The notes below the pieces were generated by a model, which was not told the DNA's origin, did no database searches, and saw only the letters and a program-made list of their open reading frames with translations. From a virus, in IMG/VR virus record IMGVR_UViG_3300030102_006169, positions 1 to 39,869 of that record: a stretch of 39,869 nucleotides of DNA; one strand, written 5' to 3'. How positions within the stretch are numbered: the first letter of the stretch is position 1; each line of letters opens with the position of its first letter. This document shows, piece by piece, positions 1-39,869 of the stretch. Made by a program: the position numbers and the translations under genes.

Positions 1-1113
1 AAAATTGGACAGTTATTAAGAGATAAAGATGAACCAGATGCAGAATTAGACAAATACGTTATTAATTCTATTATATCTGCAATTGATTGGGAAGAGATTC
101 CAGATGAAGATGTTGAAGATATTATTGCTAAAATTGAAGGAGAAGACGAAGAAGATGGTGAATTAGAAGGTGGTGATGAAGAATCAGTAGATATAGATAT
201 GGATGTAGAAGAAGAAGGTGGCGAAGATCCATTTGCAGAAGAAGGTGGTGAAGAATTGGCGGAGTCTGATGAAAAAGAAGATTCAAAAATCGATGGAAAA
301 GAATGTGTTAAATTAATCAAACAACTTAAATCTGCAATAGAAGGATTTGAAAAATCATTATCAGATGGTGGTATTGACCCTGAAGGTATAATAGGGGCAC
401 AAATTCACAAAATGATTAAAGAACATAAAAAAATGTTAACTAAGGTCGAAAACGATTGTAAAGGGATAAAGATGGATGAATCTGAAGAAAAAGTAGATGA
501 AGGAAATAAATTTAGTGGTGAAAGACAAAAAGCAATCGATGCAGGTGAAGACGAGTTTGAAGTTGATGGTAAAAAATATAATGTTACTGGAGATAAGGAA
601 GAAAAAAATGAGTCTAAAAGATTTTCTAAAAAACAATTAATGGAAAACTTTTTAAAAAAAAACATTAATGAATCTTTAAACAAAATTCTTAAAGAGGATT
701 TTGATGTCACAAACCAAACTGCAGAATTAGCAGGTGACGATGTAGGTGTAGTACACGAAGAAAATATGTCTGTAGTAGATGCAATTGCAACAGGACAAAA
801 TTACTTACAAGCATCTGGAGATTTAGATAGAGATGGGGATCAGATTCCTAATAGATTAGATATGGATAGTAATATGGATGGTGAGTTAGATCACCCAACT
901 TTTGATGATGAGGAATTTATCGAAATAGATTTTGATTCATTAATGGGTAATTCTCCAGCACCAACTAAAGAACCAGGAATTGCACCACCGTCAACTACAC
1001 CAGGTAGAAAGAAACCAAGATGGAAAAAAATACCTAGACCGGAAGTTAATCCAAAACCAAAAGCAACGGATAGAAGGAAATTTCATTTAGGTAGAAAAGG
1101 TATGTATAGATAA
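1..1113 (+). CDS. Acidic probable virion protein, 5' truncated
   Basis: The frame is open from the first base of the window and the first in-window Met (base 199) has no special context, so the true start lies upstream. The visible 370 residues begin very acidic (E/D/G runs). A leader-like segment at bases 619-699 contains KKQLMEN, NINES and KILKED, resembling the N-terminal leaders of downstream genes. At bases 820-891 an Asp-rich stretch (DLDRDGD...DMDSNMDGELD) looks like thrombospondin-type-3 or EF-like calcium loops. The C-terminus is Pro/Lys/Arg-rich. The next ATG follows the stop after one base (TAAAATG). No enzyme motif is visible. Context (a run of candidate internal head proteins upstream of TerL) suggests a virion component, but this is inference. 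Confidence 0.6.
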   Translation, partial: KIGQLLRDKDEPDAELDKYVINSIISAIDWEEIPDEDVEDIIAKIEGEDEEDGELEGGDEESVDIDMDVEEEGGEDPFAEEGGEELAESDEKEDSKIDGKECVKLIKQLKSAIEGFEKSLSDGGIDPEGIIGAQIHKMIKEHKKMLTKVENDCKGIKMDESEEKVDEGNKFSGERQKAIDAGEDEFEVDGKKYNVTGDKEEKNESKRFSKKQLMENFLKKNINESLNKILKEDFDVTNQTAELAGDDVGVVHEENMSVVDAIATGQNYLQASGDLDRDGDQIPNRLDMDSNMDGELDHPTFDDEEFIEIDFDSLMGNSPAPTKEPGIAPPSTTPGRKKPRWKKIPRPEVNPKPKATDRRKFHLGRKGMYR

Positions 1114-1114
1114 A

Positions 1115-1513
1115 ATGAATTTAGTTTATATAAATAAGGTTGGGCAAAATTGGAAAGGGAACTTCATATATGAATTTCTCTTTTCTGACATTATAACCGA
1201 TATAGACGGAGAGGGATGGGATGCATATCCAGCATCAGGAAATCCTGAATCACCAGAAGAAAAATTTATAAAAAAAACTGGTTCATTAACAGGTGAACTA
1301 AAATTAGACGTTATACAAGAATCTGATTCATTTGCTATGTGGGATGCCGTAGACGGTATTATAGCAATGGCTTGGGAAAACTTAGAAGGGTATGATGAAT
1401 ATCCAGAAAAAAGATTATTCTTTGAGTTTGGAGAAAAGATAGACTCAGTAGAATCTAAATTATATGAAAAAGATATGGTATTATCTTATAACAATGAATT
1501 AATAAATGGATAA
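1115..1513 (+). CDS. Conserved-looking phage protein of unknown function, 132 aa
   Basis: The start is the ATG one base after the upstream stop (TAAAATG). The protein is compact and mixed alpha/beta. It opens MNLVYINKVGQNWKGNFIYE and has an acidic Trp/Tyr-rich middle (WDAYPASG, WDAVDGI, WENLEGYDEYPEKRLFFEFGE). No signal peptide, membrane segment or catalytic motif is visible. The aromatic, acidic composition and the position between candidate virion proteins suggest a structural or assembly role. I recall similar proteins in environmental T4-like phages but cannot name a family. Confidence 0.6.
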   Translation: MNLVYINKVGQNWKGNFIYEFLFSDIITDIDGEGWDAYPASGNPESPEEKFIKKTGSLTGELKLDVIQESDSFAMWDAVDGIIAMAWENLEGYDEYPEKRLFFEFGEKIDSVESKLYEKDMVLSYNNELING

Positions 1514-1514
1514 A

Positions 1515-1973
1515 ATGAAAAAAGTAAAAATATACGAATCAGAAATTAAAAGAGCAGTTAGAAGGAAGCTAATGGAAAATATATTGTCAGAAAATTCTGC
1601 AACTACTGATGAAATGAAGGATAGAACTGCAGCAGTAAAAGAACTAACGGCAGCACAAAAAGAATTAGCACAAGTACAACAAGATTTAGTTGACGGGATG
1701 AATGAAGAATTCGAAATGAAAGATACATATAGTAGAAAAAATTATAGACAATCTCCTAGAGAAAGAGATATTGAAAGTGTCTTTGGTCAGTATAGTGAAG
1801 AAATACCACCATCAGTATTAAGATATATGAGAAAAAATCCTGAGAAGATAGTTAAAAGATTATATGACATATATGGTCAACAAATGTTTGATTACATATC
1901 ACCTAACTTACCTGATAACCCACAATACGAAGTTAGTATTGAGGATATTGTTAGAGAGAATTTAAGAAAATAA
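1515..1973 (+). CDS. Small protein with capsid-targeting-like N-terminal leader
   Basis: An earlier in-frame ATG at 1506 overlaps the previous gene. I choose 1515 because it repeats the TAA-A-ATG spacing of the previous junction and places the leader MKKVKIYESEIKRAVRRK at the N-terminus, as in the genes at 2676, 4182, 5506 and 8109. The leader ends in LMEN and ILSEN, which fit L/I-x-E prohead-protease sites. It is followed by a helical Ala/Gln/Glu-rich stretch (KELTAAQKELAQVQQDL), probably coiled coil. The C-terminal half has a basic helix (VLRYMRKNPEKIVKRLYDIYG). I infer an internal or assembly-associated head protein. No known enzyme motif is visible. Confidence 0.6.
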   Translation: MKKVKIYESEIKRAVRRKLMENILSENSATTDEMKDRTAAVKELTAAQKELAQVQQDLVDGMNEEFEMKDTYSRKNYRQSPRERDIESVFGQYSEEIPPSVLRYMRKNPEKIVKRLYDIYGQQMFDYISPNLPDNPQYEVSIEDIVRENLRK

Positions 1974-1981
1974 TTTTTAGT

Positions 1982-2665
1982 ATGCCATTTAAATCAGAAA
2001 AACAAAGGCGTTGGATGCATATAAACGAACCCGAAATTGCACAAAGGTGGGAAGAAATGTATGAAGAAGAAATGAAAACCGAAGAAAAAAATATCAAACC
2101 AAAAATGAAAAAAAAGGATTTAGTAGAATATATTAAATTCAAAAAAGATGGTGGGTATAAAAAATTCAAAAAATCTGATTTATTAGGTGAAGCAAGAAGA
2201 GATCAATATGATTTCCCTAGATTTACTAACGAACTACAAAATGCAGAAGTTAAAATGTTAATTAAGTATTTAGAGAAAATTAGAGAGAGTGGGTTAACTA
2301 ATATGTTTGGTGCACATCCTATCTTAAATTGGACTAAAGAAGATTTACATAGATGGTTATACGGTATGAGAAAAGATTTAGATTCTTTAGAACAACACAA
2401 AGAAAATTTAGAGTACGATATAGAAAATTCAGGTGAAGATAGTGGTATATATGAATCAGAATTAGATTCATTAGAAGAACAAATAGAGATTATAAAATAT
2501 TTATTAGATAATAAAAGAGAAGTAAGAGACATATTAATAAGGGGAGCATTAAAAAGGATTGATAATACTGATGGAAACCATGAAACTAGAAATGTACAAA
2601 AAGTGTTTGAGAAAATGGCAAAAGATGCTTGGGTTATGTGGACTTCATTATATAGTATAGGTTAA
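1982..2665 (+). CDS. KSEKQRRW-motif phage protein, 227 aa
   Basis: The N-terminus (FKSEKQRRWMHINEPEIAQR) matches a short module I recognise from many marine phage virion proteins, where K-S-E-K-Q-R-R-aromatic is followed by N-x-P-E-I-A-x-R-W. A basic linker then holds SDLLGEARRD, a candidate L-x-E cleavage site. The second half (NELQNAEVKML...LTNMFGAHPILNWTKEDLHRWLYG) forms a second domain, followed by a Glu/Leu-rich helix (YESELDSLEEQIEIIKYLLD). The gene begins 8 bases after the previous stop and is followed 10 bases later by the next start, so it is co-transcribed. The molecular function is unknown. Confidence 0.6.
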   Translation: MPFKSEKQRRWMHINEPEIAQRWEEMYEEEMKTEEKNIKPKMKKKDLVEYIKFKKDGGYKKFKKSDLLGEARRDQYDFPRFTNELQNAEVKMLIKYLEKIRESGLTNMFGAHPILNWTKEDLHRWLYGMRKDLDSLEQHKENLEYDIENSGEDSGIYESELDSLEEQIEIIKYLLDNKREVRDILIRGALKRIDNTDGNHETRNVQKVFEKMAKDAWVMWTSLYSIG

Positions 2666-2675
2666 AACAAAAGAA

Positions 2676-4103
2676 ATGAAAAAAGTAAAAATTAAAATAG
2701 ACTTAGATAAAATTACTAAGAAAGTAATTAAAGAACACCAAATGTTAAAAGGTGAGTTAAAAAGAATTGAAAAACTTAATGAAGGTATCGAATATGACCC
2801 TAATCACCCAGAAAGAATGAATCCTAATTTAGAAGATAAATTAAGAAGTGGTGAACATACCTTTGGTAGAAATAAGGGTTTACCTGCGACAGGTACTAAT
2901 CAAAACTTTTCAGAAAAATTAGCAAGTTCTCGTTTTAAAGATATTATCAATAAAGTCAAAAGGTATCACGGTATTCAACGAATCGATCCTCAAATGATGA
3001 TGCAGATGATGATGATTATGCAACAAGTTGCACAAATAGAGTCACAACACAAAGATGCATTAGAAAGATTAGCAGTAGAAATTGTAAGTGAGGAATTTGA
3101 TATTCCAGATGATATGTTAGATGCGGAATTATTACCTCCGGGTTCACCACTAGATTTAGATCAAGATGAAGGTGGGGAAGAAGAAGAACAGGAAGAGTTT
3201 CAGTCTAAGAGTGCTGAACGAATGGAGGAATTGGAAATTGAGGTAGATAAAAGAAATGTAATTAATGCATTAATGCAGGGAGCAGCCAAAAAAGGACACT
3301 ATATCTTCCATATGGTTGCAGATGAGTTAGACAGTATTGATCCTAGATTAATGAGTTTATATGGTAAACTAATGTCTTTAGCAGATTTCCAATATTGGGT
3401 GATACCTGATCAAGCAATGGGCGGACAAATAGGTGGAACAGAAAAAATTAAATGGGAAAAACCTAAAGATGAAGAAGGTAATGAACAAGAGGATGAAGAA
3501 GAAGAACCAGTGGTAGAAGCTAAAGCTTGGATATTCCCATTATTAGTACATGAACTTATTAAAGGTGCTATGGAATTAGCTGCATCCAATTGGGGGGAAG
3601 GTCATTTAGATTTTGAAGAACAGAAACATGTTATTGATAGAGCGGACACAATAGAGAATGAAATATGGGGAATGAGATTAGGACCAGGTATGTGGGAAAA
3701 ATTTGTAGCTTGTATAGATGATGATGATTACAAATTAAAACAATGGTTCTTTCATGAACTTACTAAGTTACCGGCACAACAATTTCATACCTTTATGAAA
3801 GAGATATTGTCTAATAGTGCAAAATGTAAAGAAGTAATTGCACACTTAAAAGAATTACACTTAGCAGACGAGGATGAAGAATTAGAAGATTTAATTATTG
3901 GTGATGAGGGTAACTTTGAAGATGGTTTAGATGACTTAATGGTTGATGCTGGTGTTGCACCACCACAAGATGAACCAACTGAGGAAGTAGATGTTGAAGT
4001 TGATTATTCAGAAATGTCACCTAGAGAAATACAAGACCTTATAGATGATGCATTAGATGCGGGTGATTTTGATACCGTAGGTATGTTGTCTAAGTATTTA
4101 TAA
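2676..4103 (+). CDS. Large acidic virion-associated protein with leader motif
   Basis: 475 residues opening with MKKVKIKIDLDKITKKVIKE, a variant of the shared leader in this region. A Met-rich helix (MMMQMMMIMQQVAQIE) follows, then an acidic spacer (DLDQDEGGEEEEQEE), a helical domain with many aromatics (YIFHMVADELDSIDPRLMSLYG), a second acidic spacer and a mostly helical C-terminal half. The tail is acidic and ends DDALDAGDFDTVGMLSKYL. No catalytic motif or membrane segment is visible. It is the last gene before a strong terminator. Acidic repeats and leader suggest a head core or internal component; this is inferred from context. Confidence 0.55.
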   Translation: MKKVKIKIDLDKITKKVIKEHQMLKGELKRIEKLNEGIEYDPNHPERMNPNLEDKLRSGEHTFGRNKGLPATGTNQNFSEKLASSRFKDIINKVKRYHGIQRIDPQMMMQMMMIMQQVAQIESQHKDALERLAVEIVSEEFDIPDDMLDAELLPPGSPLDLDQDEGGEEEEQEEFQSKSAERMEELEIEVDKRNVINALMQGAAKKGHYIFHMVADELDSIDPRLMSLYGKLMSLADFQYWVIPDQAMGGQIGGTEKIKWEKPKDEEGNEQEDEEEEPVVEAKAWIFPLLVHELIKGAMELAASNWGEGHLDFEEQKHVIDRADTIENEIWGMRLGPGMWEKFVACIDDDDYKLKQWFFHELTKLPAQQFHTFMKEILSNSAKCKEVIAHLKELHLADEDEELEDLIIGDEGNFEDGLDDLMVDAGVAPPQDEPTEEVDVEVDYSEMSPREIQDLIDDALDAGDFDTVGMLSKYL

Positions 4104-4122
4104 AATTATAAAAAAATAATAT

Positions 4123-4148
4123 ATCCCACTTAGGTGGGATTTTTTTTG
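4123..4148 (+). terminator. Rho-independent terminator
   Basis: A 7-bp perfect stem (ATCCCAC, loop TTAG, GTGGGAT) is followed by a T-tract. It lies 20 bases after the stop at 4103 and just before the candidate late promoter of the next gene, so it separates two transcription units. Confidence 0.85.
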
Positions 4149-4157
4149 CTCTTTCGT

Positions 4158-4168
4158 AATATTTATTA
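4158..4168 (+). promoter_or_regulatory. Candidate phage late promoter element
   Basis: The sequence AATATTTATTA ends 14 bases before the ATG at 4182 and directly follows a terminator. It matches the element that recurs before other late transcription units here (8969, 10803, 12809, 14154, 14909, 18335, and the minus-strand copies at 20808 and 24831). Its role is inferred from recurrence and placement. Confidence 0.5.
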
Positions 4169-4181
4169 ATAAAACATTGCA

Positions 4182-5495
4182 ATGAAAATTAAATTAACAG
4201 AGTCACAACTGAAAAGAGTTTTAAATGAAATGCGTTTTGATGGTAAATCTACCGGTTTATTTTCAGAAGAAGAACATATAGACGAAGGTAGAAAGAAAAG
4301 AAGAAAAAAACGTAAATCAACAAAACGTAAATCTAAGAAAAAGAAAAATACATTATGTGCTAGGGGTAAGAGTGCTGCTAAAGCTAAGTTTGATGTTTAT
4401 CCATCGGCTTATGCTAATGGATACGCAGTTCAAGTATGTAAAGGTAAAATAAAAGGTTTAGATGGTACTAAAAAATGTAGTGGAAGTTACTGTAGAGGAA
4501 AAAAAAATGAATCTTACGAAATAGGTGAGGTAGAAGTTGTAGAAAGGTTAGACGAAGATTTAGCCGTATGGTTCGGTACAAAAAAAAAGAAAAAAGGGGG
4601 TAAACAACCACAAGGACCTTGGGTAAACATATGTAGAAAAAAGAAAGGTGGTGGACACCCTGCATGTGGAAGAAGTGATTCAGATAAAGGTGGTTACCCT
4701 GTTTGTAGAGCAAAAAGTGTTGCAGCTAATATGTCACAATCTGCTAAAGACTCAGCATGTAGACGTAAAAGAGAAAAAGAAAAGAATGATGGTAAATCAG
4801 GTAAAGGACAATCTCCAAGCCCAATTAAGGTAAAAAATTACAAACCGAGAAAAAGAAAAACTTCTAAGAGAAAATCTAAAAAGAATGAATCAGTAAACAT
4901 CAACAGAATGATGATTACTGAAAACAGAACAATTGTTAGTGAAGGATTAAGATATCATTTAGATAATCAAATACCTTTATCAGAAAACATCTATAGATAC
5001 GGTAGTGAATCTTTTTTTAATTTAATTAATGAAGTAAGAAAATTACATAGTAGTAATAAAGTTAATTTATCATATAAGGATGAAGAATTACTTAAAACGG
5101 ATATTGGTAGGAAAGCAATATTTGAGGGTAAAGAAGTTTGGTTAGATATCCCTATGGAAGACAATGAAATTTTAACTGAAGCTAAATTTAGAGGTAAGAC
5201 TGTAAAGACTAGTTCCCCACAAAGAAGTTCTTCTGGTGGTAAAGCATATAAAGTATATGTAAGTGGATGTGTTAATAAAACTAAATCCAACCCATCTGGA
5301 GTAAAACAAATTAGGTTTGGTTCTGGTGGATTAAAAGCTAAGTTAAGTAATAAAGAAGCTAAGAAATCTTACAACGCTAGACACGGTTGTTCTAAGGGTA
5401 GACATAATGATAAATGTAAGGCAGGATATTGGTCTTGTAGATTACCAAGATACGCTAAGAAATTAGGTTTATCTGGTGGTGGAACATGGTGGTAA
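4182..5495 (+). CDS. Multi-domain basic Cys-rich virion protein, possible polyprotein
   Basis: The leader MKIKLTESQLKRVLNE is followed by a Lys/Arg tract (residues 37-56) and three small basic Cys-containing modules. Module A is about 57-104 (Cys 59, 86, 99, 104). Module B is about 127-200 (GPWVNICRKKKGGGHPACG, GGYPVCRAKS; Cys 151, 162, 175, 193). Module C is about 334-437 (AYKVYVSG...ARHGCSKGRHNDKCKAGYWSC). Modules like B and C occur singly in marine T4-like phages and some large eukaryotic viruses, as far as I recall, with no established function. Between modules are L/I-x-E sequences: IDE at 33-35, ITE at 245-247, VSE at 252-254, LSE at 266-268, and LTE at 331-333 followed by Ala, the same context as the predicted capsid cut. 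The strongly basic composition suggests DNA contact inside the head. Confidence 0.6.
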   Translation: MKIKLTESQLKRVLNEMRFDGKSTGLFSEEEHIDEGRKKRRKKRKSTKRKSKKKKNTLCARGKSAAKAKFDVYPSAYANGYAVQVCKGKIKGLDGTKKCSGSYCRGKKNESYEIGEVEVVERLDEDLAVWFGTKKKKKGGKQPQGPWVNICRKKKGGGHPACGRSDSDKGGYPVCRAKSVAANMSQSAKDSACRRKREKEKNDGKSGKGQSPSPIKVKNYKPRKRKTSKRKSKKNESVNINRMMITENRTIVSEGLRYHLDNQIPLSENIYRYGSESFFNLINEVRKLHSSNKVNLSYKDEELLKTDIGRKAIFEGKEVWLDIPMEDNEILTEAKFRGKTVKTSSPQRSSSGGKAYKVYVSGCVNKTKSNPSGVKQIRFGSGGLKAKLSNKEAKKSYNARHGCSKGRHNDKCKAGYWSCRLPRYAKKLGLSGGGTWW

Positions 5496-5505
5496 AAAAA
5501 AATAT

Positions 5506-5883
5506 ATGAAAAAGATAAAATTAACAGAAAAAGATTTATTGAGAATAGTTAAGAAAACTATTAAGGAAGATAGGAAAACTGAAAATTACATGTTTTTTAG
5601 TAACCTTAAACAAATGAGAAGACAGATTGATATGATGTTGGAAAATTTAAATCCTCATTGGGTAGATTCAACATTGGCAGATGGACACGACTGGGCAGAC
5701 GATAAGATAAGTGAATCTAAAACAAATATTGATAGTGTATTCGATTTCTTTATGAATAAAAAAGAAGATAACCCACATAGTGTTATAGAAGAAAAATGGA
5801 GTAAAAAATATAAAGATTCTATAGATTGTAATAACCCAAAAGGTTTTTCCCAAAGAGCACATTGTCAAGGTCGTAAAAAATAA
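5506..5883 (+). CDS. Small leader-bearing protein with C-terminal CNNPKGFSQ module
   Basis: The in-frame GTG at 5476 lies inside the previous gene. I choose ATG 5506 because it gives MKKIKLTEKDLLRIVKKTIK, the clearest copy of the shared leader, ending in IKED. The middle is a short helical region (NLKQMRRQIDMMLENLNPHW). The C-terminus (KDSIDCNNPKGFSQRAHCQG) is a short module with two Cys that I recognise as recurrent at the C-termini of phage virion proteins, though it has no assigned function. It sits 10 bases after the preceding stop and 5 bases before the next gene. A small internal head protein is the likely identity, by inference. Confidence 0.6.
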   Translation: MKKIKLTEKDLLRIVKKTIKEDRKTENYMFFSNLKQMRRQIDMMLENLNPHWVDSTLADGHDWADDKISESKTNIDSVFDFFMNKKEDNPHSVIEEKWSKKYKDSIDCNNPKGFSQRAHCQGRKK

Positions 5884-5888
5884 AAGTT

Positions 5889-6263
5889 ATGGGAAGATTA
5901 TATAAAAATAAAAGATTATATATAGAAAGAGCTAACCGAAGAATATTAGGTGAATCAGAAATGAATTGCCCCGAAGCAACAACTGATAGTAGTTTAAATA
6001 ATGAAAACAAAGAGAAGATTGCAAAAAATAACCAATATGGTTTACCTACTGAAGAGGCAAAAGAAAAAGGACAAAGTTGTGCTAACTGCGTTGCTTACGA
6101 TATTTCTAAAAGAATGAAGGATTGTATGGATAATCAAACAGGTGAAATTGGTTATTGTTGGATGCATCATTTTATGTGTGCAGGTAAAAAATGGTGTAAT
6201 ACTTGGGTTGTTGGTGGACCTATTACTTCTGATAGTGAATCATATGAAAAACAAATGGCATAA
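5889..6263 (+). CDS. Cys-rich protein resembling a HiPIP-type iron-sulfur fold
   Basis: 124 residues with seven Cys: 27, 64, 67, 79, 90, 97 and 103. The C-terminal half follows CANCxxY...GYCWMHHFMCAGKKWCNTW. That resembles high-potential iron-sulfur proteins, where CxxC, a Gly-x-Cys and a final W-C-x-x-W ligate a 4Fe-4S cluster. Which four Cys would act as ligands is uncertain. The N-terminus is basic and contains ILGES, another I/L-x-E site. There is no signal peptide. Neighbours are leader-bearing candidate virion proteins, so it may be packaged rather than an electron carrier. Zinc binding is the main alternative. Confidence 0.5.
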   Translation: MGRLYKNKRLYIERANRRILGESEMNCPEATTDSSLNNENKEKIAKNNQYGLPTEEAKEKGQSCANCVAYDISKRMKDCMDNQTGEIGYCWMHHFMCAGKKWCNTWVVGGPITSDSESYEKQMA

Positions 6264-6266
6264 ATT

Positions 6267-6863
6267 ATGTTTTTTAAAATTACTGAGGGAGACCCAAAAA
6301 AAGGAACAGGTAAAAAACCAAAAGGTAGTGGAAGAAGATTGTACACCGATGAAAACCCAAAAGATACGGTATCTGTTAAATTTAGAACAAAAGAAGATAT
6401 AGTTGATACGTTAAATAAATCTTCTTTTAAAAGTAAATCTCATAAAAGACAATCACAGATTATAAATTTAATACATCAAAGAGTTAGGGCTGCATATAAT
6501 AACGCAAAAAACGAAGAGACAAAAAAAAGATTGAAGAGGGGGTTAGATTATATAACAAATAAAAAAGAAAAGTCAAAGGAGAAAACAAAAAGACAAACAG
6601 AGTCTTTTATGCCGTTTGAAGAAAAAATAGAAAATGGATATCACATTAGAACATTCTCTAATGAAACTGATAATGGTGAATTAGTGTGGCATAGAGATAA
6701 AGAAGATAGAATTGTAGAATCTATCGGTGATACTAACTGGATGATTCAATTAGACAATGAAATACCTAAACCTTTAACTGAAAGAACCTTTATACCTAAA
6801 GAGGTATATCATAGAGTAATAAAAGGAGATGGAGATTTAAAAGTAAGAATTAAAAAATTATGA
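6267..6863 (+). CDS. Two-domain phage protein: basic GSGRRLYTDE module plus cupin-like domain
   Basis: Residues about 10-100 form a basic module starting GTGKKPKGSGRRLYTDENPK and ending in helices (RQSQIINLIHQRVRAAYNNAK). I have seen this module in marine phages and some large DNA viruses, with no established function. Residues about 125-197 (ENGYHIRTF...LVWHRDKEDRIVE...FIPKEVYHRVIKGDGDL) are beta-rich with a small cupin-like signature: H-R-D-x-E-D-R, then F-I-P-x-x-x-x-H-R-V-x-x-G. The His residues could bind metal. The N-terminal MFFKITEGDP includes an ITE|G site. Its ATGA overlaps the next gene by four bases, implying translational coupling. Confidence 0.5.
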   Translation: MFFKITEGDPKKGTGKKPKGSGRRLYTDENPKDTVSVKFRTKEDIVDTLNKSSFKSKSHKRQSQIINLIHQRVRAAYNNAKNEETKKRLKRGLDYITNKKEKSKEKTKRQTESFMPFEEKIENGYHIRTFSNETDNGELVWHRDKEDRIVESIGDTNWMIQLDNEIPKPLTERTFIPKEVYHRVIKGDGDLKVRIKKL

Positions 6864-8104
6864 ATTTAAACTTCCAACATATAATTAACGAAAGTATTGA
6901 GGACAACCCTAAAATAGAAAACATGATGTTTCGTCTGTTTAATAGGGAGTTTTTTTCTATATGGAGGGATGAAGATAATAGTCCACATAGAACCGGTTTT
7001 AGATATGATAATCTTGCACAGGTATTAGATGTTTTTGTAGAAATGGTGGCATTAGACTATGAAGTTGTTTTATATTTTTTCATAAAATGGACACTAGACC
7101 CTAATTCTAAATGGAATGAGTTAGATGGTGGTAATATATTTGGGGAATTTCAGATAGATGAGGTAAGGGGTTGGAGAGATATGACTAACATATATGGTAT
7201 ATTAAAAAAGTTAGATTGGTTTAATAAAACTTTTAACACAGGAAAAACTGATGAGGATGGCAATCCAATAAAACTTAATTATTATGATACTTTGTCATTT
7301 AGTGATACCGAAGGATTATACCCTAATATGGTATTATCTGTTGATGGGTGGGATGATTTAACAGAGTTATTTGATAATGAGGAGTTGGCAGAAGAGGTAT
7401 TTAGTGAAGATTATAGTGATTTCTTTTCTTATTACGATACCCCAATAGATGAGATAGTCTCAGATATGACAGGAAAGGCAATGGATAGTGTAATAGAATC
7501 CATACCTGAATATACAGACAAAATTATGGTTGGTGTAAATGGAGGAGAAGAGTTATATGAAATGGGTATGCCTGAAGAGGTTGTAGGTGATGATGATTTC
7601 TTAGACATTAACCCAACTTTTATAAATACATTAAGGACACAGATAAAAAATAATGAAGTAGATGGAGAAGATGTTTTAAATTTTTTATTAGATTATAGTG
7701 AACTGATTGACTTAGAAAGAGATATTAGAAGTGCATACGAAAGAACAATGAATGATGTGATAGAATCAGATATGAGGAATAGGGGAATAGAAGAAATTAC
7801 TGAATTATTTGGTGGTAAACCAGATTGGGTAGAAAATACTAAAAGTGGGGATAGTAGAAGGTATGATTTAAAAGTACCAATACCTACAGAATTAATAGAT
7901 AGGGTAATTGAACATTATATTGATGTTGAAACCGCTTTTGTTGAGGAACAAGAATCAAACTTTGTAGATGCGGTTGTAGAAATGTTAAATGATGATGGAG
8001 ATTTATTAGATTTACCTAATTTAGATTACTACTATCCCGACACTACAAAGGCGAAAGAGTGGTTTGAAGAGAGTTTATATAATTATTTAGGAATGAGTGC
8101 GTAA
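6860..8104 (+). CDS. Acidic 414-aa protein of unknown function
   Basis: The start codon overlaps the previous stop (ATGA). The protein is strongly acidic and Asp/Tyr-rich, with no basic module, Cys cluster, membrane segment or catalytic motif that I recognise. Its N-terminus, MNLNFQHIINESIED, contains an IINES site but lacks the Lys-rich leader of its neighbours. The central region is helical with several WDD/YDD stretches. It lies between candidate internal head proteins and a leader-bearing gene, so a structural or assembly role is likely, though the sequence alone does not show it. Confidence 0.5.
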   Translation: MNLNFQHIINESIEDNPKIENMMFRLFNREFFSIWRDEDNSPHRTGFRYDNLAQVLDVFVEMVALDYEVVLYFFIKWTLDPNSKWNELDGGNIFGEFQIDEVRGWRDMTNIYGILKKLDWFNKTFNTGKTDEDGNPIKLNYYDTLSFSDTEGLYPNMVLSVDGWDDLTELFDNEELAEEVFSEDYSDFFSYYDTPIDEIVSDMTGKAMDSVIESIPEYTDKIMVGVNGGEELYEMGMPEEVVGDDDFLDINPTFINTLRTQIKNNEVDGEDVLNFLLDYSELIDLERDIRSAYERTMNDVIESDMRNRGIEEITELFGGKPDWVENTKSGDSRRYDLKVPIPTELIDRVIEHYIDVETAFVEEQESNFVDAVVEMLNDDGDLLDLPNLDYYYPDTTKAKEWFEESLYNYLGMSA

Positions 8105-8108
8105 TATT

Positions 8109-8951
8109 ATGAAGATTAAATTAACAGAGGAACAATATCGTAAGTTTGTATCGGAAGATACTAATCACACTAACTTTATGGATAAAGTTTATAAAGAAAT
8201 TGAAAATGATGATTTTGAATATGTTTGGGATTTAATAGTAAATACATATGGGTTTACTGTAGATGAAGTTATAGAAGATGAGATGTTATATCACTTATTA
8301 GGTTATAAAATGTTAGATAGAGTACGAAATTCGGGTTACTTAGGTTTTAATCCTAGACCTTATAGAAGGTATATGAATGCGATTGCAGAAAAACTTAGTG
8401 ATGAAGTATTTGAATCCAATATCCCATCCCCACAGATGGCAATAGAACTGAAGCAAATACTTTATCTATTTGGTGATTCAGTTGCAAGAAATGAAACTGT
8501 AGAAAGAATATTAAATACTGTAGATTCAGCATTAGAGTATTTTTTTGAACATAACTCACCTAAAAAAGCAATACAATTAGCATCACTTTTATATAAAAAA
8601 ATAAGAGGTGGAGGTATTGTTTTTGATAGAGATGTTATAAATAAAATTAGAAATTTTGCAGAAAGACAAGGACTAATACTATTCCCTAAAACTGCGGGAC
8701 TAACTTTTGAGAAAAAGGATGGTATGATACAGTCACTAATAAATTACATTCAAGATAAACCTAAGAAAACTAAAGAAGGATTTTTAAAATATATAAATTC
8801 TAGAGGTAGATCATCAGGACAACACTCAACATTTTTTAGAGCGGCAGTACAAGCGGGTATTATTAAAAAAGTTAGGGATGGTAGAACAATCACTTACGAA
8901 TTAGGTCCCAATTACGAAGCGTGGAAAAACGGTAATTTAGTTGCATTTTAA
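8109..8951 (+). CDS. Leader-bearing protein with winged-helix-like C-terminus
   Basis: An in-frame GTG at 8097 gives a longer form. I choose ATG 8109, five bases after the previous stop, because it places the shared leader MKIKLTEEQYRKFVSED at the N-terminus. The middle is helical and acidic. The C-terminal 85 or so residues (SLINYIQDKPKKTKEGFLKY, FFRAAVQAGIIKKVRDGRTI) have the order helix, helix, recognition-type helix, beta hairpin, as in winged-helix DNA-binding domains. This would fit a packaged DNA-binding protein. Fold and function are inferred from pattern only. Confidence 0.5.
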   Translation: MKIKLTEEQYRKFVSEDTNHTNFMDKVYKEIENDDFEYVWDLIVNTYGFTVDEVIEDEMLYHLLGYKMLDRVRNSGYLGFNPRPYRRYMNAIAEKLSDEVFESNIPSPQMAIELKQILYLFGDSVARNETVERILNTVDSALEYFFEHNSPKKAIQLASLLYKKIRGGGIVFDRDVINKIRNFAERQGLILFPKTAGLTFEKKDGMIQSLINYIQDKPKKTKEGFLKYINSRGRSSGQHSTFFRAAVQAGIIKKVRDGRTITYELGPNYEAWKNGNLVAF

Positions 8952-8968
8952 CTATTTATTTACATTTT

Positions 8969-8980
8969 GATATTTATTAG
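8969..8980 (+). promoter_or_regulatory. Candidate phage late promoter element (terL)
   Basis: GATATTTATTAG ends 13 bases before the terL ATG at 8993. A weaker related copy (CTATTTATTTAC) lies just upstream at about 8952. It matches the recurring element described at 4158. Confidence 0.55.
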
Positions 8981-8992
8981 TAAACTTATCTT

Positions 8993-10786
8993 ATGGATAG
9001 AGGACAACAATTAAAGGTATATGCGAAGTGTTTGGGTGATCCTATATATACAATTGAGACGTTTCTTAAAACATATGATTTAACACAAAAGGGATTTGTT
9101 CCTTTTAAATTATTTCATAAACAGAAAGAAATAATTAAATCATATGAAAAACATAATCGTAATATTGTAACTAAACCAAGACAGGCAGGTGTATCTACAA
9201 CTACTGCAGCATATATCGCCGCAAAGATTGCGTTTGGTGATCCTAATAATCCTTGGAAAGTACTAGTATTAGCCAATAAACAAACATTAGCACAAGAGTT
9301 TTTAAAAAAAATAAAAGATTTCTTAGATCAGATACCATCATGGGTATGGGGTATTGATGAGGGGGATTCTTATTTATCTATTGAAGCCAAAGGACATATT
9401 AAAACTAAAGACACTCAATGTGAAGTAAAAGCATTAGCAACATCAAAAGATGCACTTAGGGGTTATACACCAACATTTTTAATTATGGATGAGGCAGCGT
9501 TTATCGATAATGGTGCAGAAGTATTTGGTGCCGCTTTAACATCGTTAGGTACAGGTGGTAAGGTAACACTTATTTCAACACCTAACGGACAAGATGCATT
9601 ATATTATAAAACTTATGATGGTGCAAAACAAGGAGATAATAACTTCAACATTATTGAAATGAGGTGGCATGAAGATATTAGATACAATAGAGGGTTAAGA
9701 TGGTTAAGAAATGAAGGTGAAGAAATTGTTTGTGAGACTGTGGGTAGAGAAACCTTAAGGTGGGAATATAGTGGTAAAACTTACGAAACTAACAGTATAA
9801 ATATTAAAGACTATAATATAATGGTTAATGATGGTTGGAAAGGTTCTTCTCCGTGGTACGAAGAAATGTGTAGAGATATGAATGGGGATAAAAAACAAAT
9901 TGCACAAGAATTAGATGTGTCGTTTGTATCTTCAGGTGGTAATGTTATTGATGATGAGTACATAGAATTTCAAGAACAAAATAATGTACAAGAACCTAAG
10001 TATAAAGCAGAGATGGAGAAATCCATGTGGATATGGAAAGAACCCGAAGAAGGACATAAATACATTATGGGTGTAGACGTTTCTAGAGGAGATGGTAAAG
10101 ATAGTTCTACTATTGTTATTTTAGATTTTGAAAACTTAGAACAAGTTGCAGAATTTAAGTATAAATTACCTCCAGATTTATTGGCAGAAATAGTTTATAA
10201 ATATGGTAATTTATATAATGCATATACTGTAGTAGATATTACAGGTGGTATGGGTGTTTCTACAGTTATGAAATTATTAGAAATGGGATACACACATTTA
10301 CACTACGATGATCCTAAAAGTAGAAAATTAAGTGAAAAATATGCTAAAACCTTATATAAACAAGGGGATAAAGTACCTGGTTTTAATGTGGGTAGTAGTA
10401 GATTACAAATGGTTAGTGATTTAGAAGAACATATTAGGGAGAATAAAACTATTATACGATCAGTAAGATTAATTTCAGAATTAAAAACTTTTGTATATAG
10501 AAATGGTAGACCAGATCATATGGATGGTTATCATGATGATATAATTATGGCATTAGCAATGCCAATATTTGTGGTACAAACTACGTTTAAAAAATTAAAA
10601 CAGATAGAAAACCAAACTAGGGCAATGTTAGATAGTTGGACTACAGTTAGTAATAATACTAATAAGATTACACCTAAACAAACACATGTAAATCCATTTT
10701 ATAGTAATACCCCTACATATGAACCTAAACAAAATAATGGAAATAACGATAATGGAGAATATAATTGGTTATTTGGTATAAAGTAA
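8993..10786 (+). CDS. terL: Terminase large subunit (T4 gp17-like)
   Basis: This packaging motor ATPase and headful nuclease docks on the portal and translocates DNA. The N-terminal ATPase has a Walker A-like motif (KPRQAGVSTT, residues 61-70), Walker B (TFLIMDEA, 161-168) and a coupling motif (TLISTPNG, 192-199). The C-terminal RNase H-fold nuclease has three acidic positions: D362 in GVDVSRGDG, D415 in VVDITGG, and D515/D516 in GYHDDIIMALA. They correspond to the metal-binding triad of T4 gp17. At 597 aa it is close to gp17 length and appears intact. The portal gene follows after 52 bases, and no tail sheath or tube genes lie between them as they do in T4. Confidence 0.96.
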   Translation: MDRGQQLKVYAKCLGDPIYTIETFLKTYDLTQKGFVPFKLFHKQKEIIKSYEKHNRNIVTKPRQAGVSTTTAAYIAAKIAFGDPNNPWKVLVLANKQTLAQEFLKKIKDFLDQIPSWVWGIDEGDSYLSIEAKGHIKTKDTQCEVKALATSKDALRGYTPTFLIMDEAAFIDNGAEVFGAALTSLGTGGKVTLISTPNGQDALYYKTYDGAKQGDNNFNIIEMRWHEDIRYNRGLRWLRNEGEEIVCETVGRETLRWEYSGKTYETNSINIKDYNIMVNDGWKGSSPWYEEMCRDMNGDKKQIAQELDVSFVSSGGNVIDDEYIEFQEQNNVQEPKYKAEMEKSMWIWKEPEEGHKYIMGVDVSRGDGKDSSTIVILDFENLEQVAEFKYKLPPDLLAEIVYKYGNLYNAYTVVDITGGMGVSTVMKLLEMGYTHLHYDDPKSRKLSEKYAKTLYKQGDKVPGFNVGSSRLQMVSDLEEHIRENKTIIRSVRLISELKTFVYRNGRPDHMDGYHDDIIMALAMPIFVVQTTFKKLKQIENQTRAMLDSWTTVSNNTNKITPKQTHVNPFYSNTPTYEPKQNNGNNDNGEYNWLFGIK

Positions 10787-10802
10787 TATTTAGTTTTTAC
10801 TA

Positions 10803-10813
10803 GATATTTATTA
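10803..10813 (+). promoter_or_regulatory. Candidate phage late promoter element (portal)
   Basis: GATATTTATTA is followed 12 bases later by a near-copy (GATATTTAATA at 10826). Together they precede the portal ATG at 10839, so either copy could be used. It belongs to the recurring element set. Confidence 0.5.
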
Positions 10814-10838
10814 TAATAGTAAAAAGATATTTAATAAA

Positions 10839-12791
10839 ATGGCAAGAAAAACAATATTTCAACAGTTAAGTGACTTATTTGGTCCTGAAAGAAAACAAGC
10901 GGAAAGTAAATCAAGATATTCAATAAACGATAAAGAGTTGTTAAAAACTCAATCAAAAGAAGAATATGATTATGAATTACTTCAAAAACAACAAGACGCA
11001 TATCTAGCGAATCAATGGAAAAAGGTAGACAATGAGATTTATCAACACTCAATATATTATGAAACAACAAGATTGGCATCTTATGCAGATTTTGAGGGGA
11101 TGGAATTCTTTCCAGAAATTGCTGCGGCGTTGGATATTTTTATGGAGGAATCTACAACACCTAATAGTGATGGTAAAATACTTAATATATTTTCAGAAAG
11201 TAAAAGAGTAAGAAGAATATTACAAGACTTATTTTTTAATAGACTAGATATACACACTAACTTACCAATGTGGGTTAGAAACACATGTAAATATGGTGAT
11301 AATTTTTTATATTTGTCTATTGATAGTGAAGATGGAGTTCAAAGTGTAAAACAATTACCTAATATTGAAATTGCGAGAAAAGAAAATGATGGATTTGGTG
11401 AAAATTCTAACTTATCTACACAAGATAAATTTAATCCAGTTAAATTTGTGTGGGGACAAAAAGATATGGAGTTTAATGCGTGGCAAGTGGCACACTTTAG
11501 ATTATTAGGTGATGATAGAAGATTACCATATGGGACTTCTATTTTAGAAAAAGCTAGAAGAATTTGGAAACAATTACTTTTGTCCGAAGATGCTATGTTA
11601 ATATATAGAGTAACTAGAGCACCTGAAAGAAGAATATTTAAAATATTTGTTGGTAACATCGATGAGAAAGATGTACCAGCATATGTGAACAAAATCGCAG
11701 ATAACTTTAAAAGAAGTCCTGTAATTGATCAACAAACAGGTCAAATAGATACACGTTACAATCAAATGGCACAAGATCAAGATTATTTTGTACCTGTAAG
11801 GGATCAAAATGCACCTAGCCCTATTGATACTCTTCCTGGTGCTACTAACCTATCTGAAATTGCTGATATACAATTCCTTCAAAAGAAATTGTTTACTGCA
11901 TTAAGAGTACCTAAACCATTTTTAGGTTTTGAAGAAGTAACAGGTGAGGGTAAAAATTTAGCATTACAAGATATTAGATTCTCTAGAACAATTAATAGAG
12001 TACAACAGGCAATTATACAAGAATTAAATAAAATTGCAATCATACACCTTTATATTTTAGGTTTAGAAGATGAATTAGAAAATTTTACATTAACACTTAA
12101 TAACCCATCTACACAAGCAGAAATGTTGAAGATAGAACAAACCCAATTAAAAGTTACCTTATATAAAGACGCAGTGTCAGACGCAGGTAATGGGTTTGGT
12201 GCTTATTCTATGACTAGAGCTAAAAGAGATATATTAGGTATGTCTGAAGAAGAAATACGTAATGACTTAGAACAACAAAGAATGGAGAAAGCAGCTAGTG
12301 CAGAAATGGAACAAACATCTACAGTAATTAAGAAAACAGGTATATTTGACAGAGTTGATACATTATATGGCGATCCAATGGGTGCTGAAGGAGATGCTGA
12401 AGGTGACGCAGCAGGAGGTGATATGGGTGGAGACACTGGTGGTGATGACTTTGGTGGAGGTGGGGACTTCGGTGCAGACTTAGCTGGTGGTATGGATGAT
12501 GCTGCAGCTACTGATGCAGGTGGAGAAGCTGCAGCGGCTGAAGCACCGGCAGCGGTAGAATCTATTAATAAAAAAGAAAATCTTTTAATGGAAGAAAAAC
12601 AAAGAGAACTACTGGATAGTAAAGTTAAAAAATATCAGAACATGTATTTTAAAAGATTAATGGAGAGTATAGATAAAGATGAAAAAGTTTTTAATGTAGA
12701 AAATTTAGACGATGAAGTTAATACAATTAACTCTAAGATAGAAGAAATGTCAAAAGAAATAGATAGTATTATTGAAAACGAAGAAAAGTAA
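10839..12791 (+). CDS. Portal protein (T4 gp20-like) with C-terminal extension
   Basis: This protein would form the dodecameric portal at the packaging vertex, initiating prohead assembly and binding TerL and neck proteins. Family-typical stretches include the helical N-terminal region (SIYYETTRLASYADFEGM, FFPEIAAALDIFMEEST), KYGDNFLYLSID, and the stem/crown part with LPGATNLSEIADIQFLQKK and RVPKPFLGF. At 650 aa it is about 125 residues longer than T4 gp20. The excess is a Gly/Asp/Ala-rich low-complexity tract (residues about 510-574) and a C-terminal Lys/Glu-rich coiled coil (about 575-650). It lies directly downstream of terL. Identity rests on these similarities and on synteny. Confidence 0.92.
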   Translation: MARKTIFQQLSDLFGPERKQAESKSRYSINDKELLKTQSKEEYDYELLQKQQDAYLANQWKKVDNEIYQHSIYYETTRLASYADFEGMEFFPEIAAALDIFMEESTTPNSDGKILNIFSESKRVRRILQDLFFNRLDIHTNLPMWVRNTCKYGDNFLYLSIDSEDGVQSVKQLPNIEIARKENDGFGENSNLSTQDKFNPVKFVWGQKDMEFNAWQVAHFRLLGDDRRLPYGTSILEKARRIWKQLLLSEDAMLIYRVTRAPERRIFKIFVGNIDEKDVPAYVNKIADNFKRSPVIDQQTGQIDTRYNQMAQDQDYFVPVRDQNAPSPIDTLPGATNLSEIADIQFLQKKLFTALRVPKPFLGFEEVTGEGKNLALQDIRFSRTINRVQQAIIQELNKIAIIHLYILGLEDELENFTLTLNNPSTQAEMLKIEQTQLKVTLYKDAVSDAGNGFGAYSMTRAKRDILGMSEEEIRNDLEQQRMEKAASAEMEQTSTVIKKTGIFDRVDTLYGDPMGAEGDAEGDAAGGDMGGDTGGDDFGGGGDFGADLAGGMDDAAATDAGGEAAAAEAPAAVESINKKENLLMEEKQRELLDSKVKKYQNMYFKRLMESIDKDEKVFNVENLDDEVNTINSKIEEMSKEIDSIIENEEK

Positions 12792-12808
12792 ACTTTTTAT
12801 TAAAACTT

Positions 12809-12818
12809 AATATTTATA
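12809..12818 (+). promoter_or_regulatory. Candidate phage late promoter element
   Basis: AATATTTATA ends 16 bases before the ATG at 12834. It is a variant with A rather than T at the penultimate position and belongs to the recurring element set. Confidence 0.45.
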
Positions 12819-12833
12819 AATAAACAAAAGAAT

Positions 12834-13595
12834 ATGACTAATTTTGGACACATAAAAGACACTTTTAATAATATATTATCTGAATCTATTTTAACTAAAA
12901 ATAATGAAGGTAAAAAATTATTTAAAAAATATATACAAGTACTTAAAGAAGATAGTAACTTAAAAAAAGAATATCTTATATATAAAAACTTAACCACTAA
13001 AAAATTTAATAATGAATCTGATGCTAAAGATTATATCAAAGAAAACATAGATTTATTAAAAAATAATAATCCATCTAAAGGATTAAATAAACTTAAAAGT
13101 ATTTTAGGTGATAAGGAATTAGTAAATGAAAATGATGAAATATATAAACATATTAATATTTTACGTAACACTAAAAAGACACCTAATAGTTTAGAAAAAA
13201 TACAAAAGTCTTTAAATTTCTTTAAAGAAAGAATGTTAAAAGAAGAAATAGTAGTAGAAAGTGAATATGATGCTACAGGTGTACCACCTTCAATTTTAAC
13301 TAAATTAGCAGTAAATAAATTTAATAACAAATATGAAAATATTAGTGAAGAAGAAAAAAGTATTATTAAAAACATTTTAAACGGTAATGAGGAAGATAAG
13401 AAAGAAACTTATACTAATTTAAAAAATGAGTGTATAGACATTATTGATAACCGTTTAAATGAAAATTCAGATTTAGATTTAAAAGATAAACTTTTAAAAG
13501 TTAAAGATAAATTATTAAGAACATCTTTTAATGAAGAAACATTCCCTACTGATATCGATAGTATATATAATTTAAAAAATTCAGTAACAGAATAA
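12834..13595 (+). CDS. Lys/Asn/Glu-rich helical protein in the gp67/68 position
   Basis: 253 residues, almost wholly predicted helix, rich in Lys, Asn, Glu and Leu. There are no Cys-rich, membrane or enzyme motifs. The N-terminal segment (GHIKDTFNNILSESIL) contains an ILSE|S site like those of the leader proteins. A second candidate site is VVES before SEYDATGVPPS. In T4 the genes between portal and protease are the core proteins 67 and 68, so position suggests a prohead core or internal head protein. I see no sequence match to gp67 or gp68. It is followed by a terminator. Confidence 0.5.
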   Translation: MTNFGHIKDTFNNILSESILTKNNEGKKLFKKYIQVLKEDSNLKKEYLIYKNLTTKKFNNESDAKDYIKENIDLLKNNNPSKGLNKLKSILGDKELVNENDEIYKHINILRNTKKTPNSLEKIQKSLNFFKERMLKEEIVVESEYDATGVPPSILTKLAVNKFNNKYENISEEEKSIIKNILNGNEEDKKETYTNLKNECIDIIDNRLNENSDLDLKDKLLKVKDKLLRTSFNEETFPTDIDSIYNLKNSVTE

Positions 13596-13602
13596 ACCTA
13601 TT

Positions 13603-13629
13603 AAAACCCACTAAACAGTGGGTTTTTTT
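13603..13629 (+). terminator. Rho-independent terminator
   Basis: AAAACCCAC, loop TAAACA, GTGGGTTTT, then T residues: a 9-bp perfect stem. It ends the unit upstream and immediately precedes a host-type promoter. Confidence 0.85.
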
Positions 13630-13637
13630 ATGCATAG

Positions 13638-13669
13638 TTTGACATCATAAACAAAAATGATTATCTTTA
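13638..13669 (+). promoter_or_regulatory. Bacteroidota-type (host sigma) promoter
   Basis: TTTG at 13638-13641 and TATCTTTA at 13662-13669 are separated by 20 bases. This fits the Bacteroidota -33 TTTG / -7 TAnnTTTG consensus with one mismatch at the last base. The same arrangement precedes the genes at 38895 and 39247, and all three leaders end in AACTATG. It indicates early or host-polymerase-driven expression inside a late gene block. Confidence 0.65.
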
Positions 13670-13701
13670 TATTAAAATAACATAAAAGAAATTAACTATG
13701 A

Positions 13702-14136
13702 ATGAAACGAGGAAAAGAATTAAAATTAGATTTAAACCCAAATTATAAAATAAAAGTTGGGACGGTGGATAATAAAAACCCAAAAACAATATACATAAAT
13801 CTCTCCGCTTGGGGACAATTAAAAAAATATGATATAGATTTAAACTATGAAGGTGTAATTAATAAATTAAGAAAAAATATTAAACACAAAATTAATAGTT
13901 ATAATTTAAATGAATTCCAAAGAGGAAAATATATAGTAGATCTTGATATGAGATCTTCAGGTATAAAACCAACCAAAAGAAGTTTTATGTCTTGTGAAAT
14001 AACTTTATTTCAAAAAGAATCAATTCCAGTTAATAACCCATTAATTGTAAATTCATCTAAACAAATAATAAAAGATGTTATAAAAGATTGTTTAGATACT
14101 AATACTCATTTCTCTTTTTATAAAACTAAAAACTAA
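13702..14136 (+). CDS. Small gene of unknown function under its own host-type promoter
   Basis: 144 residues, basic, predicted mixed alpha/beta (YKIKVGTVDNKNPKTIYINL, KQIIKDVIKDCLDTN). I recognise no motif. It lies between a terminator and the late promoter of the protease gene and has a Bacteroidota-type promoter, so it is probably regulated separately from the head genes. The ATG that fits the AACTATG leader seen in two other early genes is at 13698, in another frame that stops after 16 codons. The long frame begins at 13702 (ATGAATG). Either the start is 13702, or the short frame is a leader peptide, or there is a frameshift. It may be an inserted accessory gene. Confidence 0.55.
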   Translation: MKRGKELKLDLNPNYKIKVGTVDNKNPKTIYINLSAWGQLKKYDIDLNYEGVINKLRKNIKHKINSYNLNEFQRGKYIVDLDMRSSGIKPTKRSFMSCEITLFQKESIPVNNPLIVNSSKQIIKDVIKDCLDTNTHFSFYKTKN

Positions 14137-14153
14137 AGTTTTTTATAATAAAG

Positions 14154-14164
14154 GTATATTTATA
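14154..14164 (+). promoter_or_regulatory. Candidate phage late promoter element (protease)
   Basis: GTATATTTATA ends 20 bases before the protease ATG at 14184. It belongs to the recurring late element set, with the core TATTTAT. Confidence 0.45.
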
Positions 14165-14183
14165 TGTAAAGTATATCTATATT

Positions 14184-14873
14184 ATGGAAATTTTAAAAAA
14201 CAATGAGTTAAATAAAAAAGGTATCTTAGTAGAATATGATGCTGGATACATCTCTCCTAAAGATAATAGACATTTCATTAACGAAATAAATAAACTAACT
14301 AAAGGTGGACAAATAGTCGAAGACCCTTTAGTTGTTTATGCAGTAATGCAAAAATATGGTGTGGAGAATAGAAACGGTAGAGTATATCCTGAAAAAATAC
14401 TTAAAAAAGAATCTGAAAACTATATGAAACTTATTGAAGAAAAAAGAGCTATGGGTGAAGCAGATCATCCAGATTCTTCAATAGTCGCTATTAGTAGAAT
14501 TTCTCATAATGTAACTGAACTATGGTGGGAAGGTAATGTACTAATGGGAAAATTAGAGATTATTATGTCACCAGGATTTGTAACACAAGGTATAATATCA
14601 TGTGAAGGAGACCAAGTTGCTAACCTATTAAGAAAAGGTTTAAAGATTGGTGTATCGTCTAGAGGTGTAGGTTCATTAAAAAAGGAAGATGGAAAAAATA
14701 TAGTACAAGACGATTTTGAATTAATATGTTGGGATGTGGTTACATCACCATCAACTCCAGGTTCTTGGATATATAATGAATCACCTTCCAAAGAACAACA
14801 AATGTCGGAATCTAAAGAAAATAAAGATAAAGATTTATTAATTGATTCTTTAGATAATTTTTTGTCAGATTAA
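14184..14873 (+). CDS. Prohead maturation protease (T4 gp21-like)
   Basis: A serine protease of the herpesvirus-assemblin-like fold that cleaves scaffold, capsid and internal proteins during head maturation. The sequence has the family core: RNGRVYPEKIL (residues 63-73), the catalytic His in GEADHPDSS (H95), the Ser in KIGVSSRGVGS (S158 or S159) and WDVVTSPSTPGS near D184. At 229 aa it is close to T4 gp21 (212 aa). A short C-terminal tail after SPSKEQ may be removed by self-cleavage. It is placed directly before the scaffold and capsid genes, as in T4. T4 gp21 cuts after L/I-x-E, which makes the many such sites in neighbouring proteins relevant. Confidence 0.92.
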   Translation: MEILKNNELNKKGILVEYDAGYISPKDNRHFINEINKLTKGGQIVEDPLVVYAVMQKYGVENRNGRVYPEKILKKESENYMKLIEEKRAMGEADHPDSSIVAISRISHNVTELWWEGNVLMGKLEIIMSPGFVTQGIISCEGDQVANLLRKGLKIGVSSRGVGSLKKEDGKNIVQDDFELICWDVVTSPSTPGSWIYNESPSKEQQMSESKENKDKDLLIDSLDNFLSD

Positions 14874-14908
14874 TTTCACAATAAATCCACACTTTTATCA
14901 TTTTTTGC

Positions 14909-14917
14909 ATATTTATA
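14909..14917 (+). promoter_or_regulatory. Candidate late promoter element with long leader (scaffold)
   Basis: ATATTTATA lies 71 bases before the scaffold ATG, farther than the other copies. The leader between them holds two short A/T arms (AAAAAATG and CATTTTTT) that could form a weak hairpin around a GC-richer loop. The function of that hairpin is unknown. Confidence 0.4.
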
Positions 14918-14987
14918 AAAAAATGGCATTTTATAGTGCTGCATTTTTTATTATAATAACAAAATGTAAAAAAAATAAAAATTTACA

Positions 14988-16490
14988 ATGGCTACAAAAA
15001 GAAAATCAATCATCGAAGAGGCTTTGTTAGAAGCAAAGTCTTTAGAGGATGCCTTAAAAGCCAATACGAAAGAAATGCTTGCTTCACATATGAAACAAGA
15101 AATTGAGAACATCGTTGAGTCATCATTAAATGAAGATGAAGAAGAATTAGAAATCGATGTGGAAGGGTCCGATGAAGAAATGGAAGAAATGCCAGCAGAA
15201 GCTGGAGATGACTCAGAAGAGTCAGAATTAATGGATTTAGATGTCGATCTTGACGCTTTGGCGGGAGACGGTGGTGAAGAAGTTGAATTAGATGTTGCTG
15301 AATTACCTGCAGAATTAGATATGGGTGATGAGGAAGAATTAGATTTAACTGGTGCATCAGACGAAGAAGTAATCGCAGTATTTAAGAAAATGAGCGATGA
15401 AGACGAAGTTGAAGTTGTTAAAGACGCTGACGGAATCCACTTAACAGATAACGAAACCGGTGCAGAATACTACATCAAAGAAGGTGACGAACATTATGAA
15501 GAATCTTATGACAAAATGGACGAAGAGTCTGATTGTATGAAAGAGGAAGCAGGATGTGGCAAGAAATATGAAGGTCACGATCCTATGGACGAAGAAGAAG
15601 TAATGTACGAAATCGAACTTGATGAAGAACAACCTTATGGTGGTAACAAAGGAGACGAATCTAAAAGTCGTAGAGATTACATGGAAGAAGGTAAATATGG
15701 CGGCAATAAAGGAGACGAATCTAGAAGTCACAGAGACTATATGGAAGAAGGTGATGACATGAAAGAAGGTCATTATGGTGGTAACAAAGGCGATGAGTCT
15801 AGAAGTCACAGAGACTATATGGAAGAAGGTGATGACATGTATGAAGGAAAATATGGCGGTAATAAAGGCGATGAGTCTAGAAGTCATAGAGACTACATGG
15901 AAGAAGATGAAGAAATAGTAGATTTAGATGTTAAAGAAGGTGATGACGCAATCGAAGAAGACAAACTTAAAAGACACCAATCAACTGGTTACCAAAGATA
16001 TAGTGGTGCCAAAGCTGGGTCAGATCAAGCAAGTCCTTACGGTGGTGTATCAGAATCTAGAAAAAGAAGAACACCTAAAAATGTACAAAAAGTATCGGAA
16101 TCAAAAATTATGAAGGAATACAAAGAGTTAAAATCCAAAAACGAAGAGTATAAAGGAGCACTTAAAGTATTCAAGAATAAATTAAACGAAGTTGCTTTAT
16201 TCAACACAAATTTAGCATACGTAAATAGATTATTCACTGAACATTCTACAACCAAATCAGAAAAGATGGAAATCTTAAAAAGATTTGATAATGCAGAAAG
16301 TATCAAAGAATCAAAATCTATCTACAAGTCAGTAAAAAGTGAATTAGATTCTAAGTCACCAATTACAGAATCTGTAGAGAATAAAGTTAATAAAACTGTT
16401 AAGTCTTCTAAATCGGATTTGAATGAATCTACTGCTTATGTAGATCCACAAATAACTGCGATTAAAGATTTGATGAGAAAATTATCATAA
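14988..16490 (+). CDS. Prohead scaffold/core protein (T4 gp22-like)
   Basis: 500 residues, extremely acidic, located between protease and capsid as gp22 is in T4. The N-terminus (KRKSIIEEALLEAKSLEDAL) is an amphipathic helix with IEE and LLEA sites, comparable to the N-terminal region of gp22. Residues about 40-215 are Asp/Glu-rich. Residues about 217-306 hold four tandem copies of a YGGNKGDES...RDYMEE repeat. After a Lys-rich hinge, the C-terminal 130 residues are helical (LKSKNEEYKGALKVFKNKL) and end ITAIKDLMRKLS. Scaffold proteins guide shell assembly and are then degraded by the protease. Identity comes from position, composition and the ends rather than from close similarity. At 500 aa it is much longer than T4 gp22 (269 aa). 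Confidence 0.75.
   Translation: MATKRKSIIEEALLEAKSLEDALKANTKEMLASHMKQEIENIVESSLNEDEEELEIDVEGSDEEMEEMPAEAGDDSEESELMDLDVDLDALAGDGGEEVELDVAELPAELDMGDEEELDLTGASDEEVIAVFKKMSDEDEVEVVKDADGIHLTDNETGAEYYIKEGDEHYEESYDKMDEESDCMKEEAGCGKKYEGHDPMDEEEVMYEIELDEEQPYGGNKGDESKSRRDYMEEGKYGGNKGDESRSHRDYMEEGDDMKEGHYGGNKGDESRSHRDYMEEGDDMYEGKYGGNKGDESRSHRDYMEEDEEIVDLDVKEGDDAIEEDKLKRHQSTGYQRYSGAKAGSDQASPYGGVSESRKRRTPKNVQKVSESKIMKEYKELKSKNEEYKGALKVFKNKLNEVALFNTNLAYVNRLFTEHSTTKSEKMEILKRFDNAESIKESKSIYKSVKSELDSKSPITESVENKVNKTVKSSKSDLNESTAYVDPQITAIKDLMRKLS
15636..15906 (+). repeat. Four-copy in-frame tandem repeat within the scaffold gene
   Basis: Copies start at 15636, 15696, 15774 and 15852. The first unit is 60 bases, the next two are 78 bases and the fourth is partial. 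Each encodes YGGNKGDES, K/R, S, R/H, RDYMEE. Copies 2-4 are nearly identical in protein and very similar in DNA, suggesting recent duplication. The antisense frame is open only because of this repeat. Confidence 0.9.
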
Positions 16491-16526
16491 AATAATAAAA
16501 TAACAAAAAAATAAAAAACTCAAAAA

Positions 16527-18266
16527 ATGGGACATTTATTAAATTCAGGTGAAGTTGGAAATATCGGACTTGAACACTTGAAGCAAATTAGATCTAAAAC
16601 CATCGGAAAATGGGATTCTTTAGGATTCTTAGAAGGTTTAAAAGGTCACGTAAAAGAGAACATCGCTCAGTTATACGAAAACCAAGCTTCAGCTTTATTG
16701 ACAGAAGCAACAGATGCTCAATCGTCTGGTTCTTTCGAAACTGTAGTTTTCCCTATCGTAAGAAGGGTATTCTCAAAATTATTGGCTAACGATATCGTAT
16801 CGGTACAGGCGATGAACATGCCAATTGGAAAATTATTCTACTTTGTACCAAAAACAACTGGAAGAAATCACAATCCTTTAAATGGTAATGCTGAAAACGG
16901 TTCTTTACCAGAATGTGTATTTAGTTCTTGTAGTGGAAATGCCGTTTCAGAATTCTTACAAAAATCATTATATGATGTATTCTATAATGACGGTATGTTT
17001 GATGCATCTAAAGGTACTGCTACAATACAAACTACTGAAGCTTATGGTGTTATTGTAAGTGCTAACGGTGAAACTGTTGAAACTGCATTTAGTGCACAAC
17101 CATTAGCGTCTGACGGTTCATTAAGAAATGTAACTATGTGTGTATCAGGATTTACATCTGATGGAGCTGGAAGATTAACTGGACCTGACGGAAACGAAAT
17201 GGATACAGAATCTTTCTTATCTTCATTAAGAGTTGTTGCTGATTTAGACATCAAAGATAAAGACGGTAAAACAATTATCGAAGCAGGTGCATCAGTTCCG
17301 TTTAACGTAACTGCACAGAAATATGGAAAAGGTATCGTTAATTACGATGATATCTGTGATCCACAAGGATGTTTAATGTTAACTGCAGATTTAACACACC
17401 CAGCTTGTGTTTCATGTGCTACTGAAACTTTTGATGGTTACATCGGAGCGGATAGTGCAACATCTGTATCATTCTCTGCATCTTGGATGCAATATGCGAC
17501 TTTAGAATTCGCAACTGAAATGGGAGAAGTTTCTTTCGAACTTGATGAAGTAGTTGTTTCGGTAACTGAAAGAAAATTAAGAGCAACTTGGTCTCCAGAA
17601 CTAGCACAAGATGTTAGTGCATTCCATAACATTGATGCTGAAGCTGAATTAACGGCTTTATTATCTGAGCAAGTAGCAGCTGAAATCGACAGGGAAATCC
17701 TTAGAGATTTAAGATCTGGTGCAGCTTGGACATTAAGATGGGATTATAACGGATGGAAGAGAACGGCATCTGGTGGATTTAACGCTTACACTCAAAAAGA
17801 GTGGAATCAGACGTTAATCACTAGAATTAACCAATTATCTGCACAAATCCATAAATCAACTCTAAGAGGTGGTGCTAACTTTATCGTAGTTTCTTCTGAA
17901 GCTTCAGCGATATTTGATGATTTAGAATACTTCCACGTATCTAACGCAGCACCTGAGCAAGATCAGTACAATATGGGTATTGAGAAGATTGGTTCATTAG
18001 GAGGAAGATACACTGTATATAGAGATCCTTACGCACCAGCTAACTCAATCATTGTTGGACACAAAGGAAAGTCATTATTGGACACTGGGTACATTTATGC
18101 ACCTTACGTACCATTACAATTGACTCCTACGTTACAAAACCCATTCAACTTTGCACCAACTAAGGGTATCATGACTAGATACGCTAAGAAAATGGTTAAT
18201 AACCGTTTCTATGGTACATTGACAATTGATGGAGTTGTAACATTTGATGTTAACTTATTAAGATAA
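16527..18266 (+). CDS. Major capsid protein (T4 gp23-like)
   Basis: An HK97-fold shell protein, 579 aa (T4 gp23 is 521). The family-typical core includes FPIVRRVFSKLLANDIVSVQ, MNMPIGKLFYF, RKLRATWSPELAQDVSAFHN, IDAEAELTALLSEQVAAEID, GANFIVVSS, LGGRYTVYRDPYAP and TGYIYAPYVPLQLTPT. The predicted maturation site is LLTE|AT, with cleavage after E60, matching the LTE|A cut of T4 gp23. The region from about 110 to 340, expanded relative to T4, is beta-rich and contains several Cys (PECVFSSCSGN, DICDPQGC, HPACVSCATE), perhaps a decorated insertion domain. The 36-base gap after the scaffold gene has no late element, so the two are probably co-transcribed. A terminator follows. Confidence 0.95.
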   Translation: MGHLLNSGEVGNIGLEHLKQIRSKTIGKWDSLGFLEGLKGHVKENIAQLYENQASALLTEATDAQSSGSFETVVFPIVRRVFSKLLANDIVSVQAMNMPIGKLFYFVPKTTGRNHNPLNGNAENGSLPECVFSSCSGNAVSEFLQKSLYDVFYNDGMFDASKGTATIQTTEAYGVIVSANGETVETAFSAQPLASDGSLRNVTMCVSGFTSDGAGRLTGPDGNEMDTESFLSSLRVVADLDIKDKDGKTIIEAGASVPFNVTAQKYGKGIVNYDDICDPQGCLMLTADLTHPACVSCATETFDGYIGADSATSVSFSASWMQYATLEFATEMGEVSFELDEVVVSVTERKLRATWSPELAQDVSAFHNIDAEAELTALLSEQVAAEIDREILRDLRSGAAWTLRWDYNGWKRTASGGFNAYTQKEWNQTLITRINQLSAQIHKSTLRGGANFIVVSSEASAIFDDLEYFHVSNAAPEQDQYNMGIEKIGSLGGRYTVYRDPYAPANSIIVGHKGKSLLDTGYIYAPYVPLQLTPTLQNPFNFAPTKGIMTRYAKKMVNNRFYGTLTIDGVVTFDVNLLR

Positions 18267-18290
18267 TCTTAATAATACAACTTAATACTA

Positions 18291-18326
18291 AAAAGGGTGG
18301 AATTTATTTTCTACCCTTTTTTTTTG
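18291..18326 (+). terminator. Rho-independent terminator after the capsid gene
   Basis: AAAAGGGTGG pairs with CTACCCTTTT (10 bp including one G-U) around a 10-base AT loop, followed by further T residues. It ends the scaffold/capsid unit. Confidence 0.85.
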
Positions 18327-18334
18327 TTTTATAA

Positions 18335-18345
18335 GATATTTATTA
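18335..18345 (+). promoter_or_regulatory. Candidate phage late promoter element
   Basis: GATATTTATTA lies directly after the capsid terminator and ends 16 bases before the ATG at 18361. It is one of the four exact plus- and minus-strand GATATTTATTA copies. Confidence 0.55.
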
Positions 18346-18360
18346 TTATATTAGCATACT

Positions 18361-19251
18361 ATGATTATTAAGAAAAAACACGTATTATTAGAATCACTTT
18401 TAATTGACACTATTGATGAGTTTACACCACAAGAAAAAAAATTATTAACTGTTCTTCATCAAAAATTTGGTATGGGATCTGGTAAGATTGAAAAATCATG
18501 GAATTTTGATAAGTGGAGTGCTGCAGCATTCTTAATAGAATTTTTTGAGACACCATATGATATTGCACATGATTTAGCGTCTACCTATTTTTGGAATGGT
18601 GAAAAATTGTTTAAGGAGTTCGAAACTCTTAGGAAAAAAAATAATAGAAGTGATTTATTTATGAATCACGCATTTAGAGATATACTAGAAGACTACATTG
18701 AATCAAAGAAAACCGAAGATAATAATTTTTATCTAACAAAACCCGTAGAATATAACGTTAAAACTCAAAATGAAAATGAGGTACTTCCCGGCATTATATA
18801 TCAAAGTTTTCCACCAAGAAGTTATAAAGAATTGGAGGAGTCTAGAAAAGAAGCAAATGAAGTAAAATTATCCGTAAGACCTATGGTTTGGTCTACCTAT
18901 AACGGTGTTATGTTATATATCCAACCTACCCAAGAAGATATTATAGAACCAAAGGATATAGAGACTACTAATTGGGATACGATGCGTAATATGGGTATAA
19001 CTGCATCAATACGATTAGATTACTATAAAGATGAAGATGAAAAATCTCAAAATTATCTTCAAGGTAAATGTGAATATAAATTCGGACATGAGTATAAAGA
19101 TGAGGGTATAATATGGAGTGAAGACATAAAATTACCTGAAGTTTTATCAAGAGAAAGTATTATTGAATTTATAGATATGTTACTAGAAAAATTACGTTCT
19201 ACACTTAATGGAATGACGTTTATTTACGGTAAAGGTGTAAAAGAGAATTAA
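18361..19251 (+). CDS. Protein of unknown function downstream of capsid, 296 aa
   Basis: It opens MIIKKKHVLLESLLIDTIDE, a Lys-rich start followed by LLES and IDE sites that resembles the leaders of the 1-9 kb proteins. Residues about 20-130 are helical (TPQEKKLLTVLHQKFGMGSG, WSAAAFLIEFFETPYDIAHD). The second half is beta-rich and acidic (YNGVMLYIQPTQ, MGITASIRLDYYKDE). No enzyme motif is visible. In T4 the vertex protein gp24 follows gp23, but this is not capsid-like. It may be a head-associated or internal protein. It has its own terminator-separated unit and converges with the tail block. Confidence 0.5.
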   Translation: MIIKKKHVLLESLLIDTIDEFTPQEKKLLTVLHQKFGMGSGKIEKSWNFDKWSAAAFLIEFFETPYDIAHDLASTYFWNGEKLFKEFETLRKKNNRSDLFMNHAFRDILEDYIESKKTEDNNFYLTKPVEYNVKTQNENEVLPGIIYQSFPPRSYKELEESRKEANEVKLSVRPMVWSTYNGVMLYIQPTQEDIIEPKDIETTNWDTMRNMGITASIRLDYYKDEDEKSQNYLQGKCEYKFGHEYKDEGIIWSEDIKLPEVLSRESIIEFIDMLLEKLRSTLNGMTFIYGKGVKEN

Positions 19252-19266
19252 AATGACTTAAATCCT

Positions 19267-19292
19267 GTCTTATATGTATATACATATAAGAC
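19267..19292. repeat. 26-bp perfect palindrome between convergent operons
   Basis: The half-site GTCTTATATGTAT is followed immediately by its exact reverse complement. It lies in the 70-base gap between convergent genes ending at 19251 (+) and 19322 (-). It could form a 10-bp hairpin with a TATATA loop in transcripts from either strand, as a bidirectional terminator would, but lacks a strong T-tract on either side. A protein-binding site is the alternative. Confidence 0.7.
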
Positions 19293-19321
19293 TGTTAAAA
19301 ATCCCCTAAAATCGACTAAAA

Positions 19322-20797
19322 TCAGTGTAATTTGTCTACTTGATTGACAATATTAAAGTTCATTACGTTAGTATACTGTTTAACTTCTTGATTTGACGTT
19401 AATTTAATGTCGATATAATATTCATTAGGTATCATCCAAGAAGTATCCAATAAGAAATAATTAGATAGATATGCCATATTAACATCCCTCCAATCAATTA
19501 CATTTACTTGTGTGTTTCCTTCGGTAACCCACACCCTATATTCTAAATTATCAATAGTTTTACTTTCGTCAACTGTAAAAGGTAATCTCGCAGATACTAA
19601 AATTTTTCTTACATCACCTCTTTTGATTCTTTCATCTCTTTTAACACCACTTAATGACATTGCATAATCTACAGGAAGAGAATCGTTATTGCCTATTTGA
19701 TAGTATTCACTTTCTGGTTTAATTTCAAATGATAATTCAACATTTTCAATATTTATACCATCTACTATTAAATCACTCCATTCATCGAAGTATAATATAC
19801 CACTTTCAACAGTATTTGGTACGAATACTTCTGCGTAATAAATTCCAGTTGATACCTGTACTGTTTCTGTAATAGAAGAAAATATAGTACCCTCATTATC
19901 ATATATGGTAACACTAGGATTAGTATCTAAATTTTTAGGTTCTCCACCTACATTACTATAAAGGTATATTTTATTATTTTTATTTTTATAGAAATTTTTT
20001 CTATCATCCTTAATTGGGTTATTATAATCAGTATCTAAAAATGGTTGGTAGTATGTCTGTGTATGTCTACTAAAAAAACCTACATATTGTGCAGGAACTA
20101 TAATAGTTTCTTCTAATGGTGGGACAAAGGCAATTCCGTAACCATAATTAGTTGTTCCACCAGTAATTAAACTATTAACTTCTTCAGTCATATCCATTTC
20201 AATATTTTCATTACCTTTATCAAAATGTTGTGTTGTAACTGTAATTCCTGTTACTGAAGGTGTTACTGTTGTATGACCTGTCAAACCTTCACAAGTTGAT
20301 CCACTATCCCCATTAAAATCACAATAAGTTTCTGCGGAATAGACTCCCTCACTAGACCAAGGATTCAATGTATCTGCCAAAAACCAATTACTAGCACTTT
20401 GTACAAATGTAATGTCATTGTCGTCCTCTAATTTCATATATCTTTGGTAATCATAACCTGTACCTTCATCCCAATCTTGATTAACTCTAAATAACATTAA
20501 TTCAAAAGAAGATGTTCGTTGTTTATCATCTAATGCTTTTTGTGCTTGAAGATTACTATCAAAAAAAGAACTGTTACACATTCTTAGAGTATGAGTAACT
20601 TTAGATAAATCCCCTAATTCTCCATTATTATATCTATTTTGTAAATCTTCAACATCAAAGTATAATAAATGTCTAGTAAAATCAGTTTCTCCAGTTTTTC
20701 CACCATAAAATAATTCTACTATAGGATTTCTACCCGTATTAACGTCACTATTTTTAATTATAGTGTTGTTTTTATCTATGTAAGTTCTTATTACCAT
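19322..20797 (-). CDS. Probable tail/baseplate beta-rich protein with DNRLRE-like N-terminus
   Basis: 491 residues, beta-rich with no enzyme motif. Residues about 38-120 (RHLLYFDVEDL, THTLRMCNSS, FELMLFRVNQDWDEGTGYDY) resemble DNRLRE-type beta-sandwich domains, in which a strand ending in V is followed by W-x-E-G. Later segments (NPSVTIYDNEGTIFSSITET, VSTGIYYAEVFVPNTVESGI) look like an Ig-like beta domain with a Y-A-E-V strand. It is the first gene of the minus-strand block in genome coordinates but the last transcribed before the convergent junction. It has a late element and follows the gp5-like gene. It may be a baseplate or fibre component; this is inference. Confidence 0.5.
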   Translation of the reverse strand: MVIRTYIDKNNTIIKNSDVNTGRNPIVELFYGGKTGETDFTRHLLYFDVEDLQNRYNNGELGDLSKVTHTLRMCNSSFFDSNLQAQKALDDKQRTSSFELMLFRVNQDWDEGTGYDYQRYMKLEDDNDITFVQSASNWFLADTLNPWSSEGVYSAETYCDFNGDSGSTCEGLTGHTTVTPSVTGITVTTQHFDKGNENIEMDMTEEVNSLITGGTTNYGYGIAFVPPLEETIIVPAQYVGFFSRHTQTYYQPFLDTDYNNPIKDDRKNFYKNKNNKIYLYSNVGGEPKNLDTNPSVTIYDNEGTIFSSITETVQVSTGIYYAEVFVPNTVESGILYFDEWSDLIVDGINIENVELSFEIKPESEYYQIGNNDSLPVDYAMSLSGVKRDERIKRGDVRKILVSARLPFTVDESKTIDNLEYRVWVTEGNTQVNVIDWRDVNMAYLSNYFLLDTSWMIPNEYYIDIKLTSNQEVKQYTNVMNFNIVNQVDKLH

Positions 20798-20807
20798 TTC
20801 TTTTTAT

Positions 20808-20818
20808 TAATAAATATC
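20808..20818 (-). promoter_or_regulatory. Candidate phage late promoter element, minus strand
   Basis: Read on the minus strand, GATATTTATTA ends 11 bases before the ATG at 20797, and its outermost base lies next to the stop codon of the upstream gene. If it acts as a -10 element, the mRNA leader would be only a few bases long. Confidence 0.5.
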
Positions 20819-22141
20819 TTAATTACTGTTAATGTTTTTATTTAATATCCTATCTAAGTTAAAATTTAGAACATTTATTTTATTTGGTAATTCTGTTGCC
20901 GGCATTCCATGGTAATTATGAATGTGTCCTGCAACATATGATTTAACTAATTCTAAAAATTCTACTAATATATCTCCATATACTAAAGGGTGTGCGTCAT
21001 TATTTATTTTATTTTGTTCTTCAGTAGAAATTAGTTCTTCAGGATTTGTTAAATTAAAAGTATGAGGACCATCGTGACTAATTAAATTAATTTTATTACC
21101 TACCACATTAATTACACTACCACCCTTACCTTTATTAACTTCTGATTTTACAACTTTTATTGTTTTTTTAACCTCTTTTTTATTACCTTTAAAAAATGCA
21201 ACACCAGTTTTTACTGCTAAATCACCACCAAATTCTTTTAATATTTCATCTGAGTTAGATTTTAACTTCCATTTACCACTAATAAAAGGTTTAACTGCAG
21301 TGGTTGCCGCAATAATTGCTTCATCTCTAGTAGTAAATCCTGGATTTAAAAAATCTTGTTCAAAAACAGTAGACTTGTTTTTTATTTTACTAACATTTAT
21401 TCTAACTACATTTTTAGTACTTTGACTATACTCATTAGGTGTTAAATTACCTGCTAAAACTTCATTATCAACATTTAATGTGTCTATTTGAACATCAATT
21501 AGTGTTTCTGCTTTATCATAGACATAACTACTAATAACTTTATCTTTTAATGTTCTTACTAATTCATTACCACCATACTTTACTTGAATGTAACCTAAAT
21601 CTTTATCGTTGAATTGATTTTTTTCTTCAGTATCTTTATATTTACCTGCTCTTAACCATATCTGCCCTTCTTTTAATATTACATCAGTATTACCTCTACT
21701 TTGTAATGCGATATCTTCATCATTCGGATAAACACCAGTTGTATTACTTAAGGTTATATCAGGAATTTTAAATTTACCACCAGTCATTACTGATCTAGCA
21801 TCTATAATAGGATCAAAATTCAATTTATTAGATTGGGATATTAAAGGACCCATCCAAAACCTTTGACTTGAAAATTCAGTATATTTAATACCTTTCTTAT
21901 GTTCATACTGAAATACTAAAACTAATTCACCTAATTTAGGCATTACATTTAAAAAACGAGGAGTTAAAGGAACACAGTACGGTAAAGAATTAACTGTAAC
22001 ATCACCTTTATCAATACCCTCAATTCGAACTTTAATTCTACCAGTTTTTTTAGGATCATAAACATCTACAACTTCACCTACCCTAATAAATGGTATTGTT
22101 TCTCTGTTTAACTTTTGATATGTAGCATTTGCACTTGACAT
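20819..22141 (-). CDS. Baseplate hub/spike protein with gp5-type OB fold
   Basis: Residues about 16-105 form an OB-fold as in the N-terminus of T4 gp5 and related spike proteins: IRVGEVVDVYDPKKTGRIKV, a second strand with YCVPLTP, then PKLGELVLVFQYE and QRFWMGPLIS. The middle is beta-rich. The C-terminus (VAGHIHNYHGMPATE) carries an H-x-H-x-Y-H-G motif like that in phage and VgrG-type spike proteins, where His residues may bind metal near the tip. There is no lysozyme domain, unlike T4 gp5. Its start overlaps the preceding stop by one base (TAATG). It sits in a cluster of baseplate-like genes. Confidence 0.75.
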   Translation of the reverse strand: MSSANATYQKLNRETIPFIRVGEVVDVYDPKKTGRIKVRIEGIDKGDVTVNSLPYCVPLTPRFLNVMPKLGELVLVFQYEHKKGIKYTEFSSQRFWMGPLISQSNKLNFDPIIDARSVMTGGKFKIPDITLSNTTGVYPNDEDIALQSRGNTDVILKEGQIWLRAGKYKDTEEKNQFNDKDLGYIQVKYGGNELVRTLKDKVISSYVYDKAETLIDVQIDTLNVDNEVLAGNLTPNEYSQSTKNVVRINVSKIKNKSTVFEQDFLNPGFTTRDEAIIAATTAVKPFISGKWKLKSNSDEILKEFGGDLAVKTGVAFFKGNKKEVKKTIKVVKSEVNKGKGGSVINVVGNKINLISHDGPHTFNLTNPEELISTEEQNKINNDAHPLVYGDILVEFLELVKSYVAGHIHNYHGMPATELPNKINVLNFNLDRILNKNINSN

Positions 22142-22338
22142 TAATAAATCCCTTTTCCTCTTTTTTCTAATATGTTACTACCCAAAAAGTATTCTTTCTC
22201 TAATTCATCTATTTTATCTAATAATTTAGATATTTGTGTTTTCAATGACGAATGATACTCTTTAATACTTTCTAATTCATGTTTAATAGAAGCATTAGAC
22301 ATATTATTCCACTTTATTATTTCTTTTTCTTTTTCCAT
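22141..22338 (-). CDS. Small coiled-coil protein, 65 aa
   Basis: A short Lys/Glu/Leu-rich protein with a heptad-like helix (SIKHELESIKEYHSS, ISKLLDKIDELEKEYF) and a basic tail. It is tightly embedded: its start follows the upstream stop directly (TAAATG), and its stop overlaps the gp5-like start by one base. This translational coupling supports a real gene. It might be a trimeric accessory or chaperone of the spike protein, but that is speculation. Confidence 0.6.
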   Translation of the reverse strand: MEKEKEIIKWNNMSNASIKHELESIKEYHSSLKTQISKLLDKIDELEKEYFLGSNILEKRGKGIY

Positions 22339-22737
22339 TTATCTAATTATACCTGCACCTTTTGCTTGACCAATTACTGGTTGATCATTAATTCCAAACC
22401 CAATGGGTGTTGGTCCTGCCGGAGAAATACTATATACGGTTACTTTAATTTGTCCTTCAGGTATTACTACTTCTATTTTAGCATCTGTTAATAGAGCATC
22501 AACTATTGCCTCTATTCTTATCATTTCCATTGCTAAATCTTCTTCCGAAGGTACTTGAGGTAAACCAGCGTCTCCTTTTTGTGAAGCAATTCTAGACCAT
22601 ATTTTTTGTGCACTTAAACCAGGTCTTAATGGCATACCCAATGAAATCTGTAATTTAGTTATTGGTGGTAATGGCGTTGGTGGTGACATTAAACCTTTTA
22701 AAAACTTAGCTATTGTATTTAATGATGTTATACTCAT
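22339..22737 (-). CDS. Pro/Ile-rich baseplate-cluster protein, 132 aa
   Basis: The N-terminus is helical, then Pro-rich (SPPTPLPPITKLQIS, GMPLRPGLSAQ). The middle is an acidic helix (SEEDLAMEMIRIEAIVDAL). The C-terminus is beta-rich and glycine-containing (IEVVIPEGQIKVTVYSI, GPTPIGFGIND). There is no membrane or catalytic motif. It sits 2 bases downstream of the large 563-residue gene and directly upstream of the 65-residue coiled-coil gene. Context suggests a baseplate component; I do not recognise the family. Confidence 0.5.
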   Translation of the reverse strand: MSITSLNTIAKFLKGLMSPPTPLPPITKLQISLGMPLRPGLSAQKIWSRIASQKGDAGLPQVPSEEDLAMEMIRIEAIVDALLTDAKIEVVIPEGQIKVTVYSISPAGPTPIGFGINDQPVIGQAKGAGIIR

Positions 22738-22739
22738 AA

Positions 22740-24431
22740 TTAACAGAATTTTCCTAACCCCTCTCCCTTTAAACCTAATGCGTCCTTAACTGAACCTAGA
22801 TTTAATTTATTTGTAAAGTTACCAGCAACATTATTGGCTTTACTTAAACCATTAGATATACCACTTATTGCTTTAAGTATTTGTAATTGGACTTCTGCAG
22901 GTAATAAACCAAATCCTGGAACTAAAGATGTCATAGATAATTGAGTATTCTTTATTTTTTCTTTTAATAATTTAGTTATTACACAGATAATTATTGGTTT
23001 TAGATTTTTTATTAACCATGGCAATAATAATTCATATATTAGTTTTTTAAGTAATTCTTTTAATATATCTTTCCACGTACAAGAACTAGATTTATAATAA
23101 CTTTTTAAAACACTTTTTGTTTCACCATTAGTAAAATATTCCATCATTTGTGTTAACATTTTATTTTTAGGCGAATTAGTCAACTTAAATATTTCTTTAG
23201 TCATATTACTTAATAATCTAATTAAAAATTCTAAACTTGCTTTAGGCGAATCAATTGGATCTACGTTATTAGTTGTTTGATTAATAATATCAGTCATTCC
23301 CTTTTCTAATATTTCTACTTTTTCTCCATCATTAACTGCTTGTGACATTTGGTTATTAATATCAACCAATGTTTGAGAATTTATCGATGCAGTTTTTTTA
23401 TTACAACAATCAGTAAAAACCATTTCACCTTTTTTCTTATCTTCTATGGTTTGTCTTATGTTAGTAATTCTTCTCTCACTGAACTCAAATAAAGAATCGT
23501 CTAAAACAGTTTCTGTTTCATCTTCTAAACCAAACTCTAAAATTTGTTCAATATAAGCATCAGCCTCCATTTCTTTTTCGATACATCTATCACTAATTTG
23601 ACTTCTTTTCCTTAACTCACTAATAGATACACCAAAAACTCCATCTAATGCGGTAGTAAAAACAGTTTGTACATCAAAAAGTGGTAAAATACTATCTAAA
23701 TACTCCATAGTAAAATCTGTTAATGTTTTATTTTGATAGTAATCATCTATTTTAACATTAATAACATTAGGTTCTGGATTGGTAGTTTGTGGATTATTTG
23801 TTGAACCGACAGTAAATGCCGTAGATGAATTTTCTAAAAAAGTAAAATGTGCAATAGTTCTACCATTATTAGGGTTAACCCACGGTATTGTTGCTGGAGT
23901 TTGTTGTATTACATCCCATAAAAATCTATTAAACCCATCATCATATTTTGTTGCACCTATTTCACTATTAGGATTTATTTTAAGTATACATCTTTCATCT
24001 ATATCCTCAACTTTAATGTTAAAACCATTTCCTGATTGTCCAGTATCTGGATTATTTTTAAACATCCAAGGTCCAATATTAGGTTGGCATTTACATGTAT
24101 AACAACTTTTTAAACCTTGTTTAAAAATATTGTTTAATCTATTTGATAAAGGATCAATTACTGACACCAACCAATTAATTATTTTTGTTTTTATTTCATC
24201 TACTTTTAAATCACCGACAACTGCTAAAATGTCTTTTATAAAATAAAATATTGCGAAATTTACATTTAAAGAAGGTAAAGAAGCATCTATAGAAAATTGT
24301 GGTGCACCATTACATTGAGCCTTCAATCTTTTTATCTCATCTATAATTTTTTGTTTAATATTCAGTTGTTCTTTTAACGTTTCAATATTATCACAAATTT
24401 TATTTAGTCTATCTTTTTTTCCTTCTCCCAT
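22740..24431 (-). CDS. Large structural protein with amphipathic C-terminal helices
   Basis: 563 residues of unknown family. The N-terminus is coiled coil (NIETLKEQLNIKQKIIDEIK). A CYTCKC cluster lies at residues 110-115 and a TDCC pair near the middle. A strongly hydrophobic stretch (LIYELLLPWLIKNLKPIIIC, about residues 464-490) could be a membrane-interacting or buried helix pair. The end is Gly/Leu-rich (GISNGLSKANNVAG, LGLKGEGLGKF). It is 3 bases downstream of the small gene at 24435. Tape measure is unlikely at this size and composition. A baseplate or tail-terminus role is inferred from neighbours. Confidence 0.45.
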   Translation of the reverse strand: MGEGKKDRLNKICDNIETLKEQLNIKQKIIDEIKRLKAQCNGAPQFSIDASLPSLNVNFAIFYFIKDILAVVGDLKVDEIKTKIINWLVSVIDPLSNRLNNIFKQGLKSCYTCKCQPNIGPWMFKNNPDTGQSGNGFNIKVEDIDERCILKINPNSEIGATKYDDGFNRFLWDVIQQTPATIPWVNPNNGRTIAHFTFLENSSTAFTVGSTNNPQTTNPEPNVINVKIDDYYQNKTLTDFTMEYLDSILPLFDVQTVFTTALDGVFGVSISELRKRSQISDRCIEKEMEADAYIEQILEFGLEDETETVLDDSLFEFSERRITNIRQTIEDKKKGEMVFTDCCNKKTASINSQTLVDINNQMSQAVNDGEKVEILEKGMTDIINQTTNNVDPIDSPKASLEFLIRLLSNMTKEIFKLTNSPKNKMLTQMMEYFTNGETKSVLKSYYKSSSCTWKDILKELLKKLIYELLLPWLIKNLKPIIICVITKLLKEKIKNTQLSMTSLVPGFGLLPAEVQLQILKAISGISNGLSKANNVAGNFTNKLNLGSVKDALGLKGEGLGKFC

Positions 24432-24434
24432 TGA

Positions 24435-24818
24435 TTAATCTAATTCGTAATCGGTATTATTTTTTTCTTTTTGTTCGTTAAATAAATCCCTCAATAAACT
24501 TTTATCATCTTCACTTAAAGAACTATCATTGTTAATTTTATTGTCTTCTTTATTATCAGTGTCAACGATTTGACTTTGTAATTTGGCTAATGCTAACTTT
24601 CTATCTATAGTACCCTCTATTATTTTTAGTGTATCATTATTTACTTTACCAATCATAGATTCATCATTAATATCCTCAATCTCCGCTCTATTTTTACGCT
24701 CATTAAGTTCTTTGCGAGCACTATTCATAACATTCACACAGTCGTTATAAATTTCTTGCATAAATTCTTGTAAACTACCCTTATCTAAATTTATTTTAGT
24801 TTTCTTTGGTCTTCCCAT
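24435..24818 (-). CDS. Small charged helical protein with GRPKK N-terminus
   Basis: 127 residues starting MGRPKKTK, an AT-hook-like basic tip. It continues with long helices (LQEFMQEIYNDCVNVMNSAR, TLKIIEGTIDRKLALAKLQS) and an acidic C-terminal tail containing DKSLLRDLFNEQ. It lies immediately downstream of the late sigma gene and has its own late element. Two ideas fit: a gp33-like late co-activator with a clamp-binding LLRDLF-type tail, or a small terminase (gp16-like) with a central helical hairpin. Neither has clear sequence support. No enzyme motif is present. Confidence 0.45.
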   Translation of the reverse strand: MGRPKKTKINLDKGSLQEFMQEIYNDCVNVMNSARKELNERKNRAEIEDINDESMIGKVNNDTLKIIEGTIDRKLALAKLQSQIVDTDNKEDNKINNDSSLSEDDKSLLRDLFNEQKEKNNTDYELD

Positions 24819-24830
24819 AAGATATGTTTT

Positions 24831-24841
24831 TATATAAATAC
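24831..24841 (-). promoter_or_regulatory. Candidate phage late promoter element, minus strand
   Basis: Read on the minus strand, GTATTTATATA ends 13 bases before the ATG at 24818, in the 36-base gap after the sigma gene. It is a looser match to the recurring element (core TATTTAT). Confidence 0.4.
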
Positions 24842-24854
24842 TGGAAAATTAAAA

Positions 24855-25592
24855 TTATAATAATCCCTTTTCTATTTTGAATCCTTTTAATGCAGAGTAA
24901 ATCTTTTTAAATCTTCTCATAGCTACACGTATGTCTTTAGTAGTTAAACCAGATAATTCTCTAATATAAGCTAGTATTAAATTTTTATTATACTTATTAC
25001 CACTTTCTACTTGTTCAAAAATAGTTTCCCAGTTATCTAAAACTTGCATTAGAGAATTACCAACGGCTAATTCATTTTCATTTAATTTACCGTGTTCAAT
25101 TTCAGCTTTAATATTTGCTGATATTTCTTTAATAAATTCATCTAATGGGGTTTTATCTCTTTCTTCTAATGTATATTGATAGTCATCCATTTCTTCTACA
25201 GTCTTATAAACATCATCATATGCTAAGTCTGTTTTCATTCTTTTATCAGATTTAAGTAACTGTCCTAATAAATAATTTTTACAAATAGTTCCGAAATATG
25301 AATAAGCTTTTTTACCTTGTTCGGGCTCAAACTTATTCATTTTCATTGCTAAAAATGATAAGGTATCGGCATGAAGATCTTCAAACTCCATATCTTTTCT
25401 ATAAAGCTTATATCTCCTTATTATGGATTCTATCATTTTATTTAAAGGTGCACGTAAACTATTATTATAGATACGATTACGTTTATGTTCATCTTCACAA
25501 GTTAAAAATTCTACAACCGCTTTTTCTTCTTCTGGACCAAAATATAAGTTAGTGGTTCTTTTTCTACCTCTTTTTTTAGATTCTTCAGACAT
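24855..25592 (-). CDS. Late sigma factor (T4 gp55-like)
   Basis: 245 residues. Residues about 44-115 match sigma region 2: helices with RAPLNKMIESIIRRYKLY, EFEDLHADTLSFLAMKMNKF and KKAYSYFGTICKNYLLGQL, the pattern E-D-L-x-x-D...F-x-P...F-S-Y-F used for core binding and -10 melting. A charged middle is followed by a helical C-terminus (TKDIRVAMRRFKKIYSALKG), which could be a reduced region-4-like or flap-binding part. T4 gp55 (185 aa) has region 2 but no full region 4. The N-terminus is Lys/Arg-rich. It probably directs host core polymerase to the (G)ATATTTAT elements. Its start follows the upstream stop directly (TAAATG). Confidence 0.8.
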   Translation of the reverse strand: MSEESKKRGRKRTTNLYFGPEEEKAVVEFLTCEDEHKRNRIYNNSLRAPLNKMIESIIRRYKLYRKDMEFEDLHADTLSFLAMKMNKFEPEQGKKAYSYFGTICKNYLLGQLLKSDKRMKTDLAYDDVYKTVEEMDDYQYTLEERDKTPLDEFIKEISANIKAEIEHGKLNENELAVGNSLMQVLDNWETIFEQVESGNKYNKNLILAYIRELSGLTTKDIRVAMRRFKKIYSALKGFKIEKGLL

Positions 25593-26390
25593 TTAAGTTG
25601 TTTCTGCTTCATATGTTATTTCTCTATCTTCGGTGAAAAAATATTCTTTTTTAGCTTTATTAACCCAAAATTTACTTTCAATTACATTAATATTGTTTTT
25701 ATATTCGTCAAACAATGAACCAGCACGATTATTAATATGTTTATAACCTAGTTTAGGTATAACCATTATTTGGACATCTAAGTAACTTAATCTTAATAAG
25801 AATTCATATGTAAAAGTTAATTTCATATGTTTCTTTAAACCACCATGTTCTTTAAACAATTCTTTATTAACTACCATACCATCAAAATTAAAATTTTGTA
25901 TTTTTTGTAACGTCTCATGATCTAATAGTCCCATACTTTCTGATACATTTTGCACCCAAACATTTTCATTAGTAAAAGAAATAAATTCACCATTTTCGTT
26001 ACATTCAAAAATTATAGGTAAAAATACACCTACTTCAGGATATGCATCTCTATACTTAACTACATTATCAAACCATATAGGGGATAATGAATCATCGTAT
26101 TCTAAAAATGAGAAGTATTTAGATGTAGATTGTTCTACACCGTAATTTATTTGTGACTGAAAGTCGTAATCACCACTTTTATTTTCCACAACTTTTGTAA
26201 TTGAGGATATATCACCATATTCAAAGGAATTTAAAAAGTCTTTTAATTTTTTATTTTTTGCATGTACGATTAAAACCTCATCCGGAAGTGTTTTTTGTTC
26301 ATTAACACTTTTAATTGCTTTTTCAAAATATTCACTTACACTATCATCTAACTTGTGAATTGGAATAATTAAACTAATATCTGTTTTCAT
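25593..26390 (-). CDS. Family 2-like glycosyltransferase (GT-A)
   Basis: 265 residues opening with the GT-A start SLIIPIHKLDDSVSEYFEKA, then PDEVLIVHAK and the nucleotide/metal-binding acidic site EYDDSLSP (residues 97-104). A second-half pattern (FDGMVVNKELFKEHGGLKKH, FTYEFLLRLSYLDVQIMVIP) matches the acceptor region of GT2 enzymes. It is cytoplasmic with no membrane anchor. The stop abuts the sigma factor start. It likely transfers a sugar from a nucleotide donor; donor and acceptor are unknown. Confidence 0.75.
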   Translation of the reverse strand: MKTDISLIIPIHKLDDSVSEYFEKAIKSVNEQKTLPDEVLIVHAKNKKLKDFLNSFEYGDISSITKVVENKSGDYDFQSQINYGVEQSTSKYFSFLEYDDSLSPIWFDNVVKYRDAYPEVGVFLPIIFECNENGEFISFTNENVWVQNVSESMGLLDHETLQKIQNFNFDGMVVNKELFKEHGGLKKHMKLTFTYEFLLRLSYLDVQIMVIPKLGYKHINNRAGSLFDEYKNNINVIESKFWVNKAKKEYFFTEDREITYEAETT

Positions 26391-26399
26391 AACTATTTT

Positions 26400-27530
26400 T
26401 TATTTTGTTGTAATTTCTTCTTTTTTGTTATTTTCAGTCTCTTTAGCATCTACTACACCTAATTCTGTTAGTCTTCTACTAAAAATTCTATTATATACCT
26501 CTTTAATGTGTTGTCTAGTTTCTTCTTCACTATATTTATTTTCATACTCTTCCATCTTACTTAATACGTTCTGAGGTAACGCATCCTCTAAATATAAACC
26601 AACCATAGTGGATATCATGTCTGGTATAGCATTTAAATTAGTAACCCAAACACCATTATCTATTAACTTAAGTGATCCATTTTCATCTGTTTCACCCATC
26701 CATTCAGGTATCATTCTAGGAATTTTACCAATAACTGGTGTTTTTGACTTAATAGCTTCTAGTGGAAATGTACCAAAACTTGATAATTCATCTACCCAAA
26801 CACCTAAAAATGATTCAGATAAAGTTTTTGCAAATTCTTTTCTAGGTAAACCTGACATATCTCTAAAAGTTATAAAACGATAGTGAGGGTATTTTTGGAA
26901 AAATACCTTTACAATTTTCAAAATTTCTCTTTTATCTCTAGCAGAAATAGCAATTGTAGGTATTTTAGGTTTATCACTATTTTTAAAATAATTAGGGATA
27001 CCAATAGGAATTACTTCAGTAACTAAGTTTCTAAAAATTGACTCAACATACTTTTTTAAATTTTCATTAGTGGTTATTACTTCATTAATACCAAAGGCAT
27101 TCCAATTTTCACCAATCTCCAACATTTCGAAAATGTATTCGTAAGATTGTAAGAATACTATTCTTTTACAAGGAAAATTTACTGTTTGTTTCATAATACT
27201 AGCAAATGCTTCAGGAATTATTACAAAATCTTGTGGTCCCACTTTAAGTGTTTGAGATTCAATGGATATATGCGGTAATTCTGCATATTCTTCACCCAAC
27301 CATTCAGCAATACCCATACCTTCTTCATCACCTCTTAATTTGTAATCATTTTTATCATGTAATATCTGAGCATTAAAACCTAATTCTCTTAATATTTTAA
27401 CATGTTCATAAATGGTTGCCACACCTGCAGTGGGATTACCTTTAGTATCTAAAGTAAAGAAGTAGATACCGAAATCTTTTTTAACTATCTTTTCGATAGT
27501 ATCTTTTACTGTACTTTTATTTTCACTCAT
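26400..27530 (-). CDS. GT-B glycosyltransferase (GT4/group 1-like)
   Basis: 376 residues. The N-terminal half has a Rossmann-like start with a donor/acceptor loop (IYFFTLDTKGNPTAGVATIY, VKILRELGFNAQILHD). The C-terminal half carries the group-1 signature, an acidic residue then a Gly-rich turn and E-A-I (SFLGVWVDELSSFGTFPLEA, then IKSKTPVIG). The Glu-rich C-terminal tail (DAKETENNKKEEITTK) looks disordered. It lies 9 bases upstream of the GT2-like gene in the same direction. Donor specificity cannot be read from the sequence. Confidence 0.75.
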   Translation of the reverse strand: MSENKSTVKDTIEKIVKKDFGIYFFTLDTKGNPTAGVATIYEHVKILRELGFNAQILHDKNDYKLRGDEEGMGIAEWLGEEYAELPHISIESQTLKVGPQDFVIIPEAFASIMKQTVNFPCKRIVFLQSYEYIFEMLEIGENWNAFGINEVITTNENLKKYVESIFRNLVTEVIPIGIPNYFKNSDKPKIPTIAISARDKREILKIVKVFFQKYPHYRFITFRDMSGLPRKEFAKTLSESFLGVWVDELSSFGTFPLEAIKSKTPVIGKIPRMIPEWMGETDENGSLKLIDNGVWVTNLNAIPDMISTMVGLYLEDALPQNVLSKMEEYENKYSEEETRQHIKEVYNRIFSRRLTELGVVDAKETENNKKEEITTK

Positions 27531-27552
27531 TTTTTCGTTTTTAATTTATTTA

Positions 27553-27867
27553 TTATAATTCTTTTATTATACCTTTCATTAGTAAGGTGTTAAATGATAG
27601 TTTAAATGGTATTGGTAATTGATTTAATCCCATCATACCCATTTTATCGTCTACTATATCATTATAACTAAGTAATGCACCAATTAAATCTCTATACATT
27701 TCGTATTTAGTTACATCTATTTTTAACGATGCTAAAGATTCATCTTCATTAGTTTCTTTTGAATTGTCCTCACACTTAGTTTCAATGTCATATTGTACTT
27801 GATTTGCTAATTGATCGATATCGAAATAAAATTCTTTACCCCCCACATTTAATAATATATCATCCAT
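27553..27867 (-). CDS. Small acidic protein of unknown function, 104 aa
   Basis: It begins MDDILLNVGGKEFYFDIDQL, with an acidic linker (CEDNSKETNEDESLASL) and a Met/Leu-rich end (KMGMMGLNQLPIPFKLSFNT). There is no membrane segment, signal or enzyme motif. It is flanked by glycosyltransferase and HAD-like genes on the same strand, with short gaps. I do not recognise it. The intact frame and an A/T-rich leader typical of this genome support a real gene. Confidence 0.55.
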   Translation of the reverse strand: MDDILLNVGGKEFYFDIDQLANQVQYDIETKCEDNSKETNEDESLASLKIDVTKYEMYRDLIGALLSYNDIVDDKMGMMGLNQLPIPFKLSFNTLLMKGIIKEL

Positions 27868-27924
27868 ATTAATCTTTTTTTTTTTAATTTAAATTATTAT
27901 TGTTATAAGTAAACATTAAACTGA

Positions 27925-28548
27925 TTATATATCTTCATATTCAATTGTTTCAGTACTTAAAATTTTTTCTAACATACTTTTATCTTCTAATAGTTCTTTT
28001 AAATCAACTATTGTATAATCTGAGTTACAATTTTTATTGTACGTATTGATAACTTTAATTGATACTTTTTCTGATGGTTTTGTTAATAATGTATCAGGAG
28101 ACGCAGTTATTAATACATCAACATGTTCCCATTTATCTTTATAGTCTCTTACAAATTTAATGGTATTTACTTTACAAGATAATTTAGATAAAAAGAATAA
28201 TGTTGCCGGTTTACTATTATTTAATTCTTTACTAATAATAATTGGGGTATGGCCCATATCCTCTATCATATTATGTAATTGGTTTAAGTGTTCCACAGAA
28301 TTTAATTTTACTTCACCCGCATGTCCAAATATTTCTAATGATGCATCAACATACATAAATTTGTTTAAGTCTTTCGTACCACCAGTAAATTTAAAATGAC
28401 TCAATAAATCTAAATCTTTTATATTCCTCTCTATTTCTTTATTCTCACCTGTTTCTTCATCAATAACAGGATAATATTTATCATACACTAATTCAAATTT
28501 TGTTATAAAATCTCTTACAACACCATCTATTGTTATACCTATTTTCAT
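27925..28548 (-). CDS. HAD-like (nucleotidase-type) protein lacking catalytic aspartates
   Basis: 207 residues starting MKIGITIDGVVRDF, aligning with the DxDGVxRDF motif I of 5'-nucleotidase-like HAD proteins. The nucleophile position is Thr6 instead of Asp, and only D8 remains. A motif II-like strand ends in IIISKEL (residues 103-109), a basic candidate follows in RDYKDKW, and the motif IV-like strand DVLITASPDTL (144-154) has TA where the usual DD would be. It looks like a catalytically inactive HAD fold. It lies just downstream of the GDP-fucose synthase gene. A regulatory or structural role is possible. The original family was probably phosphatase/deoxyribonucleotidase. Confidence 0.55.
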   Translation of the reverse strand: MKIGITIDGVVRDFITKFELVYDKYYPVIDEETGENKEIERNIKDLDLLSHFKFTGGTKDLNKFMYVDASLEIFGHAGEVKLNSVEHLNQLHNMIEDMGHTPIIISKELNNSKPATLFFLSKLSCKVNTIKFVRDYKDKWEHVDVLITASPDTLLTKPSEKVSIKVINTYNKNCNSDYTIVDLKELLEDKSMLEKILSTETIEYEDI

Positions 28549-28572
28549 TTTTTTAATACTTATTATATTTTT

Positions 28573-29523
28573 TTATTGTTGGGGTGTAACTATTGATTTA
28601 TTTTTTGTTCCCCTAATTTTATCGTAATTAGTCTCAAACCAACTTATAGTCTCTCTTAAACCTTTATAAATTGGTGTGAATTTAAAATTTGGTAAATAAT
28701 GTTTTATTTTACTATTATCTGAAGGTTTTCTATACTGTCCATCTGGTTTATTATTATCCCATTTAACTTCACCTTTAAAATTCATTATTTCTATAATCAT
28801 ACCAACTACTTCTTTTATTGATATTTCTTCAGAAGTGGATAAAATTATTGGTTCGTCTTCGTTATAATTATGTAATACCCATTCAGTAAGTTTAGCAACA
28901 TCTTTATTATATATAAATTCTCTTAAAGGTTTTCCACTACCCCAAATAGTTAAGGGAGTATTAGTTTCTCTTGCGATGTAACATTTATGGATTAAAGAAG
29001 GTACTACATGCCCATTTTCTATATCGAAATTATCGTTTATTCCATATATGTTAGTAGGTATGACTGATTTATAATTTAAACCATATTGTTCTCTGTACGC
29101 TCTTATTTGAATGTCTGCCATTCTTTTTGCATATGCATAAGCATCATTACTAAAATGTGGTGGACCCATATGTATATTTTTTTCCGTTAATGGGTATTCT
29201 ACATCATTTGGAAACACACAGGTTGATAGGAAACAAACTAAGTTTTCAACACGAGTTTTTCTTGCAGTTTCAATAACATTAGTATTAATCATTATATTTT
29301 CATAGAAAAACTCACCTTTAAAATTCATATTACCACCTAAACCACCTACTTTAGCTGCAGCATGAATTACACCATCAAAAATCTCTTCACTCATACTTTT
29401 CTCAACTGAATATTTATTACGTAAATCACAATGATCTCTACCCCAAGTTACATAGTTTTTTTTACCTTTAAAGTTAGAACCAACTAACCCATTACCACCT
29501 GTTACTAAAATTTTTTTACTCAT
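28573..29523 (-). CDS. fcl: GDP-L-fucose synthase
   Basis: An NADPH-dependent epimerase/reductase converting GDP-4-keto-6-deoxymannose to GDP-L-fucose. This extended SDR fold has the NADP site TGGNGLVG at residues 8-15, the catalytic Ser/Cys in FLSTCVFP (S100, C102), Y129 and K133 in DAYAYAKRMAD, and H172 in GHVVPSLI. These residues have the same spacing as S107, C109, Y136, K140 and H179 of the E. coli enzyme (constant offset of seven). It overlaps the gmd stop by four bases (ATGA). At 316 aa it matches E. coli WcaG (321 aa) and appears functional. Confidence 0.93.
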   Translation of the reverse strand: MSKKILVTGGNGLVGSNFKGKKNYVTWGRDHCDLRNKYSVEKSMSEEIFDGVIHAAAKVGGLGGNMNFKGEFFYENIMINTNVIETARKTRVENLVCFLSTCVFPNDVEYPLTEKNIHMGPPHFSNDAYAYAKRMADIQIRAYREQYGLNYKSVIPTNIYGINDNFDIENGHVVPSLIHKCYIARETNTPLTIWGSGKPLREFIYNKDVAKLTEWVLHNYNEDEPIILSTSEEISIKEVVGMIIEIMNFKGEVKWDNNKPDGQYRKPSDNSKIKHYLPNFKFTPIYKGLRETISWFETNYDKIRGTKNKSIVTPQQ

Positions 29524-30560
29524 AAATCTAAATTTTCTACTTTTTCATTATTTACTATCCAGTTATTTTTTAAATAAGGTTTTTTGTTATAATAATAATC
29601 TAACCAATATTTAATCATTTCATCAATCATAGATTCAAATGTATACTTAGGATTCCACCCTAATTTATTTTTAATCTTTGTTGAATCCCCTTTTAATTTT
29701 TTTAATTCTTCCGGTCTTTTATGTTTTTCATCTACTTTAACATAGTCTATATAATTTAAATTTAGTGATTTAAATGTGTATTCACATAAATCTTTTACCG
29801 AATGAGATACACCTGTAGCACAAACATAATCTTCTGGTTTATCGTCTTGTAACATTAACCACATAGCCTCAACATAATCTTTTGCGTGTCCCCAATCTCT
29901 AGTTGCATCCAAATTACCTAAACGTAATTCTTTTTGTAACCCTAATTTGATTTTAACTGCCGCTTTAACCACTTTGTTGGTTACAAAATTAGTTCCTCTT
30001 CTAGGCGACTCATGGTTAAATAAAATACCATTCCATATTTTCATATTATAAGAATTCCTATAGTTTCTACATATATTATATGAAAATACTTTAGCACAAC
30101 CATAAGGTGATACTGGGCTCAATGGTGTAGTTTCCCTCTGATAACCATCTATATCTATATTATTACCAAACATTTCTGAAGAGGATGCTTGATACATCTT
30201 AGATTGTGGTGAAACCATTCGTATTGCTTCTAATAAGTTAAGTGTTCCTAAACCTGTTGCATTCGCAGTATATATTGGTTGATCGAAACTAATCCTAACG
30301 TGTGACTGTGCAGCTAAATTATATATTTCATCTGGTTGTACTTTTTGTAAAACCCTCACTAAAGAAGCCATATCTGTTAAATCCGCATATTCTAAATTAA
30401 TTTTATTTAATTCTCTTAAATGCTCTATTCTAGTAGATTGAGTTTCTGAAACAGAGTTTCTTTTAACTGTACCCCAAACCTCATATTTTTTTTCTATTAA
30501 AAATTCAGCCAAATAAGAACCATCTTGTCCGTTAATTCCTGTTATTAAAACTTTTTTCAT
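29520..30560 (-). CDS. gmd: GDP-mannose 4,6-dehydratase
   Basis: This NADP-dependent enzyme makes GDP-4-keto-6-deoxymannose, the precursor of GDP-L-fucose and related 6-deoxyhexoses. The glycine motif TGINGQDGSYLAEFL is at residues 7-21. The catalytic residues of the family are present: S127 and E129 in ASSSEMFG, and Y153 and K157 in YGCAKVFSY. Other family signatures are FNHESPRRG and LGNLDATRDWGHAKDYVEAM. Length is 346 aa, normal for the family. It is directly coupled to fcl downstream, so the pair completes GDP-mannose to GDP-L-fucose. The GDP-mannose source would be the host. Confidence 0.95.
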   Translation of the reverse strand: MKKVLITGINGQDGSYLAEFLIEKKYEVWGTVKRNSVSETQSTRIEHLRELNKINLEYADLTDMASLVRVLQKVQPDEIYNLAAQSHVRISFDQPIYTANATGLGTLNLLEAIRMVSPQSKMYQASSSEMFGNNIDIDGYQRETTPLSPVSPYGCAKVFSYNICRNYRNSYNMKIWNGILFNHESPRRGTNFVTNKVVKAAVKIKLGLQKELRLGNLDATRDWGHAKDYVEAMWLMLQDDKPEDYVCATGVSHSVKDLCEYTFKSLNLNYIDYVKVDEKHKRPEELKKLKGDSTKIKNKLGWNPKYTFESMIDEMIKYWLDYYYNKKPYLKNNWIVNNEKVENLDL

Positions 30561-30571
30561 TTATTTTGTTT

Positions 30572-31432
30572 TTATAGATTTTCTTTTATAATATTTATTA
30601 ATTGTGCAGCCCTTTTATAATATGTGTGGTTTTTCTTAACATGTTCATAACCTTTTTCTACCATCTTTTCCCTTTCTTTATCATTGTCTAAATAAAATTT
30701 TATTTTATCTATTAAGTCTTTTTCATTTTCGTAAACAACAATGTTTTCACCGATAGTGAATAGGTTTTCTAATCCTGCAGTACGATTAGTAATTAATAAA
30801 GTTTTACACCCTAAAGTCTCAAAGGTTCTGAAATTTATGTCCTCAGATAAATTTCTATTAAAATGTATTTTATAGGAATTAATTGCTTTCACCATTTCAT
30901 CACCAATGACAAATATATCTTTTTTCACCGGTATTTTATTTCTTTCAATTAAATTAATCCATTGTTTTCTATTTAACCAATTACCACAAAAACCTACATT
31001 ATTTATTTTTTCCACATTGTCTATTGGATAAATTAAATCATCAGGATACGCATTAGGGAAATAAATACATTTTTGAGTGAAGTATTTTTCATGTCCGTAT
31101 ACCGCATGTAAAACAATATCAATATTATGTTTATTACAGGTATTAATATGCTTTTGATGTACGCAGTGAGAATCTATTGACCAAAATATTTTTAGTCCTG
31201 TGAAATTACTTAAATCAGGCACCCAGTTATTTTCTTCATAATTCTCCAACAATAGAATCACATCACAATCTTTAGAAATTTCATTAAATGGTATTATAAA
31301 ATTATCATAATTGAGCCCCCACACTATAGACTCAACGTTATATTTCTGTAAGGATCTATTTAAGTTTAGGGCTTCACGATATTCTAAATTACCACTGTTT
31401 CTACCTTTTTCCTGAATAATTAATATTTTCAT
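30572..31432 (-). CDS. GT-B glycosyltransferase (CgeB/Glyco_trans_1_2-like)
   Basis: 286 residues. The N-terminus is a Rossmann-type start (MKILIIQEKGRNSGN) and the C-terminal half matches the short group-1 domain: HFNRNLSEDINFRTFETLGC, KTLLITNRTAG, then IVVYENEKDLIDKIKFYLDN and HTYYKRA. Glyco_trans_1_2-type enzymes occur in spore coat, DNA-glycosylation and polysaccharide loci. A DCDVILLLENYE acidic strand forms part of the N-domain. The gene begins 9 bases downstream of the DxD-type gene at 31442 and precedes gmd. Confidence 0.75.
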   Translation of the reverse strand: MKILIIQEKGRNSGNLEYREALNLNRSLQKYNVESIVWGLNYDNFIIPFNEISKDCDVILLLENYEENNWVPDLSNFTGLKIFWSIDSHCVHQKHINTCNKHNIDIVLHAVYGHEKYFTQKCIYFPNAYPDDLIYPIDNVEKINNVGFCGNWLNRKQWINLIERNKIPVKKDIFVIGDEMVKAINSYKIHFNRNLSEDINFRTFETLGCKTLLITNRTAGLENLFTIGENIVVYENEKDLIDKIKFYLDNDKEREKMVEKGYEHVKKNHTYYKRAAQLINIIKENL

Positions 31433-31441
31433 AAGATAATT

Positions 31442-32287
31442 TTATTTCTCTTGAGATTTTTTTATACCCAATTCTACTAATTCTTTATCAATCCCTAAAT
31501 AATCATAAAGAGGTTGTAATTGTTGTCTATGTTGTGATAGAGGTCGTAAACAATGAGCATCTAAATAAAATCCTTTTTTTAGTTGTTCCACATCATATCT
31601 CCAGTTAGCTCTATCAATACGTCTAACTGCCATTCCATTACTCCAACCTCCAGGACGTTTTAATTTGACTATATTTTTAAGTTTTGGATCCCACCTGTAT
31701 ACTAATACTCTACATAAAGATTCTTCAGAAAATTGACTATAAGGATAATTAATACCTTCTTTATAAATTCCGTTTTCTTTATACACTTTTAAATTGTAAA
31801 AACTTTTAATTAACTCATCTTCTGATAAATTATTAGGATTATTTATTTCTTTCCATATTTTACCTGTTGCTATCATATAACAACCAGGAAATTTATAATA
31901 AGGAAATGTACCCCAATATGGAGTATTTTTATAAGCTTCATACGAAGATAGTACTAGTTTATCGTCATCATAATTGAATAAACTATCAAAATATTCTTTA
32001 TTCAATGGTAACATATCCATATCACCTACCATCCCTTTATCATTTTTATATTTATAATAACTAAAATATCTAGCTACTTTAGCCCAATTACCGGCTGGTA
32101 TTTCCGGTCTCAGATTAAATTTACTCACTTCACCAAACTCTTCCATCCATTTCCACGACTCATAATTTCTGTTAGTTATTAAAGTTAACATAGGTTCATA
32201 CCCCATATTCCTCCATGCGGTAGCAGCAATCGGCCAGAATTGGATATATAAAGGATTATCATCGGTGCTTAAAAATACTCTTTTCAT
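31442..32287 (-). CDS. GT-A-like glycosyltransferase with DxD
   Basis: 281 residues. The start (MKRVFLSTDDNPLYIQFWPI) and the strand GMVGDMDMLPL (D89-M-D91) suit a metal-dependent GT-A enzyme. An aromatic middle follows (YWGTFPYYKFPGCYMIATGK), and then a His/Gln-rich C-terminal motif (DAHCLRPLSQHRQQLQP) that could contact the acceptor. I cannot assign it to a numbered GT family. It has no membrane segment. It is spaced 23 bases from the gene at 32311. Confidence 0.6.
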   Translation of the reverse strand: MKRVFLSTDDNPLYIQFWPIAATAWRNMGYEPMLTLITNRNYESWKWMEEFGEVSKFNLRPEIPAGNWAKVARYFSYYKYKNDKGMVGDMDMLPLNKEYFDSLFNYDDDKLVLSSYEAYKNTPYWGTFPYYKFPGCYMIATGKIWKEINNPNNLSEDELIKSFYNLKVYKENGIYKEGINYPYSQFSEESLCRVLVYRWDPKLKNIVKLKRPGGWSNGMAVRRIDRANWRYDVEQLKKGFYLDAHCLRPLSQHRQQLQPLYDYLGIDKELVELGIKKSQEK

Positions 32288-32310
32288 TATATTTGTTTTT
32301 TTATTTATTG

Positions 32311-33009
32311 TTATTTAGATATATTTCTAATAATATTATCATAAGGGATTAATTTATAGTGTTCTTCATTTCTATTATCATATTCATCATATATTTCCCC
32401 AACAAATCCTCTATCTATTCTTCCAGCAGGAAACTTCTTTATGTTACCACCAAATCTACCCCAATCGTCATGTATCAATGATTTATCTTTTACTAATGGA
32501 TATATAATTTGATCTAAGAAATCTTGATCCACACCTTTACGATCAAATTTAGTCCACTGTTTTATTTTATTTGTTATATTAACTTCTCTTAAAATACCAT
32601 TTCTTGCACCCCACATTCCACCTAATATTGGGACATTATGGTGAGGATGGTCTCGCATTATGTGAAAATCTTTATCTGATTCTAACCATTCATTTATAGC
32701 TTTTATCTCTCTTTCACTAATTCTGCTATCACAATCTCTACTTAATATAACATCAACTTCTGGATCATCTGCCGCCCAAAATCTCCAAAACATCCCATAA
32801 AAAGATTCTTTATTTGAATCTACTAATATCTTTTCTACTAAATCATTGTCTGGTATAGAGTCTATTAGAGACTGATTACTATTTTTATCAATGTAGAATC
32901 GACATATAAAGTCTGGTAGGTATTTTTCTACTATTTCAATATTTCTTAATGCCCCAATCCAATACATTGGATGGTTACCCCATAAACTATATGATACAAT
33001 TTTTTTCAT
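32311..33009 (-). CDS. GT-A-like glycosyltransferase with DxD
   Basis: 232 residues starting MKKIVSYSLWGNHPMYWIGA. The strand VILSRDCDSRISE has D92-C-D94 as the metal/nucleotide site. HIMRDHPHHNVPILGGMWGA and GVDQDFLDQIIYPLVKD match the later regions of this glycosyltransferase type, which I associate with capsule and O-antigen loci. It is short but intact. It lies in the middle of the glycosyltransferase run with 4-23 base spacing. Donor and linkage are unknown. Confidence 0.65.
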   Translation of the reverse strand: MKKIVSYSLWGNHPMYWIGALRNIEIVEKYLPDFICRFYIDKNSNQSLIDSIPDNDLVEKILVDSNKESFYGMFWRFWAADDPEVDVILSRDCDSRISEREIKAINEWLESDKDFHIMRDHPHHNVPILGGMWGARNGILREVNITNKIKQWTKFDRKGVDQDFLDQIIYPLVKDKSLIHDDWGRFGGNIKKFPAGRIDRGFVGEIYDEYDNRNEEHYKLIPYDNIIRNISK

Positions 33010-33013
33010 TTTT

Positions 33014-33793
33014 TTATTTATAACTAGATGTATTATAATAATAAAGAGGGTAGGATATAAGTAAACCTTTATTATATTTATGTACCATTCTCATAAAAAA
33101 CTCATAGTCTTGACCTCTTCCTATTGGGTTGTTTATACTAAATAAAAAATCTCTACTATTCCATTTTATTTCATCCATAACATCTCTTTTTATAGCGCAA
33201 GCTCCCATCGCCATTGAATGGTTAAAGACGGCAAATGAATAACCAATCTGTTTTTGAATTTGTGATCCTGTTTTTATTTTACCATCGGGAAAATATTTCT
33301 TATATATTTGATCGGTAGTGTAAATATTAATATCATCTAAATTAAATGTATGATGTAAGTTTTTAAGTTTATGTGAACTACCCCAAGATTCTTTTTTTGC
33401 GTCCCAATTTTTACCATGTGTTAAATTACCATTACATTTATGGTAAGAATGATGTAAATGTTTTATATCGTAATTTTTAAAAAAATACTTAACTAATTCG
33501 ATTCTATGAAAATGTGGAAAATCATCAGAACCATGATATAAAATTATATCTGAATTTGTTTTATTAGAGTCTATTAAATTTTCTGCAGTTAATTTGTTTT
33601 CTTTATTCCTAATTATTTTAACACTTTCTTTTTTTTCTAAATCATCGAAAAAAATTTTATTTACGTCTTTGTATCCTGAAACACTAATAATAATATTATC
33701 TGCTTTTTCCGTTGATTTTAAATACATATCAACAATTTTATTTAAATAAGTGAAATGTGGTGGATATGTAGGTATATAAACGTCTAATTTCAT
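33014..33793 (-). CDS. GT2-like glycosyltransferase
   Basis: 259 residues. It opens with MKLDVYIPTYPPHFTYLNKI, the GT-A beginning. HGSDDFPHFHRIEL has D90/D91 in the metal site, and the late motif GRGQDYEFFMRMVHKY matches the ED-type catalytic-base region of GT2 enzymes, with Asp-Tyr-Glu. The His-rich stretch IKHLHHSYHKC is notable. It overlaps the gene at 33790 by four bases (ATGA), so it is translationally coupled and co-expressed. Confidence 0.7.
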   Translation of the reverse strand: MKLDVYIPTYPPHFTYLNKIVDMYLKSTEKADNIIISVSGYKDVNKIFFDDLEKKESVKIIRNKENKLTAENLIDSNKTNSDIILYHGSDDFPHFHRIELVKYFFKNYDIKHLHHSYHKCNGNLTHGKNWDAKKESWGSSHKLKNLHHTFNLDDINIYTTDQIYKKYFPDGKIKTGSQIQKQIGYSFAVFNHSMAMGACAIKRDVMDEIKWNSRDFLFSINNPIGRGQDYEFFMRMVHKYNKGLLISYPLYYYNTSSYK

Positions 33794-34449
33794 AAGTTAA
33801 AATTTTGTCTTTTTCTTAAATTATAAAGCTCTCTATCATGTTTTTCATTTTTCATATTAGTTTGATGGATTTCATCTCTATTCCCATGCCCCCAATCAGG
33901 ATGTTCATGTTTAATTATTACATCACTAAAATAAGTTTGTTTTTTCAAAATATTAGCAACGTCCATAAATTCATTATCACACCATACCGAATTATATTTA
34001 GGATAATATATATAATTAAATCTATTGTAATATTTTTTACCTAAAATACAAAGAGTATTTAATTTTTCTTTTTGATAACCATCATTAAACCACAATACCC
34101 CATCAGTATCTGGATAATATTTATTCATTTTGTTTTTAATGATTTTATCATAACCTTTTTCTACCGGTATCATATCGTCTGACGCTAATAATATAATATC
34201 AAAAACTTCACCTTCAATATTAGCATTTATTGCTTCTATTTTACTTTTATTGTCACCCCAAAAAACTTTAACATTTTTATATCCACTTAATACTTCTTTT
34301 ACATGAGTTTGATTCATATCTTTATCATCATTATCGCAACTAACAATAATTTTAGTAGACTTATCTTCTAATAAATCATTATATTTTTTTAAAACTTTTA
34401 AAAATTTATTTGATCTACCTCTTGTTGGAAACTTTATCAGTAATTTCAT
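33790..34449 (-). CDS. GT2-like glycosyltransferase, short
   Basis: 219 residues beginning MKLLIKFPTRGRSNKFLKVL. The acidic site is ILLASDDMIP (D91/D92). The sequence DGVLWFNDGYQKEK and a C-terminal His-rich part (VIIKHEHPDWGHGNRDE) resemble compact phage GT-A enzymes. It overlaps both neighbours by four bases (33790 and 34446), forming a translationally coupled trio. Function beyond sugar transfer cannot be assigned. Confidence 0.65.
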   Translation of the reverse strand: MKLLIKFPTRGRSNKFLKVLKKYNDLLEDKSTKIIVSCDNDDKDMNQTHVKEVLSGYKNVKVFWGDNKSKIEAINANIEGEVFDIILLASDDMIPVEKGYDKIIKNKMNKYYPDTDGVLWFNDGYQKEKLNTLCILGKKYYNRFNYIYYPKYNSVWCDNEFMDVANILKKQTYFSDVIIKHEHPDWGHGNRDEIHQTNMKNEKHDRELYNLRKRQNFNL

Positions 34450-36089
34450 ATCAAACTTTCATATTCTTTTTTTATTTGATTAGTTATATTAGAAGATTTA
34501 TATTTTTCAATATCTGTAGGTATACTATGTAATTTTTTATCTATTATCGTACCTTCTTCGTCAATATTGTATATCCAACCTGATTTACCACATAACCACC
34601 CTTCAATAGTGGTTCTACCCATCAATATACTTGCAGTTTGTTCACATTCTCTAACATATTTTTCCACACCCCATAAAGATTCATGATATTTCACGTGTTT
34701 ATTTTTAATTAAATCTTCTAAATAATCTGACTTATTTTTACCGACTAACCATAATTCTTTTTCATTATCTTCACAATATTTTACTAAATCGTATATTGTA
34801 TTTTTTCTAAGATAATCTATAGAACCTACAAATAAAATTGATGGTTTAGTTTTAATATTATCATAGATTTTAAATCTAGTATCATCTATAGGATTATAAA
34901 TTACCTTTATTTTTTCGTCATCAATACCCCAATCAGTCTTTATAAAATCTTTTATACTTTCTCTTATAGCTATATACTTCCCTACTTTTTCATTTAATAC
35001 CGGTTCTTCTAATTCCGGAATCACTTCTGAATGTATTGTGTTTATGAATGTTAAGTTAGGGTATAACTTTATTAAGTGATTACCAATAGGTTTATGGTTT
35101 ATATGTACAATGTCATATTTTACATCACTTAATTTATATAATTTATTTTTTTCAGATACTGTAGGCCCATTACTCGTTTTTAAAATCCATTTACCATCAC
35201 CTAATTTATATCCTGGCGGTTCTTGTATAGGATAACAATTTACCCCATATTTTTTAATTCTTTGCACCATTTTAGGTCCAATATTAGAAACGATATCTAC
35301 TTCACAATTCTCTTTTACTAACTGTTTGGCTAATTCATATACATATAGTTCTGATCCAGTGTAATCATTAAAAAATAGACAACCTATTAAAACTTTCATT
35401 TTATTATTTTTACTAAATATTTTTTTTACCTTTGCAGGTAAATTATCCTTAAATTTTTCACTAAAAATAATTCTATTTTCTTCCCATTCTTTATTAGTTG
35501 CACCAATAGATAAGTGGGTGACATCTATATCTGATATTACACCTATTTTTACCCCCTTTAAATAATTTCTGAAACAAAAATCTATTTCATAAAAATGAAA
35601 TCCTTTAACATTTTCATCAAACTCACATTTTATTTTTTCTTTATTTACACTAAAAAATAAACCATCAACAATTATTACATTATCAATATAACCATTATTT
35701 TTATTTGAATACTTAGAAAGCCATTTTTTTCCTTCATGTTGGTGGTAAACTTGACCGTACATATGGTTAGAGTTTTCCCACCATTTTCCAGAAACAGGCA
35801 TTTCTCTACTACCAGCAATACCTATAATACCATATTCTGTATTTTTTTCATATAACTTTAATAGTTTTTTACCCCAATTCTTAGTTTCAAAAATAATATC
35901 ATCATGACAAAAAACCACAATATTATTTGTAGTTTCTTTAAGTGCTTTATTATATATTTCAGTTAAAGAGTATTTACCATTATTAATATATTGAATTACT
36001 TCTATTCCTTTATGTATTCCAGAAGTTTTTGTTATATGTTCTATGTGACTATCTTTATTCTCTTTAGTTGAGTAAATTACGCTAATCAT
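34446..36089 (-). CDS. Bifunctional GT-A plus GT-B glycosyltransferase fusion
   Basis: 547 residues with two catalytic-type domains. Residues 1 to about 225 form a GT-A domain: MISVIYSTKENKDSHIEHIT, the acidic site FCHDDIIF (D63/D64), then GFHFYEIDFCFRNYLKG. Residues 231-547 begin with their own Met and Rossmann start (MKVLIGCLFFNDYTGSELYV) and carry GT-B features (VHINHKPIGNHLIKLYPN, SILFVGSIDYLRKNT, MGRTTIEGWLCGKSGWIYN). This looks like a fusion of two neighbouring enzymes that could add two successive sugars. Its start overlaps the stop of a 51-residue gene by 8 bases. Confidence 0.75.
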   Translation of the reverse strand: MISVIYSTKENKDSHIEHITKTSGIHKGIEVIQYINNGKYSLTEIYNKALKETTNNIVVFCHDDIIFETKNWGKKLLKLYEKNTEYGIIGIAGSREMPVSGKWWENSNHMYGQVYHQHEGKKWLSKYSNKNNGYIDNVIIVDGLFFSVNKEKIKCEFDENVKGFHFYEIDFCFRNYLKGVKIGVISDIDVTHLSIGATNKEWEENRIIFSEKFKDNLPAKVKKIFSKNNKMKVLIGCLFFNDYTGSELYVYELAKQLVKENCEVDIVSNIGPKMVQRIKKYGVNCYPIQEPPGYKLGDGKWILKTSNGPTVSEKNKLYKLSDVKYDIVHINHKPIGNHLIKLYPNLTFINTIHSEVIPELEEPVLNEKVGKYIAIRESIKDFIKTDWGIDDEKIKVIYNPIDDTRFKIYDNIKTKPSILFVGSIDYLRKNTIYDLVKYCEDNEKELWLVGKNKSDYLEDLIKNKHVKYHESLWGVEKYVRECEQTASILMGRTTIEGWLCGKSGWIYNIDEEGTIIDKKLHSIPTDIEKYKSSNITNQIKKEYESLI

Positions 36090-36237
36090 CTTCTATTTTT
36101 TTTAGTTCTTCTTCTAATTTTAGTAATTTTTTTTCGTAATCTTTAGACATCATATGTCCATTACGATCACCCATAATAATTTCTAACTTAACTCTCCTTA
36201 TCTCTCTTAATAAATCAGATTTATTTTTTTTATTCAT
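36082..36237 (-). CDS. Small charged helical protein, 51 aa
   Basis: ATG at 36237, TAG at 36082, read on the minus strand. The product is Lys/Glu-rich and helical (SDLLREIRRVKLEIIMG, YEKKLLKLEEELKKIEDD), probably a short coiled coil. It fills an otherwise empty 150-base gap between dUTPase and the fusion glycosyltransferase and overlaps the latter by 8 bases, consistent with coupled translation. It has an A/T-rich leader without Shine-Dalgarno, as do its neighbours. No function is assigned. Confidence 0.55.
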   Translation of the reverse strand: MNKKNKSDLLREIRRVKLEIIMGDRNGHMMSKDYEKKLLKLEEELKKIEDD

Positions 36238-36242
36238 TTATT

Positions 36243-36914
36243 TTATTTTTTGCCGGTAGAACCAAATCCATCACCTCCCCTTTTGGTTTCACTCAAATTA
36301 TTACTATTAACTAAATCTGAAATGTTTTGTCCAATTACGTTCATAATAACTCCCTGAGCAATTCTATCGCCATCATTAACAGTATATTTTTCATTACTTA
36401 AATTAACTAATATCACACCAACATCACCTCTATATCCTTCATCTACTGTACCAGGCGTATTTAATACTGTAATACCATGTTTAAGTGCCATTCCACTTCT
36501 AGGTCTGATTTGTAATTCAGTATTAGGTGATAACTCAAAACTTAAACCGGTACTAATTAATTTTCTTTCTAAAGGTTTTAAAATGACAGGATCTTTCAAA
36601 GACGCTCTTATATCAAAACCGCTATCACCTACATGTGCATAAATAGGATCAGCATTATTACTTCTATTATTAAATTTAGTAACATTTTTAATTACACCAA
36701 AGGATGATGGATTTGTTACATTAAATGTTCCACCATTTAAATTTTTATAATGATCTACTACTTGATTAAGTTCATTTAAATCATTTTGAATTTCATCTGT
36801 AGATCTTTCAATACCACTATAATCATTTACAACACTACTTATATTTTCTAAAATCTGAGTTAGTTCCTCAATACTTTTATCTTCTAAATCCTCATTCAAT
36901 ATGTCTTCACTCAT
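36243..36914 (-). CDS. dut: dUTPase with N-terminal extension
   Basis: It hydrolyses dUTP to dUMP and pyrophosphate, limiting uracil in DNA and feeding dTMP synthesis. All five motifs are present: GDSGFDIRA (residues 96-104), PRSGMA (138-143), NTPGTVDEGYRGD (152-164), DGDRIAQGVI (181-190) and RGGDGFGSTG (212-221). The core (about 75-223) is normal trimer-type size. An extra 70 or so acidic helical residues precede it (EELTQILENISSVVNDYS, DEIQNDLNELNQVVDHY), probably coiled coil. It overlaps the HD-like gene by 8 bases. Confidence 0.93.
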   Translation of the reverse strand: MSEDILNEDLEDKSIEELTQILENISSVVNDYSGIERSTDEIQNDLNELNQVVDHYKNLNGGTFNVTNPSSFGVIKNVTKFNNRSNNADPIYAHVGDSGFDIRASLKDPVILKPLERKLISTGLSFELSPNTELQIRPRSGMALKHGITVLNTPGTVDEGYRGDVGVILVNLSNEKYTVNDGDRIAQGVIMNVIGQNISDLVNSNNLSETKRGGDGFGSTGKK

Positions 36915-37488
36915 TATTGTTATTTTTTTCTTCTATTATTGCCAATTCATTAGCTTGTTTTAAAATAGTAGATAGTGTACTACCATACCACTTAGATTGT
37001 TTGTCATCTTCAGGTTTATCATAATTTACTATTGCCTGATATTCTTCTTCACTTAACTTAATACCATATTTCATAGCATAATAAACTGATCTTTCACCTA
37101 TTTTCATCGAAATTAATTCTTCGTTGAATTCGTACATTTTTCCTTGATTATTCCTATGCCACTCTGATTCACACCATTTATAAAGAAATGTTTTACCTAT
37201 TTGGTGTAGAAAACATACTTTTACTATGGATTGTGCGTCCACAGATATACTATCAGGTAATAGTTTATTGATACCTATTGCATATTTAGTAGTTTTAAGT
37301 ACATGATCAATTAAACCGCCAGGAAATGCATTATGTAAAGATGTCATAGTTGATGCGGGTGCCGTTAATAAATCTTCACCCAAATAATCTAATAACTCTT
37401 TATTTAAGATTCCATACAATTCATTTTTTTCTAAAAATGTTTGTTTGTTTTTTAATATTTTATCTTTTAATTCTATTGTTTTTGACAT
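36907..37488 (-). CDS. HD-superfamily-like protein with HQ in place of HD
   Basis: 193 residues. SLHNAFPGGLIDHVLKTTKY (H52, H62) and CFLHQIGKT (H95-Q96) follow the YhaM/HD-phosphohydrolase pattern H...GGL-x-H...LHDIGK. The metal-binding Asp of the HD doublet is Gln here. The C-terminal helix SEEEYQAIVNYD is typical of the fold, which often ends in a later Asp. The change should weaken or abolish metal catalysis, so it may be an inactive homologue or use other ligands. It overlaps dut, which suggests a link to nucleotide metabolism. Confidence 0.6.
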   Translation of the reverse strand: MSKTIELKDKILKNKQTFLEKNELYGILNKELLDYLGEDLLTAPASTMTSLHNAFPGGLIDHVLKTTKYAIGINKLLPDSISVDAQSIVKVCFLHQIGKTFLYKWCESEWHRNNQGKMYEFNEELISMKIGERSVYYAMKYGIKLSEEEYQAIVNYDKPEDDKQSKWYGSTLSTILKQANELAIIEEKNNNNE

Positions 37489-37517
37489 AATTTTAATTTT
37501 TATTAAAAATAATGAAT

Positions 37518-38777
37518 TTATTTTACAACGTCAAATTCTTTTAATTCTTTTTTACCAACCAAAGATTTATATAGTAAAGCTCTTTTTTCACAAACAGATT
37601 TCATATCATATTTACCGTTTACTGTATTATAAAGATTATCCCCCAACTTTTTAATTTCGTTAGGATTCTCAATAAGATATTTTATATGTTTAAACCAAAA
37701 TTTATGATTTTTATTTTCAGGTATTAAAATACCGTTACAATCATTAGTGTTAAAATTACCTCCTTTTTCATAAGCATTATTTATATCTATTTGATATGGT
37801 CCGAAATCCTGACCAATTAATGCTTTTCGATGAAATCCTGCTTCAATTACTTTTAATTGAGACTTTACTCTATTAAATTCACTCTCTTTTAATGGTGCTA
37901 AAGACACATCAAATAAATTGTAGTTGGATGCATATGTTGTTATAGGTTTAGTCCATATTCTTCTATAAGGTTCATTACTAACATTTTCATACTCACCCTT
38001 CTCAAACTTTAATAAAAAGTCTTTATATTCAGGACTAATAATTTTGTAATTATCAGTAAATATTTTTTCATATTTATACCATACACTTTCTTTTGGTTTA
38101 ATAGGTCTTTGTTTTTGTTTTCCTGTTTGTTTATCTATTACAGTCATAGTACCTCTTAAATCATATCCACATAATACAAATTGGACTTTATCTATTAATC
38201 CTGCAGATTTTATATTACTTACTACACCATTTAAAATCTCTAAATCTTTTAAGTGTGAAGATCCACCTAACCAACCAATTCTAACTCTATCACTTTTTTC
38301 GCTATTACTTTGGTATTGTTTTTCATTAGGGTTAATTGCATTAGGTAAAACAAATACATTTTCATTAAATTTACTTATTTCTTTTGCAAATATAGGTGTG
38401 GTAGTAGTTATATTTCTAGAAACTTTTAAATTATCAGCAATTTTTTTATTTAAGTTTTGTTGTTTTATAATCGCCCATGCGGGGTGATCGGGACCTGGTG
38501 ACCAATGATCATCAATATCCATAATAGTTGTAATCCCTAATTCGTCACATCTTTTTAAAACTGATTCTATTTCTTCATACGAACCTAAAGTTCTATGATA
38601 GTGAATTAAATCGTATTGTTTTAAAAATTCATCATTTTTTAAATCTGGTGTATAATCTATATCGACATAAAAATCGTTAGGATAATATTCTTGTAATTTT
38701 ATGTGTGGAATTGTAGAACGATAATAAGATACACCTGTTCTATCACTGGGTACTACTAATACTTTAATTTTTGACAT
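37518..38777 (-). CDS. GT-B glycosyltransferase (group 1-like)
   Basis: 419 residues. The N-domain starts KVLVVPSDRTGVSYYRSTIP with LIHYHRTLGSYEEIESVLKR and TTIMDIDDHWSPGPDHPAWA. The C-domain begins RVRIGWLGGSSHLKDLEIL and includes SLAPLKESEFNRVKSQLKVI and EAGFHRKALIGQD, matching the E-rich nucleotide-sugar site of the group-1 family. It resembles large phage and capsule-locus glycosyltransferases. It is the first gene of the minus-strand block. Its 117-base intergenic region faces a divergent plus-strand gene and holds that gene's host-type promoter. I see only a weak TATATTTT-type box for the minus strand. Confidence 0.75.
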   Translation of the reverse strand: MSKIKVLVVPSDRTGVSYYRSTIPHIKLQEYYPNDFYVDIDYTPDLKNDEFLKQYDLIHYHRTLGSYEEIESVLKRCDELGITTIMDIDDHWSPGPDHPAWAIIKQQNLNKKIADNLKVSRNITTTTPIFAKEISKFNENVFVLPNAINPNEKQYQSNSEKSDRVRIGWLGGSSHLKDLEILNGVVSNIKSAGLIDKVQFVLCGYDLRGTMTVIDKQTGKQKQRPIKPKESVWYKYEKIFTDNYKIISPEYKDFLLKFEKGEYENVSNEPYRRIWTKPITTYASNYNLFDVSLAPLKESEFNRVKSQLKVIEAGFHRKALIGQDFGPYQIDINNAYEKGGNFNTNDCNGILIPENKNHKFWFKHIKYLIENPNEIKKLGDNLYNTVNGKYDMKSVCEKRALLYKSLVGKKELKEFDVVK

Positions 38778-38841
38778 GTTTTTAAATTTTATTAAAATAT
38801 AATCAATAAAACTAATAAACTAAAGTTTTTTTTTAAGAAAT

Positions 38842-38873
38842 TTTGGTAGTTTAAAAAATTTTTTGTACTTTAG
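38842..38873 (+). promoter_or_regulatory. Bacteroidota-type (host sigma) promoter
   Basis: TTTG at 38842-38845 and TACTTTAG at 38866-38873 have a 20-base spacer. The block from TTTGG to CTTTA is nearly identical to the promoter at 39196, including AGTTTAAAAA and TTTTTTGTA. The leader ends AACTATG. It drives a probable early gene. Confidence 0.65.
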
Positions 38874-38894
38874 TATTATAAAAATTAAACAACT

Positions 38895-39179
38895 ATGAAA
38901 TATTTTAATAGACATGAATGTATGAGTAAAGAAACTCTAAGGATGATTGGTGAGGCAACAACAGAACTATTCGGTATAGATGGTGTTAGTCCTTTTGGTG
39001 GTGTAGGTAATATGTTATACGGTTTGTATGACGGTTTTGACTACTCAGATAAAATTCGTTCACACGAAGATATGAATACCATTAAAAGTCAAAAAATGGA
39101 TTTGTATGAAAAGATTTTAAATATCTGTAAGGATGTAGATAGATACCCTAAACACGATTATGACGTAACTGTACATTAA
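38895..39179 (+). CDS. Small probable early protein of unknown function, 94 aa
   Basis: Starts MKYFNRHECMSKETLRMIGE. It contains a Gly-rich middle (FGIDGVSPFGGVGNMLYGLY) and a charged helical end. There is no signal peptide or known motif. It stands behind a strong host-type promoter and diverges from the late glycosyltransferase block, which suggests early expression, perhaps as a host-takeover protein. That role is speculative. Confidence 0.55.
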   Translation: MKYFNRHECMSKETLRMIGEATTELFGIDGVSPFGGVGNMLYGLYDGFDYSDKIRSHEDMNTIKSQKMDLYEKILNICKDVDRYPKHDYDVTVH

Positions 39180-39195
39180 AAAAACTTCTAAAAAG

Positions 39196-39226
39196 TTTGG
39201 CAGTTTAAAAATTTTTTGTATCTTTA
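39196..39226 (+). promoter_or_regulatory. Bacteroidota-type (host sigma) promoter
   Basis: TTTG at 39196-39199 and TATCTTTA at 39219-39226 have a 19-base spacer. It sits 20 bases before the ATG at 39247. It is near-identical over the element to the promoter at 38842, separated only by one short gene. Confidence 0.7.
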
Positions 39227-39246
39227 CAATATCAAATCAAATAACT

Positions 39247-39813
39247 ATGGGAAATTCAGAAATAACAATCAGAGTACAAAACTACAACGGTAATAACGGA
39301 TTTATTAATTCATTACAGAATGGGTTAAAAAAATATGGTAAATTAACCGAAAGACAACTTTTGTCGGCAGGTAAATTTTTTAATAAACTTAATAACTTAA
39401 CTCAAACACAACAACCTAAAGAGGTTAATGTAGATATCAAAATTACTAAATTCATTGCTAAGAGAGTTGCAGAAGATAATGAATTAGAGTTTAGACCTTT
39501 TTTAATGACTATTAGTAAGGTTTTGAAAGAGACTGAAAAAGCGTATCAAGTAGTTGGTAAACTAACTGTCTCAGATGTTTCATCTTGTAGAGTATGTGGT
39601 AGAGATTTAACGGATTGGAGATCACAGGCGACTGGTGTAGGACCAGTTTGTTCTAAAACATTAGGTATACCATATGTAAAGAATGAATTAGATGTTGCAG
39701 TTTATAAGAAACTACTTAAAATGAAAATTGATAAAATTGGAGATTTAACTTTTTGGTTGGCAAAATCACAAATTGTCGAAGGAAAAGAAGATTTAGAAAA
39801 TAGTTTAAAATAA
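39247..39813 (+). CDS. Early protein with DUF6011-like Cys motif
   Basis: 188 residues. The centre (residues about 112-138) reads SCRVCGRDLTDWRSQATG followed by VGPVCSK: a CxxCGRxLTD...GxGPxC pattern like DUF6011, which I take to be a zinc-binding knuckle of unknown role. The N-terminus (ITIRVQNYNGNNGFINSLQN) and a Lys/Leu-rich end frame it. It has its own host-type promoter and a terminator just after the stop, so it forms a single-gene unit. Early expression is inferred. Confidence 0.6.
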   Translation: MGNSEITIRVQNYNGNNGFINSLQNGLKKYGKLTERQLLSAGKFFNKLNNLTQTQQPKEVNVDIKITKFIAKRVAEDNELEFRPFLMTISKVLKETEKAYQVVGKLTVSDVSSCRVCGRDLTDWRSQATGVGPVCSKTLGIPYVKNELDVAVYKKLLKMKIDKIGDLTFWLAKSQIVEGKEDLENSLK

Positions 39814-39815
39814 AA

Positions 39816-39838
39816 AAACCCTCTTCGGAGGGTTTCTT
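39816..39838 (+). terminator. Rho-independent terminator with TTCG loop
   Basis: AAACCCTC, loop TTCG, GAGGGTTT, then CTTC. The 8-bp stem is capped by a stable UUCG tetraloop. It begins 3 bases after the stop of the preceding gene. The T-tract is short, but the stem is strong. Confidence 0.85.
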
Positions 39839-39869
39839 CATTTATGAATCTACTCAAGCATCCTCTGTT

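Follow-up and report, generated by a model that had tools for sequence, protein, structure and literature searches.

A putative head-cargo polyprotein with protease-like sites at its module edges in a T4-like marine phage

We consider it likely that the open reading frame (ORF) at positions 4182-5495 (plus strand) of the window, i.e., of the whole 39,869-nt stretch studied here from an IMG/VR record of 84,160 bases, codes for a cargo polyprotein that a marine T4-like phage packages into its head; a leader would target it there, and a gp21-type protease would cut its modules free. The shared leader, the sites at the module edges, the shuffling of modules among relatives, their free-start counterparts, and the presence of protease and capsid genes in the same window were all computed here. 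The ORF starts with ATG and encodes 437 residues, which we divide as follows (bars within motifs mark predicted or candidate cuts).

4182-4229, plus strand: leader, residues 1-16, MKIKLTESQLKRVLNE, capsid-targeting-like, with L-x-E at its end
4230-4286, plus strand: second propeptide-like segment, residues 17-35, MRFDGKSTGLFSEEEHIDE, which in relatives also precedes two or more other bodies
4287-4556, plus strand: K-rich linker and module A (CARGKSAAKAKFDVYPSAYANG...), residues 36-125, predicted cut LDE|D at its end; PHROG 27331
4557-4922, plus strand: module B (DLAVWFG...CGR...YPVCR...) with basic tail, residues 126-247, candidate site ITE|N at its end; PHROG 23735
4923-5180, plus strand: acidic, mostly helical domain, residues 248-333, predicted cut LTE|A at its end; from AlphaFold2 model and alignment
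5181-5492, plus strand: module C (AKFRGKTV...ARHGC...GYWSCRLPRY...), residues 334-437; from relatives, free-start forms and model

With regard to composition, the protein has 107 K+R vs. 44 D+E, and its 12 Cys fall into three parts with four each, namely residues 36-124 (29 K+R, 8 D+E), 126-246 (36 K+R, 8 D+E) and 334-437 (25 K+R, 2 D+E). This agrees with the three basic Cys-bearing modules that an earlier note on this DNA had described. The segment between B and C (residues 248-333) is free of Cys, acidic and helical for the most part. No Pfam match was found for the ORF at E ≤ 1, and the HMM matches to PHROG 27331 (residues 56-97 in module A, E 9.7e-12) and PHROG 23735 (residues 146-206 in module B, E 1.3e-5) lead to families without known function.

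The window is part of a T4-like myovirus. Besides a terminase and a gp20 portal gene (PF07230, E 3.2e-77), it holds the following head genes and neighbours of the ORF.

1515-1973, plus strand: neighbour with the leader-like start MKKVKIYESEIKRAVRRKLMENILSE, from sequence
5506-5883, plus strand: neighbour with the leader MKKIKLTEKDLLRIVKKTIKE|D and a MFFSNLKQ domain, from sequence
8109-8951, plus strand: neighbour with the leader MKIKLTEEQYRKFVSE and an unrelated body, from sequence
14184-14873, plus strand: gp21-type prohead protease (Pfam PF03420, E 1.6e-25), the presumed cutting enzyme
14988-16490, plus strand: gp22-like scaffold gene, from position and composition, with several L/I-x-E near its N-terminus
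16527-18266, plus strand: gp23 major capsid protein (Pfam PF07068, E 1.4e-72), predicted cut LLTE|AT after residue 60

The gp22-like gene is without Pfam match and sits between the gp21-type protease and gp23. For T4, the gp21 motif is L/I-X-E, and the N-terminal 10 residues of IPIII suffice for head targeting (PMC9026906). The predicted gp23 cut reads LLNE|ST in one relative and LLTE|AP or ILTE|TL in cyanophages, while T4 gp23 has FLTE|A. The likeness of the LTE|A at residue 333 to the capsid cut, pointed out before, holds.

Three side observations concern the surroundings of the ORF. A terminator-like hairpin (CCCACTTAGGTGGG, followed by T8) lies at 4122-4152 between the preceding gene and the ORF, which may therefore start its own transcript. 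A gene or domain of the form ELVWHRDxxDRxI...NxxWxxQxDNxLP...YHRxIKGxG is found near or directly 3' of a helix+C gene, i.e., one for the helical domain and module C, in three phages (window 6267-6863; L071:16564-16833; L072:20563-20820). Finally, the minus strand at 25593-38777 holds a long run of genes that resemble glycosyltransferase and nucleotide-sugar genes, as judged by eye from the translations.

The number of L/I-x-E triplets in the 437-aa protein exceeds chance: ten are observed vs. 2.5 expected, and none of 2000 shuffles reaches ten. They end at residues 7, 16, 35, 116, 125, 247, 268, 284, 315 and 333. The earlier note had listed sites after 16, 35, 247, 254, 268 and 333, all of which fit the motif except 254, where the window protein reads V-S-E (many relatives have I-S-E there). 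It had overlooked the triplets at 7, 116, 125, 284 and 315; the important one among these is LDE|D at 125, which directly precedes module B, while LTE at 7 lies within the leader. Site 247 is kept less well than the other sites and is absent in three relatives (L023-L025).

To some extent, structure models allow the triplets to be sorted. The full-length protein gave a poor model (pLDDT 46, with residues 1-136 and 198-241 below 50), and sites 16, 35 and 125 fall into its low-confidence stretches; the respective linkers are probably flexible as far as such a model can tell. The AlphaFold2 model of the helical domain with module C (39 sequences) reaches a pLDDT of 81 and is weak around residues 325-330, a stretch that adjoins LTE|A at 331-333, such that site 333 is placed at a weak domain junction. 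We rejected 268, 284 and 315 as likely cuts because the model places them inside the helical domain, 284 even within a helix; site 268 of the earlier list thus fits the motif but is a poor cut candidate. A Foldseek search of the helix+C model gave no match below E 2 in the PDB, and its significant matches among viral models are all phage proteins, mostly unnamed, with one XkdF and one ChaB.

Relatives of the protein are present at 66 IMG/VR loci, in which the modules are combined in different ways. Helix+C and A+B are encoded by successive genes in L030, L033 and L036, many of L042-L061 have B without A and C, L038-L041 have the helical domain with C, and all three modules occur together in other loci. 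In L089, the MFFSNLKQ domain, with a leader-like stretch ahead of it, is fused to module A. The ORF of one close relative (L007:2597-4161) is split into a leader/A start of 93 aa with a frame change and a 386-aa ORF that has a different sequence ahead of module B.

We widened the sampling to 80 loci per module and counted sites at the module edges among nonredundant relatives, with similar upstream sequences removed. For module C, [LI]xE ends directly at the edge in 46/52 relatives; position-wise, 50 have E at P1, 47 have L/I at P3 and 46 have A at P1'. Module B carries L/I-x-E at the exact edge position in 23/38 cases, and P1 is E in all 26 modules B of the DLxV type. Fused module A has the triplet at most 25 residues ahead in 33/41 cases (40/41 if V/M is allowed). 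Binomial tests against the upstream background yield p-values of 5e-59 for C, 2e-39 for B and 3e-7 for A, which overstate the case since the sequences remain related. The three modules are mutually dissimilar, and their edge sites are kept despite dissimilar upstream sequence in the relatives.

Stand-alone genes for A and C occur in small phages, and their start Met is at or near the predicted cut. To our knowledge, no T4-type protease is to be expected in phages of this type. For free module C (Kolga, HTVC026P, HTVC111P and CRP-901), the start codon falls at the predicted cut, e.g., MAKYQG in Kolga, MAKYKG in HTVC026P and also MATYKG in that phage group, compared to LTE|AEYQG in the fused form. 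Free module A of podophages starts with MTKLC or MAKLC, and none of 13 free-start A forms carries an L/I-x-E site.

These data bear on a reading in which the triplets are part of the module folds, e.g., by capping a helix or forming an edge strand, and resemble protease sites by coincidence. The helix+C model does show a short strand that starts with residue 333, the E of LTE. However, one and the same motif is found at the edges of three dissimilar modules, stand-alone A and C start there without it, and P1 is E and hardly ever D, such that we regard this reading as improbable.

The main rival is a protein that is packaged but stays mostly uncut. Here, only the leader would be removed, A, B and C would form one flexible basic chain, and the boundary triplets would be unused remnants of former leaders. 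Leader-like stretches between modules, as observed in L028, L042 and L089, could leave such traces, and T4 internal proteins lose nothing but their propeptide. Unused traces fail, however, to explain why P1 is E in each DLxV-type B and in nearly all C edges although the upstream sequence has diverged. We therefore think this rival unlikely, if less so than the fold-based one, and favour cleavage between the modules.

Residues 1-16 resemble a leader that dozens of genes of a 166-kb relative (G001) have in common and that looks like the T4 capsid-targeting sequence (CTS) in kind. When comparing the N-terminal 30-mers of G001 proteins with dissimilar bodies, 216 pairs score at least 35 vs. 20-24 in controls, and 46 pairs score at least 50 vs. 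0-1; N-terminal likeness without body similarity is found in G008 as well. Within the G001 leader set of 45 proteins, which includes a few signal-peptide lookalikes, [LI]xE is located within residues 8-30 in 34 (15 expected). Leader and second segment (MRFDGKSTGLFxEEExIxE|G) together precede at least three different bodies. The leader-like stretches between modules fit a fusion of separately tagged genes, as far as sequence can indicate this. A tblastn search of the bare leader peptides against the phage set gave no match, the queries being too short.

One may alternatively take the leader for another signal (regulation, membrane, assembly outside the head), with the protein acting in the infected cell. 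The G001 leader genes are indeed scattered over the genome, the head genes and the homologue of the ORF are about 75 kb apart, and some leader proteins have Pfam peptidoglycan-hydrolase domains. Two such proteins (L075:1087-4107 with Glucosaminidase, VanY and M23; L079:16640-17494 with Phage_lysozyme2 and SH3) are possibly head-packaged wall-cutting enzymes. Against this alternative stand the L/I-x-E at the leader ends, a prohead protease fused to module C, and the virion data below, which together make it very improbable compared to head targeting. The fusion is found in Roseobacter phage CRP-6, where module C is joined N-terminally to a prohead protease of the XkdF type (gp55, L346:635-1324; PF14550, E 7.2e-18). 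In Melnitz, a cytidylyltransferase-like protein with the start MKKFSEIIE|A has helix+C at its end.

Packaging of the window protein is supported through relatives, by published virion data. The mass-spectrometric virion proteome of the cultured ocean cyanophage S-CREM2 lists ORF160, whose nature went unrecognised, with a coverage of 13.1%, which does not locate the protein ends (PMC10665884). The translation of gp160 reads LSE|A, a module-B-like part, LEE|K, a CWPGYEKKG module, ISE|G and module A. Module A is matched by its HMM (E 4.6e-16), while the B-like segment was not found by the module B HMM and is seen in profile-profile comparison only (probability 92), such that its homology is remote.

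Further proteins of this S-CREM2 virion list have CTS-like leaders, i.e., a SAM hydrolase (MKDFDSFLEE|), a kinase (VKRFDAFLTE|), Cas9 (FASFMAE|A) and a cytidylyltransferase (MKNFSSFLTE|A). CTS-like starts in virion-detected proteins were noted for ORFs 6, 12, 13 and 14 of L402 (OR473000.1) and ORFs 136 and 154 of L404. Encapsidation of such proteins, a Cas9-like nuclease, the SAM hydrolase and the kinase among them, has been proposed, in passages that name no leader (PMC10665884). Among non-structural and unknown S-CREM2 proteins, [LI]xE is present at residues 5-26 in 10/15 detected vs. 10/58 undetected ones (Fisher p 4e-4), and a stricter T4-like pattern in 6/15 vs. 3/58 (p 0.0017); these counts cover the stretches compared, and the patterns were picked after leaders had been seen. 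In S-SM1, the cytidyltransferase was detected in the virion (PMC3037559), and it starts with MKKFSAFLNE|A. The literature search returned no virion proteome for Flavobacterium phage immuto.

The arrangement of fused modules with L/I-x-E sites, which the earlier note had thought unusual, is widespread: besides the IMG/VR contigs, related forms recur in immuto gp084, S-CREM2 gp160 and S-SM1_115. The latter two, both hypothetical proteins, resemble the window protein in having module A as well as one that is B-like, with L/I-x-E ahead of modules, but differ in module order, N-terminus and the CWPGYEKKG module in place of helix+C. In immuto, two genes take the place of one, namely gp084, in which a leader-like start is followed by module A, then VKQAIQELLQE| and module B, and gp099 with the helical domain, LDE|G and module C.

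Compared to T4, the window system probably works like that of the internal proteins and extends it. As in IPI, IPII, IPIII and Alt, a short N-terminal leader with an L/I-x-E end is followed by diverse bodies, and the products would be small basic head proteins of a phage with a T4-type protease in its genome. In contrast to T4, the window protein has several Cys-containing modules per chain with predicted sites between them. Side by side, its leader and the MKTYQEFIAE|A at the start of T4 ipII and ipIII have only the L/I-x-E end in common. Given this dissimilarity, we do not file the protein as a T4 internal protein. Head proteins of phiKZ and SPN3US resemble it in that many are packaged with propeptides, which are cut several times each, after Glu; yet these belong to another phage group, the phiKZ motif is S/A-x-E, and the cuts described remove propeptides and separate no cargo modules. 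Cargo polyproteins of the window's kind were not found in the literature searched, which covered few subscription papers.

We thus arrive at the following model for the window protein, for which we infer targeting, every cut, DNA association, ejection, the history of fusion and whatever function its modules have. The amphipathic leader (residues 1-16) would act like the T4 CTS and direct the chain to the core of the prohead. As the head matures, the gp21-type protease would cut after L/I-x-E, such that cuts at 16 and 35 remove the leader and the second propeptide. Further cuts at 125 (possibly also 116), at 333 and at 247 or close to it would free A, B and C, each of them a small basic protein with Cys, along with the acidic helical domain. 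Cleavage by this protease is probable. The freed modules would remain with the DNA in the head and probably enter the host along with it. Their polyprotein may have arisen by fusion of separately tagged cargo genes with the intervening sites kept, which would explain its architecture.

The earlier note had already proposed a head polyprotein with basic modules and protease sites between them. This is well supported by the conserved boundary sites, the PF03420 protease in the same window, the low-confidence linkers and a virion-detected relative; the capsid-targeting-like leader had been overlooked. Taken as a whole, its observation is partly confirmed and its interpretation partly supported.

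Beyond the single protein, the marine T4-like phages of this group may use a head-cargo code, in which each genome has dozens of genes for proteins with an amphipathic leader and an L/I-x-E at its end, and in-frame fusions of these genes form polyproteins cut by the prohead protease; to us, the odds for and against this are about even. If true, a large number of proteins that are packaged and injected would so far have gone unrecognised, and leader and L/I-x-E would allow for a sequence-based prediction of phage cargo proteins. Many unknown genes of ocean phages would thereby gain a possible role, i.e., as packaged and probably injected proteins, and cargo polyproteins would join the known uses of phage head proteases.
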